Of a stretch of 64,000 nt of DNA, positions 1-64,000 are shown one piece after another. Below the pieces are notes generated by a model. The model saw only the letters and a program-made list of their open reading frames with translations, was not told the origin of the DNA and did not search any database. Source of the stretch: Fragilariopsis cylindrus CCMP1102. Lineage: Eukaryota; Bacillariophyta; Bacillariophyceae; Bacillariales; Bacillariaceae. Numbering within the stretch: position 1 is the first letter of the stretch; each line of letters opens with the position of its first letter. Both the position numbers and the translations under genes were made by a program. Location of the stretch: positions 62,001 to 126,000 of the forward strand of contig FMBT01000378.1 of NCBI GenBank assembly GCA_900095095.1. Reading direction: 5' to 3'.

Positions 1-1142
1 GTTCGAGACTGTATTTCACGGCACAATCAATCGAGGCCGATGCAATACCTAAGGCTTGTCCTGCAACACCAATTCGTCCCCCGTCTAATGTTTCCATCGC
101 AATTTTAAATCCTTCACCTGTCTGACCCAGTAGATGACTACTAGGAATACGGACATTGTCCATAATGACATTCGCTGTCGACGTGGCACGAATACCGAGT
201 TTATCTTCTTTGGCACCTAAACTATATCCTTCAGAATTCGCTGGCACGATGAAAGCAGAAATTCCTTTGTGTCTATTATTATTATATAATACACCAATAT
301 TTATAAAAAAAAATATAAAAAAAATCGACGACGACGGAAAAAAATAGAGTCAAAGGATATAGTAGAAATATATGTGTGAGATGAAAAAAATTAAGAAAAT
401 ATTCGGTAAAGAATAAGAAATATTCAATTCAAGACGACGATGAACGACGAGTGTAATGTGACTGACTACACAGTTACAGTGACGACAGTTGACTACACAG
501 TACTTACTTGAGACTTTTATCGGTCGTCGCAAACACAATAGCGGCATCGGCTTCATGGGCATTCGTTATCCATGCTTTCGTACCATTCAAAATCCAATCA
601 CCACTGTCACCATCTAAAATAGCGGTAGTCGTAGCAGCACCTGCATCACTACCATTTCCTGGTTCACTTAAACAAAAACATCCGATATTTTGAATTTTAT
701 TAGACTTATCTGTAGAGATAGAAGGAAACGCATAGGGTGTAATATATTGTTCATGTTGTGCTGGTGTACCAAAGGTTTGTACGGGAGATAAATACAAAGA
801 ATTATGAGCACTCATTATCACACCCGTCGACGCACATCCACGTGATATTTCTTCCATAGCAATAGCATACGATAACGCATCCAATCCACTTCCACCTTGT
901 TCCATAGGTGTATTGATACCCATTAATCCTAATTCCGATAATTGGAGAATAGCTGTCGTCGGAAAACTATGTGTTTGATCCCACTCACGTGCCTTCGGTG
1001 CGAGTTCTTCATCTGCAAATTTACGACACATTTCATATACCATCGTTGTTTCTTCCGATAATTGAGAATGACTGGTAATGGATCTACGTACAATGTTAGT
1101 CGTCGTCGTACGACGGGAGACAAAACGTGATATCATCATCAT
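1..1142 (-). CDS. Acyl-CoA dehydrogenase, mitochondrial (3' part outside window)
   Basis: This flavoenzyme family oxidises short- or medium-chain acyl-CoA in the first step of mitochondrial beta-oxidation. Exon 1 is 508-1142, a 235-nt intron follows with donor GTAAGTAC, and exon 2 is 272 down to the window edge; the split lysine codon restores the frame. The first ~27 residues are rich in Arg, Ser and Thr without acids, as in a mitochondrial presequence. Family motifs in order are the N-terminal helical region ([11 protein letters not shown]), [21 protein letters not shown], the FAD/substrate motif [22 protein letters not shown] and, in exon 2, KGISAFIVP and [15 protein letters not shown]. 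The middle domain is whole; most of the C-terminal domain with the catalytic base is off the window. The best fit is the short-chain (butyryl-CoA) type, but chain length cannot be settled from this part. The start could be any of three consecutive Met codons. Confidence 0.93.
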
Positions 1143-2100
1143 TATTTATATATTTATTGTTGTAATTTAATGAATGAATGAATGAATTAATTAATTATTG
1201 ATTCGATTCGTCGTCTGCTTCGCTTCTGCTTTTATGTTTCCTTTCTTGTCGTTGTTTATTATTATTTAATTCTTGTCGTCGTAATAAATTGTGTGGAAGT
1301 GCACATTCCGACGAAAACACTTGACTTGACTTGACTTGACTTGACTTGTACAGTACTGTAATTGCTTTTTCGTGCTTTCTTTTCTTTTTCTCTGCTTCTT
1401 CTCTTTGTTCAGATTTTCGTTGCGTTGACACGAGGACTTCATTATTTATTTGCTGTCATGACGCGATTGATTTGATTGATGATGATGCATCCGATTGATT
1501 CATTCTCTTCGATTCCTTCATTCATTCATGATTAAAAAGTACATAACAAAGAGACTACTATAGTACTTATTATATAAACATGCAACAAATAATATATAAT
1601 GGGGTTGAGTGGGAGTTGCTGCTGCTGCTGCTGGTGGTACGTGTCAATGGCACTGATGCTGATATATCTTCATCATCATCATCATCATCATCACAAGATG
1701 GAATGGTTGTTGTTGTGTGTGTGTGGTGTGGTGTTGAAGATCCCTTTTCTGCCTAGGTGTATGGGATCCCAAGGACATATCTATGTCAAACACTAACATA
1801 CCTTATGCAGTGGCATTGGTCAAGCCTTTTGGATTTAAAAAAAAAAAAAAAAAAAAAAAAACACAACAACATCCACCCAGAATCTCAACCTGAGTGAATA
1901 ATAGATATACACTACAATATTACACAGTGCACTCATCCCACTTCAGAAAAGGGGTTCTCACTACACACACACACACAAGCATTGTGCATTGGTTTGAACA
2001 CACAGACAACCCATTCACAATATGTATTTCTATATATCTATATACATACATTCATTATGGTCAAAACGCACCAACAAAAATTGGTACGAGTTGCTGATTC
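1143..2100. other. Intergenic, no gene; microsatellites
   Basis: No coding region is supported. The stretch holds a five-fold ACTTG pentamer tract (about 1320-1348), the 12-bp palindrome TACAGTACTGTA at 1349-1360, a TGC and a CAT triplet run (about 1615-1695) and an A25 tract at 1837-1861. The short open frames here are made of these repeats. Confidence 0.6.
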
Positions 2101-2499
2101 TACTCATCATGTCAACCAAAGTATATAAGACACAACAACAAGAACTGCAACTGCAGGAATTGTTTCTTGTTTCATCTTTAAAGATATTGTACTGAGGTAA
2201 ATGTCAACAACATTACTGCATGGTATATCACACTTCTGCTGTGTCCTCTCATATTATGATGATACATGCTGATTCTTCCTAACCAAAAAAAGGATATGAA
2301 ATAACAACAAGATATAGAGCTGATGCTGCACTGGTTGGCCAACTGTTGTGTACTTCCTATAAACTTCTGCATTGAATGTAAAGGTGGTACAATAATATTG
2401 GTAGTAAATGATTTGTTCATCCATTATTATTACTGTTTACCAAACTTACTTGTGTTACGACAACAGGAACAACTGCTGTTGTGTGTGTGTGTGTGTGCG

Positions 2500-2530
<31 letters not shown>

Positions 2531-3320
2531 TTGTGGCATGTTATTATGCCAAGGAGCATGCACATATATACATGGTCTATTCCTGTTAACTAAACAACAG
2601 CAATACAAAATAACAATAGGAAGTGTGCGGACCACACTATGCGCACATTCCTGTAATGAGCCACTTGCCCTCAGCCCCAAAAATGACCACAAACCCATTG
2701 CAAGATAATATTATCTTAAAAGTACTATGTGTATTCATGTTGATGTTATGTGTGTGTATATTTATTTGTTTGGTGGCTTCCTGTAAAATTCTGCATAATG
2801 CAAGGGAGGTTGTTCAATAATATTGATATATCACTGGTACATGCCGTCACTTTTCTGGTGCATGCCCACTATTCTTCTAGATCTATTCCAGCCAACCAAA
2901 CAGTATAAAGCATGAAAAAAGAATCACAGAACTGCTGATATGTGACCATTATTTGTTGTTCATTATTTTCTGTAAACTTTTGCATGTACGCATTGTATTT
3001 TCATTAAATGAAGAAACATCAACAATCAACAACTGCTGATGCTGCTGTGTAAAAATTTGCTTGGCATTTGGTATAGATAGTTCCATTTAAATATTATAGA
3101 GAGGAAAGGACCACTGCAACACTGCCTTTTATCACTGGGGAATCCACTCCTACTGAGTACCTACTGATTCCTATCTATTCCTGTCAACCAAACAATATAA
3201 AACTCCAAGAAGAACTACTGCTATGTGTGTACTCTTGTAAACTTCTACATATGAAGGTTGCATTGGACAGTAATATATGCTGGTGGTATATCATTGAGCA
3301 AGAATCACACTTCTTCTGAC
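2100..3320. repeat. Degenerate tandem array, unit about 300 bp
   Basis: A recurring block can be followed by eye. It contains a line like CTATTCCTGTCAACCAAAC followed by ATAAA-rich sequence and an AACTGCTG, then a line like CTTGTAAACTTCTGCAT and GGTATATCA. Copies of the first line lie near 2110, 2275, 2582, 2890 and 3180; copies of the second near 2355, 2775, 2970 and 3230. Spacing is mostly 290-310 bp. The copies are strongly diverged, so the array is old. No coding sense was found on either strand. Confidence 0.5.
2480..2531. repeat. GT dinucleotide microsatellite
   Basis: About 26 near-uninterrupted GT repeats with two GC interruptions. Open frames through it (poly-Cys-Val or poly-His-Thr) are repeat artefacts. 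Confidence 0.9.
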
Positions 3321-4741
3321 TATTGTGTTGCTGTTGTTAGTTAGTAGACACTCTCCCTTTTGTCTCCTGCAATAGCAGCTTGTGCTCTCAATTTCATAGT
3401 ACTAAAAGAGGGTATGTGGTGGGGCGTTACTGTGATAAGTTGTTATTGTCAAGTGAGTCTTCCAATTCTCTATCCAGTAGCATATTCTCTGTAGATAGGT
3501 AGCACAATGGCGCATATTATCTAACCCCACTATGGAAATCTTGTGCCATATATATGTGTGTTTTCAGTTTCTCCCTATCACACCACAAAAAGGCTACAAA
3601 AGATTGGTATAATTTGTGCATAACATAATTTCCCGAAACATCTGGTTGGTACATCCAAATTGAAATACAAATAAATAGTACATGCCAATGAAGTACAAAG
3701 AGAAAAACTGAATTCTCAAGTAGAGTAAATATGAAATTCCATTGCCTTGGGATAACCCAAATGCTGCTCCAAGAAATTGAAAGTATTAGATTATATCATC
3801 TGATCTGCTTAGGCAAAGCTGCTGCTGTATATTTTCGGTGTCACAGGGTATATGGCATACTAACAAAGAAAAGATCAAAACATGTTGTGGTGTATTGCAT
3901 GTATGCATACAGCTACAAATACTACTATAAGGCTTTGCTTTGTGGTGCACCATCAAAGTGGACTTATTTTTACCAAAAGAAGCAAAGGTACATTATGTGT
4001 GCACCATTGTATTTCAGCTATACTTTGCTTGCAAGGTTCAAGAAGTGTAATGCTTAGGGCTCTATGTATGGGATGGGAGTTATGGGGGTTCTAGTTTATT
4101 ATGGCCCCAAAATAGAAGCTAGGTATATCCACTGCAGCACACTAGCTATAGTATAGTGAGCACGTCATCATATCAGCTGGATCCATGAACATAGATCACC
4201 ACCAGGAGTAAAATTCTTTTGGTAGAGATACTATAAAATATGGCATGGTGAACCCTTTTTACTGTGTTCACTGAGTGTGCAGTATTGTAGGTTCACAATA
4301 CGAGCCACCTTGACAGTAAAAGCAAAAGGGCCATTTTAGGGGGTATGTTTTGGGTGTGCTGTGCTGTGCTGCTGTTTGGTGGTTGAGTTGAGTGTAGTAT
4401 GCAGTATGAACTATCATTAGGATTATGGGACTAAGGACTATATAATATATCAGGGTATTACATCTAAAAGGTAGATATGTTATTTTGTGAGTGGTGGTCG
4501 GTCGGTACGGTCGGTATGTAAAGTATGATTATAATTTATTTTAGATAGAGAGAGAACGATCGTCGTGGTATAGTAATTTGGAATATATGTATAATCAAGA
4601 CACACACACACACACCAACCAACTAATTCATTCCTTCTCATTCTCATTCAATTTTTTATTATATTATTTAATTATTCATTTTGCTGCTGCTGGCTGGCTG
4701 CCAAACAAACAGACATCTTATTTTCTTTTTCTTTTCTTTTA
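3321..4741. other. Intergenic, no supported gene
   Basis: The open frames around 3731-4094 look like unconstrained sequence and match no family I know. Toward 4700 the sequence becomes the 3' flank of the acireductone dioxygenase gene, with CA and pyrimidine-rich runs. Confidence 0.45.
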
Positions 4742-5807
4742 TTAAGCAGTAGTAACGTTATCAATATAATTTGTAACATACTCCATCCGTGATGGATGTT
4801 GTTCTTGTGGTCGATTAAATGGTGTCCAGACTGGTGCACCAATAAATAATCTCATAGCTTGAATGAAATCCGTCGTATCACAAGTAAAGCGATGATAACA
4901 TCCTTCGGGTAAGGTCATTAAATCACCTTTCTTAATATGGATACGGATCCAATTATTGTGTGTATCCCGAATATCAAAATATCCCGATCCATCGATAATA
5001 TAACGAATTTCTTCGGCATCATGAATATGTTCTTCAAAGAATGCTTTAATTTTTTCATCATATCCTGGTAACAAATCAGGTTTGACACTAATAATATCCG
5101 CATAGGAATATCCACCTGTTGTTTATTGTTATTGTTATCGTTATATGATTTTTGAGGACGGAGAATGAATGAAGAAGAATGAATTTGAGTTAGAGATGAT
5201 GAATGAATGAATGAACGAATCGAATCTGATCTTCGAGTACTGTCTGTATAGTAGACGAGGACTTCAACGCGAATAAACACACAAACAAAACAGAATGAGA
5301 ACAAACACAGGATCACGACATGACACGATCACGACACAAGAAAAATGAAATGACGATTGAAGTAAATTATAATTAATATTACAATTACAATGTGCGAATC
5401 AAATTAAATTAAATAAAATAAAATAGTATATCAAACTTACGATCATCACGTATCGCCATTAATTTAGGATCCGCTGCATCCTTAGGATCCCATGGAATGG
5501 CTTTCACAGGATAGTTATATGTTTCTGCATCCATTTTCCAATAGGCGATCCCTAATTTCTTTAGTTCACCAACAGAACAGGGTTTATTTTCTGGTGACAT
5601 GCGATTTTCAGCTTTTTGATCATCATAGTCACCATCCTTTAACATATACCATGCTTCTGGCCATTCTTCATCTGGTGATTCTGGTGTAGTAGTTACTTCT
5701 TTTATCTTTGTTTCGGTGGTCATTGTAGTCTTTTGTTTCTTTGCTTCTGGTTCTTTTTCAACAACAACAATTTGCTCGAGTGGTTCTTTAGTTGTTGGAT
5801 TGGTCAT
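4742..5807 (-). CDS. Acireductone dioxygenase (methionine salvage)
   Basis: This metal-dependent cupin enzyme converts acireductone plus O2 to the keto-acid precursor of methionine plus formate in the methionine salvage pathway. Exon 1 is 5441-5807 and exon 2 is 4742-5115, separated by a 325-nt intron (donor GTAAGTTT, acceptor CAG). The junction rebuilds the family hallmark R-GYSYADIISV. The product is 246 residues. The cupin metal ligands are visible: HIHDAEEIRY gives two His and the Glu, and GCYHRFT gives the third His. The N-terminal ~55 residues are low complexity (Lys, Glu, Thr) and are extra compared with animal or plant enzymes, which are about 180-200 residues. I chose Met at 5807 because the upstream in-frame Met codons precede a non-conserved His/Lys stretch. 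No targeting peptide is evident, so it is probably cytosolic or nuclear. Confidence 0.95.
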
Positions 5808-6271
5808 TTCGCTTTTTTTATGAGAACGGTGGGGGTGAAAAGGAAGTTTTGATTCTTGGTGTTTGATTGTTTGTCTCTTGTGTGTCGTGTTGAGCATGCA
5901 ATGCATTCTTTTTTTTTGCTTTCAAAATAATGCATATATCTTAGATCTCAACGTGAAGTGATCAACCCGGACGTGATCAACCGTGGATTTTGGTAGCGCA
6001 AGCACGGCCGACAACTAACTTTCGGCTATTCTTTTATCAAAACGCGGTTTCATTGTATACCATAAGTAGCATATGGCTTTCACGTGACGGAGTGCAAAAA
6101 ATAACAAGATTGTTTTACATAATTATAGTACACAACGTACATTCTATTAAAAATAGCATCCTTTGAAAAAATTATTCTAATTTTCGATGATTGATTCATT
6201 CGTGCTTAAAAATACAATCATAAAACAAACATCAACGTACAGTCGCGTACGCGCCACCAACATATTGTTAG
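5808..6271. other. Divergent promoter region
   Basis: Intergenic DNA between acireductone dioxygenase (-) and the EF-hand gene (+). It has a TTCACGTGACG box near 6079 and paired ACGTGAAGTGATC/ACGTGATCAAC motifs near 5950-5985. The missing start of the EF-hand gene could lie here as a short exon, but I could not place it. Confidence 0.4.
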
Positions 6272-7102
6272 CTTCACAAATATTTTTTTGAACAATCTTC
6301 AAATCAAATCAAAAGAGTAGCCAAAGAAGTTACGATTATTATAGATTCATTCAACATAACTGCAACTATAGAAACGAGAAAAGCAAGTATCAGAGCTTCC
6401 ATCGCCAGCGGTGATGGTGGTGGTATTGATCTGGCCAATTGCGACACTGCCACCAGGGAAATTTTGAAGGATTTTGATTTTGACAACAATGGTTATATTT
6501 CCAAGGAGGAAGTTACTTTGGGAGCAACCCTATACCAGAAAAGTCTCAAGAAGAACAAACAATTCAAGACGATGGTTTCGTGTCTCATTCTTGGATATTT
6601 TGTCTTTTGCTTAACACTTGGAGGACTTACCTATGGTATTGTTAAGGCCAATGAGCAAGTTCGTGTCGATCCTTTGACAGGGATTACCACTACAACCGGT
6701 GGTGGCAATGCTGTCATAATGAAGACGGCACCAGCACTTGTCGTACGTAAGGACACGTCGGTTCACAATGTAACCATTGCAGATCTTAATGCCTTGGAAA
6801 AGATTGTCTTTTTTGATGGTACTATTTCATTCAATGTAATGGGATTTGCTCGAAAAGAGGACGAAACAGTTATTCTTGTACAAGGTGGATCACTTACATT
6901 TAATATGGATGGATTATTTAATCATACTGGTGTTGAACCTGCTCTACTTTTTGATCACATTTCTGATGGTGACCGGAAACTTAGTTCGGAGATGCCGGTA
7001 TTAGTGCAAATGGAGTCGATCTACGGGGGAAGATCGGGTCGGGTGGGACCCAATATCCCCGTGCCCGGTGTAAGTCTCCCACCTATGGGATATAGTCCTT
7101 AA
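6272..7102 (+). CDS. EF-hand, single-span membrane protein (5' end not found)
   Basis: The open frame starts after a stop at 6269 and has no Met before residue ~100, yet it already codes for recognisable protein, so a 5' exon or the true start is missing. Within it are one canonical EF-hand loop (DFDNNGYISKEE, near 6473), a charged linker, a membrane span of about 23 residues (CLILGYFVFCLTLGGLTYGI, near 6580) and an outer domain with VDPLTGITTTTGG, FNVMGFARKEDETVILVQGG and SDGDRKL. The same order, including the ARxxxxTVLxVxGG-like segment and SDGDRKL-like tail, occurs in an unnamed family I know only from diatoms; its members usually carry more N-terminal sequence with further EF-hands. Calcium sensing at a membrane is inferred. 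The last ~25 residues contain a possible donor GTAAGT at 7069, so the 3' end is also not certain. Confidence 0.6.
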   Translation, partial: LHKYFFEQSSNQIKRVAKEVTIIIDSFNITATIETRKASIRASIASGDGGGIDLANCDTATREILKDFDFDNNGYISKEEVTLGATLYQKSLKKNKQFKTMVSCLILGYFVFCLTLGGLTYGIVKANEQVRVDPLTGITTTTGGGNAVIMKTAPALVVRKDTSVHNVTIADLNALEKIVFFDGTISFNVMGFARKEDETVILVQGGSLTFNMDGLFNHTGVEPALLFDHISDGDRKLSSEMPVLVQMESIYGGRSGRVGPNIPVPGVSLPPMGYSP

Positions 7103-7917
7103 TCCCAAAATCCTGATGATAGTTCATACTGCATACACTCAACTCAACTCAACCACCAAACATCATACAGTAATGTACTGTACACCCCGAGACGACCACC
7201 GACCTACTACTGTTCTACTTTAACCATAAATACTATAGTAATGCTTGGGTTTAAAAGTACCAGAAGAGGACTTGTCCGTGGATGATAGTTCATTGGTATC
7301 CCGCACTAACACTGCAGGTTCGTGGAGTACTGTATTGCATTCTTTATTTCCGTTGGTATGAGACTGTCGTTCTTAGTAACTTTATATGTAGCTACGTCCT
7401 TTTTGCATAAAATATTCATATAATATAATATAATATAATGTAATGTTTAAAAAATCACAATCTATTGATAATTTTACTACCTATCATACAGTAGTCGATG
7501 TATATTATCTGTCGTCCTGCGTGCTTAGAAAGAAAGAGAGAGAGAGAGAGAGAGAGAAGCGGTCGATATGAATTTTTACTGAGAAATAAAATTAAATGTA
7601 GTCAAAATCAGTTGTACTGCTGCGTTATTAAAGGCTACGTAATTATTTAATGCAGATATATTGTACAGCCAGTATATCCTTCATTGATATCTTCAAACGT
7701 GTATTTAATTATGCAACAAGAGAACGCGTTAACGTACTGCGCAAGGCGATCCGCCCTCCACTAACATAAGAAATCACAAGTATCTTTGTACATTTTCCAC
7801 AAAGCGTCATCGATTGATCATGATTTGTAAGTTAGTTCTTCGCAATATTTGATTTGATTGTACACAGATCACAATAACCTGCAATACAACAAGATAGTGC
7901 AGTAATTCATAAAAATA
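7103..7917. other. Intergenic, no gene seen
   Basis: Flank of two plus-strand genes. It holds an AG microsatellite at about 7528-7558, a TAATA run near 7420 and several TACTGTA-type motifs (about 7170). No coding signal. Confidence 0.5.
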
Positions 7918-8994
7918 ATGGTACTAATCCGTGCTTTACCACCAGCTGGTGGTGGTGGATGGCTTACTCGTATGAGACATCGTGTCACAGATCTGTCCTC
8001 GTGTCTAGCCTTCTCATTGCCGTACGATGCAGATACGAGTATCACTGTGACGATGGCGGCGTGTTCGGCGGGAGACGGCAGTAATAATAATAATGATAGT
8101 AAAAGTAATAGAATTCGTCTCCCGATCAAACAATTAAGTGGTGGAAAGGTTGGATCAGGTGGTTATTTGTGGGATGGTGGTCGTCGACTGGCATCATACC
8201 TAGAGAAATATGGTGATGGTCATCATCATCATCATCATGATAGTTGTAGAAGTAGTAGTAACAGTAGTAGTAGTATTCCAAGTCGGTCTCTACATGGTCG
8301 ATCATTACTCGAATTGGGAAGTGGAACGGGTAGTGCAGGAATTGTAGCAGCAATGTTAGGTTGTGATGTTACCATCACTGATCAAAAAAGTTTCGTATTC
8401 CCGGGTAGTGGTCCAAATTCACAATTAACCACCCCTGACAAGAAGAACTGGACACTACTCGATTTATGTACTGCCAATGTACAACAAAATACTATCGCTA
8501 TCCAATTGGCACAACAACAACGGCAGCAACAACAACAACAAATACAAATACACAAACATAAACATGAAAAACAACCGCAGACACAGCAACATAATAACAA
8601 CAACAGCACCAGCACCAGCACCAGCGAATCTCAATCATCATCTACAATAGTACCAGTAGTGAATGAATTATTATGGGGAGGTGACGATCAGGAAAAGGCA
8701 TTAAAGCATAATAAATATGACATTATCTGTGGATCTGATATATTACTGTTCACAGACGCACATGATGCATTACTTCGTACGATACGAAATCTATCCACAC
8801 CCACCACAGTTGTTATTATTGAACATACCGATCGAGGGAATAGTGCCCAAACACGTTATCCGACGGATCTGGAAGATTTTTTAAAGGCAGTAATAAAGGA
8901 CGGACTGTGGCAACCAACAATTGTACGAGATCATGGTCGTCATATTACACTTCGTATGGTATATGCAAAAAAAACTAGCTTGAACTTAACTTAA
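7918..8994 (+). CDS. METTL21/Methyltransferase_16-type protein lysine methyltransferase
   Basis: This intronless gene encodes 358 residues with a seven-beta-strand SAM-dependent methyltransferase fold. Motif I is LLELGSGTGSAGIVAAMLG (about residues 130-148), followed by the acidic end of strand 2 (VTITDQ), the DLCTANVQQN segment and a post-motif ICGSDILLF, the place where this family has D-x-x-Y/F. These are hallmarks of the METTL21/FAM86/VCP-KMT group, which trimethylates single lysines on chaperones and translation factors; the target cannot be predicted. The enzyme core is interrupted by low-complexity inserts: a His run (8221-8240), a Ser run and a Gln/His/Asn/Thr stretch (about 8510-8640). 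The start at 7918 gives an N-terminus rich in Gly/Pro that is not conserved; Met at residue 22 or 46 is possible. Confidence 0.85.
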   Translation: MVLIRALPPAGGGGWLTRMRHRVTDLSSCLAFSLPYDADTSITVTMAACSAGDGSNNNNDSKSNRIRLPIKQLSGGKVGSGGYLWDGGRRLASYLEKYGDGHHHHHHDSCRSSSNSSSSIPSRSLHGRSLLELGSGTGSAGIVAAMLGCDVTITDQKSFVFPGSGPNSQLTTPDKKNWTLLDLCTANVQQNTIAIQLAQQQRQQQQQQIQIHKHKHEKQPQTQQHNNNNSTSTSTSESQSSSTIVPVVNELLWGGDDQEKALKHNKYDIICGSDILLFTDAHDALLRTIRNLSTPTTVVIIEHTDRGNSAQTRYPTDLEDFLKAVIKDGLWQPTIVRDHGRHITLRMVYAKKTSLNLT

Positions 8995-9130
8995 CTTTAA
9001 ATTAACCTGCTGACCTACCTACCTACTAACAGTACATTCTTATTAAGATTTATTTCATTTATCTTCCTTTACTTTTTTTATTATATTCTTCATTTTGTAA
9101 GTATGTATAGTAACTTTTTTTAGAACTCTC

Positions 9131-10402
9131 TTAAACTGTATAAAAACCACCAAATTGAAGATATATATAAATAATAAATGCAGCATATAAAATTAATAAT
9201 GCAAGGAATACTAATACAAACATAATTGAATCTAAATGAGTAATTCTAAAATACCCCCAATAATGACGTTCATTATCTACACCAGTCCTTCTGGGGAATG
9301 TGATCGATTTACATATTGTCGACAGATGTTCCATCTTATCACCAAAAAAACCTAATTCTACTAATCGATAAAAGACATCATCAATATCTTGTAAAAAGTA
9401 CAATGCTGCAAAATTTGTAAAGACATTAAGTGTGGTGGTGGTGATTAACATTAAAAAAAAATTCACAGCTAAACTAAATATACCATCCATGGTTCGTAAT
9501 CCAAAACTAAATAATAATTTTTGTTTGGTGGCATATGCACTAATTTTTAATACGGATGGACAATACGTGATGTTTGCCATACAAAAAAAGGAATGCATTA
9601 AATCTGTTTGCATTGATAGTGCAACCTATATTCATTTTATATTATATAATGTTATGAATAACGTACGTGTACGTGTGGTAGTAAGTAGTTGTTACGAAAA
9701 TAGAGAAGAAGACGACGAAGAAAAAGAAAAGTTTTATCTCTTGTTAGAAGAGTGTTGATACAATACAAACGTAAATACGTACTTGACAAATAGAAAGAAT
9801 ACACAGTACCAAATACAAACAGCGTCATGCAATGACATGACATGATAAATCATTATGGTGTACAGTACAGTACAAGTACGTACAGGAATTAAAAAGAATT
9901 TTGCCGCTGTTGCTGATTTAGATCCACCGGTGACATCTAAAAAATTAATATCCCCCATTAAAATACCATATATTATCACTTTCACAGTAATCACATATAA
10001 TGCAAAACAAAATGGACCACTACCCACTGGTGCTACAAATAAAAAGGCATAGACATCTTCCGCTAAATCATAGGTATCTAATATTTTCTTCTCACGCATA
10101 ATGGATCGTATTGTCGATTGATGACGGTTGTTTGAATTTGAATCATCATTATCATCATCATCAGCAGCATCATCATCACTAGCACCGCTATTACTAACTC
10201 CGGGTTTTGCTACCACCAATAAAGATGTGTTATTATTTTCAACATAATTATCACCAGTTTCAATAGTATTACTAGCGGCTCCGCTATCACTTTCGCTCTC
10301 GCTACTGCTGCTATTACCGCTGCCACTAATACCGGTAATACTCATTATCCTATTTTCTTCTTCTGTCATTTCTTTTAACTCTTCTTTATTCCACTCTTTC
10401 AT
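9131..10402 (-). CDS. Multi-pass membrane protein of an unnamed diatom family
   Basis: Exon 1 is 9884-10402 and exon 2 is 9131-9625, with donor GTACGTAC, acceptor TAG and phase 0; the product is 337 residues. The N-terminal ~110 residues are acidic and Ser/Asp/Asn-rich. The conserved part follows: a span in VAPVGSGPFCFALYVITVKV, then KFFLIPVALSMQTDLMHSF across the junction, a span around GIFSLAVNFFLMLITTTTLN, NFAALYFLQDIDDVFYRL, LGFFGDKMEHLSTIC, and a final strong span (MFVLVFLALLILYAAFII). I recall this NFAALxFLQxID...GFFGDxME pattern only from hypothetical diatom proteins. No catalytic or transport motif is visible and no function is proposed. It converges on the methyltransferase gene with 136 bp between stop codons. 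Confidence 0.82.
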
Positions 10403-11089
10403 CGTTTACTATAGTGTAGTATTTTGGGGGAACCTGTTATTATTCGTAATGACTTGCTTGGCTGCCTGGATATGTTCGTGTTGTACAGTACAGTAGAGGT
10501 CTCGGTCGCAAAACTCGCTCTCCTTCAAGAACAAGAAGAACAACAACAACAACAAAAGTTACGTAAAAGTAGAAACATAAAAATTTATGTGTCACCCAAT
10601 GTACTAGTATTGCCCCCCTTCCTAATTTTTAGGTGAGAGAGAACAATAATGAGATGGAAAATAAAACCAATAACCGTTCAAAATAAAAGATCCCGAATTA
10701 ATGGAAATAAATTTCTTGCACCGGCACGCCAATTTTTTTAAAGAGGTGGTATTATTACTGTAGCGCGCGCCTTGCCTTGCCATTCTTCTGTTCAGCAAGT
10801 AATTAGGACCAAACTGTACATTGCTGTACTGTACTGTACTTCGAAGTACAGTAGTAAAGAAATGAAGATACTTTTCGTACTACAGTACAGTAGTAGTATC
10901 TTGTGTACATACAGTATAGTACCTACTAGTACATACGTACCAATGTATTAACATCAACATTTGAACGGAACTTACACTTTTATTAAATAATCAAAAATTC
11001 AAACAAATATAATCTGTAGCACAATAAATAGCAATCTAAAACTAATATCTTACACAGGAGATGGTAGTCTCAACAGTACAAAGAAGAAG
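10403..11089. other. Divergent promoter region rich in TACTGTAC-type palindromes
   Basis: It lies between the membrane protein (-) and the kinase-phosphatase gene (+). From about 10833 to 10930 there is a cluster of TACTGTACTGTAC, TACTTCGAAGTA and TACAGTACAGTAG words. A CAA-type run occurs at about 10540. No gene is seen. Confidence 0.5.
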
Positions 11090-14000
11090 ATGAGACAACG
11101 AAGACAACAACGACGTCATTACCATCGTAATAAAAGATATCATACTGCAATAATATCACAACTACTGGTGGTAGTGGTTGTAACTACTGTTTCTAGTATT
11201 ATTGGTGTAACTGGTGTTATCCTTGTTGTTGATTCTGTAATAATATCTATCTCTGATACCGATCTATTATTAGTTGACGAAAATAATGTGGAAGTTGTTG
11301 TTGATGATGACGACGTTATCGCAGGAGAAGGTGATGATGATCAACAAGACGATGACACCGTTAATGCTCTGATAAAGAATACTATAGAAAGAAAGAAGAA
11401 AACGAGTATTAATAATCAAAATAAATTTCTGTCACTTTTTTGGGGAAGATTACGTCTACAAAAGAACAAAAAGAAACAGGAAGCACTATTAATTGGCAGT
11501 GGCAACGGTGATGAAGATTATACTAAAAGACGTATTAAAGAAACATTAAAGAAATTCTATAAATTAACTGATCCAAGATTTGCTAAAGCAGTACAAGTTT
11601 CATCAATAGTAGGAGTTGCTGATACTGCAATCAATAATGATGAATCAAAACAACAGAATCTTTTATTACTACCGTCATCAAATAGTATTGAAATTACTAA
11701 GGACAATAGTAAGGATGACGATGATGATGATGAAAAACAAGATCCAGAAAATGTAGACGATGATAACGATGACGTCGTTATGTTGCCAGGGACAGTATTA
11801 GAAGTATTTCGAACTCCACTATTACATAATCAACGACGAGATGATGATCATTCCATTTTTCCGATGACAGATAATACTAATATTGAATGTGATTCAAGGT
11901 ATATGCTATGTGAATCAATACATCTGGAACTTGGTACTGCACCAAATCATTATATGGATTTTGCATATACATCTGTTCTACAAAATCAAAAATCTGCTGA
12001 AACAAAAAAATCTGCATCTTCTACTGCTGTCGAAGTCGAACTCATTGAAGAAGAAAAAGAAAAAGAAGAGGATGACGATCAATCTCAATCATCAACTTGT
12101 AAAGATATTGTATCGACGACGTCGATGACCAGGAATAATAATAACATTGAGATGATGAACGACGATGTGAAAAGAAATAACTATAATGATAATAAAACAG
12201 AAATGTCATTTTTTTCTGCTTGGTGGAATTGGTGGTTACCATTTACAAATAGTGACTGGTGGAAAGCGAAAGGTTCTACACAGTCTGATTATGATATGAA
12301 TACAGGTGCATTTGCTGGTGGTAGTAATGGTGAAGTATGGAGAGGACATCGTGTTTGTTCGTCGTCATCAAAGAAGGAGTGTGATGATCAAACACAATTA
12401 GTCTTAAAAAGATTACGAGTAGAACGTGGATATCTTTTATTAGAGGCAGGATTAAGAGAAGTGTATTTTGGTAAATTAATACAAACTCAACTGGATGAAA
12501 ATCAACAAAACAATATGTATACAGTATACGTGGATCATTTTTTTCGTGAAGTTCCGAAACAACGAATTATGAAAAAAGCATTTGGTGTTGGTGCTGGTCT
12601 ACAACAACAACAACAACAAGGAAATGATTTAGAATTATGGATCGTCTATGAAGATGCTGGTCCATCATTACGGTCCTACCTTTATACTCCAACCGTGACT
12701 GATGGTGGATTTATTATGTACCAACATAGTAAGTTATGGACCCAACTTCGTACTTTTACAAATGAAGAAGAACAAGCGTCGTACCATGCTTCGTCATCAT
12801 CAGCATCAGCATCAGCATTACAGGTACAGAATCTTGATAATCACGGTTATGATGTTCCGTCAGAACCGTTGTTTACTTCTTCTTCTAATAATAGTAAAAA
12901 GAAGAAGAAAAGGAAGAAGAAAAAGAGGACCGATAATAATGAGAGGATACTTCATATAGGGCGATTATTCATGCAAAATACACTACGTGAAGTATTATCT
13001 GCAGCTGCAGAATTGCATAAACGTGGTATAGTCCATCGTGATATAAAACCATCAAATGTAATGTGTAAATCAAATGTACCAATAGATGATTATATTCATT
13101 CATATGAAGAATTTGAATTTGATGACGATAACGACGACGACGACGACAAAGATGATGATTCATCGTCATTACCAAACATGCATTGTCGACTTGGTGATTT
13201 CAGTTCTGGTTGGGACCAGTATACGAATGAACATTTATATACAAAAGGACCGACACCTGGTGAACAAACTAATGAGTATGCACCACCAGAATCATTTGTT
13301 GGACCGAATTGGGTACCCTTCTATAAAGATAAACCACAATCGTATGATTCATGGTCCATTGGTGTTCTTGCATTAGAATTACTTCTTGGTACACCAAATG
13401 TATTTTCTGTTGATCAAAGAACGAATGCATTATTAACCTACAAAATGAAACGTGCTAATGCATCTGAAAATGAAATATCGAATGCATTATATCTGGCAGC
13501 ATTATCAAATTTCTGTATTTATATTCCATCCAACGATACGTCGAATAAGCCACAAAGTTGGCCACTCCGACACGGTGATCCATTACACAAGGTGAGTTGT
13601 GTGTATTGTATATCTGACATTAGTAGCATATATTAGAGTAATAGATAGAAATATAGTCTGACCGTGCAACAGAATAGAATCCCCCCTAGAAATTTCCTTA
13701 AACAATTTTTCATTTTTCTTCTGTTTCCAATTATGTTCTTATTCAAAAAACGAAGACGTCTATGGTGAAGGAATCGTGTACGCTTCAAGATTTCCATCGT
13801 GCTTTAAGAGCGCGAGATCCACTGGGGATCGGCTTTGATTCTTCTACCGATCTATTATTACACCTTATATGGCAACTTCTTGCTTTTGATCCTGAGGAAA
13901 GAATGACAGCAGAAGAAGCTCTTCAGCATCCATATTTTATCAGTCCCGATGGGACGTTGGATTCTCTCAATGAAATTCCAGGTTTTCACAACGCACTTGA

Positions 14001-15724
14001 ATCACAAATGCTTGATCCAAGAATTGATTTCAATGTCGTTGATGACATCAAAGATTTTGTATGTCCTAAGTGTGGCCGAGTGTTTCACGACTGGGAATCC
14101 TGCCATAGACATAGTAACATTCGAAAACACTCAAAGTTTTGTACATACAATCACACATATCTCCCATCATGTATCAATACTCATATGATGCTACCCGAGC
14201 ACCCAACATCTGGATATTGTGATCTTCAAGGGCGGAGGCCTACCATAGAGGACTTCCATTCCATTCATTTAAAGCATGATCATCAGTTTTATGGCATGTT
14301 TGATGGTCATAGTGAGTTTGGTTTTCTTTTCGCCGAAATGAACACGTTCCTTTTACAAATGTCAAAAGATTGTAAAAGTATTGCTCACCGACTTGTTCCC
14401 GTATTTTACTTACTTCTAATCTATCTATTTTTGCAGCTGGAAATCTTGCGTCAAAATTTGCTGCGTCGGAATTATACGGAGAGCTTATGAGACGTCTCCC
14501 TAACTTGGAAAATATGTTGACTACGAGTAAATCGGAAGGCGAAGGAGTTATTGGCGACGAAAAGTATTCTTGGAAAGAAGATATTCGTATCAATATAACG
14601 CAGGCATTTGAATACGTTCATGATCAGTTTCTAGATAGAATTACAACGATGACTTCTCCCATTGTTGAGGTCGGTACAGCACCGAATATGGACCAAAGTG
14701 GTACGACCGCAACGGCTATACTGGTGACAGACAATATGATAATAGCAGCTACGTTAGGTGATTCGAGAGCAATCATATCGTCATCACCATCGACAGCGAA
14801 AAGTAAAGAAAATTCAGATTCATCAAGAAGTAGTAGCAGTCATAGCAGTAAGAATCCCTGGAAGGATTTTCCATCGGTATCTGCAGTTCAATTTTCGATC
14901 GACCATGTTGCTTCGCATCCTACCGAACGTGATTTAGTGATAGAACGAGGAGGTTTTGTGAGCGCGTCCGGGGGTATCCCCAGAGTTAATGGTATCGTAC
15001 GTTTAAGTCGAAGAAAATATCGTGTCACGTCTAATATAAAGTCATGCATATGAATCTCACATCGTTACATTGTTGCTTCTACTGTTGTATTTCAAATACA
15101 ATGCAATACACAGCTTGCAGTTACCCGTAGCATAGGTGATGCTGATCTGGCTCCTGTTTTATCACGCGAACCTCACGTGCTTGTGTTAGATCGTTCCGAG
15201 ATCCGAGAATTGTGTGGTAGTCTCGGTAGATCATCAAATAACAGCAGCGAACAAGATAATAATGGACATACAATTCCATGCTTCGTGATTCTTGGTACGT
15301 ATTAATATTCATTCTATCTTTTTGGGTGGAAGTATTGACCATATCGCTGAAATGATCTTCTTCTCACTGATTGAATGATTGCTGCTGTGCACATATCATT
15401 TTCCCTTTAAAAATCATTATCGTTAATACAGCGAGCGATGGTCTTTGGGATGTTATGAGTAACCAGGAAGCAGTTGATATGGTAGTTGATATAATTTTAC
15501 GAGAAAATATGGAAATGTATGACGGTATTGGCGCAAGAGAAAGAACTATGTTTCCCCCCTCCTCCTACGATAATCATAATAATAAGGATGATATTGATAT
15601 CTACTATAACGATCATGAAGCTGCTGATGGGCCCTTTCAAGAAGCCGCTGAACGTCTTGCAGTTGAGGCGTACGTTCGTGGCAGTACCGATAATATTGGA
15701 GTTTGTGTAGTGGCTGTTGATTGA
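11090..15724 (+). CDS. Protein kinase - C2H2 zinc finger - PP2C phosphatase fusion protein
   Basis: Five exons (11090-13591, 13756-14311, 14437-14996, 15114-15294, 15432-15724) join in frame to 1363 residues. Residues ~20-50 are a strongly hydrophobic span after a basic start, so a signal anchor is likely. A long Asp/Asn-rich region precedes the kinase domain (~409-892): glycine loop GGSNGEVW, LVLKRL with the ATP lysine, GIVHRDIKPSNVM (~650), GDFSSG in place of DFG (~701), APPES, and DSWSIGVLALELLLG. At ~935-957 is C-x2-C-x12-H-x5-H (CPKCGRVFHDW...). The PP2C domain (~986-1363) is complete: RRPTIED, YGMFDGHTGN, SGTTATAIL, GDSRAII, RVNGILAVTRSIGDAD, ASDGLWDVM and STDNIGV, all metal-binding aspartates kept. 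Each intron interrupts a motif that the splice restores, which argues strongly for one gene. A self-contained kinase/phosphatase switch at a membrane is inferred. Donors are GTGAGT twice and GTACGT twice. Confidence 0.88.
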
Positions 15725-16051
15725 AATTGAAAGGTGTGTGTGTGTATCTACGTAATTCATTTCTCAGCAAAAAGGGAAAGTATAGCGATGGTTTGCAGTT
15801 ATACAGTACATGAAAAATAAACAAGATAATTATTTTAATTCTTATCTACGGTCCACATATTAATAGAAATTTAGCAGTCGTATCACTTTGTGTAGAATAG
15901 GATAGTCTTGCTTTATCTTTTTGTCCGAATGTATTTCTTTCGTGTGTGCGTGTACATCCATTACATATGCAGTATTAGTATTTGCCTTATTATCATGAAT
16001 AAGATCAGCAATCAATCAATCGATGAATCAATCATTTATTAGTTTCAATTC
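15725..16051. other. Convergent intergenic region
   Basis: Short 3' flank between the kinase-PP2C gene (+) and a secreted-protein gene (-). A GT run sits at 15733. Nothing else is seen. Confidence 0.5.
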
Positions 16052-17854
16052 TTAAGGTGCTACTGGAAGTGGAATGTTTGACTTAACGACGATCTTCAAT
16101 ACAGTCTTCCCAAAAGTAACGAATCCAAGCTGTACTGGTTCATTATTTAATTGTGCAATATGCAATTTTCCAAGGTCCCGAATGTGATTCATTATACTCC
16201 AATCAATAGTATTATAACCTTTAGTAATCCCTTTTCTCATAAAATCGGCAACATTCAATTTTCTCGTAATTCCACATAAATTTCTTGCTACAAACACAGT
16301 TTTATTCATGTATGAATCATAACTAGGAGATTCAAAAGGAGGAATTAGACCTGTTGAATCATAACTAGGAGATTCAACAAGAGGAATTGGACCTGTTGAT
16401 CCTGCAATAGTAACAACATCAACAGTACCCTCAATACCTTCAAAGGAACCGGTTCCTCCCAAAATAGTACCACGGAAGGGTGGTGCAAGTTCAATTGGAC
16501 CACCATCTGGTCCATTCGGACTTAAATCAAATACATACCCACCGCCTTATACATGGTCAAAAACATAGGAAGCGAACAAACATTAATGTAGTAAAAGAAA
16601 GGTGAGGTGACACTACTGAAAAGAAAAGAAGCAGTAATATAATCTCACAAACATATTATTTTTACTACTATTAGTAGTACAGGTACTACTATTAGTAGTA
16701 CAGGATAGTAACGGACAGGACAAGACAGTAAATACGTACCGGCAAATATTGCGATACAGTCGAAACCACCCCCACCTAAACATAAATTTAATGTACATGA
16801 ATGACTCGTTACTAAAGAAGTATCACCATAATTATAAGGGGATATACCTTTTCTATCCTCAATGACAGACGTTGCAACACATTCTATAATTATTAGTAAA
16901 GAAAGAAAGAACGAAATTTGACGCAGGAAGTGTTTGTGTAAGTAATTGTATAATGTTTGCTACGATGCTATATATATATATATGGATAACACAGAATACA
17001 TATATACAACAAACAAATACCATATTATTCGTTCGTATGCACGTACCACTATGAAAGAAATAGCTTTTATCGCCCGGTGGGAGTGGTAGTACTGGTTGTC
17101 TACCACCGGCAAACTTTCTACCAAGTGCAGAATCCATTACCATTGGTGCATTACATGTGTGCTGTTGAACCCAACCAGTATTCCAAATTTCTTCTTCAGT
17201 AACACCATCAGGTTTGTTACGAATTTTAAGTTCAGTTGGATCGTAAACGAGTCCACTTTGAAATACAGATGAACCATCCAATGATGATGGTGTTCTTGGT
17301 GATGGTCCATCTAGCCACCCCATAGCGCTTTGAAATACAGATGAACCATCCTTGGATGGTGTTCTTAGCGATTGTCCATCTAGCCACCCCAATAGTTCTT
17401 CATTAGCGCATAATGGTCCTGCTGCTTTTCTTTTAATAGAGAGACTATCAACTTTTTCTGACTTAAAAGCGCCAGCCGGAACCCCCGTAACTACGTCTTC
17501 AACAGCGCCTGTAGTACTGTAACCGTAAGAACTATCACAAGCAACTACAGCACCACCATATTCAGAAGCAGGAAATAAATCACCACCATTAGCACCAACT
17601 ACAACGGAATCATCTTCATTAACAACAACAAGATATCCACGTTCGTATAAATATGAATCACTAACAGGAGGAGAATCGCCAAAAGTAGACAAACGTCGTT
17701 CGTTATTTGCAGATGCAACATCATCTGCTTCGGATTGAGAAATTTTGACATTCTTAACTGCGTGAGTGGGAGACACGTTAATCAGACCACCCACAATAAG
17801 GGTTGCTAACACGGTTACGTGAGAGAACAGATGAATGACAGGAAAGAGTTTCAT
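16052..17854 (-). CDS. Secreted protein with internal repeats, unknown function
   Basis: Three exons (17047-17854, 16740-16883, 16052-16545) join in frame to 481 residues; both donors are GTACGT and the acceptors TAG and AAG. A signal peptide covers the first ~32 residues (VIHLFSHVTVLATLIVGGL, cleavage near THA). Two duplications are visible: GWLDGxSxRTPS...DGSSVFQS occurs twice (about 17260-17390), and a GPIPLVESPSYDS / GLIPPFESPSYDS pair near 16320-16400. Exon 2 is Cys- and Gly-rich (SCTLNLCLGGGGFDC). The C-terminal region has a VDVVTIAGSTG-like segment and a conserved-looking KTVLKIVV end. No family was recognised. Extracellular or wall-associated placement is inferred from the signal peptide only. 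Confidence 0.75.
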
Positions 17855-19066
17855 GATGATACTGCAAGAGGAGAGGAGAGGAGAGTAGAGAGAGAGAGAT
17901 GATAGAGTGGAGATAAAAGAGATAATGAATGATAAATGAATTTTACGGTAAAAAAATATAAAAAAAACAAGTACGTAGTCGTACAGTATGTATATCTTTT
18001 TATTCCAAAATCATCAAAGGCACCAGACCAATGTACGTACTACAGTACACCAGGACCATGTCGAGTTGCATGTCAAGCTCCCTCACCCTCGTTGAAAATC
18101 CAAAGAATATCGAAATTCCAAAACAGCTTTGAAATAAGGCCCAAGATCATCGCCCAGGACCTTCAAAATACGACAGACAAAAACTTTTATCCTCGCGTCT
18201 TCGGAGAGCCCGCGCGATTGAAAGCTTTTCTCACGATCGCGCGACATCCATGACGACATATTATTGATATTCTTCTTCATAGCGCGCATTCTTAAAAAAA
18301 TAATATGAGAGTCGTAATTCTTTATCATACTTCGTAATAAAGAGCTTGAATTCAATTCGATTCCTTCAATTCAGTTTAATTCGAATTCAGTATTCGATTT
18401 CGATTTCGATTTTGATTTCGATTTCCTCCAAATTTTGTAAAAGGCGGCACTTCTTTTATCGTACACTTGAGGAAGCTCTCGCTATTCTATTCTATTCTTT
18501 ACTTTATTCTATACTACTATGGTAATGTACTCACTCTACTGTACTCTATGTATCCATAATTTAAAACAAATTTTCCTTTGCGTACGTTACGTTCAGCAGA
18601 AGAAGGGGTTTTCCTACACATACTGTAGAGTAAAAGAGTTAGTTCGTTAGTTAGTTAGTTCGTTAGTTAGTTAGTGAAGTAGTTTCGTTTCGTTTGTATA
18701 GTAAAATGAAAAGAAGGTTTTTAATTTTACATAACTTCTTTTTTCTTTTAACTACTTAGCTAATGACGATTTTATAATATACAGCATATTAGATGTGATT
18801 TTTTCTTTCTAATTTTAGGTTTTTTGATTCTACAATTCATCCTTCATTCTTTATTTACTGTATCCATCATTATTATTTATTTATTTATATCATTCTCGTT
18901 TCTTGTTGTCACGTGACATCGTATCATCGTATAACATGCATCGTATCAATTATCGTATATCATGCATCTGCATCATATATCGCTTTTTTTTTCTTTTTCT
19001 TTGAATCTATTTTTATTTATTTCCTTTTCTTTAATTTCTTTTATCCATTTTCCTTTTTTTCAAATT
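17855..19066. other. Intergenic, no supported gene
   Basis: It contains a GAGAG run at 17870-17905, a GC-richer block with several GCGCGA words at 18190-18245, a (TTCGAT)n tract at about 18390-18425, a GTTA/TTAG run at 18635-18675 and TCACGTGACATC near 18908. The minus open frame 18083-18355 resembles no protein I know. Confidence 0.45.
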
Positions 19067-20365
19067 TTAATCTCTAAATCTACATACTACTAATATACCA
19101 ATAATCAAAAATATGATATTTACTATTAACGAGTCTTCAGTGTCGTTGTCTCCACTACCACTACCACTACCACTACCACTTCCACCTCCACTTCCACCAC
19201 CTGTATCTAATATTTGAATAATGACTGAAAAGAATAGATATATTGTCATCATTGCAAATAATAAACCGACCATACAATACGTTGTTAGTATACCCATAGA
19301 TGTATCCATAAAGAAATAAATATATTGTGGTCCAACACTTGTCTTTTTTGTATCTTTTGAGTTAGTTTTATTATTATACCCAAAATGATAATAGATACCT
19401 AGTAACCATGTCAATATCATATATAGACATCCCACCAATATTGGGATGGTGATATGATAGAGACAGACTGGTATACCACCGAATACTGTCACTTCCAATA
19501 AACTAAAAATGGAATTCCAATTATGTTGTAATTGATTTCGATATCCCGCCAAGTTATGTTTTCTTGAATTATTAGGTGAATTTGAATTTGAATTTGATTG
19601 TATTTGTTGGGAACGTAATGCTGCTGGCCATATCACGTACTTCACAACAGAGGATGTTAATACAGCATAGGGACCAGTTAATTCCCACAGTATGAATGTT
19701 ATACGTAACAGCCATGAGTTATTTTCTTGTAATATATAATTAAGTATTAGACCGTTATCCTCAGAAACATGATAATTCACATAAATCAAACATAGTAGAC
19801 CACGTAATACAAATCCAATACCTAATATGAACCATGATATAGAGGTAAATGGACATAATGTACCAAAACCTTGTAGACGTAATTTAACGTGTTGTAATTT
19901 CGTATACTTTGGAAGATAATTTGGCATTAATTCCCATCCATCTTTTAATAAACAAAGATGCAAAGTTAAACTTAATGCAATTCCACCAATCAATAATCGT
20001 AGATATCCTAATCCTTTCATAGATAAATACAATGGAAATTTGGTCTTTGTTATGATTTGTAATGTGGCATAGTCATCTAATGATTGTGTCGTTGGTAAAT
20101 TTCCTATTAATAAAATTAATATTATTAATAATAATATTATGGTATGCCATGGTGGTATACCGGATTGTATTTTATTATTCGTTGATGTTGACGTTGGCGG
20201 TATTGTTACTACTACCGGTACTGATGCTGCTACTGATGCTCCTGCTACTGCTTTTGATACAGCTTTGGCAGTATTAATTCTCATTTTATTTTCTTCATTA
20301 TCTTTTTCTTCATCTTTGGTACTGTTATTACTTCTATTTCTTAGTATCGTCGTCATCATCATCAT
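19067..20365 (-). CDS. Multi-pass membrane protein, unknown function
   Basis: One uninterrupted frame of 432 residues. After a hydrophilic N-terminus there are about eight predicted spans, among them TIILLLIILILLIGNLP, LLIGGIALSLTLHLCLL, ISWFILGIGFVLRGLLCLIY, ITIPILVGCLYMILTWLLGI, MVGLLFAMMTIYLFFSVI and a C-terminal VNIIFLIIGILVVC. Conserved-looking hydrophilic signatures are KLQHVKLRLQGFGTLCPFTS, WELTGPYAVLTSSVVKYVIWP and GYRNQLQHNWN. The SSVVKYVIWPAALR segment reminds me of hypothetical diatom proteins, but no transporter or enzyme motif is present. A Gly-Ser repeat (about 19145-19195) lies just before the last span. The start is the first of four consecutive Met codons. Confidence 0.72.
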   Translation of the reverse strand: MMMMTTILRNRSNNSTKDEEKDNEENKMRINTAKAVSKAVAGASVAASVPVVVTIPPTSTSTNNKIQSGIPPWHTIILLLIILILLIGNLPTTQSLDDYATLQIITKTKFPLYLSMKGLGYLRLLIGGIALSLTLHLCLLKDGWELMPNYLPKYTKLQHVKLRLQGFGTLCPFTSISWFILGIGFVLRGLLCLIYVNYHVSEDNGLILNYILQENNSWLLRITFILWELTGPYAVLTSSVVKYVIWPAALRSQQIQSNSNSNSPNNSRKHNLAGYRNQLQHNWNSIFSLLEVTVFGGIPVCLYHITIPILVGCLYMILTWLLGIYYHFGYNNKTNSKDTKKTSVGPQYIYFFMDTSMGILTTYCMVGLLFAMMTIYLFFSVIIQILDTGGGSGGGSGSGSGSGSGDNDTEDSLIVNIIFLIIGILVVCRFRD

Positions 20366-21052
20366 AGATTATTAGGATGATGATGATGATTATGATTTGC
20401 TTTGTTGCTGGCTATATTATTATATTATATTATAAAATGATACTTCAGTATAATAATAGCAAAGAATGTGTGTGTTATTGTCGGCACTCTGCTGATGTGA
20501 GTGAATAACGTCACAATGTTTGAACTTACTACGTACAGTACTACGTAGTTTGGAAATTATATTCACATAAAAAACATAAATTTAATTATGCGCATTTTAC
20601 AGACCGACATGTAAAATGCGCATACCAGTATCTTGTTTCAGTGAGTAGATTTCTTGCTGAGGTGCGCGCCAATCGTATCCAACGGTAACTGTTAACTATA
20701 TTCAAATATTAATATTAACGCGATAAATATCTTCGACTCATTCGACTGACTCGACTCATTCATTCACTCTCTATTATGCACACTCGAAAGATCTTATTAT
20801 GACAATCATCAGATACAGACAGTAGATAAAACGTTAACGTCACCACAGCAACAGTACATTACTCTACTTTATTAGTACTAACCACGATATAAATACAGGC
20901 ATACAGTACACTGTCGTTTGTACAAACACGACAGTTCTAGCTACTAAACAGGTAAACATCATCATGTTAGAGTACTGTAGCAATTATTCAAAGAAAAGAG
21001 GTAGAAATCAAATCAAATCAAATCAAGTATCATATAGCGAAATCAATCAATC
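20366..21052. other. Divergent promoter region with two inverted repeats
   Basis: Spacer between the membrane protein (-) and the histidine phosphatase homologue (+). It contains a perfect short inverted repeat ACTACGTA/TACGTAGT at 20528-20535 and 20542-20549 and the longer hairpin at 20587-20624. No gene is seen. Confidence 0.5.
20587..20624. promoter_or_regulatory. Perfect 15-bp inverted repeat, 8-bp loop
   Basis: TATGCGCATTTTACA at 20587-20601 and its exact reverse complement at 20610-20624 flank the loop GACCGACA. The position, about 220 bp upstream of one divergent gene and 430 bp from the other, suits a protein-binding palindrome or a cruciform; function is inferred. Confidence 0.75.
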
Positions 21053-22639
21053 ATGACGTCGAATAAAAACAAAAGCAGTAAAAATAAAAGAATCAAAGCA
21101 AATACTAAAATACAATGTATATGGTTGGTTCGTTATGGTCTTACCGAACATGCATTAATTGAAGGTGAGTAAGCAGTGCAGGCAATGCAATGCAATGCAA
21201 TGCAATGCAATGCAATGCAATGCATCCGATCCGTTCGTTCGTTTGTTCGTTCGGTCGTTTGTTCGTTCGTTCGTTCGTTCGTTCGTTCGTTTGTTCGTTA
21301 TCGTTATCGTTATCGTTATCGTTATCGTTTATCGTTATCGTTATCGTTTATCGTTATCGAAGATAAAAAGTCCGGTACTAGTAACTCTAAAATTATTACA
21401 GATATCAAAAACAAAACAAAACAAAACAGAACAGAACAAAAAATCTTCCATCGATCAACTTTCAGTCATTTTCTTGTTGGTTTTTTTCTTTCATTTGCTC
21501 GTTCTAATAATACTCATCGGGAATGGGGGGGGGGGGGGGGGGTCATGATTGCATGATTGCATGAATGAATAGATAAATTAATTACTCATGCCTTATATTA
21601 TTGTCTGTCTTCTATCGTTTATTATTTTTTTTATTGACTATCATAAAAATAAAAAGATGTTGGTCCATATGATAGTGATATTGATCCAAAAGAAGGGATT
21701 GAACATGCACAATGTATTGCGAAAAGGATTGCGAATGGTCATCAGTGTCAGGTCATCGTTCACGTTGACGACAATAATAATAATAATGATGTTAATAGTA
21801 ATAATGAAATAACATCTGAAACAGTAACGGAAGATTCAACTATACCAAAAGTTGTGTATGCGGATCCATTTATGAGAACTACTCATACAGGACATATTAT
21901 TGCACAGGAATTATGTAATAATAATAATAAAAATGATATTAAATTACGATCCGAAGATGGATTATGGGAATGGTTAATACCATCCTTACTTGTGGTTAAA
22001 TCAACAGGTATAAAAACAGAACCACAATCTAGGAATGATTTAAAAGATAAATTTAATTCAATTGATATAAATTATCAAAGTATACAGTCTTATAAAGACC
22101 AAATGATGTTTACATTTCCTGAATCGGAACAACAATTATTGAATCGTTGTGAAATAACATTATCAAAATTAATCCAAACAACTGAAAGTGAAAATGAAAG
22201 TGAAAATGAAAATGAAGCTGAAGATACAAATGATACAAATAAGAATAATTATGAAAGTATTTGTATTGTAAGTCATGCACCATGTTTACAAGCAATGGCC
22301 TATTATTTAGATACTATTGATTCGACTTCGACATCATCATCACCAATAAAGGAATCATCAACAATTGTAAAACCATGGCCATTAGGTGGTATCACAATGT
22401 TTTCAAGAATTATTACTACTACTACTACTACTACTACTTCTATTATTGCAGAAGAACATGACGATATCGATGACGAAGATGACGATGACGATGAAAGTAA
22501 AGTTAAAGACAAAGATGTAATATGTAGTAAATGGAAATGTGAATTTTATGGTTGTACCAATCATATGATCGATGACTATAAAAATGGTATCAAAGAATGG
22601 TCATTACCATGCTTTGATACTACTACTCCTAGTAGCTAG
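21053..22639 (+). CDS. Histidine phosphatase (phosphoglycerate mutase-like) family protein with RYG motif
   Basis: Exon 1 is 21053-21164, exon 2 is 21657-22639; donor GTGAGTAA, acceptor AAG, and the split codon restores EDVGPYDSDIDP. The product has 364 residues. The fold is recognisable from WLVRYGLTE at the N-terminus, GIEHAQCIAKRI, VVYADPFMRTTHTGHIIAQEL (the place of SPxxRAxxTA), GLWEWLIPSLLV and CIVSHAPCLQAMAYYL with the second active-site His. In active members the first motif is RHG, whose His is the phosphate acceptor; here the codon is TAT, giving Tyr. The protein may be inactive or a binding protein, unless the base is a sequence error. Poly-Asn, Glu/Asn and Asp runs interrupt exon 2. 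The intron is made almost entirely of microsatellites. Confidence 0.83.
21181..21542. repeat. Run of five different microsatellites inside one intron
   Basis: Within the 492-nt intron lie, in order, a TGCAA/ATGCA pentamer run (21181-21222), a TTCG tetramer run (about 21233-21300), an ATCGTT hexamer run (about 21297-21358), an AAAAC/AACAG run (about 21410-21440) and a G18 tract at 21525-21542. Confidence 0.9.
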
Positions 22640-23273
22640 TACAAGTACTACTGTTTGTACGGTAGATTCATTCATTCAGATGCCAGATGCATGCTGGATG
22701 CGGATACCACAAGCTGATGGATGCGGCTAATGTATAATGCAGATGTCGTAGGATATTACGTCTTTTGAAGTAAAATATGTATCGAATCGAATCGAATCCG
22801 AATCCGAAAGTCCCGATGAGTAATGAAGAATAGAGAAGTTTCGGCATTGCATTGTATGAAATTCGGTCGGATAGAGAGAGAGAGGTACATGTTAAAAAAC
22901 ACATATTACAATCACAGTTATCATTACACAGTAACTTAGGAATACCACCATTCAAAAATGAATACAAATTCTGAAAACCACCACCGATCGCCCAAGAATT
23001 CGTACAAAATGCACAAAATACGCCATGCCGGTCGTGGGGATGAGAACATAATATTTAGATCACATCGAAACAAATTCTACTAAAATTTTGACGGATCAGT
23101 TAGTTTAAATACTTGTAAATTGCCGCTAATTAATGTTTATTGCTATAAATCTATTATTTCTGTTATATATTATATTATATCATCTATCTATGCCGTGATG
23201 ATCTTTTTGGAACATTCCTTACTTTTTTTTGGTTCTCTCTCTCTCTCTCTCTCTCCCTCTCTCTCTCTCGTAG
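22640..23273. other. Convergent intergenic region
   Basis: 3' flanks of the histidine phosphatase gene (+) and the Cys-rich secreted gene (-). It has CGAAT repeats near 22790 and a CT microsatellite at 23237-23270. No gene is seen. Confidence 0.5.
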
Positions 23274-23939
23274 TTAAAAATGAATTTGATCGTTACACAA
23301 CCAAGCATTTTCATCGGGGTTGAACCATACACATCGATCACCGTCACAATCACTACAGTCGGGGTGGATGAAGGAATTATCAAAATAATTCCAATCCCAA
23401 CCGGAAACATCTTCATCGTCGTTGCAGTACCAACCCTCACCGAAGGCACAACTACCACCCGGACAATCTGTATCGTACCGATACACGGGATAAAATCCTT
23501 GCGATCTATCGCAACCAGGATGGATGAACGAATTCCAATCGGTAGCACCCCACGGTCCATCATCAAAGCAATACCACCCCTCAGTGGGACCATTGTATCC
23601 ATAATGCACCAGGGAATCAGCATCACCACATCCATCTTTGATGAGAGCATCATCTAAATACACAAGATTGGGTAAATTATTGACATCCAGACCATCATTA
23701 CAATACCAACCCGTCCCCAACGAACAACCCGTGGTCGTACCATATTGTGTATTACAATCATCATCGGTGTAGTATTGCGGATAGTTATCATCATCAATCA
23801 TACAACCCGAATGAATAAAGGCGGCATCATAGGCGTCGGTGGTATGACGAAGGATGCAGGCAACTAGAACCGAAAGAAGAACAGCAGTACGACGACGAGG
23901 AGTAATCGAGGAGGAGGTACTAGTAGTGAAGGAAATCAT
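23274..23939 (-). CDS. Secreted Cys/Trp-rich protein with four internal repeats
   Basis: A single frame of 221 residues. It starts with a signal peptide (AVLLSVLVACILRHTTDA) after a Ser/Arg-rich head. The mature part is four diverged copies of a module of about 35-50 residues that opens with FIHPGC or a variant and ends with GWYCND: near residues 41, 94, 139 and 194. Cysteines are evenly placed, two to four per module, and the protein is very acidic, as in calcium-binding or wall proteins of diatoms. It is not a clear match to the frustulin acidic Cys-rich domain. It lies back to back with another secreted-protein gene across a palindromic spacer, which suggests joint regulation; that is inference. 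Confidence 0.75.
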   Translation of the reverse strand: MISFTTSTSSSITPRRRTAVLLSVLVACILRHTTDAYDAAFIHSGCMIDDDNYPQYYTDDDCNTQYGTTTGCSLGTGWYCNDGLDVNNLPNLVYLDDALIKDGCGDADSLVHYGYNGPTEGWYCFDDGPWGATDWNSFIHPGCDRSQGFYPVYRYDTDCPGGSCAFGEGWYCNDDEDVSGWDWNYFDNSFIHPDCSDCDGDRCVWFNPDENAWLCNDQIHF

Positions 23940-23949
23940 ATTGTATTTT

Positions 23950-24925
23950 GTTTAGTTTTTTTGTTTAATGTTTGTTTTAATAAATTTTGAATTTGATATT
24001 GTGAGAAGATACTGTCAAAGTTCCATTGTACTTGTTAGGACCGAAAACATAGGTGGTGGATATGATCCCCACAGTACGACATTATGATAGTCAACATGTC
24101 ATTCTTACCGGTCCAATACATCATTGTCATCATGCCAAATCACATCACTATTGATATTGTTCTCGGCACGTGAGTACAGCAAAGAACCTCACTGGTTACG
24201 GATATGCCGTTCTATATATGTCAATTCGTGTTGTCTTCTTCGGCACGATGAAAAAAATGCAGTGAGAAGAACAAAGAACCTCACTGCATGGTTACGGATG
24301 CGTTGTTTTATATTATATCAATTCGTATTGTCTTATTCCGCATGAAGAACAAGTAATGTTCTAAGGAGTGAGAAAAACAAAGAACATCTCGCTGGTTACG
24401 TTAATCCGTGTTGTCTCATTCGGTGTTGTTGCTCGGTTTGGTTCTCAACTTTCGCTCTCAGTGGGATCGGATCTCATACCACTTTCATGCTCTCTGTTTG
24501 TTATCTCGCGATCAAAAAATTAACTTAGGGCGTTTTCTCCCTCTTTATGAATATTTCCCTCCCCCGAACTTTTCGTTCGTGCGAATGTTTCTCGCACGAT
24601 CAATCATTCGTGCAAACAGAGAGAGCATGAAAGTGGTATGAGATCCGATCCCACTGCATGAGAAGGAAAAGTTGAGAAACAAACCGAGCAACTATCGAAT
24701 GAGACAAACACGGATTACCGTAACCAGCGAGATGTTCTGTGTTCTTCTCACTCCTTATGAACATATGTTCTTCATGCGGAATAAGACAACACATCCGTAA
24801 CCAGTGAGGTTCTTTGTTCTTCTCACTCGTTATGAAAATTATTTTCTTCATCGAGTTTATCTTCTCACAAAATTAAAAAGATACAACAAACATTAAAACA
24901 ACAATATCAAAACAAAAACAGAAAG
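23950..24925. repeat. Large imperfect inverted repeat between two divergent secreted-protein genes
   Basis: The core arms are 24460-24500 and 24613-24655, which are exact reverse complements apart from one 2-nt difference, around a ~112-nt loop. Outward, the arms stay similar: CGGTTTG and ATGAGACAA, GTAACCAGCGAGATGTTCT, CATGCGGAATAAGACAA and GTAACCAGTGAGGTTCTTTG on the right arm all have reverse complements on the left. The left arm has three direct sub-repeats of about 95 bp that begin with CAAAGAAC (near 24180, 24270, 24378); the right arm has two. The outer ends, CTTCTCACA followed by an A-rich leader with AAACATTAAA, are also mirrored just upstream of each start codon. It may be a foldback element or an inverted duplication of a promoter. 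Confidence 0.8.
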
Positions 24926-24934
24926 AAATTAATA

Positions 24935-26446
24935 ATGAAATTCATCATTCCCAACCTCACGTCTATACTTTTCATTGCAAGTTTTGCTTCGATTCGAGCT
25001 CAAGATTGCACCACCGGTCCAGATGGATCAGCAACCATTTGGAATTCGGATGCGGATATTGCGGCCTCTGCGGCCCATAGGGGGGATAACAATATGTACG
25101 GAATGATTGTTCGACATCGTTTCGACGGTTTGGTGCCCTGTGAAGAAACTGCATTCCAAGACTGTATGTCGTGGGATGAGTTGATCAAAGATCACGATGT
25201 CTGTAACGGTCCCGATGGCAAGAGTGGTGATTGTGGTGTCGCAGCTAGCTACTGGCATGAAAATATCAAAACTCCTAACCAAGCATATCCTAATGGTGGA
25301 TCAGCAGATCCTGATAATCTAAACTATCCAACTGTCGTGTATGCTGCTTGGACTTCGTGGGACATGAATCCCAATGGTCGGTTACAAGGATATGCATTTT
25401 ATCCAACAGACTCCAATTCCAATGATAAGCGAGATTGGCTTAACGAAATGGGTCTTCCCGGTCAGGGGTGTCATGGCGAACAAAACTTTCAGTGCACGAA
25501 TGATGGTTGCTTATCACAAGAGGGTTATGATTCTCAATGGTGCAAATGTAATTATGATGAATTTTCAGCTGAAAATTTTGGTGAGATTCTAGCTGCCTCA
25601 TTCGTTGATAATGACGACGGATTCTGGAGCTGTATTGGTGAGGATTGTAACAACGGTTATGGACCAGTCAGTGACATGAACAACCTTCAATATATTTATC
25701 AGGGACACGATTATTCGTCTTGCTGGGTTGATGAAGGGGACTTGCGTAAAAAGGGAGATATGAACATGATTATTGATGCACAGAACTCTATCTATTGGAA
25801 TAGTGATGATTGGTGGAATGGGATGTCATTTGCTGGTACACCTAGCCAATATTGGGGTTGGAATGAAGTCTCGTTCGACAAAAAACTTGATGACCCATGC
25901 GATGGAGATCAGTGTAATTTGGATTCACTTATCATCGTGCTGCCTATTGATCACTCGTCTATTTGCGACGTGGATAAAGAATCGGCCAAAGCAATTGACA
26001 CTCAGATGATGGATTACTGGAAGGATGGATTTGGTACGCTCCCAGTTATTGTTGCACGAAATATGGACTCCAATGGCGATGGAGTTAGTTACGATATGGA
26101 ATTCTTCACTCAAAACTTTATTTTCGAGAGCGGTAACTGTATTATCTACTCTTTCGACGATAATAACGCCTACTATTATCCTAGTGATGATCCAAGTGGA
26201 TTGTGCGGAATTCCTGAGCCTAAGTGCAAGCATCATTGTAGCAAGGGAAAGCCATGTGGAAATTCTTGTATTCCAGAAAATACATCTTGTGTTAAAAAGA
26301 CCCGTGGAAGTGCTTGCTGGGTAAAAGAAAAGTGTACCAAATTCTGTGACGCAGGACAGGCATGTGGTAATTCTTGTATCTCCAAAAATGATACTTGTAG
26401 CAAAACACCCGATGAAGGGTTTGCCTGCAACAAGGAAGATTACTAG
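24935..26446 (+). CDS. Secreted protein with C-terminal CGNSC repeats, unknown function
   Basis: A single frame of 503 residues with a clean signal peptide (IIPNLTSILFIASFASIRAQ). The main body (~25-420) is rich in Asp, Asn, Trp and Cys: WNSDADIAASAAHRG, RHRFDGLVPC, YAAWTSWDMNPNGRLQGYAF, GYDSQWCKCNYDEF, VIVARNMDSNGDGVSYDMEFF. The last contains DSNGDGVS, an EF-hand-like calcium loop. The tail has two copies of a Cys module: HCSKGKPCGNSCIPENTSC and FCDAGQACGNSCISKNDTC, each spaced C-x6-C-x3-C. Similar CGNxCI modules occur at the ends of many bacterial and algal secreted proteins; their role is unknown to me. No hydrolase motif is certain. It is paired head to head with the other Cys-rich secreted gene. 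Confidence 0.78.
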   Translation: MKFIIPNLTSILFIASFASIRAQDCTTGPDGSATIWNSDADIAASAAHRGDNNMYGMIVRHRFDGLVPCEETAFQDCMSWDELIKDHDVCNGPDGKSGDCGVAASYWHENIKTPNQAYPNGGSADPDNLNYPTVVYAAWTSWDMNPNGRLQGYAFYPTDSNSNDKRDWLNEMGLPGQGCHGEQNFQCTNDGCLSQEGYDSQWCKCNYDEFSAENFGEILAASFVDNDDGFWSCIGEDCNNGYGPVSDMNNLQYIYQGHDYSSCWVDEGDLRKKGDMNMIIDAQNSIYWNSDDWWNGMSFAGTPSQYWGWNEVSFDKKLDDPCDGDQCNLDSLIIVLPIDHSSICDVDKESAKAIDTQMMDYWKDGFGTLPVIVARNMDSNGDGVSYDMEFFTQNFIFESGNCIIYSFDDNNAYYYPSDDPSGLCGIPEPKCKHHCSKGKPCGNSCIPENTSCVKKTRGSACWVKEKCTKFCDAGQACGNSCISKNDTCSKTPDEGFACNKEDY

Positions 26447-27922
26447 AAAATTCAATGAATATAATAGAAAGAAAAATAAAGCAATACTGTGAATAAAAAC
26501 CAGCATAATATAATAGAAGCAATCATATCACATATAAATACACACACAAAGCGTTCATAGGAAGATAAAACATGGCAAGACACTATAGTACATCTTTAGA
26601 TCTTCTTCAACTTTTTTAAATCTTGTACTACCGTGTATTGCCCTATGAAAGATCCTACTATCGAATCGAAACTTCGGCATTAAAATTATACCGATGCTAA
26701 ATCTGACGGTACGCTAAAGTTCTTTAATGCTGATTTGCTGAAAGATGGCTCATGCCTTTCTTCGTTGAAAGATTGTTCGAATGCATTCCTAACGTTTATA
26801 AATTCTGTATTTAAGAAAGAATGAGTCAATAATGGCTTTTATTGATTTGGTATATCAGGTCATACAAACGAAATTGAATAAAGATGTTAAGAAGAAAGAA
26901 TCCAGTCAAGATAAGAAAAAGAATAGATACAAGGAAGTAATAAGCTGGTAAGATTTCTCTGATAGGCTACTGCACTGAGCCGGATCTTAAATCTATATGT
27001 AAAGTTGTTTCCGCTTGAGCAAAGACTGACTATATACAGTGCAAAATACAATTAAAAGGGAAAATCTAATAGATATAGTAGTAATACAGTCTCATAAAAC
27101 TTCACTACCTACCGCTTGTTCTGAAATATCATATTTGATGTCGCCGATAGTAAAAGTACCACACCGTCCTATTCTAGACTTCAATACAATATTGTGCGTA
27201 ATACTGCACTTGTAGATATTATATGAATTAATACAAATATATTTGTGTCATTGAAATTGGTAATTGAACCTGGAAAAAGACGATGAATTATACTAGTATT
27301 CGAGTCGATATTTAAATATAAGAAGTCGTTCACAACAACAACAACAACAACAACAACAAAATGCGTTATTCATTTCTCGCAATCTTGCCTTTTGCGATCC
27401 ATATTAAGTCAAGTCAAAGGAGTTGTTTCGTGTCGACGAAAGTACGATACGATGCGTAATGTTATCATTACTATCACCACGGGAGAATAATCGAAGATCC
27501 AATGCGTGTATCGTTAACTTACACTACGTCGTAGTGTACTGATGGAAGAAGAGATAATGCACCAGATTCGAAATAACAAAATGACTGAATGAATCGAATG
27601 AAAATTTCTGTCAACACGCCGCACATAAGTATGATACTGTAGCGTGTTGTGATTTGATATTGCGTAATTTTTAGATAGGACCAAGTCGTGGGGTTTTGTC
27701 TATGTTTAGTTAGATAAAATGTTTAACTACTTTTTCTTTTTACGTATTATTCTGACTGAAGCTACAGTACTGTATATTGCAATAATGATCCATGTACATA
27801 CAAATCCGTAGGTTTTTCAAGTAAGACTGCAGTTGGTCTATATATGAACAAGATCCTTCAATTTCATTGATCATGATTTATTTCAGCTTCCAATTGTCAA
27901 ACATAAGGGGGTATATGTTGTT
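26447..27922. other. Intergenic, no certain gene
   Basis: 3' flanks of the secreted-protein gene (+) and the ion channel gene (-). It contains a CAA triplet run at about 27337-27358 and TACAGTACTGTA at 27763-27774. Apart from the 32-codon frame at 27361 nothing codes. Confidence 0.5.
27361..27459 (+). CDS. Possible signal-peptide micro-ORF or first exon
   Basis: Thirty-two codons begin straight after a (CAA)n run and an A-rich context like that before other starts here. The product opens with MRYSFLAILPFAIHIKSS, which looks like a signal peptide. A GTACGA donor-like site occurs at codon 28. No downstream exon was found, so it may be chance. Confidence 0.2.
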   Translation: MRYSFLAILPFAIHIKSSQRSCFVSTKVRYDA

Positions 27923-30900
27923 TCACCTCGAATTTGGATCGTAATTATCATAATTATTCTGAAGATATGACTGATCGCTTTCATCAAACCATTTGGGTTC
28001 ATCTGCTAACCAAACATCGGTCGAACGAACAAGGTACAACATAACTGTAATAAATATCGTATATGTAACAACTGCAAAAGTGAGTGATGCAATATCCATT
28101 TTACGTAGTGAAAATGTGTAAAAGAAATCACCACACCCTCCCCTTCTTCGTTCTACGTCAACGTCAATTTCTTCTACCAATGTACTATCAGTTAGCATCA
28201 TTTTCTCCTCTTCACTCCCTCGATCAGCTGCACTATCTGCTGCTGCGTCCTCCTCAGCAGCGGCGCGAGCTTTATCCATCATAGACACACGCGCAGCTGG
28301 ACTCATCAAAGTCAATCTTTTGTGCTGTTTTCTAGCCATCCGATCTTCTCTAATGTAGTATAGAAATCCGATGCACACTGACTGTATTACACCAAACAAT
28401 ACCCAATAAAAGGACCAACCAACAAATTTGTCCAACCACAATCGTTGATTCGAAATCGGCGTCAAGCCGCTTGTTACGATCTGTTGGGCAACAACGACTA
28501 AAGCTAATGCCATACCAAAACCAAGCCGTTCACCTATCCGTAAGTCTAATAGGAATGTAAAGAAACTACATTGAATAAAACGTAGAAGAAGAATTCCAGT
28601 CATACAACGGACAAAAAAATGCGGAAGGAATAGGGAAAGAAGATATTATGTTGTTAAATGTACAGCGCAATCTTCGAGGAATTTTTTTAGAGCAACAAGA
28701 ATTGCGAATCATCTAGAGTTCCTTACCTTAGGTATGTCAAAATGATAGTGGGTACCTACGCATTGCAGCGAAGACGATTAAACAATGTTTTTGGATGAAC
28801 ATATTAGATAGCAATTGTAAGAAGTTGTACTTAGCACTACACCGGACATAAAAAGATCAAACATACACAACACATAATTGGTGGAATGTACGTACCACAA
28901 TATTTGAAATGTAGTGTCTCGTTGACCTTTTAAAGTATACATTATAATAAATAACACCACTGTTAAACTATGCACAGTATGTGTATTAGGGAAAAAAAAG
29001 GAACAGAAAGAAAGATGTGACAAAATCAAATGAGAATGAACGAATCGAATCATCAAATTGATCTTTACGAAGAAAAACGATACTTAATACCATTGCGTTC
29101 TGTGTATGTAATATTACTATATGGTCCTAATGTTTACGTACAGTATATCCCTGAAAAATGAAGTAGTTAGTGATGTCGTTTAAAAAGGCAGTGAGTATAA
29201 AGAATAAAATAATATGTATAATATCAGCAACAATCTAAAATCACTTTCTTTATAGTATTGTAACGTACGTATTTTGCCATTTCTGGTACCGGACGCCATT
29301 CATTATATGTTACATCAAATGCACCAAAGAATACATTATCTGGAAATTCTAACCTATAAACTATAGAAGTTTGTCTTCCACTACCAGAACCAAATAACAT
29401 TTGACATCCCATCGTCTATATATATAAAGAGATCACAGTGTGTGTGTGAGAGAGAGAGAGATAGAAACAAAATGAAAAAAAAAATTTGTGAGTTTTTGCG
29501 TGTTTTTTATATTTATTTTTAATTTGAATAAATAACAGAACGTAACACGTACATCAAATGGAATATTTGCTAATCCAGTAAATGCACAGAATGCTTTTAA
29601 TCCACCAGTCATAGACCATATAACACTACCATCACTATAAACAGTTGCTTTCGACGCTTCAATTTCCTGTACACCTTCTATTCGATTCAATAATTCAAAA
29701 TTTGGTACCCATATAGATGTTGTTTCTATATCATGTCCTGTCCATACATTAATTATATTTGAACATGTGTCATAATCATCTACTGTCCATTTTAATCTTT
29801 CATCTTTCCATTTCAAAGTTATACTAACAAATATTGTTGCTGTTCCGTCTTCAACTTCAATATGTTCTAATGCCTCAAATTGCAGAAATACACTAACTTC
29901 AAGTGGTCCATTATTATTACTAATAATTGGTGGTACAATTGTATTGTATACACCATTATCTATTACTCTTTGCTGTATATTTTGTTCACATTCATCTGTG
30001 TTAAAAATGTTACACAATAATCAGAGGAAGAAAAAAAAACCAGAGAAAGAAAAAACAAAAAGAAGGCAGCAATAATTATGAGCACGATCGATAAAAAAGA
30101 TAGTTTTCTTCCGTGGCATATGCCTTCAGGAAGTCTTCGACGACGCGATATATAGAATGGACATGCATTCTGACTCCCGTTACATGACTGAACTCTAGCG
30201 ACCGCTCATCGATCGATAGATAGATACATAGATTCGGATCGAATCCTTCGATCCGTCCAGTAGAAATCGTATATCAACTCAACTGCAGCAAAAGAATGGA
30301 TTCCACTGCTCATCGATTGATCAGTCTCGACTCGACTCAGACTCGATTCGATTCAGACTCGATGCGATTCGATCCGTCGAGTAGAAATCGCATATCAACT
30401 CAACTGCAGCAAGAGAATAGATTCCACTGCTCATCGATTGATCGGTCTCGACTCGACTCAGATTCGATTCGATTCGATTTGATTTGATTTGATTCGATCC
30501 GTCTAGTAGAAATCGCATAACAACTCAACTGCAGCAAGAGAATGGATTCATTCCACTGCTCATCGATTGATCGGTCTCAGACTCGAATCGACTCAGATTC
30601 GATTCGATTCGATTTGATTTGATTCGATCCGTCTAGTAGAAATCGCATAACAACTCAACTGCAGCAAGAGAATGGATATTCCACCGCTCATCGATTGATC
30701 GGTCTCGGATCGGTCTCGACTCAGACTCGATTCGATCCGTCCAGAACAAAAACTCATGGCAGAGCAACTCAAACTGTAGCAAGAGAATGAATTTCGTGGA
30801 TAGAACCAAGACAAACTCTTCTTGATGAATAACTACAACCGTTCTGTTTTCGTATCACTTTCTATCAAATCATCCTCCTCCTTGGTGTGAAATGAATATG

Positions 30901-31443
30901 CTACACTACACTACACAAGTCAAGTGTACTACACAAGTTAGTGTTTTGTACTGTACACAGTAGAAAAACTTACTTACATTTTGGTATGGATGGTTGACAA
31001 CATAAATCAAAATAAAAATTATATCCATAATTACTTTTACAGGATGCTGATATTCCTGATTGATATGGATTAATAGTTTCATCTGCTCCTGCTTGATTTT
31101 GAATAGTATCAATATAATCTTCTTCTGTATCTGTTGTAAAATTATATCTAAAATATAAATCAACTTCATTACATGTTGGTTGATAATCAGAACCATCGGA
31201 ACTTGGTACTCTTTTATCGAATGATATAGGTACGCCTTGACAAAGTGAACATGGATCGTAATCATCTTCTTCTTGTAACGTTCTTGCTGTTCGATAATCC
31301 TTATTACTATTATTATGCATCGTCGTAGTCGCAGTTGATTGACAGGGCAATGACATAATAAAAATAATCAACAAGAAGAATAGTCGTACCATCATGACGA
31401 CGACGAGGTTATTATTGAGGCAGAATAGACTATTATTTCCCAT
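27923..31443 (-). CDS. Pentameric ligand-gated (Cys-loop) ion channel subunit
   Basis: Six exons (30978-31443, 29553-29995, 29269-29415, 28896-28967, 28727-28755, 27923-28565) join in frame to 599 residues. A signal peptide is followed by a Cys-rich module (PCSLCQG...DLCCQP). The ligand-binding domain (~157-370) shows LKWKDERLKW, TSIWVPNFELLNR and VYSDGSVIWS. The Cys-loop is C292-x14-C307 around IPFD, one residue longer than the animal 13. Next come YNVYFKRSTRHY, TM1 (~369-394), TM2 starting at GERLGFGMALAL (~397), TM3 (WSFYWVLFGVIQSVCIGFL, ~436-454), a long charged loop and TM4 (~544-565). GER at the inner end of TM2 resembles GEK of cation-selective receptors, so cation conduction is inferred. 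The ligand is unknown. Such channels are well known in animals and prokaryotes and patchy in unicellular eukaryotes. Exon 5 is only 29 nt. Confidence 0.9.
30256..30790. repeat. Minisatellite in intron 1 of the ion channel gene
   Basis: Between four and five units of 113-130 bp share CAACTCAACTGCAGCAA (starts 30275, 30396, 30521, 30651 and a variant at 30764), then CCACTGCTCATCGATTGATC, a GACTCGATTCGATT-rich stretch and GATCCGTC. Units differ mainly in the number of GATTCGATT words. Confidence 0.85.
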
Positions 31444-32756
31444 AGTTAGTACGAATGAACGAATACTGAATTTGAATTTTGTATGGAAATTGGCTAAATA
31501 AATAAAAGTCAGTTAGTCATGCAAAAGTCCGAGTGAGTCGAGTCAATCTCCTCTTTACCTCTTTGCTTTCTTGTCTTAACTTTTATTCTTGCTTCATCAA
31601 CCGTTGGTATGTGTCGTATCGAGGGTTGGTTGGGAAGTAACCGTAGTGAAAGATTTTGTGTTCTTTTTGAGTCTTGTCGTACTACGTAAAATCTTGTAGT
31701 TTCCGACGTATTTAAAGTTGTTACAGTGTGTATGTTACATACTAGCACAGGCATATGTGCGTTGTTGAAGTCGCAAACCGCACTGCCTCATTTTTTGACG
31801 TTACCATGTAGGTAGCCACTGATAAATTTTAAAAATATATGTCTGTCTGACAGCCGAAATTTTGAAATATCAACAGCTCGCAATTTAGAAGATCTTGCCA
31901 CCAATAAAACACTAAATCATGTCAATTTCTTATTACAGTGTTATTTGTTAGTGTAGTATATATTGTATAGTATTAACTACTTTCACACCGAATATATGCA
32001 TCTAATCAGTCACTCATTATTATTGAATACGAATGTATGAAATTTATTATTGAACTGAAAGATGGAGCTCTGTTATATTCCTTGATACCATAAGGCTCCT
32101 GGTATGGTGTCACACACTGTAGGCTCACACACAGCACCATGTCACCCACGAAATATATCCCTTAATACAAACTAAATGACACATTTTGGGGCATTTGTTG
32201 ACCTACTGTTCACTCAAAAGGACAAACAGATAAACCTTATAGTATATATTTACACAGTAGATATTTGTGGAAACAACAGTCACACTTATTATTACTGTTT
32301 GAGTTTTTAGCTTGTTGAGAGCTGTTAAGAAAAAGTCCTGTATGGTAGATTTTTCCACAATAATAGGTATTTGTGGACAGAATCACACTATTATTATCCT
32401 TTTTGGTCCTTGGCAAGGTACGTATGTATGGAGTCCTGGTGGCATCACATGCCACACTCAAAATCAAACAGGGTAGACATACAAATAAACCTTGTAATAT
32501 ATTCTTGTGCATTGTTTCTATTTTTTGGTGAGGTGCGTAGTATGGAGTCCTGATGACATCACATGACACACTTTAATTGTTAGTATATCCAGCAACAAAA
32601 TTTATGACAGGATTCTTCCAAAGAAATAAGCTCATGACATATAGGGTATGTGGTAGATCATAAACAGACCAGAGAAAAGCATATATAAGTATCTATAAAA
32701 GAAATAGTAGTAATACTACTACTATTATTTGTGGGTGTGTATAGTTACTATAATAC
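31444..32756. other. Start of gene-poor repeat tract
   Basis: No gene is seen. It has a dispersed repeat copy at 32061-32126, also present at the window end, and two diverged copies of a segment with GTATGGAGTCCTG and CATCACATG plus ACACAC, near 32427 and 32540, about 115 bp apart. Confidence 0.5.
32061..32126. repeat. Dispersed repeat, copy 1
   Basis: The segment running from GATGGAGCTCTGTTATATTC to ACTGTAGGCTCA aligns, with small gaps, to 63939-64000 in the same orientation. It is probably the terminal part of an interspersed element; the family was not identified. Confidence 0.65.
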
Positions 32757-33540
32757 TGCCTCCCAACAGCTACCGCAATCTGTATTGCAGTAAGAATCAT
32801 TTTATCTGTTCAAAACTGCCTCATGATACAACAGATGACAATGTGGTCAGTAGGAGATATGCTTCAACAACTTGGTGCACCTGCAGTTATTGTTCAGCTT
32901 GTAAATAATAGCTCTTATGTAAGTTCTACTACTATGTGTGTATGTGAGTACTTACGGCCTCCCCACCCTAGATAGCTACTGCAGTGTTTATTACATGGAG
33001 AATCATTTGATCTGTTCAATTACCCCATTATTCAACAAATGGCAATGTGTCTAGTAGGGTATATGGTATGTTATGATTGGTATATGCTAAAACAACTTGG
33101 TGCACAATTATTTGTGTTGTAATAATTGCTCTTATTGCAGTGCTACTTTTTGTGTGTGCGTACCCTTACTACTGTCATGCCTACCCACATAACCACTGCA
33201 ATCGTTATTGCATGGAGAATCATTACTTTATCTATTCAATAATCTCATGATACAACATATGGCAGTGTGTTTAGAAGTTTAGAAGGGTAGATTCTACTAT
33301 TCCAGTGCTGCTTTGTGTGTGTGCATGCACATAGGTGCTGCAATCTGTATTGCAAGGCAGAAGAATTTTATCTATTCAATGTAACTCATGATACAAAATA
33401 TGGCAATGTGTTTAGAAGGGTAGATGCTCTCCATCTAATTGGTGTACATGCATGATATAGTGTTGAGGTTCTCTGTACGCTTACTATAGACTGCCTCCCC
33501 ACATAGATACTGCAGTATGAAAACTCTACTAATGTGAATT
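32757..33540. repeat. Degenerate tandem array, unit about 150-220 bp
   Basis: Four to five units share CCCACAT-type sequence, CTGCAATCTGTATTGCA, GAGAATCATT, TTATCTATTCAAT, CTCATGATACAACA and GGCAATGTGT, then AACAACTTGGTGCAC in some. Unit starts lie near 32760, 32955, 33178, 33328 and 33488. Divergence between units is high. Confidence 0.6.
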
Positions 33541-34432
33541 GTAAGAAAATTTTATGGTATAGGATTATGTTGTTGTGCTTGGTACTACTACTGCAGCTTT
33601 AGGCCCTCGGAAGTATCTATCAACACCATGATGAGATGTGCTTTGAGCAGTAATATCAAGCTAGAAATTAGGAAAATAATACAAACTACCTAAATATAGG
33701 ATACATTTCCAAAGAACTTGTTTGGACCTTCCCAGCATCCGTGTGAACCATCCCTGGCGGCTGATCACCCCTTGACTAGAGGAATTTTCAATGGGTATCA
33801 TTCTTTTATACTACCAATTCTCTTGTGGAGATTGGTTATTGAGATAGTGATATGAACAACAACTTTAAATTATGAGATGCATTATGTCTTCTCCTTAGGT
33901 GTAGAACCAGTCTGGTGCACCAAAAAACCACCCAGTCCACCATTCCATACCCATAGGGGATGGATCAAAGGTCACAATACCATATACTTGCCTCCAGAAC
34001 GCAAAAACATTACATCATGGTCAACATAGCATATTTCCATACCCAAAATTAGCATCTAGAAAGAGGTTACAGCATCAAAAAGAAGAGGAATTAAGGGAGA
34101 TGGTTTTAACACCCAGATAGTTTTAACATATGCATATTATGATCAAACCACACAAGAGATACTTGGAACATCTACCATAGGCAATGTGATTAGGCAAGGA
34201 ACAATAGAGTACCACAGACATAATATAATGATAGTTGAGATGGTAATGTGACCATACCATGTATGTTGATCCCAAATGGGATTTTTGGGTGTACTAAGTC
34301 CATATTGATGGTGCATTAAGGCCTTGATTGGACACAGTTTTGTTATTTTAGGGATTTCACTGTGCTTTAAAGTGTTGGGTTTTGACCCATGACACCCCAA
34401 ATATATGTATGGATTTCTAAAACAACACATGC
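33541..34432. other. Gene-poor tract, nothing identified
   Basis: Non-coding by reading both strands. It looks like old repeat-derived DNA in composition, but I see no termini or protein remnant. Confidence 0.4.
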
Positions 34433-34710
34433 AATGTTCTAGTACACTATGTGGATGCTAGTGCATCCAACCCATCTGGTCTTGTCCTCTGCAACCCTTT
34501 CAAATGAGATATTTTGTCTGGTCGAAAATCTGGTTGTGTGCATGTGTGCATGTGTGTGTGTATGTGTGCATTGTGCATGTGCATCAAAAAACCACAGAGA
34601 CTGAAAAGTTGTAGGAGGCACACACAATGTTCTAGTACACTATGTTGATGATTGTACACCCAACCTATCTGGTGTTATCCTCTGCAACCCTTTCATATGA
34701 GATATTTTGT
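34433..34710. repeat. Direct repeat pair of about 85 bp
   Basis: 34433-34516 and 34626-34710 are about 85 percent alike by eye. Both start AATGTTCTAGTACACTATGT and end in CTCTGCAACCCTTTCA and GAGATATTTTGT. A TG/CATG-rich microsatellite lies between them. Confidence 0.8.
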
Positions 34711-35040
34711 TGTTCATTCCATATCAAAAGCATATCATTTTCCCCTTCCACAACAGAGAAATGAATTTCAAAATATACCCATACCTGCCAGTTGGTGTCT
34801 GCTGCATTGAAACACCAACCAACCATCTCCACACTACTTTTGTTAAGATAAATCAATGCAGCTTGTATTTGTTACTGTCATTTCTATATTATATTATTAT
34901 TAAGATAAGAAATAAACACACCATCCCACACTACACTACACAGTAAGATTATAGCCCACAACACACCTCTTCCTTATCATTATTTACACATACCACTAGG
35001 TAAATTAGAACACAGAATAGATTCACTGTCCTCACTAAGA

Positions 35041-35580
35041 CATATTACTTGCAAATAGAAGAGGAAAATTCTCAAAGGAGTGGAGAACACAACAGAAAGC
35101 ATATAGGACCAGGAAACGGTTAGTAGACCCAATTGAGTATGACAGAATAAAGAGACAAAAGAAAAGACAACATGGGAAGAAAGATACAAACAAGAACAAG
35201 AAGACAACTAAAAGCAAAAACAAAACAGAAGAATTTCATGCGTTCTTCCAAGCAATAGTACCAATCATATTTGATATGTGGACAGATAGGTGCATTGATC
35301 GCAATACACCAGTACTAGGAGGACGAATAGTAGCAGCATATGATTCACTTTCCAAGAAAGTCACACACTTGTATACACTAAGGGAAATGGTACTACCAGA
35401 AGATGAACTAAAAATATATGATGAACCAATCAAACTAAGATTGAACGATACAAACCAACAATTGAAAAAGTGGATCAACAGATAAAGACCAGTCATAGAC
35501 CATAGCATGAAAAAAAGAAGGAATTGGCGCAAGAAAACAGCAAAATTCACAGCAACCAAGCATGCAAAGACTAAAGTGTG
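35041..35580 (+). mobile_element. Probable non-LTR (LINE-type) retrotransposon remnant, C-terminal part
   Basis: A plus-strand coding remnant reads like the tail that follows the reverse transcriptase in LINE-type polyproteins of algae and fungi: a GKFSKEW-like start, a Lys-rich linker, then FFQAIVPIIFDMWTDRC, VTHLYTLREMVLPEDELKIY and NQQLKKWI. The spacing of the W-x-x-R-C, L-Y, D and L-x-x-W-I positions is what suggests the family. The reverse transcriptase itself is not visible upstream, and the frame is broken, so this is an old fragment. The assignment rests on pattern memory only. Confidence 0.4.
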
Positions 35581-37140
35581 AAGAAAACTACCAAAGCAAA
35601 TGAAAACAAAGAAATATTCGAACAATCCATTGACAAATGTGTACATCAGGCTGAAGAAAAAGAGATTGTCAAGCAGAGTGTTACCAGTAAAATAATTCAA
35701 ATATAAAATCAATGACTTGATATCAAAAGCGTACACCAAATTGGGAAAGAAAAGATCAACTAGTAGAGAACTGACAGTACTGGATGTAGAGATGCAGATG
35801 ATTGATGACAGATATGGCGATGAACCAATGTAATACAACTATCATAATGTAGAATAATCGGCGGGTCGACTGTTGACTTTCCATCTTTCTAAGATGTAGA
35901 GGAGCAATGCGGCAGCTTTTAAATAATAAGTTATAATACTTGTAAATGGAAATCATCATCATCCCGACCCAACATTATTTTTGATGTAGTTGCAGTTTAC
36001 CCCTGTTTTCAAAAAAATCTAATATATTATATATAAAAAAGCAATCGAGGACTGTAATTGAAATAGTCACTGTTGGTTGGAAAAAGCTCCAACACAAATT
36101 TTGACAAGTATTTTCAAACAAATACTCATAAAATAAACTAACCCACCTAAAGCCGCAACTATTAGGGCCTCTGGTTCACATGCTACACCTTGTGCAAGAT
36201 TATTTTTAGTGGATTTTAGCTAATATAGGGTAGAAATTGGTTTTTTGCCCTTGACAAAGAAAGTAAACCCCTGTTCACCAATTTTTTCCTGTAGACATAT
36301 GAATATTAAACAAATTATGGGTTTTGTAACTTTTTTTTCCGGAAAAAATTGTCTAGCAAAAATAATAGCTGCAAGAAATTAACTAGTAACATGGTGTGTT
36401 TTGTTAAAGGCTAATCATTGTACATGAATGTGTGCATGAACTGAAGGAGCGCCTACAACATGTTTTTGAACCATTATTTATTACACACATAGTAAGGTAA
36501 AGAAACTTTCCCTGACCAAAAAGAAGCATTTTCCTGGAATTTCTACCCTGCTTTGTGTTCTGATCAAGATATCTCATAAAAAGATGATGTGTGCTGTATG
36601 TGAGCCTAGATTGTGAGATACCAGTAGACTTCTCCATCCATTAAGTCAATTGTAGACTTAATAGTTCATTTTCCAAAAAAATGACTGTTTAGGTGTATAT
36701 CAATTTTTGATGCTAAAGTTGTTATTATATTATACTACACTAACAAATACTAGTAAAATTTTGGGCATGATTTAGTTTTTATATTAATGACTAGTTCCAC
36801 GCGGGACACACTACTAGCGACTTAAACAACTTACAGTAATCAATTTGTGAGACACGACTGAGCTAGCGCGACTAAATTAAAACTAAATTACAGAAAGATA
36901 TTTTGATGTTTTTCAATATTTTTATTTATTTTTGTATTCATTCTAATCCTTCATGCTGACACACATGCCTCGATCATGCTTGTCGTTCTGCAGTGTTATC
37001 ATATCGTTAAACCTCTCCTCTCCGATTATTCTCAAACTCTGTCACAATCAGCTCGGTAGCGATACTACATATTGAAGTATAAATACTTTAATAGTTGGCA
37101 GATATTATTATTTGATTTTTGCAAATCAGTAACATCATAA
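35581..37140. other. Gene-poor tract, nothing identified
   Basis: AT-rich, no family recognised. Two short related blocks occur near 35990 and 36268 (TTTACCCCTGTT / TAAACCCCTGTTC). Confidence 0.4.
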
Positions 37141-38215
37141 TGGCAATGCCATCCACATCCTTAACATGGAGTGATAGGATTTTAATACAACTTATATCTG
37201 CTGTAATGTTTATGGTATCACATGTATGATATGTATGGACATACACGTATATCCGATCCATCATTGGTATCTCAAATTAATTTTCCACTGTCGTTTGTAT
37301 TATTTTGTAACTATTCCAAGCCATTTATTGGACGACGACGACGACGACGAATTCAATCTTTACAAAGAAAGAAAGAAAGATGATTTAAAAACGAACGATG
37401 ACGGCAACGACGACGACGATGATGATCCAATTTTTGTATGTAATTGTTTGCTGTGGTCCATACTGCAATTTCTTTGTGTTATATAAGTGGTGTATTCGAT
37501 TGGTATTATTATGACGTTATTATTAAAGGTTCCATTCTATTTCATATTATGTGAACAGTCTCGGATAGTATACAACAACGTCCGATCCTTCAGATGGAAG
37601 AACAACTGAAAAAAGCGTAGAACACAAAAACTACAGTTGGAATCCGCATCTTTTTGGAAATTCTTTTTACCAACACCACTATATATATTAGTTGGTTATC
37701 AACAAATCATCGATGATCATAATACTACTACCACGAAGAGCAATCCATCGCCTCTAATAACGATACCGATGAATAAGCCTACAGTAGTAACTGGTGATGA
37801 TGACGATACAGGATATCATCTGAATAAACTGAATGAAACACAACAAGAAGAACTACATCAGAAATTAAAGGTAACAAAAAATGTGATGAAAGGAGGAAAA
37901 CGTGAAAACAGCCACAGAGGCTTTGATTTGGGGTGTGGTGTCATACAAAATTGCCTATGTTGGTTTTGATATGTCACACAGGAACAAAAGCCATCGGTAC
38001 TGTACTGCCTTTATCTGTTATTTCTGTACATTGCTGGAAGATTCTGTATTATTGATTCTTCTTTCTTCGAATAGTAATAGTAATAATAATAGTAATATTA
38101 CTGACAACAATACCAAAAAGAAGAACAAGAAAATTAATTGGTTCAAATTATTATGGATTTTAATTTGTGTTTATATCACTGGTAAAATGTTCTTTTCGGA
38201 AGTAAGTAAGTAAGT
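37141..38215 (+). pseudogene. Unresolved or decaying membrane-protein gene
   Basis: Protein-like segments lie in order but in different frames: MAMPSTSLTWSDRILIQLIS (from 37140), WYLKLIFHCRLYYFVTIPSH (near 37280), VPFYFILCEQSRIVYNN (near 37530), SASFWKFFLPTPLYILVGYQ (near 37640), LNETQQEELHQKLK (near 37830), EALIWGVVSYKIAYVGF (near 37915), TGTKAIGTVLPLSVIS (near 37980) and KINWFKLLWILICVYITGK (near 38125). Some shifts can be bridged by possible introns (for example donor GTATGT near 37436 and acceptor AAAG near 37530). Others cannot: the step between YKIAYVGF and TGTKAIG lacks sites, and a TGA interrupts the frame near 37609. Either several small introns escaped me or the gene is broken. No family was recognised. 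Confidence 0.4.
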
Positions 38216-38637
38216 AAGTAAATAAGTAAGTTATGGGAATAGTGATAAAAAATGCGGTATAACTAATAAAACTGGAACGTGTGTAGGACATGTAGACGTA
38301 TAGTAAGACGCTGTGCTTATTCTTGCAACATTCAAATAGGAAGAACTCTAAGACGATGAACTTCTATGATGATCAAAAAATCGTACCACTGTACATGCAG
38401 TAGTACACGTTTATGAACTCTCCTGCTGTGTGGAACTCGTTTAAGACATAATTGTTAGGGTGGTGCGCTTAAAAGTTGAAGTTTTTGGTGAAGTGTGCCA
38501 TTTGTGATATTTGTCGATTGTGTTCTCTTTCGTGATGAAATGATTGTGAGGTGTGGTGAGGAATTTTCGCACCATATAAAAGCGTGGAGAATATTTTCGT
38601 ATCCTTCATCCTTCATTTGATAATATGTTTTTATACT
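38216..38637. other. Intergenic; block shared with the MITE at 46 kb
   Basis: No gene. At 38560-38585 is GGAATTTTCGCACCATATAA followed by AAGCGT, which recurs with small changes at 45982-46005 inside the TA-flanked inverted-repeat element. Confidence 0.5.
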
Positions 38638-40218
38638 CTAGTATATCTTATTTAATGATTGTTGCTTTCTTGGCATTTTCGGCATTGATAAAGATGAATC
38701 TTGATGTGGTGGATCACGGCTTCCTCCTTTTCTAAGTTCTCTGCTTCTCATTTTTGGTTTTGATGATGACGATGATATATGTTCACTTTGTGTATCCGAT
38801 GTCATCTTGTTAATGTTGATGTTGATGTTATCATCAACACCATCATCATTGGTAAGACATTGTTCCAATGCATCTTTGATAATCGAACGGCGCGTTCTTG
38901 AATCAGAACCAGAAACACGTTTCTGTGTTCCTTTTGGTAGATACGATCTGGACAGAGAAGGAGGTAATGACGCTTCTCTTGGTACTTTCGGTACTGATAA
39001 AGACGAACCTTGATGTGATGGATCACGGCTTCTTGATCGGGTACGGTTTTTATTCTTATTTTTATCTTTGTTACTGGCATGGCTTTTACATCGGGGAGGG
39101 TTTCTTGTTTTACTTTGTTCATTAGCTGCTGTTGGTGCCGATGCAACCGATTGATTACCAGACGAACGAGAATTTTTCTTTCCTCCTATTCTACGATCTC
39201 TGCTTCTCAATTTTGGTTTTGATGATGATGATATATTCTCACTTTGTGTATCCAATGCCGTTGTATTGATGTTGTTGTCATCATCATCAATGGAAAGGAA
39301 TTCTCCTAGTGCATTTTTGACATTAGAAGGCCGGTTTTTCGTATCAGAGTCATGTGTATCCAATGTGGAAAGTAATTCTGCCAATGCATCTTTGACACTT
39401 GAACGACGTTGTTTTGAATCAGAACCATAAACACGTTTCTGTGTTTCCGTTGATTGATACGATTTAGACGAAGATGGTGACTTTTTGGCGTTCATTGTTA
39501 TCCTTGTAGATCTTTTGCTAGCCGAAGGCGACCTTGATTGACTTCGTTGATGACGTCGACTTACTTGTAGCGCCGCATCCTGTGACCTCGAATGACTTCG
39601 TTGATGTCGACTTACGTGTAGCGATTGACTTCGTTGATGTCGACTTACTTGTAGCGCCGCATCCTGATCTTGTCCTTCTGGTTGTCGTCTTCTGCTACGT
39701 CGTTTTTGATTGGTTATAGTTGGTGCATCAGACACAGAATGACTTCGTCTACTTATGCTGTCAGAGCAACTGTCATGATGATTACTGCTGCTTCGGCTGC
39801 GTCTTTTCTTGATAATTGTTCTTCCTCGTCCCTTACTACTATGACGACGACTACTACTAGGGACCTTACTTTCCTTTGTATTATCATTGTCTTTGTAGTA
39901 ACTTAAGGGCACCGTTCCGTCTTCTCCGTTCTCATAATCTTTTTTATTACAATCAGTATCATCGGATTTTTCCCCTCTTACTACCTTCTTCTTTTTCTTC
40001 TGCTTTTTCCTATTACTACTATTATTACTATCAGTATTATCTTTCTTTCCTTCATCATCTGATTCCGAGTTCAAAGATTCTCCACCCGCCCAAGGATCCC
40101 AGTCAATAGCACCGCCCGCCCAAGGATCCCAGTCTAGAACATCAGTTCCAAATACATTCATACGGTTACTACGGTCATTGTTGCTGATGAAGGAGCTGTG
40201 GCCAATGGCAGCATTCAT
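38638..40218 (-). CDS. RS-rich, internally repeated protein, probably nuclear
   Basis: A single frame of 526 residues, nearly all low complexity: Ser/Arg/Lys-rich with many RS and SR dipeptides, basic clusters (KKQKKKKKVVRG, RTIIKKRRSRSSS) and no folded domain that I recognise. Three sorts of duplication are visible: DWDPWAGG twice near residues 29-46; an SRHQRSQS-type unit four times (about 39535-39660); and a longer module with KRVYGSDS, K-DALAELLS, DTQSENISSSSKPKLRSRDR, present about twice (near 39200-39450 and 38740-38940). RS-rich proteins commonly act in splicing or mRNA metabolism in the nucleus; here that is inference from composition alone. Confidence 0.6.
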   Translation of the reverse strand: MNAAIGHSSFISNNDRSNRMNVFGTDVLDWDPWAGGAIDWDPWAGGESLNSESDDEGKKDNTDSNNSSNRKKQKKKKKVVRGEKSDDTDCNKKDYENGEDGTVPLSYYKDNDNTKESKVPSSSRRHSSKGRGRTIIKKRRSRSSSNHHDSCSDSISRRSHSVSDAPTITNQKRRSRRRQPEGQDQDAALQVSRHQRSQSLHVSRHQRSHSRSQDAALQVSRRHQRSQSRSPSASKRSTRITMNAKKSPSSSKSYQSTETQKRVYGSDSKQRRSSVKDALAELLSTLDTHDSDTKNRPSNVKNALGEFLSIDDDDNNINTTALDTQSENISSSSKPKLRSRDRRIGGKKNSRSSGNQSVASAPTAANEQSKTRNPPRCKSHASNKDKNKNKNRTRSRSRDPSHQGSSLSVPKVPREASLPPSLSRSYLPKGTQKRVSGSDSRTRRSIIKDALEQCLTNDDGVDDNINININKMTSDTQSEHISSSSSKPKMRSRELRKGGSRDPPHQDSSLSMPKMPRKQQSLNKIY

Positions 40219-41504
40219 GCTATCTACTATATTTATTATGATGTGATTTGTTCTGGGAACTCTTACTACGGTAAAAGCTATTTTTTATGAAGAGTGTAAT
40301 GACAAGAGCAACAAAGAAGCAGGTTATTTGACGATGTTGTCATCAATTTACTTATTATTGATTATTATATATCGTCACTAATACCAGTACCAAAAGTATA
40401 GTTGGAGCAAATATATCCATTCGATTCTGCCCAAGCAACTAATGATTGATTCAGCCACTTTTCTTCATGGACAAATCGGCAATGTTGTACTAGTAGTACA
40501 GTATGACTAATTTTGTGACGTTAACATATATGCGTTTTATCTAATATTATTTTTTATAGAAGTACCCAGAAAATGGTTGACCCAGGAGCATTAAAAGTAG
40601 ATTAAACAAAAGAAGATGGCATGCATTCCCTCTCTTTCTCTGTCTTTCTCTCTCTTCTTCTTACGTATGACTAAGTTTGTGACGTTTATAACATAATAAT
40701 ATAAGGTAGTAAGGCATATATCAATTAGGACACAGTCACTTTGTAATAGTCCGTATGCGCGAATTGCAAAACTTCAACTTCAAGGATACACGACGCGAAT
40801 ATTGACTTTTATGTGCACTTATTGTTCATCAACTTCTAATATGCCTAAAACTTAATAGAACTGATATTTTTAATTCTTTTTTAATTCAACGGTAATGTGG
40901 CTTATCTTTTGTACAACTTTATATAGGGTCCTCGATTACAGTACTATATATATATATTATGAAATATATAAGAGATAGCGCGATGGTGGACTGGAGCGTC
41001 CGCGAAAGCGACGAGTCTCCATGCGCGATTAAAATTCAAATCTTGCGAGAATGGGGGACACGGGAAATTTTGCAACGCGACCAAATCACGATTTCCTTCT
41101 TTCAGATTCCCCCCAGCCTCCTCCTCGCGCGGCTGGAATAAAAAGAAGTTAACGACGACGTGGTGTTAAAAAAAAAATCTCACAAAACGTCGCAAAAGAA
41201 CATAAAATAATAACAATGACGATCGATGTTATCGAAAGAAGGAAGGAAAGAATAGAATAAAGGAAAGCACTACTTGTTGTCTCTTTCGGCGGCGGCAATA
41301 GTGACAAGTCATACTACACGTAGTGGTAATAATGGAATTAGTAGTAGAAGTGCTACTAATAAAGTCAGGATCTAACATAAACCCACAAATTTGATTTTGA
41401 TTTTGATTTGTATATCTTATGTGATTTTATCATTACGATACACACCATAATAATTTAGAAAACAGATTTGTACCGTAGGAAGATTTTATTATTTCTAATT
41501 TTTA
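40219..41504. other. Intergenic, no supported gene
   Basis: Upstream of the RS protein (-) and downstream of the NTF2-like gene (-). A GC-richer 180-bp block at 40960-41140 gives a 60-codon frame that resembles no family. A TCTC run lies near 40630-40660. Confidence 0.45.
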
Positions 41505-42437
41505 TTAATCTGCACCACGACGTTGATCTTTCCACCATTGTGGTATTTTTTCTGGATCACTGGATGATTTTGGAAATAATGCTGCTGATCCTGTTGAAAA
41601 TTTCCCTGTTATTTGTTGAATACCTTTAATAGCAATATTACCAGGTGTGGTGGGGAATGGTATACCTAATGTATTTAAGATACCAAATGTTAAACCTTTT
41701 CCATTCGTTGTACTTTTACTACTATCATCATCATCATCTTGTTCAAAATTATCAATGACATATCCTGCTGTAATACATTTGACTTGCATTTGTTCGATTG
41801 AATTAAAGGTGATCGCCCATGCTTCTGTCGAACCAATATAGGGACGTGAATCGGGTAGTCCTGTTACTGATGTAGCAAATTGACCTAATGCACCACCTAA
41901 TGGGTATTGATACGTACCGGTAGCTTTTAAAAAAAATCGTACTTTTAATGTATTAAATGGATCAATTGAAAAACCATAGGCATTGGATTTGATATCCGGA
42001 AATGCTTGAAAGACTTGAAAATAATCTAATACTTCAATATAATCAATTTTATTAAGTGGACCAATGATTGGACCACGAAATACAAAATCCTCCGAAATAA
42101 TACTACTATTTTGCGCACTGTAGTAACCACTTTGTGTATTAATAAATTTCTCAGCTGCATTGCACAATATTTGTTCTTGTTCTTGATCTGTTATAATGTC
42201 GATTTCTTTGTTGTTTGTCGTATCAGTATCAGTATCAGTTGAAACCATTGACATCGAAGTGGATGATCTTTGACCAATACTTTTACTGACGACGAGTAGA
42301 TTGCGATCTTTCGTCGTCGTCGTCGTTGTTGTTGTTGGTCGAGCAGTATTAACGGCGATTAATGATGGTGACCACGAAGTTGATGTCGGAATAGTGACGA
42401 ATAAAACCAAGAAAGGAAACTTTGATAACACTAACAT
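41505..42437 (-). CDS. NTF2/SnoaL-like domain protein, secreted or organelle-targeted
   Basis: A single frame of 310 residues. The N-terminus is a signal peptide (MLVLSKFPFLVLFVTIPTST), followed by a Thr/Ser-rich linker to about residue 100. The folded part shows the SnoaL-like pattern: ILCNAAEKFINTQSG, DFVFRGPIIGPLNKIDYIEV, YFQVFQAFPDIKSNAYGFSI, then strands with KVRFFLKATGTYQYPLG and TEAWAITFNSIEQMQVKC. Proteins of this type in diatoms often go to the plastid; the signal peptide plus Ser/Thr-rich linker would suit that, but no Ala-Phe cleavage motif is clear. NTF2-like folds range from cyclases to pure binders, so no reaction is assigned. It is divergent from the cytochrome c gene, 819 bp away. 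Confidence 0.7.
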   Translation of the reverse strand: MLVLSKFPFLVLFVTIPTSTSWSPSLIAVNTARPTTTTTTTTKDRNLLVVSKSIGQRSSTSMSMVSTDTDTDTTNNKEIDIITDQEQEQILCNAAEKFINTQSGYYSAQNSSIISEDFVFRGPIIGPLNKIDYIEVLDYFQVFQAFPDIKSNAYGFSIDPFNTLKVRFFLKATGTYQYPLGGALGQFATSVTGLPDSRPYIGSTEAWAITFNSIEQMQVKCITAGYVIDNFEQDDDDDSSKSTTNGKGLTFGILNTLGIPFPTTPGNIAIKGIQQITGKFSTGSAALFPKSSSDPEKIPQWWKDQRRGAD

Positions 42438-43256
42438 GATGATGATGTACGATGGTAGTTCGGTTAAAAAGTCGGAGTCTTTAGGGCAGCTGTATCAAGC
42501 AATAAACCAAGCTTGTGGAATGCAAAGGTGCAGTGGTGCTTACTTTTCTTGTTACGTTGGTTTATCAGTAGAGTAGGTGCGTTATTCGATCGATACTGTG
42601 CAGTAGTGGACATATACTGTACAGTAGATAGATGTTGGCTGTAATAAATAATGATGATGTGTTTATTTTTACTGTTTTACTTCATATAAAAAAAACACGA
42701 CTGACTAAAAAAAATGAAACACTCGAATACTTGAAGTAGTCGAGAGAGTCAAACACTTCTGAGGTTACTTACTATTACTGTAACTTACTTATTGTAGCTG
42801 TGAAGAAAAAATATATTAACATTCGCTCGCGACTGCTGACGCGACTCCTAATAAAAATTGCCAGCGCATCCTTCTTTTTGCGCTGATCGATATAACTTCG
42901 CTTTTTTACTGCCCTTCACTTTTTGTATTGAATGGCGCTTCACTTCACGAATGAATGACGCCTTTCTTCGCCTGATCTGACTAATAATACCAGTTACCAC
43001 AAGCATTCGTTCGTGCTAAATAATTCTCATCGGCCAAACATGTACACACAACTCCGTACGTGATCGCTAACTTCTTACGAACCCATCATCATCCGACGAC
43101 TGCAACTCAACTCCACTCAACTATTTTATGATAATCACACAATAAAACTTTCATTACAATACAAACACAGGAAGACGAAGAAAAAAACCCCCATCAAATT
43201 CAACGAAATAATCCACTTAACTTAAATCAAACAACAAAAACAAAAGACAGTCAAAG
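42438..43256. other. Divergent promoter region
   Basis: Shared upstream region of the NTF2-like gene (-) and cytochrome c (+). It holds the palindrome TACTGTACAGTA at 42615-42626. The last ~100 bases before 43257 are A-rich, a normal leader here. No gene is seen. Confidence 0.5.
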
Positions 43257-43592
43257 ATGGCGAAGAAAAGCAAGGGACCAAATGAAAAAAAGGGTGCTAA
43301 AATATTTAAAACCAAATGTAGTCAATGTCATGTCGTCGAAGAAGGTGGACCACATAAGCAGGGACCGAACTTATATGGTTTTTATGGTAATATATCCGGA
43401 AAACAAGAGGGATATTCCTATTCGAGTGCTAACAAAAAAGCGGGTGTCGAATGGAATGATGATAATTTATTTAATTATTTAGAAAATCCAAAAAAATTTA
43501 TGAAAGGAAATAAAATGGTCTTTGCTGGTTTAAAAAAACCACAAGATCGATTAGATATAATTGAATATTTGAAAAAGACTTGTGCTGTTTAA
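43257..43592 (+). CDS. Cytochrome c, mitochondrial intermembrane space
   Basis: An intronless 111-residue class I cytochrome c, the normal length, carrying electrons from complex III to complex IV. The heme site is CSQCH (residues ~21-25), the second axial ligand is the Met in GNKMVFAG (~86), and the family pattern is full: [61 protein letters not shown] and IIEYLKKT. No presequence is present, as expected, because heme attachment traps it in the intermembrane space. The start is unambiguous. Confidence 0.98.
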
Positions 43593-44245
43593 ATGATATA
43601 GGAAAAAAAAAAGACAGATAGAAAGAAACAACAGGAGACATGCGACAATTGTAGATAAAGATGAAAATAAAAGGAAGAAAGAAAAAAAGAAATCGTAGTA
43701 TTAAACGACGGTAGTGCATGAGAATGAGGAATTGCTGTACTATACAGTACTACTCTATCGAGAGCGAGGTGGTTATTTTAGTGTACGTACATCGACCATC
43801 GTATATGGTTGTTGATCCGACTGGTGTATACTAGGTTGGCATTAATATATGTAATGCTCTTATATAATAGAAAAAAATAACATATATATCATAACATAAC
43901 TTAATATTATACAAATAAATTACTTGTTGTATGAATTATGTTCCACACATTGTTCCACACATTAAAATTCCTAACTTTTTTCTACTTCCTACTCATGCAG
44001 TAATACTATATTAGTAGGAAGTACGTACGTCAATCGTACTCCGAGTAGCTTATAGGTTGTGTAAGTTCGCCCAGCCCATCCATTGTGGCGCAACACAACT
44101 AGGTGTAGATAAAATAATAAATATAGGGAATTCGTAATAGAAAAGCCAAATGCATTCTTTACTATTGATTATAGCTTGAAAGCATGTATACGCGTAGTTA
44201 TGTGAAGAAAGAAAGACCAGTCGAATTTGTCCAAAAAATTCACTA
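43593..44245. other. Convergent intergenic region
   Basis: 3' flanks of cytochrome c (+) and the PX/LURP-one gene (-); CTATACAGTACTACTC near 43737. No gene is seen. Confidence 0.5.
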
Positions 44246-45526
44246 CTACATAGCAGTATTAGCATTTTGTCTTCTTCGTCGTTCGTCCTCTACTTCGTGA
44301 TGGATACGATCGATTGCACATGCAATACCAATGAACAGTAGACAATCCTGACCTGCTGATACAGTCACATTATACGTATCGGTCCATTTAAACATCTTTT
44401 TATCGACTGTCGCAAATGCTCCTACTGCTGTATTCCCTAGAGTAAATTGACTTGGCCATCTACCTTGACATTGTACTGGTGGATGGTGCGACATTGGTCC
44501 TGACAGTTCGATAACATATTGGTCGGTAACATTCCAAGACCAGCATCGCGTGACACGGCAAACGGGGATTTGTACACCTGGTCGATGAGGATCATATCGG
44601 TATAATTCGTATACGTAATTCCTCCACGAGAATCGTTCTTGCATTGCCAATAATGGTTCTCCTGCTATATTCGTGATCATAAAGTGACAATTTTTGAAAG
44701 TAGCTCCCATTGAAAAAAATCCACCATTGGTACGAATCATTTTAAACCACGGTAAGTTACCAGAACCTCTGATAATAGCATCACCGTAACTCCATCCACG
44801 GTTCTGCAACGTAAACTTTTGTTGATAATTAAATGCGATTGTTGAAATCTGTCCAGGAGCTAAGGGAGTTCCGTTCCTAATGATTTGGTTAAAAGTTTGA
44901 GCAAGACAACAGTCCGCCATTTGTTGGGCAATGATTGCCTGTTCCTTTGCCCTTAGTCGGGCAATGATTGCATGTCTCTTTGCTTCCTTTGAAGTTGCGA
45001 TTTCCATAAAGACTTCCACACATCGTTCTGTCCATCTTGGCTGGAGAAGTAACGCATTATGAAGAGCATTCTTACCGATTGCATTCGTACGTAATATGGC
45101 ATTGATATACTCTGCAATGCTGTTGGCTCTCTTTCCTGCATTTGACTCGTTAGTGATGTAGTTCTTCAATCCAAAATAAGAACCTGATGGAAATTTGGGG
45201 CTGCTGTTGTCTTTCTTCATGAATTGTCGCATTCGATCTCTAATTTCACCAAATGAAGACCATTGTGTTATGGCAACAATTGAACCATCAACATAGATCC
45301 TAAATGCATATTCTCGTTGTGGTTTGCCTCTCTTCTTTGTAATTTTTTCTCGTATACGGCCAGCCTCATCATTATCACCACTGATTCCCGGAACTACCAA
45401 AATCGTTGATTGATAGGTTGCCTTTTCTATCATTGGTTGGATTATACTTGCTGTAGCAGTAGCAGATGCAACAGGAAATGCTTGTGCTATTGGGATTGAT
45501 GTTGTGTTGGGGGTGATAGTTGCCAT
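44246..45526 (-). CDS. PX-like domain fused to LURP-one-related (LOR) domain
   Basis: A single frame of 426 residues. Residues ~70-165 look like a PX phosphoinositide-binding domain: YAFRIYVDGSIVAITQWSSF (RYSDF position), EIRDRMRQFM, FPSGSYFGLKNY, then RANSIAEYINAIL and LHNALLL. A helical Ala/Arg/Gln-rich linker follows (~185-210). The C-terminal ~200 residues are a LOR/tubby-C-like beta barrel: FTLQNRGWSYGDAIIRGSG, FFSMGATFKNCHFMITNIAG, PLLAMQERFSWRNYVYELYR, DQYVIELSG, VQCQGRW, and the closing NVTVSAGQDCLLFIGIACAID, a known LOR/scramblase-like ending. A peripheral membrane protein that binds phosphoinositide lipids is inferred. The PX part is weaker than the LOR part. Confidence 0.75.
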   Translation of the reverse strand: MATITPNTTSIPIAQAFPVASATATASIIQPMIEKATYQSTILVVPGISGDNDEAGRIREKITKKRGKPQREYAFRIYVDGSIVAITQWSSFGEIRDRMRQFMKKDNSSPKFPSGSYFGLKNYITNESNAGKRANSIAEYINAILRTNAIGKNALHNALLLQPRWTERCVEVFMEIATSKEAKRHAIIARLRAKEQAIIAQQMADCCLAQTFNQIIRNGTPLAPGQISTIAFNYQQKFTLQNRGWSYGDAIIRGSGNLPWFKMIRTNGGFFSMGATFKNCHFMITNIAGEPLLAMQERFSWRNYVYELYRYDPHRPGVQIPVCRVTRCWSWNVTDQYVIELSGPMSHHPPVQCQGRWPSQFTLGNTAVGAFATVDKKMFKWTDTYNVTVSAGQDCLLFIGIACAIDRIHHEVEDERRRRQNANTAM

Positions 45527-46426
45527 TTTAGTTTCTTAATTTTTCTTCTTCTTCTTCTTTTATCGTTGGTGTTGGTTGTTGGTTGTAAAATTTTCTATTG
45601 TTTTTTGTTGTTGATTTATTTATGTGATAATACCTCGTACGCCGTTTACTTTCATGATTTTTTTCAGCAACGAACCGGTATTGTATGTGGACTATGCGCT
45701 GTGATGTGTTCAGACGCGTACAGTATGGAGCTTGAGTGAGTCGTGAAGGATGGTCATTATTGCTTGGTTTGGTATTCGCGCGGTTGTCTAAATTTCACAA
45801 GAAAATATATTTTATACTCTCTTTTATCAACACTTCACCTGAGCAATTTGCGCGCGCTTCTAAGATAACCTACATATGCAGTACAGTACGTCTTATTATT
45901 GTTGATTCATTCATTTAGTAATTTCTTACTTTTATAGGCTACTTCCTCCAGCGAACGCTTAATGACTGCGCGCCCCTTTAGGGAATTTTCACACCATAAA
46001 AGCGTCAAGAGTGAGTCGAAAACTCATTTTCTTTTTTAACTTCATGTCGATTGGGTAGATTTTAGCACCGATTTTAACGGTTCTACACGCTTTAGTGCCT
46101 CTTAATTTTGAAACAATAGCGCGCAGTCATTAAGCGTTCGCTGGAGGAAGTACGTAGATCAATGTTTCACCATAACAGCATTAAAATTCATCAAATCATA
46201 TCTCTTATCACGATAACAAGCAAAGCAACGACGCCAAATCATTTCTTTTCTACACTGAATTAGAATCACCTCCCAAGCAATCTGTTCACTATTCCACCAC
46301 CCCAACAATCAACCTGTTTGCACGAACAGAAGATAATAGCAAAAACTAATAATTTTACAGTAGTTTTACAGATCTCTAATAGTATAATTATCTGAAACGA
46401 TAAAACGAAATCGACATCCTACAACT
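45527..46426. other. Divergent promoter region carrying a MITE
   Basis: Upstream DNA of the PX/LOR gene (-) and the zinc protein (+). It contains the 213-bp element at 45940-46152 and a TACAGTACGT near 45889. No gene is seen. Confidence 0.5.
45940..46152. mobile_element. MITE, Tc1/mariner-like (34-bp perfect terminal inverted repeats)
   Basis: 45940-45973 and 46119-46152 are exact reverse complements. Each arm begins at its outer end with TACTTCCTCCAGCGAACGC. If the outer TA is the target duplication, the inverted repeat proper starts CTTCCTCCAG, as in Tc1/mariner or Stowaway-type elements, which insert at TA. The 145-bp interior has no coding frame. Perfect arms suggest a recent insertion or selection for the hairpin. 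Confidence 0.8.
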
Positions 46427-46903
46427 ATGGGACGCCACAAGTGCGTCAACTGTGACAATTGGCTGGACGTTCATTCGCCCGAGTGTGAAAATTGCGGATA
46501 TGGACCAAGATATGGCGCTTGGGTGTGCGATAGCTGTGCCACGGCAGGAGGCTGCGATAGATGTGGTGAATCTATGTGTTTCTCTTGTGTATATCAAAAA
46601 TTCCTTTGCTGTGGTCAGGTCTTATGTGGTGTCGACGATCCATCAGATAAGAACTGCGCCGGTAAACACACCGAAAAGACTCTGAAATGTGGTCACACGG
46701 GATGCAACTTCCAGAAGGAAGACGATGGTTGTCGTACTTGTAATATCATCGACGAAGCGAACGTGGAGAAAGATGCAATCGCCGAAGATATCATTACGAT
46801 CAAATCTGTTATGGGTAGAATTAAGAGTAAGAGTATTAAGTCGGCATTGGAATCAATGATCAAAGATCACGAGGGAAACAAAAGAAAGCGGCTCGATAAA
46901 TAA
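46427..46903 (+). CDS. Small Cys-rich putative zinc-binding protein
   Basis: A single frame of 158 residues. The first ~105 residues hold about 20 cysteines, mostly as C-x2-C pairs: CVNC, CENC, CDSC, CDRC, CFSC, CRTC, plus LCCGQVLC and KCGHTGC. Such spacing suggests several zinc sites of treble-clef or RING-like type; the order does not fit a standard RING, so no E3 role is claimed. The last ~50 residues are a charged helix (EKDAIAEDIITIKSVMGRIK) ending in a basic KRKRLDK, a possible nuclear signal. The start has a good A-rich leader. I know similar short zinc proteins from diatoms and other algae, without a function. Confidence 0.75.
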   Translation: MGRHKCVNCDNWLDVHSPECENCGYGPRYGAWVCDSCATAGGCDRCGESMCFSCVYQKFLCCGQVLCGVDDPSDKNCAGKHTEKTLKCGHTGCNFQKEDDGCRTCNIIDEANVEKDAIAEDIITIKSVMGRIKSKSIKSALESMIKDHEGNKRKRLDK

Positions 46904-47141
46904 CAAGACGAGGACGAAACGGACAACTAATAGTGAAAGAAGAAAGAATTGCGCATATGATCGCATCGAGTACTGGAAGAATTTAAATTTTTTATTATAC
47001 TCTAATGCGATCACGTCGCAAATTTCACAAGTATATACGAGAGGCTAGTTTTTGAAATAGTACTCCTTCTAGATTTATTTCGATATTATTTTATGAGCAG
47101 TGTCTGTACACCGTCAGCAAAGAGATGAAAAGAATTGATCA

Positions 47142-50100
47142 TTATTTAGAAGAAGTACGAGATAAGATATCAACAATACTCTTGATAATAGCATTCTTTC
47201 CTGAGCTACTAGCGTTGTTGCCGTTCTCTTCTTTTGTGGTATTATCATTGCTGCTCACTACCACTAGCTTCAGTAACAAAACTTCGATCTGTCGACGCAG
47301 TTGTTGTAACATCACACCAATTTGAGCTGCCATTTCGATTTCCATCCATTCGTCGACTACCACAATGCGCTCCGTATGCTTCACAACTAATGGACCACCA
47401 AATAAAAGCAATGGCATAGAGTTGACAAAGCACGTCGTGGTGACACTGATGCGATTTGGCGTGCCGAACTTTTCGAAAAATACAACCCAATTCTGATCCT
47501 TGTCGAAACGCTTCTTTGATGCATTCACCGACGTACGATGAAAGTGAATCTGTTGATCTTTGTTCCATAATGTGTACGAACCTGGACGAGATTCTTCTAA
47601 TCGGGCTACGTTAGGATTCAGTCCAGCAAACACAATTGCATGAACAAGTGTCCAGTTCTTCGAATTACGATTGACTATAGCCTTTTCCCATAAGTCCGAG
47701 TTATACACGGATTGTGATCCATCATGCTTATCGACGAACCCAATACCGCAAAGAAGATTCAAAAAGTCTTTTTTGGCAGTTCCGATTTCATGCATCGATT
47801 GTTGATTGAGGTAGTTGGATTGACAGTATTGCCGTCCCGCCTTCATCGATTTAGCTTTAGCAGCAGTGTATCCTTCCCATACATTGCAGAATGTAGCAAA
47901 ATCAGAATCCGGATCTTGAAACTGTTTGTGTTTCGCTGTTGCGATTGCGGCATCCTGTAGGAACGTTGAAAAGGGTGACTTGGACGATAAGGATGCTGCA
48001 ATCGTTAATACTTTGTCTAAACACTGGAAGAGTGATCCAAGAATCAGCATCTTACCTAATCGAACATCTACTGGGAGTTTTGCTAGGTGCTGCCCAAGAG
48101 GGGTCAGATATTTTCTTTCGGAAGTTATTGCACCAACTTCTTCTAACACAGTAAGTGCAGCCTGGACTGATTCATCAGAAGGAGGTTGTGGAGCTTGCCT
48201 TAAAAAGTCTTCGCAGTCTTTTCCTAGACCACTCGCAAGAATAGAAAGACACACTTCTTCGAGTGGAACTCGTTTCAATTCCGGTTCGCTTGTAGCCTTC
48301 ATCGACTCGGCCGTATTGGATGAGAACAGTTTCAAGCAAAGTCCTGGTTGAACACGGCCAGCCCGACCGGCTCGTTGTTTCGTATTTGCTTTTGCGCACC
48401 AATCCGTAACCAGAATCGAAGTTGACGTACGTTTGTTACGTCGAACTTCGCGCTCTCTGCCACAGTCAATTACTGTTCAAAATTTGAATTGTTTCATGAG
48501 CACGTTATGGTGAGTAAAACAGTAGTATGTACACAAATATATTTAATTTTTCTCCTCCCGGTAAGATGACCTGCTACGGCCACATTCAAACGCACGAAGG
48601 CGCAGCACCTCGAACAGGTGCCACTAAAGCGAAACAGATACACGGTCCATTTACGGGAGAAGAGTATTGAGATGTTGAACTTACCAACTATTACGTCCTG
48701 AATCGTAACACTTGTCTCGGCAATATTTGTGCTATATTTGTTAAAAAAGGAAGTGAAGATAAGAAATAAGTGAGGATTTTATCAAAGACCTTTAGCAAAC
48801 AGGAATCAAAACGTTCGGAGATTAATTTAAGTACCTCAATATGATTTTTCTACATCCAGCCTTTACTGGGAGAAATGCTTTCCGTTGATCAACTGATGAT
48901 AGCTTTGAATGGAGTGGAATTAAACTGAATTTCGATTTGTTACCTAGTGTTCTATTTGCGGATAGTCTGTCGGTTAGCGATCGGATCTCTCCAATTCCTG
49001 GAAGGAATATAAGAATTGATCCATTCGTCGTATCAGCACCATCGGGAGCATGTAGAGTTGAATTCCTTTCTGGATGGATAAGCAGTATTTGAAGGACGTC
49101 TTCGATCAAATCGTAGTTAAGAATAGATTCATCGACGCGTTCCAAAGATAATCGAGTCGGCATGCTGTAGCCAGAATATGTCTCTGAAATTTCGGAACCT
49201 ATTGCAGATGCCACATCAATCACCTCTCTATGTTTCTCACCGCCTTGAGACGTTACCCACAATGTAGTCTTTTCGCTTTGTTGGTACTGCCTGTAGGCAT
49301 ATTGAGACCCTTCCTCGATTATGTGATTTGTGGCATCTAGTAGATCTTCGAGATAATAATTCGAAACGGGAAACGTTCGACCCGGAACTCTTATGACTGG
49401 TGCATGATTAAAGAAGTTTGAAAACAAAGTCGAGTCCAAGGTTGCAGACATCTATTACGTACAGAACAAAATAAGTATTTATCAGTATGAGCAGAACGAG
49501 ACACGAGTAGGTACAGGTAGAGATCGACATGTATAAGCATGGATCGTAAAAATCTTCAATGCAATGCAATGCAGTGCAATGTGAACAAATCAAAAAGAAC
49601 AAATCAAGAAACAACCTAAACAAAATACAACGAACGTACCAGTATAACTTTTAGGTCTCTTCGTGTCGTCCGTAAAAGTTGTCGTAGTGCTATCAACAGG
49701 ACATCAGTTTGTACTTGCCGTTCATGAACTTCATCGACAATCACATGCGTAATTGCTTTCAATTCATGATCGTCTTGAAGTCGACGAAGAATAACTCCTG
49801 TAGTACAAAACAACAGTTTTGTATTCTTGCTACGTTTTGATTCCATTCGTATTTGATATCCAACTTGATTTCCGAGTCTATTTTTGTTGATTTTTGTTTT
49901 TGTTTTAGCACAAAAGAGGGGGAAGCGGAATAAAATGAAACAAGAAGTAGTTTTTTGATCAATGGAATTGTTTTGTGGGATGATTATCAGATAGTGGATA
50001 GAAGAGTACAGGCAAAAAAAAGCAACAGTAACAGCAATATTAAAAACAGTATACATACCTATCGGTCATTTCTTCAGCAACACGTTCCGCTACAGATGTA

Positions 50101-52493
50101 GCTGCCACCCTTCTTGGTTGTGTACATATAATATTAATTAAATCACCTTGACCATTCATGAGTGCTTCTTCTAATAGATATTGAGGACATTGAGTTGTCT
50201 TTCCAGCTCCAGTTTCAGCACAAAGAATTGTAACTTGATGTTTCATTATTGTATTTAATACTTCATTTCGATAGGACGTCATTGGTAAATTTTTTCGTTG
50301 ATTTAACATATCAATATATGCCTTTGTAGATTGCTTTTTAATAAAATTTTGTTTTAATATCTTTCCCATTTTCGTTACTGCGGTTTTTGTTTTTGTTGTT
50401 GTTGCTTGTGTTGGCATCGTTATGGAATTATTACTCTTATTATTACTATTCTTGTTGTTATCGTCTTCATCATCATCATCATCATCATCCATATCTTCCC
50501 ATGATTCTTCCACAATCGCCGCAGATGGTTGATCTTGTTGATTATCATTATTGTCGGTTGCATTTATCGTAGTAGTCGACAATGACTTTGGTTTCGATTT
50601 CGATTTCAATACGATCTTATTATTACTAATGTTTTGTTGTTTTTGTTCTATTAAATAGAGTAATTTTTTAATACGTTTAATTTTTTGATTATTTTGATCA
50701 TCTTTAATAATGTCTATATCTTTTTGTATCTCATTATTCCATGATAACCATATTGAACGAAATGTTGGTGGGAACATACCATATAATGGTTTATTAGAGT
50801 CAATTTCATACAATACTTGTAATGCTAAATAATCAAAAATAGTACTACCTGTAGTAACATTATTTTCATATCCAATCCATTCCTTACTTTTATTGTTTAT
50901 TTTAATACCAGTTAATTTATATTCTTTTCCTGTTCCTGATCCTGATCCTCCAGCATTAGTACTAAATTTTGGTTTCCCATATCTTGTATTCTTTTGTTTT
51001 TGTTGTTTCTTACTACACAGATCCTCCAAGTATTTTCTTGGTGTCATTCCTGTCCAACCTTTTGGTATAGTACAATCAATTAAAGAGGTACTTATACTTT
51101 CATCTTCCTTACTGATAGTAGGTTCCTCTTCTTTTTGCACTACATCCACCTTCACCTCCATCACTTCTTTGTCGTTATCATCATCGTCATCATCGTCATC
51201 ATCGTCATCGTTCGTACCAAATAATCCACCACTACCAAAGAATTCACAGTCATCCTCCTCTTCCTCCTTTTCTTTTTTAACAGCGACGTCGACGACCTCA
51301 GTAACGACTGCTTGTTCACGCTTTTGCTTTTGTCTGTCAAGTTTCCTTTCTAATCCAACGAGTTGCTGTTTCATCTTTTTCAACTTGTTCCGTAATTGTT
51401 TAGTTTCAGCTTTACTTCTCATATAATTATTGGCTTCACAGTTTAAATCGATTTCTAATTCTTTTATTTCCTTTTGTTTCAAATGCAATTCGTTATCATC
51501 TTTTTCTAGTGGTGGTGAAATAACATCAACAACAACGTCTTTGGCGTCTTCATCGTCGTTGTTGTTGTTGTTGTTGTTGTTGTTGATGTTTACGTAATCA
51601 TCGTCGTCGTCATTGTCATCATCATATGATCCAGCGTATTGTTCTAGTAGCCATTTCTTTTGTTGTTGTGCTTTGGCAGCAACTTCTGCTTCTTCCTTTT
51701 CAGCTTTTACTTTTTGTTCTTTCTCTTTTCTCTGCTGTTGTTGCTGTTGCTCTTTCTTTATTTTCTCCTCTTCTTTCTTCTTGTCATTCTTCAACCCCTC
51801 GTCATCATCCCCGTTATTGCCAGCATCGCCACTACCATTCAACGACGACGATAATGATGGTGATGACGACGATATGAATCTAAGAACTTCTAGTGAATTC
51901 GAATTTGAATTCGAATTCGAAGTTGAATTCGAATCCTGTTGTAATAGATTATTCCGTAAATTACCATCTGTAAATAAGGGTGGTAATTTTAATGTCGGTA
52001 CATTTAAACATAAATAATCTAATGCTAATTCTAATGTTATCGAATATCCAAGATTAATCACCATTTCTTCTAGATAACAATTACAGTTGTCATCATCATT
52101 GTCATCAACGTCATTGTTATCGTTGTTATAAACAAAACCAAGTTCATCAATTAATATATCAATAATTTTTGTAAATTTTGAAACGAATTTTTGTGGTCGA
52201 TCTACTGTTGTTACGGCAGAGGTGGTGCCATTATTAGCATTGTCAATACCAATACCATCATTGTCATTATTATTATTTTCATTATTTCCATTGTCATTAA
52301 TTTCATTTTGTCGCAATTGATCCACAAGTGATTTAATCCCATCATGAGTTTGTTTTGTAACAATTATATCATTCGAACTGGGCGCTGCAGCAGTCGCTTG
52401 TTGTGCTTGACCACTACTACTACTACCGTAACCACGTGCATCATTAATTCTTCTTTTTCCTCCTCCTCCACCTCCTTTCTTTGACTTTCCCAT
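47142..52493 (-). CDS. DEAH/RHA-type RNA helicase, DHX29-like
   Basis: Five exons (50059-52493, 49640-49877, 48835-49451, 48685-48731, 47142-48472) join in frame to 1555 residues; exon 4 is only 47 nt. Exon 1 holds a Gly/Lys-rich head, a UBA-like helix set ([18 protein letters not shown]), long Asp/Asn and Gln runs, a coiled coil (~360-400) and motif [19 protein letters not shown]. Exon 2 carries [10 protein letters not shown] and motif II DEVHERQ, exon 3 begins with motif III MSATLDS, exon 4 is [15 protein letters not shown], and exon 5 starts the [12 protein letters not shown] motif VI, followed by winged-helix/ratchet and OB-fold regions. DEVH plus the N-terminal UBA-like region fits DHX29/DHX57-type helicases; DHX29 helps 40S ribosomes scan structured leaders. 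Which of the two it matches best is not settled. Donors are GTATGT, GTACGT, GTACTT and GTAAGT. Confidence 0.92.
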
Positions 52494-54258
52494 ATTGTAC
52501 TTGTACTTTTCTTTCTTTTTGTTGTGTCCTGATGATTGCTACTCCTGGTACTGCTACTGCTACTTGGAATTGAGAACGAGAGGATCACACATCGATCATT
52601 CGTCGTTAAGATTTATTTTAAAAAAATCTACATCCACGCCCCCCCCGATTGTTTTGTGATTGGTGTGTGCGTGCCGTTGATGATTATTCATTCCTAATCA
52701 CTAACTAAAGGTCCATTCTGTTGTTCTGTTTCCCCCATTAAAAACCTCGCCCCTTTTTTGTTTGTTTGTTTGTTTGTTCAGGGCCATCTTCCTTAATCGC
52801 GCATACTAGTGACTTGTTTATAAGAGACTTGTTAGTGACTTGTTAGCTGACAGAGTCATTTTTTTTGCCTGGTCCTGGAGACCATTCTGGCCTATAATGA
52901 GTTATGTCAGTCTAGTAGCTAGAGTACTATTATGTCTAGAAGTAGGCATAATGCAGTGGTAAAGTAAGTTATCAAGAGGGAGACCTCACTAAAGAAGAAG
53001 ATAGAATATTAACCTCCCTACCATCATAGACTACTGCTACTACTGCTACTACTATAATACTACTACACCACCATTCCAATCAACTATCAATCAATACTCT
53101 ATATCTTTGTAACATCAACCCCCCCCCCCCCCCCCCAGTGAACAAGAACATGAACTGATATGCTAGCTTATGCATAGAACCAAATGGTGATAATAATATG
53201 ATATAAGATAATGCATAGATAGCCTGAAAATATTAACTGAGTGAGCTCAATCAACTCTCTCTTTCTCTCTCTCTTTATTTCCTCGTGTGTGTCTGTCTGT
53301 CTGTGTGTGTGTATGTATGTGTGTGTGTGTAGTCACTATGCCAATCTGTTATAGTATAGTATAATATTATACATGTCAGAGAAGCCACATATATCTAGTA
53401 ACTACAGTGGTAGCTTTTCACATATAATAAACTGAGAGCTTTTATCTTGTGATCATTCAAAATCAAAAATGATATTCATGGTACTGTACTCAAAGAAATT
53501 GCAGGTGCTTTTTTATTGTACAGAAGAAGGAACACCACAGTTGCCAACATACACTCTAGTTACTATCAATGTAGAGTATAACCCATATGTATAATATCAT
53601 ACTGTAGTATCATTAGTATCAATTGAATTGGTTCCATATATAATATCCATGGAAGAAGTCTTTGGGTTTTTTTTTGTGAAGCAGTCGTGATGTCTATTCG
53701 TTTTGTGGCCCTTCGGGATTTCTGATACAACAAACACGTTTGGGACGACACTGTAGCATCAGCTTAATTCTTTTTTTTTTTTTTTTCTCGCCTTCACATA
53801 TTAATCAATTTTACAGTACTGTACTCGATTTCTCGGAAGCTCAAATTACGATACGGTCGTGTCTGCTGACCATTTGACTTATCGCCGACGCCCATATATA
53901 ATAACCAGACTGCAATTGTTGGTGGTGCATACGGTGACTTATCTCGCACCCATATATTATATATAATAGTCTATATTGAAACATAGATAGTCTACAATTA
54001 CAGTCCTACTACAAGCTAGATATATCTACACGATGTCTTTTAGAAAATACAATAAGTTGCCAACAACCCAAAATGATATAGAATAGAAAAGTATGTATAA
54101 TTATTTCTAAAATAGATATAAAAGCTACCTGATAGCAGATTAGTATAGTAGTTATAGTGTTTTATTAGGCACTGTAGCTCTTCCCCCAGAATCAAAAGAA
54201 TAGGAGAGCTAATATTAACAATCATAACATATAATAATATACAGTATAGTTGTTACTG
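52494..54258. other. Gene-poor region, no supported gene
   Basis: Promoter side of the helicase gene, then non-coding DNA. Visible items are a TTTG run near 52760, a C18 tract at 53119-53136, CT and GT runs at 53254-53330, TACAGTACTGTA at 53812-53823, and a short direct repeat of a GACTTATC...CACCCATATAT block near 53876 and 53936. The open frame 53566-53751 shows no family resemblance. Confidence 0.5.
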
Positions 54259-55859
54259 TTAATGCGGTGCCTGATCTTGGTCTTGGTCTTGGTCTTGATG
54301 TTTTTGCTCTTGCTCTTGTTGCTGCTGCTGCTGTTGGTGATACGAATGATGCTGTAACTGTAGATGCCGCTGTTGTTGTTGTTGTTGTTGTTGTAGCAAA
54401 TGTAACCTTTGATGAGGATCTTGTTCCTGTTGTTGCTGTTGTATTCCGAATAAGGGACCATGCTGCTGTTGTCGTTGCCGTTCTATTTGCTCCTGCGGCT
54501 GCTCCTGTTGCAAAGGTAGCAATCGCCTTCGCCAATTCTGCACTTGCTGGAATTGTTGCTGGAGTTGCTGAAGCTGATGCAGTTGCGGATGCAGCTGCTG
54601 TTGAATATATGACAATGAGACTCGACGATGAGGATCTAGTTGCTGTTGTTGTTGTGTTTGTAACATTGCTTCCATCGCTTGTTGTGGTTGCTGCTGCGAT
54701 TGTGATTTTAACTCTTGTTTATGGTGTTCGTGTTCGTGTATTGAAACTCGGCGAGGATTATTATCATCTTGTGGTGGATGCTGTTGTTGTTGTTGTTGTT
54801 GTTGTAACATTACTTTCATCGCTTGCTGTGGTTGCTGCTGCGATTGTGATTTTAACTCTTGTTTATAGTGTTCGTGTTCGTGTATTGAAACTCGGCGAGG
54901 ATCATTATCATCTTGTGGTGAATGTTGTTGTGCTGGTGATAGTTCGCCGAAAATCAATAAAGGTTCTAAGAAAGTAGTATCTTCTTCTTCTTGTTCTTCT
55001 TCAAATGTTCTACCTTCACTTACGTACGGTAGTAGAGCTGTTAGACTATCTTCTAAATAAGCGCTACCTTCCACTATCCTTCGTCTTTTTCTTCGTCATC
55101 GTCATCGTTACCGTCGTCGTCACCAAAGGTGTCATCACTAACACGTCGTTGTCTTGATTGTTTTACATCATCATAATTATCACGCTGTCGTTTTCTACTT
55201 TTTCTAGCAGGGGTAGTACCCTTTTTAGTATGTATCCTCACAAATGATTTTCGTTCCTCATTGAGTTGTTTTCGAGCAACCGACATGTCACGAAGTGCAT
55301 GCCCTACCTTCTTTCTTGCTTCTGCTTCCTCCAATTCTATATAATGATATTCTTCCTCTGATTCTGACAATGATGATCCTTTTTTCAATGCCCCTCCTCC
55401 TTCTCCTCTGGGTGGTCCTTTCTTCAGAAATCTGACACCCACCTCGTTCCGTAACATGCTACAGACATACAGGATCACTGTAGTTTTTTGTGCTTTATTT
55501 CTTGCCCTTTCATATCCAGGAACATTCACACTAATCGATACTCTGAAACGACGATTCCCGATCGAATTGAAAACGGCCTTGTCTCTTCCACAAAGTACAT
55601 CGTACGGTCGAATGTCGTTTGGTGTAATACTATACGACGAATGGTGATGCCGCTGTTGTTGTTGTTGCTTCTGTTTCCCCCCATCATCAGTATTAGTAGT
55701 ATCCTTTGCTTCTATTATTCTTCCGTCATCACTACTACTACTATAAATACTGTACCTATCAATCATTCCATCCGGTACTTTCGCTGTAGATGATGATGAC
55801 GAAGTTCCATGATGATAACGTAGCAGTGATATATTCGGCAGAGGCTCGTCGCGATTCAT
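54259..55859 (-). CDS. DUF6824-domain protein with long polyglutamine tail
   Basis: The first frame (55859 down to a TAG at 55074) carries the DUF6824 domain at about residues 85-195: PYDVLCGRDKAVFNSIGNRR, FRVSISVNVPGYE, CSMLRNEVGVRFLKKG and ARKKVGHALRDM. This domain is expanded in diatoms and is thought to be regulatory, possibly DNA-binding. A second frame from 55073 to 54259 begins with EGSAYLEDSLTALLP and SEGRTFEEEQEEE, similar to what follows the domain in related proteins, then Gln/His-rich sequence with a doubled RRVSIHEHEH...QELKSQSQQQPQQAM unit. The two fit together if 55074-55111 is a 38-nt intron (GTAACG...GATAG), giving 520 residues; a frameshift is the alternative. Basic clusters (KSRKRQRD) suggest nuclear entry. 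Confidence 0.75.
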
Positions 55860-57130
55860 TTGTGTTTTTTATAGTTATATTGCTATTTCCTTGAGTGTGC
55901 TGCTGGAACTATTGGTAAACTGTCAGCATAATGTCGATGCTAAATCATACACTCTTCCACCGATTTCCTAGTTTAGTTTAGATAATGTACAGCAGCTCCT
56001 TTCGCTTAGTACGACTTAAATGGGATCAGATAAACAAGTAGTATTAACAAATATTTTGTTTTTCTGTGGACGTTCCGGAGGTGACGTGACGTGACATCAA
56101 TTCCTCTGATGAGAATTCACATCTGAAGCGCACATAATGATATCGAATTCGCAGTGCGACACAATTTGTGTCACATCACACTTGCAATAATACTTACATC
56201 ACCAAATCTTACTCACATCTCATAACTTTCCATAATATTTATCTGTGTTTCAGTTTCAGGTAGCGCATCGAAGAATTTACTATCAGCCTGAAAAAACAAT
56301 GCGTCGTCGTCTAGTATTCTCGATTTTCTTCTCAATTTGGTAGGACTTCCTCCAAGAGGTTTAAGTGAAAAATGTGATATTGAAGCTGTGGCGTGACCAG
56401 CGGCGAAGCAAAATAATATTCTTTTTTGGAACGATCATTCAATTATTTATGGAGTTAAGACATCATTCTGTCTTGGGGCTGTTTATTAGACGTTGTGAAG
56501 TAATGGGAATTTATATTTTCAATTAGAAGGCCTTTCAATGTGTGACTTAAAACATGTCACGTATCTTATGGCCCGTTCGATGGCACAGCGTAAATTGAAA
56601 AAGAGACTAGGCAAACGAAGATTTGTTGCGCACGACTCGACTGACTCGACTCTAGACTCACTCACTCACACACTTCTAGTTACTTCTTGTTTACATAAAT
56701 TGATTAATTCCTTCACCATGAGATGGGAAATGAAAACAAAGATGTATACATCTAGATATATAGCTAGGCATGCGATATTCCTTGGCAATATTTTTTTCAA
56801 CACCCTATGTGCATACAAGTAGAAACTAGTTCTTAGTATTTCCACGCTAGCCTTTTGCTACGTACTACTGTACACTCAATCTACCTTGCTACTTGTTATG
56901 GGACTCAAATATTTGAACCTGAATGGTAGTTGACTCTTTCGATTCAAAATATAGCCGTTTGAAAATGAATTTCGATTTTTTTTTTAAATCGAGGATGTTC
57001 CAGGTAAGTTCACGTTATCGAAGAAGCAACAACATATCACAATATTGTATCGAAAATAGGAACAGCACAGTACTAATAGCAACAAGGCAAGGCAAGGCAA
57101 AACAAGACAAGACTACAACAAGGAAGAAAA
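55860..57130. other. Divergent promoter region
   Basis: Between the DUF6824 gene (-) and the MATH-BTB-SAP gene (+). It has the triple TGACGT-type box at 56082-56099. A 94-codon frame at 56538-56822 looks like chance. A (GGCAA)n run lies at 57086-57102. Confidence 0.45.
56082..56099. promoter_or_regulatory. Triple TGACGT-type (CRE/bZIP-like) box
   Basis: TGACGTGACGTGACATCA is three head-to-tail bZIP-type half sites, about 220 bp upstream of the DUF6824 start. CRE-type TGACGT elements control CO2/cAMP-responsive genes in diatoms; use here is inferred. Confidence 0.4.
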
Positions 57131-58414
57131 ATGTCTGAATCTCCTGCCAGTCAAGGAAGAGCCAAGAGGATTAAATTAGTCGGTAGTGATTCGGTTGGTA
57201 GTCCACCGAAAGAATTCTCAGATGATAATGATATTGCGCAGATGAAATATCATATCCATAATTTCGCTAATCGTGAAGAAAAGAGAGGCGAATGCTTTTA
57301 CACCGGCGCCATTGATGCTCATGGTCATCCCTGGAGGTTACGCATTTATCCTCGGGGTACTTTGAGTTCAAAGGCCGATGCCGAGTACGTATCAGTATAT
57401 CTGGTATATGTCGGTGAAAATACTAAAACTGATCCAGTAGTTGCGAAGGCGATGGTTCAGACAAAAACTACAAGCCATCAATTACCGAAATATGAATACC
57501 ATTATAGCAACAAAGATAAAGGGAAACCGGCTTTGGGCATGCCTAATATTAGCAAACGAGAAGATGTTATTAAAAATGATTGCAATGATGCAGGCACGTT
57601 GACAATTACAATAGAATTACAGGTCGCTACGGAAAAGAAACCCATTTGGTATCCACAGCCTACGTATTATGACAGGACTGTATCTCAACTATTCGGATCA
57701 ATCGAAAATTCAGACGTTTTGTTCACTGTTGGTAATACGAGCAAGGAATTTGTCGCTCATAAATGTATTCTAGCATTACGTGCTAGGTCTCTATATGAAC
57801 TAGTCCTTGTGGAAGAATCTTCATCTAAGGATAGTGCTGAAAACGATCTTACTAACATTGAACTACGGGATGTAGACAAGAAGGTATTCGAGATATTATT
57901 AGAGTTTGTATATACGGGGAAAGAACCCAAATTAGACGATGATGAAGGTACTGCTAGGTCTGTTCTAGTTGCAGCTAATCGATTTGGTTGTACAGATTTG
58001 AAATTGTATGCTGAATCTGTATTGGTGGATAAATTTCTTGTTCCATCCAATGCTGCAGCATTATTACTATTTGCGGATTCCTATTCATGTGCATTATTAA
58101 AAGAAGCTACTATGAATACATACATCAATGACACCAAAGCAGTAATTGAATCTAAAGCTGATTGGACTAAACTCAAGGAGTCTAATGATCTTCTTGTAGA
58201 GCTTTTACTCTATTCCACATCCGGACGCAAAAAGTATTCGTCAATTGTCGATGATGGTAATGCTTTGATAGACCGTGCGATAGTAGATGCAGACGACTTG
58301 GATGTGACATCATTAAGACAACGTCTTCAGAAGGTTGATCTTGATCTGGATGGTAGTAGAGAAATATTAGTGGAACGTTGGAGGGAGTATTTGCGTACTA
58401 AGAATAATGAATAA
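57131..58414 (+). CDS. MATH-BTB-SAP protein, likely Cullin-3 adaptor
   Basis: A single frame of 427 residues in the order used by SPOP/BPM adaptors: MATH domain (~40-165; CFYTGAIDAHGHPWRLRIYP, VSVYLVYVGE, TITIELQV), then BTB (~190-300; GSIENSDVLFTVGN, FVAHKCILALRARSLYELV, VFEILLEFVYTGKEP), a short BACK-like helical part and a C-terminal SAP-like motif (~395-425; LDVTSLRQRLQKVDLDLDGS, ILVERWREY). MATH binds substrate and BTB binds Cullin-3 in the ubiquitin ligase complex; SAP motifs bind nucleic acid. The KRIKLVGSDS head may be a nuclear signal. The MATH domain is divergent, so substrate type cannot be told. Confidence 0.88.
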   Translation: MSESPASQGRAKRIKLVGSDSVGSPPKEFSDDNDIAQMKYHIHNFANREEKRGECFYTGAIDAHGHPWRLRIYPRGTLSSKADAEYVSVYLVYVGENTKTDPVVAKAMVQTKTTSHQLPKYEYHYSNKDKGKPALGMPNISKREDVIKNDCNDAGTLTITIELQVATEKKPIWYPQPTYYDRTVSQLFGSIENSDVLFTVGNTSKEFVAHKCILALRARSLYELVLVEESSSKDSAENDLTNIELRDVDKKVFEILLEFVYTGKEPKLDDDEGTARSVLVAANRFGCTDLKLYAESVLVDKFLVPSNAAALLLFADSYSCALLKEATMNTYINDTKAVIESKADWTKLKESNDLLVELLLYSTSGRKKYSSIVDDGNALIDRAIVDADDLDVTSLRQRLQKVDLDLDGSREILVERWREYLRTKNNE

Positions 58415-59083
58415 TCATAATGGTAATATAATGATACAGCTCATCTCCCGAAGCACGATAGGGAATAAAGGATGGTGGTGAAACGAAGATAATTATTTGT
58501 GCATACGTTTGATTTCCAGTGCGAACACGCACGCAAAGAAAGAAAGAAGGAAAGAAAGAGAGAGAGAGACGTTCAGATCAATGGATGGGAATGTTTTTGT
58601 ACCATAACAAACCCTTACTATAGTAGATCCTAGTTCGAAACCATAAAAATATAATTGTAGCAATCGATGCAACCGATGCAACTTCTTAATAGCGCTTCAT
58701 TGGTAGTAGATTATAGATTCGCGTATAGCATCTAGCTAGAATATTAAATACCGGCACGACAGTGCTGTATTTAAAGCCTCTACTACTACAAAAATAGTGG
58801 ATGCTGTATATACATTTATTTCCGTCTAGGATTCTATTTGTGTTATGTTTTATAATTAATTTAATTTAGTTTCGTAGTCGAAATCGGAATTCCCCTCATA
58901 ATTTTATCTATACGCTTTCTTGAGATATTTTATAGAATCGCGTTTTATAATTCCGATCTTTAATAATCGATTTTGATTAACTGGGCCTCGTTGGGTCGTC
59001 CATCATATTATTGCCTGATGCGATATCTTTATTAGGCTACTGCAATTGCTATTATTAGTATCATTATTGTTATCCTTTATTGA
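58415..59083. other. Convergent intergenic region
   Basis: 3' flanks of the MATH-BTB gene (+) and the armadillo-like gene (-). An AAAG/AGAG run is at 58535-58570. No gene is seen. Confidence 0.5.
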
Positions 59084-60898
59084 TTACAACAGTTCTTTCA
59101 ATAATTGATGCGATGCATCTTTGGTGGCTTCATTCACATGAGTAGACTCCCATGCGGCAGCAACCGCTCCAAAAATTCCCGATCCTCGAATGAATACTTT
59201 ATCGACCACAGTATACGCATTTCGAACCAAATCGAAAAGTCCACCACGGCACGATTCTTCTGGGTATTTGCTAATACATTCAACAATTAATGGGAATGCC
59301 ACTTCATAATCTTCCTTCGTCGATAGTATCTGCTTCTTGGAACACTGCACAAAGAAACACGATGCCTGGACTAAAAGTTCCTTATCATCGATCCATTCAC
59401 CGTTCGGTTTCTTCATACCTCCAATACATTTCTGAAGAAGGTCCATTCCTTGAAAGTCATCTCTGGTCATTGATGCATTATGAGCAACATTTAACAAGGT
59501 GATGAACATGTCTTCCAAAATTAATGATGTTAGTCGGGTATTGACATTTCCCTCCTCCTTCTTAGTATCGTTATTGGTTCCGACAGTAGTAGCAGTAGCA
59601 GTAGCAGTAGCAGTATCGACGACTGCTCCTCCTCGTCCCTGACTTTCGTGTCGTCCTTGTTGCTGTTGTCGAGGATATTGTTCTCGTCCAATCGAATCGA
59701 TAGCAGCTCTTTTACGAGATCTACTAGGTGAACAAAAGGAACTAAATGCCCGTTGAACAACACCCAACTGAAAGTCCGCACTTCCACATGCGTATGGTAG
59801 GACAGCACTACTGCTACTAGCGTTGTTGTTGGTGCTGTTGCTGTTTCGAACGACGACGGGACTTCGTACCACATCACTGTTGTTGTTGTTGTTGTCCACG
59901 CCCACGATGGTAGTAGTAGTGTTGGTAGTAATAAGATTCTTCCCAAGTTTGGTCATAGTTTCAAGTCCGGAATCGAATATTGCAAGTAATTGATCCTTAT
60001 GAACAATATCAAACGTGGAACTTTTTTCGGTAACGTTCATCAGAACCATCCAAATCCATCGTAACGCTTGCAGTTGCAAAGTGACAACATTGTCACCATC
60101 ATCATCCTCATTATTATTATGTTCAACAACATTACCCCCGTGGTTGTATTGTTTCCCAGCATCCAATAAGATACGAATACCATCCCGCATCGTGAAGTAT
60201 CGTGTAATTTCATTCGCAATATTATAAACATTCTCATGCTGCTGATTATTGTTATTATTATTGTTATTATGAGGATTACGATAAGTACAGGACATAATAA
60301 CTTTGGCAGATATCATGACACATTGTGGATCAATCTGATTATTCTTAAGATATAATAAGACACGTTGGATACCACCCAGTTCGGAAAAGTTACTTAAAAA
60401 AGTAAGATCATCCGAATATCCCCACCGTGCCAGATTCTTCAAGGCAGAGATCGCATCATTCCGTGAATAATGATCGGTATCAACAATTGCACATAACACT
60501 TTCGATAATTCTTCAAAGGTTGGTAATTGTAATAGGGATGATGTAGGACTAGTAGGACTTGTAGGACTAGTACGACCAGAACGGTCATCATCATCACTGA
60601 TGGTGGTGGTGGTGGTGGTAGCGCCGTGATTATTATTCGCGGTAGAAATGACAAAGGAACGTGGTGATGAAGATGTTGTCCTCGCCATCGATCCGACTGG
60701 TGATCCTCGTACCTTTTGACGCTTGTTTGAATCTGTTGTTGTTGTTGTTTCTTCTTCGATGTCACTCATCATGGTAGTACTGCTGCTGCTGCTGTTAGTA
60801 GTGGTGAGTGTTGATGACGATGATTCGTTTTGATTATTACTATCAAAGGAAGAAGAAGAAGAAGTAGTTGATAACGATGATGGAAGAAGATTATTCAT
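59084..60898 (-). CDS. Armadillo-like helical repeat protein, unknown function
   Basis: A single frame of 604 residues. The N-terminal ~125 residues are Ser/Thr-rich low complexity with a KRQKVRGSP basic patch and a triple SPT repeat (RTSPTSPTSPTSS). From ~126 the protein is helical with armadillo-like signatures: LPTFEELSKVLCAIVDTDHY, NDAISALKNLARWGYSDDLT, FSELGGIQRVLLYLKNNQID, MISAKVIMSCTYRNP, then LQALRWIWMVLMNVTEKSS, EDMFITLLNVAHNASM, LLQKCIGGMKKPNGEW and a final GIFGAVAAAWESTHVNEATK. The repeats are weak and interrupted by Asn, Thr and Ala/Thr runs. Proteins with this architecture occur in diatoms without known function; a scaffold role is the usual guess. Confidence 0.7.
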   Translation of the reverse strand: MNNLLPSSLSTTSSSSSFDSNNQNESSSSTLTTTNSSSSSTTMMSDIEEETTTTTDSNKRQKVRGSPVGSMARTTSSSPRSFVISTANNNHGATTTTTTISDDDDRSGRTSPTSPTSPTSSLLQLPTFEELSKVLCAIVDTDHYSRNDAISALKNLARWGYSDDLTFLSNFSELGGIQRVLLYLKNNQIDPQCVMISAKVIMSCTYRNPHNNNNNNNNQQHENVYNIANEITRYFTMRDGIRILLDAGKQYNHGGNVVEHNNNEDDDGDNVVTLQLQALRWIWMVLMNVTEKSSTFDIVHKDQLLAIFDSGLETMTKLGKNLITTNTTTTIVGVDNNNNNSDVVRSPVVVRNSNSTNNNASSSSAVLPYACGSADFQLGVVQRAFSSFCSPSRSRKRAAIDSIGREQYPRQQQQGRHESQGRGGAVVDTATATATATTVGTNNDTKKEEGNVNTRLTSLILEDMFITLLNVAHNASMTRDDFQGMDLLQKCIGGMKKPNGEWIDDKELLVQASCFFVQCSKKQILSTKEDYEVAFPLIVECISKYPEESCRGGLFDLVRNAYTVVDKVFIRGSGIFGAVAAAWESTHVNEATKDASHQLLKELL

Positions 60899-61743
60899 AT
60901 CAACTATAATTTTATGAAAGTATAAAGAAAAGGAACGTGAAATGAATGAATTTCGATTTTGTGCGTATTGATTACTGTAAAAGGAGAGAAAAGAAAAAAA
61001 ACCTTCTTTTGTAAAACTAGCAGTGATTGCTATTAGTTTTCAGAAATCAATTAGATTGATTACAGGTTTTCAGTGGTATATGAATTAACATCACATCAGA
61101 ACGTTTCTTTTTTACATTTTCGGTCCCTTCAACGGATTTGTGTTTCAGTGTATTGCTGTTTCTCAAATCGTGTGCGAATCGCCAAAAAAATTGAAATAAA
61201 ATCATTCGTGATTGGATTGCTTTCAGTCGTGCTTTTAGTCGTGCTTCCATTGTTCTTAGATCATGATGTCGCTCGTCACACGTGTCCTTTACCCACTCAT
61301 CGCTCGGTCCGCAAGAACAACCACATCTTCCAGATTTCATCAGTAAGATCTCTCTTTTCTTAGCTACTACGACACATCCTTGATCCAGCACACACCGTAA
61401 CAACAAGAACATGGAAGAACAGCAAGGAGCACTGGACACTTAAATGAATAGTTACTATACCGATATTGTGCCTATCAAGACAAACTCAGCAATTTCTCCG
61501 CTGACATCAAAGACTCGACTCATCTATGGTATGCAGTTGTTTACTAACAGTAGCTGATGATCGATCGAGTTTGAATAAATGAATCAATCAATCAATCAAT
61601 CAACATCAATCCATGACAGCAACATAACTAATCAGATTATCTTAACTTGATTGTATTCGGTCTATCCATATATCACATAAACCTCTCATAAAATAATAAA
61701 CTCAGCAACAACGAACAACGACCGACAACAACGAACAAACAAG
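60899..61743. other. Divergent promoter region, no certain gene
   Basis: Between the armadillo-like gene (-) and the retropepsin-like gene (+). A 130-codon minus frame (61047-61439) has a hydrophobic start but no family resemblance. An AATC run lies at 61580-61605. The ~55 bases before 61744 are CAACAA-rich leader. Confidence 0.45.
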
Positions 61744-63058
61744 ATGACAATAAAACAAAACCAAACACAACAACAGCGTTCCACAATGATGATGATCATC
61801 GCTACCGTCGTGACGGTCTTATTCCCATCAATGTCGGTGGCTTTCACTATCATTTCTCCTCCCTCATCGTTCTCTTCCTCGATTACTCATGCTATCAGTC
61901 GTCGTCATAGCAATAGTAATAATAATAATAATGATATCAAAAATTGCTATCTTCCTCAACAACAGCAGCAGCAGCATTGTCTTCAGAATCTGGACTTATA
62001 TTCTTCCTCAATTGATGATGATGATAATGATGATACTGAAACCACCGCCGTTCCTATTCTCGATGATGATGATGAAGAACAACAAGTAGTAGAAGAGGTT
62101 GTTGGCGACGATGATGATAGTATGTCCTCATCAGTTCGAACACCATTAAAATTTATTGGATCCTATCCATGTCTGGGATTAAAATTTCCAAACTTATCCA
62201 CCGACTCACAACGAGAAAAGAATATCACCACCGGTATCGCATTGGATTTTGTCTTAGATACTGCCTCGAATATCAATACAATTCAAGGTCCAGTAGCACA
62301 ACAATTACAATTAGAAAAATTAACTGATAAACGTGCATTACCCGGTGTTTCCAGTACTGGACCAATTGCGGGAGGTGATACATTCCTGCTGGGTGATTCT
62401 CAACTGGAAGAAGTTCTGTTATTTTCTTCATCACCAGCAGCAGCATTATCATCATCGTCATCGTTGATGGATAATACTGCTACTGATACCGTCGATCATA
62501 ATAAGGATGATGATCATGATGAAAAAAAAATCATAATACAAGAAAAAGAAGAACTACCATTCGAATTTATGCAACAATTAACAGCATCAGTTTTACCTGG
62601 TATGGCAAATCCAGGATCAGCAGGGTTGTTAGGATTAGCATTCTTTTATTGTTTTGAGGGAGGAGTTGAATTTCGTTGGGGACTAGATACTCAACCTCAA
62701 CAACAACAACAACAAGTACAGGAACAACAACAACAACAACAGAAAGAAGGAGTACAAGAACCAAAATTAGTCGATGGGATGGTAGTTCAACAACAAGGTT
62801 CATCATCAGAGTCATCATCACAATCGTCTATTACATTTCATGGTGATGAAAATGAGAAAGAATTTCTACGTACATTGTCGAGATTGACACGTGTGAAAAT
62901 TGCACCAATTCCATTAACACAAGTACCTACCGTACGGATGAAAATTAATAATGTCGAAATGGTAGCATTATTAGATACAGGTTCACCTGTCACAGTATTA
63001 AATGAACGTGCTGCAAAAGCTGCAGGAATACAAACAACCAAAAAAGGGAATGATGATG

Positions 63059-63089
<31 letters not shown>

Positions 63090-63468
63090 AGATAAGAATA
63101 AGAACAATAGTTGGAATCCATTTGCATCAGTTGTTGATAAATTCAAAGAAGCTCAAGCAACAGCAGAAGCAGCATCAAAAGGTGATGTTCTCATGATTGG
63201 TGGTATTGATGGTCAACCAACAAATTTATATCGTTCCATCAATGATGGTATTAGTATTTCATTGGTTGCAGATGATAACGACGATGACATTTCATTCGGT
63301 GGCGGTAGTAGTAGTAAAAATACTGTGTATGTTGGTAACATACCAGGATTAGCAGCATTGAATGGAATTGGCGTTGATTCACCACCCGCTGTTGTTTTGG
63401 GATTAGATATATTACGAAAAAGACCAAGTATGCTTCTTCGTGCACGCAACAACGAAGTATATTTCTAA
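61744..63468 (+). CDS. Two-lobed retropepsin-like aspartyl protease homologue, probably plastid
   Basis: A single frame of 574 residues. The signal peptide (MMIIATVVTVLFPSMSVAF) ends in S-V-A-F, resembling the diatom plastid signature with Phe just after the cleavage site, so plastid import is likely. After a Gln/Asp-rich linker come two aspartyl-protease-like halves: LDFVLDTASNINTI (~167-180) with GPIAGGDTFLLGD, and VEMVALLDTGSPVTVLN (~405-421) ending in AVVLGLDILRKRPSMLL (~545-562), the flap-proximal helix pattern. Eukaryotic genes of this type are host genes related in fold to retroviral and Ddi1 proteases, not retroelements. The first lobe has DTAS rather than DTGS, so activity is not certain. 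Poly-Gln, Asn and Ser inserts lie between the conserved blocks. Confidence 0.78.
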
Positions 63469-64000
63469 ATGTAGAGATAAATAAATAAATCTCTCTTAAC
63501 TTGTAACCATAACTTAATAAGCAGTACAGTAGTGTAGGGTTATCAAGACAGGATAATATCAGTAGGTCTCCACTTTGAAATGTTGATGTAAAGTTTGTGT
63601 TTATGGTGAAAGATTGAGATAGATTATCCATAATATTACCAACCACGTATCGCCTTTTGAAAACCATATGCATGGGGCAGTTTGTCTCTTGTGGTGCTAC
63701 ACTAACAACCAGCCATGTGTAACCAAATTGTTGAAGAAGATTAAGTGCTTGTTCAGGTGATTTTTTTTAGGATCAATTGGGAATTCCAAGACCATTGTGA
63801 TTGAGCAGGCACACTTTGATATGTATCAATTTTTCCAAATGCTGTTCTACAAATGTTTGTTACTGAATTGAACTACTTTTACCTGAGTTGACCACCCATT
63901 TTAACAATCACACAACATAACTCTAGATCAACCTACTGGATGGAGAGCAGTTATATTCCTTAGACTCATAAGCCTACTGGTGTCTCACAATGTAGGCTCA
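63469..64000. repeat. 3' flank and dispersed repeat, copy 2, at window edge
   Basis: No gene. The last ~62 bases (63939-64000) match 32061-32126 in the same orientation, and the element runs off the window. The section from about 63700 looks like old repeat-derived DNA. Confidence 0.6.

What the first reader, a model, noticed from the sequence alone, without database searches (positions are those of the whole stretch)
11090..15724. Protein kinase, C2H2 zinc finger and complete PP2C phosphatase in one polypeptide
Opposing activities are fused with a zinc finger between them and a hydrophobic span at the N-terminus. All four introns interrupt motifs that the splice restores (for example FDGH-TGNLASKF and RVNGI-LAVTRSIGDAD), so this is not two neighbouring genes. 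Kinase-PP2C fusions exist in plants with other linkers; the zinc-finger version is new to me.
Basis: partly seen in the sequence, partly recalled or inferred. Interest (0 to 1): 0.78.

Follow-up and report, generated by a model that had tools for sequence, protein, structure and literature searches.

The report
Diatom kinase, zinc finger, phosphatase fusion
A diatom gene appears to join a protein kinase and the opposing phosphatase in one probably membrane-anchored protein with a small zinc-finger-like linker; kinase-phosphatase fusions are known in plants and water moulds, but this linker version did not turn up in the limited searches made here.

Summary
The gene model holds. Five exons (11090-15724, +) joined by four GT-AG introns give a stop-free 1363-residue protein: an N-terminal hydrophobic span, an acidic spacer, a protein-kinase domain (Pfam 1.1e-18), a C2H2-spaced finger and a PP2C domain (Pfam 3.9e-29) with six of six core residues. 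The best evidence for one gene is exon 2: the end of the kinase, the finger and the start of PP2C lie in one open 185-codon exon. Caveats: the kinase N-lobe is recognised only by eye; the finger is below Pfam cut-offs; no cDNA.

Kinase-PP2C fusion is a known kind: VTC3 in plants and red algae (PMC11066809), several oomycete proteins (PMC3019232, PMC10925823). This genome, a diatom by its silicon transporters, carries a second, only weakly similar kinase-PP2C protein in one intronless frame. Unusual here are the finger linker and the charge pattern, which predicts a type II anchor with both enzymes luminal. Verdict: new variant of a known kind; most likely a tethered writer-eraser of phosphorylation. 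No eukaryote proteomes were held, so conservation is untested.

The parts
11090..13591 (+). Exon 1: N-terminus, hydrophobic span, acidic spacer, kinase up to the C-lobe (residues 1-834)
11147..11230 (+). Hydrophobic span, residues about 20-47; net K/R minus D/E is +8 in residues 1-18 and -16 in residues 53-90
   Evidence: 19-residue Kyte-Doolittle windows up to 2.44
12296..13938 (+). Protein-kinase-like domain (residues about 403-895, interrupted by intron 1): HRDIKPSN 649-656, GDFSSG 702-707, APPE; N-lobe by eye only
   Evidence: Pfam Pkinase 628-895, E 1.1e-18
13592..13755 (+). Intron 1, 164 nt, GTGAGT donor; alternative in-frame acceptor 15 nt downstream
13756..14311 (+). Exon 2: end of kinase C-lobe, finger and first PP2C motifs in one open exon (residues 835-1019)
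14062..14130 (+). C2H2-type finger candidate, residues 937-959 (C-x2-C-x12-H-x5-H)
14218..15721 (+). PP2C domain, residues 989-1363 (spread over exons 2-5)
14312..14436 (+). Intron 2, 125 nt, inside FDGH/TGN
14437..14996 (+). Exon 3
14997..15113 (+). Intron 3, 117 nt, inside RVNGI/LAVTRSIGD
15114..15294 (+). Exon 4
15295..15431 (+). Intron 4, 137 nt, inside VIL/ASDGLWD
15432..15724 (+). Exon 5 with the last PP2C motif (STDN) and the stop

Best explanation
One gene encodes one membrane-anchored protein that carries both a Ser/Thr protein kinase and a PP2C phosphatase, joined by a single C2H2-type finger. Shown: the continuous reading frame, the exon that physically links the three parts, and the presence of the PP2C core residues and of the kinase residues HRD-Asp, Asn and DFS-Asp. 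Inferred: both domains are active; the hydrophobic span anchors the protein; the two enzymes work on the same local targets or on the kinase itself, so that the PP2C limits or resets phosphorylation written by the kinase; the finger acts as a rigid spacer or a protein-contact or zinc-sensing element rather than as a DNA-binding domain, because it is single and the protein looks membrane-anchored.
For: Stop-free 1363-aa splice product. Exon 2 links kinase end, finger and PP2C start without a stop. Pfam Pkinase 68 bits (cut-off 31.7) and PP2C 102.5 bits (cut-off 20.3). PDB phmmer: the finger-PP2C part matches plant PP2C 50 at 5e-18; the kinase part matches CaMK1 at 3.5e-9. PP2C residues R995/D1000, D1017/G1018, D1269, D1353 present (positions; motif set from passages of PMC10925823). 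A second kinase-PP2C protein exists in one intronless 733-aa frame of the same genome. Precedents: VTC3 (passages) and five P. sojae fusions, for which a figure legend reports single transcripts by read mapping (PMC10925823 passages).
Against: No transcript or protein evidence. The kinase N-lobe (Gly loop read as AGGSNGEV, Lys440) has no significant match by Pfam or in a profile comparison with five other proteins of this genome (some of these lack an N-lobe in the frame used, so the test is weak). The first Gly of the loop would be Ala. The finger is below Pfam cut-offs and its fold model is of low confidence (mean pLDDT 40.3). No orthologue could be examined: scans for close relatives found none in viral and prokaryote collections, and no eukaryote collection is held, so selection on the linked form is untested.
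Confidence: 0.55

Rival explanations
1. The kinase domain is a pseudokinase or scaffold: it binds nucleotide or substrate and presents it to an active PP2C, so the protein is only a phosphatase.
For: N-lobe not recognised by models; low-complexity inserts in the domain. The P. infestans kinome paper suggests substrate binding by the kinase-like domain for two proteins with inactive kinase, phosphatase and cNMP domains (PMC3019232 passage).
Against: Asp651, Asn656, Asp703, a candidate Lys440 and APPE are kept, unlike those two oomycete proteins, described as inactive.
Confidence: 0.25
2. Two products: intron 1 retention or an internal promoter yields a truncated kinase and a separate finger-PP2C protein beginning at a methionine early in exon 2.
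For: Intron 1 retention gives a stop at residue 849 and exon 2 has Met as its third codon; intron 1 has two in-frame acceptors, the first after an A-rich tract.
Against: GTGAGT donor; the last part of the kinase C-lobe (LLAFDPEERMTAEEALQHPYF) is in exon 2, so a kinase product ending in intron 1 would be incomplete and the second product would carry a useless kinase tail.
Confidence: 0.12
3. The finger is not a C2H2 zinc finger but a chance Cys/His cluster, or another metal site, in a linker.
For: Below all Pfam cut-offs, with zinc-ribbon and other models scoring about as well; no second copy in the genome by protein search (the only other hit, E 0.21, lies in a CATACA-type repeat).
Against: The C2H2 spacing appears in 0.21% of whole-protein shuffles and 0.95% of linker shuffles, 0.03% and 0.05% with the aromatic; residues 99-122 of exon 2 are the only run of the model with pLDDT of 50 or more and show strand-strand-helix.
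Confidence: 0.25

Closest known systems
VTC3 (At2g40860) of Arabidopsis, dual kinase/PP2C protein of ascorbate control
   Same: N-terminal Ser/Thr kinase and C-terminal PP2C in one protein (PMC11066809 and PMC12675267, passages)
   Different: [quoted passage not shown] the window protein has a long acidic N-terminal spacer, a hydrophobic span and a finger between the domains. Sequence relation not tested (no VTC3 sequence available here).
Oomycete kinase-PP2C proteins (four in P. infestans, five in P. sojae)
   Same: Kinase and PP2C in one protein in another stramenopile lineage (PMC3019232, PMC10925823, passages)
   Different: In P. sojae the cyclic-nucleotide (CAP) domain occurs together with the kinase in such proteins; two of the P. 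infestans proteins have cNMP domains and inactive kinases. The window protein has no cNMP hit and keeps catalytic residues.
Second kinase-PP2C protein of this genome (L043, G000:C99)
   Same: Kinase then PP2C in one frame
   Different: No Cys/His finger; about 180 residues between the domains; kinase 26% identical over 141 aa (E 1e-5) and PP2C 24.7% over 231 aligned columns; its PP2C does not group with the window's in a small, weakly supported tree.
Rv1364c of Mycobacterium tuberculosis
   Same: PP2C-like phosphatase and kinase domains on one polypeptide (review PMC9138534, passages)
   Different: Bacterial sigma-factor regulator with PAS and STAS domains and the opposite order; a works-like comparison only.
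tpSTK1, ER/Golgi silaffin kinase of Thalassiosira pseudonana
   Same: Diatom kinase entering the secretory route by an N-terminal signal peptide (PMC4557024 passage)
   Different: Works-like comparison only; the passage mentions no PP2C; its sequence was not compared.

Membership tests
PP2C / PPM phosphatase | Pfam PP2C above curated cut-off | tested here: met
   102.5 bits, cut-off 20.3
PP2C / PPM phosphatase | Six core residues of RxxxxD, DGHGG, DGLWD, DN | tested here: met
   R995, D1000, D1017, G1018, D1269, D1353; DGHGG reads DGHTG
PP2C / PPM phosphatase | Metal-dependent phosphatase activity | not testable with these tools
   needs enzyme assay
Eukaryotic protein kinase | Pfam Pkinase above curated cut-off | tested here: met
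   68 bits, cut-off 31.7, profile positions 100-263 of 263 only
Eukaryotic protein kinase | Catalytic Asp (HRD), Asn, metal-binding Asp (DFG) | tested here: met
   D651, N656, D703 (DFS variant)
Eukaryotic protein kinase | N-lobe with Gly loop and VAIK Lys | tested here: inconclusive
   AGGSNGEV and VLK by eye; no Pfam or profile support
C2H2 zinc finger | C-x2,4-C-x12-H-x3,5-H spacing | tested here: met
   937-959
C2H2 zinc finger | Pfam model above cut-off | tested here: not met
   zf-C2H2_4 15.9 bits (cut-off 27), zf-C2H2 13.6 (25.2)
C2H2 zinc finger | strand-strand-helix fold | tested here: inconclusive
   seen in a low-confidence single-sequence model
VTC3 | Kinase N-terminal, PP2C C-terminal | tested here: met
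VTC3 | Orthology by sequence; chloroplast location | not testable with these tools
   no VTC3 sequence held; location needs experiment
Oomycete/plant phosphatase-cNMP-kinase | Cyclic-nucleotide-binding domain | tested here: not met
   seven families listed up to E 10, none cNMP
Type II membrane protein | Single hydrophobic span with positive N-flank | tested here: met
   +8 before, -16 after; the topology itself was not tested

The most novel reading that the evidence does not exclude
A lumen-facing writer-eraser: the positive N-flank and acidic C-flank place the kinase, finger and PP2C inside the secretory route (ER, Golgi, silica deposition vesicle) or outside the cell, where one tethered protein both adds and removes phosphates on secreted proteins such as silaffins, with the finger reading zinc or redox state in that compartment. 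No luminal kinase-phosphatase fusion is known to me (recall).
Probability: 0.13. Interest if true: 0.75.

Novelty: new variant of a known kind. Interest (0 to 1): 0.42.

Why it matters
Kinase-PP2C fusions have been described in plants, red algae and oomycetes, but their purpose is unexplained; a 2024 review says that the function of VTC3 is unknown (PMC11066809 passage). Two different fusions in one diatom genome suggest that diatoms reuse this pairing, and a membrane-anchored version with a distinct linker gives a further testable system. If it faces the lumen, it would bear on how phosphate on silica-forming proteins is set; one review says that the known silaffin kinase accounts for only about 25% of silaffin kinase activity (PMC3820600 passage).

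Tried and rejected
Relatives: the search for related loci with the 529-residue exon 2-5 protein found no match in viral contigs and none confirmed among 10 pattern matches in prokaryote genomes. Both scans use exact 8-residue patterns and reach close relatives only; no collection of eukaryote proteomes is held, so an orthologue search was not possible. Own-genome searches: the finger linker has no other copy found (the second hit, E 0.21, lies in a CATACA-type repeat), and no second allele or paralogue of the gene was seen (these tools give lower bounds). RuBisCO was sought to place the organism and not found; silicon transporters, 27 matches with best E 1.1e-226, point to a diatom (that PF03842 is diatom-typical is recalled). 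A plastid-targeting signal was considered: no ASAF-like motif after the span (by eye, recalled rule), so a VTC3-like chloroplast location is not favoured. Attempts to support the N-lobe gave nothing (Pfam; MAFFT with frames from seven of eight kinase loci tried; profile comparison). A tree of 12 PP2C segments, the window's and 11 others of this genome, two of them near-identical, has weak support and some rows are incomplete because introns were not removed; it is used only to say that the window PP2C does not group with the other fusion. The single-sequence model of exon 2 is too poor for a fold search, so none was run. A second fold job (exon 1 kinase part) was never accepted because the queue was full.

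How far the fusion count reaches: one search scanned 8 PP2C-bearing open frames and found a kinase in the same frame in 1 of 8 (L043, chosen because searches already showed both domains there); exons outside each frame were not seen. One search lists 39 PP2C matches, so other places were not scanned for kinases. The kinase list scored 118 of 358 candidates and contains neither the C99 kinase nor the window's own, so it cannot exclude further fusions.

Literature listings are capped: one search listed 13 of 13 papers, 20 of 45, 25 of 98, 14 of 14, 25 of 46, 11 of 11, 10 of 10, 12 of 493. Other passages read: PMC9138534, PMC2705460 (no PP2C or protein kinase mention), PMC4396506 (VTC3 described as dual kinase/PP2C).

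Full report
What is there. Joining 11090-13591, 13756-14311, 14437-14996, 15114-15294 and 15432-15724 gives 4092 nt and 1363 residues with no internal stop. The four introns are GT-AG, 117-164 nt, and each would bring a stop if retained. Pfam finds Pkinase (E 1.1e-18, residues 628-895) and PP2C (E 3.9e-29, residues 989-1289), both above curated cut-offs; the finger scores below its cut-off.

Why one gene. Many in-frame GT-AG choices exist around each intron (27, 37, 53, 49), so an open frame alone proves little. The stronger facts are that the proposed donors are GTGAGT, GTGAGT, GTACGT and GTACGT, that three junctions restore PP2C motifs, and above all that exon 2, 185 codons without a stop, holds the end of the kinase C-lobe (LLAFDPEERMTAEEALQHPYF), the finger and the first PP2C motifs (GRRPTIEDF, FYGMFDGH). 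Intron 1 lies inside the kinase; its acceptor is uncertain by 15 nt but either choice keeps the frame.

PP2C part. The six core residues used in the P. sojae survey are present, six of six (positions; motif set from PMC10925823 passages). The best PDB hits are plant PP2Cs (5e-18). Aligned with 11 other PP2C segments of this genome it shows the usual motifs and an extra insert of about 40 residues before the last motif.

Kinase part. HRDIKPSN, GDFSSG, YAPPES and the C-lobe are clear, and the best PDB hits are CaMK-type kinases at 3.5e-9. The N-lobe is not clear: the Pfam match starts at position 100 of 263, the N-lobe alone has no kinase hit up to E 10, and a profile from five proteins of this genome aligns only from the region before the catalytic loop on (some of those frames lack an N-lobe). 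I read AGGSNGEVW as the glycine loop and VLK440 as the ATP-binding lysine by eye. The domain also carries two low-complexity inserts. Activity is therefore likely but not secure.

Finger. Residues 937-959 have C-x2-C-x12-H-x5-H spacing with the usual aromatic; C950 and C963 are also near. Such spacing arises in 0.21% of 20,000 shuffles of the protein (0.03% with the aromatic) and in 0.95% (0.05%) of 20,000 shuffles of the 93-residue linker. In a single-sequence AlphaFold model of exon 2 (mean pLDDT 40.3) residues 99-122 of 185, that is 933-956 of the protein, are the only run at pLDDT 50 or more, with two short strands and a helix in finger order. Pfam cut-offs are not met, and zinc-ribbon models score about as well. 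I take it as a probable, divergent, single finger.

Membrane. Residues 20-47 are strongly hydrophobic; the first 18 residues carry net +8 and residues 53-90 net -16. By the positive-inside rule (established knowledge) this predicts a type II signal anchor, N-terminus in the cytosol and both enzymes on the luminal or outer side. This is inference. The first Met in the open frame is the one at 11090, but an upstream exon cannot be excluded.

Surroundings and relatives. The genome (67.9 Mb, 818 contigs) has 27 silicon transporter matches, best E 1.1e-226, which points to a diatom. No allele or paralogue of the gene was found. The same genome has another kinase-PP2C protein: a 733-residue intronless frame on C99, with the same matches on C394, presumably the other haplotype, with Pkinase 1.5e-22 and PP2C 1.9e-20. 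It is only weakly similar and has no such finger. Of 8 PP2C-bearing frames scanned it was the only one with a kinase, and it had been picked for that reason; the remaining PP2C places were not scanned.

Known kinds. [quoted passage not shown] The P. infestans kinome table lists four kinases with PP2C (PMC3019232, passages) and P. sojae has five such proteins, for which a figure legend reports single transcripts by read mapping (PMC10925823, passages). The term 'zinc finger' does not occur in the main text of PMC3019232 or PMC10925823; the P. infestans table does list zinc-binding FYVE and ZF-B domains on kinases, without saying that they share a protein with PP2C. The listings, several of them capped, show no paper on a kinase-C2H2-PP2C protein; they cover open-licence papers only.

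How it probably works. The best-supported reading is a tethered writer-eraser: kinase and PP2C held near each other by the finger linker and kept at a membrane, acting on the same local targets, with PP2C able to reset the kinase. The single gene is well supported (I put about 0.85 on it); dual activity and the resetting step are inferred. The pseudokinase-scaffold reading remains the main rival.

Verdict. A real and well-read feature, but a new variant of a known kind. Interest 0.42; it would rise if orthologues conserve the finger ligands or if the protein proves to face the lumen.

Noticed in passing
L043 (G000:C99:127800-131000), frame 381-2579; same matches on C394: A second kinase-PP2C fusion in this diatom genome, 733-residue intronless frame, about 180 residues between the domains without a Pfam hit (reads to me like a PDZ-type segment, by eye). 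Candidate for a VTC3-like protein.
   Followed up: partly
window 7906-8991 (+): Lysine methyltransferase family frame (Methyltransf_16, E 1.9e-19) upstream of the fusion gene.
   Followed up: no
window 47145-48476 and 50043-52538 (-): Likely pieces of a DEAH-type RNA helicase (OB_NTP_bind 6.8e-13, HA2_C 7.6e-11 in the first; a DEAD hit below cut-off in the second) on the minus strand.
   Followed up: no
window 6272-7099 (+): Frame with a weak EF-hand match below cut-off (E 1.9e-4).
   Followed up: no
window 24836-26443 (+), 38641-40284 (-), 59087-61039 (-), 19070-20368 (-), 21653-22636 (+), 44249-45535 (-): Six long open frames with no Pfam match at E 0.01, of ten frames scanned.
   Followed up: no
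window 10480-10960: Repeated tacagtac/gtactgtac tracts in the intergenic stretch upstream of the gene (seen).
   Followed up: no
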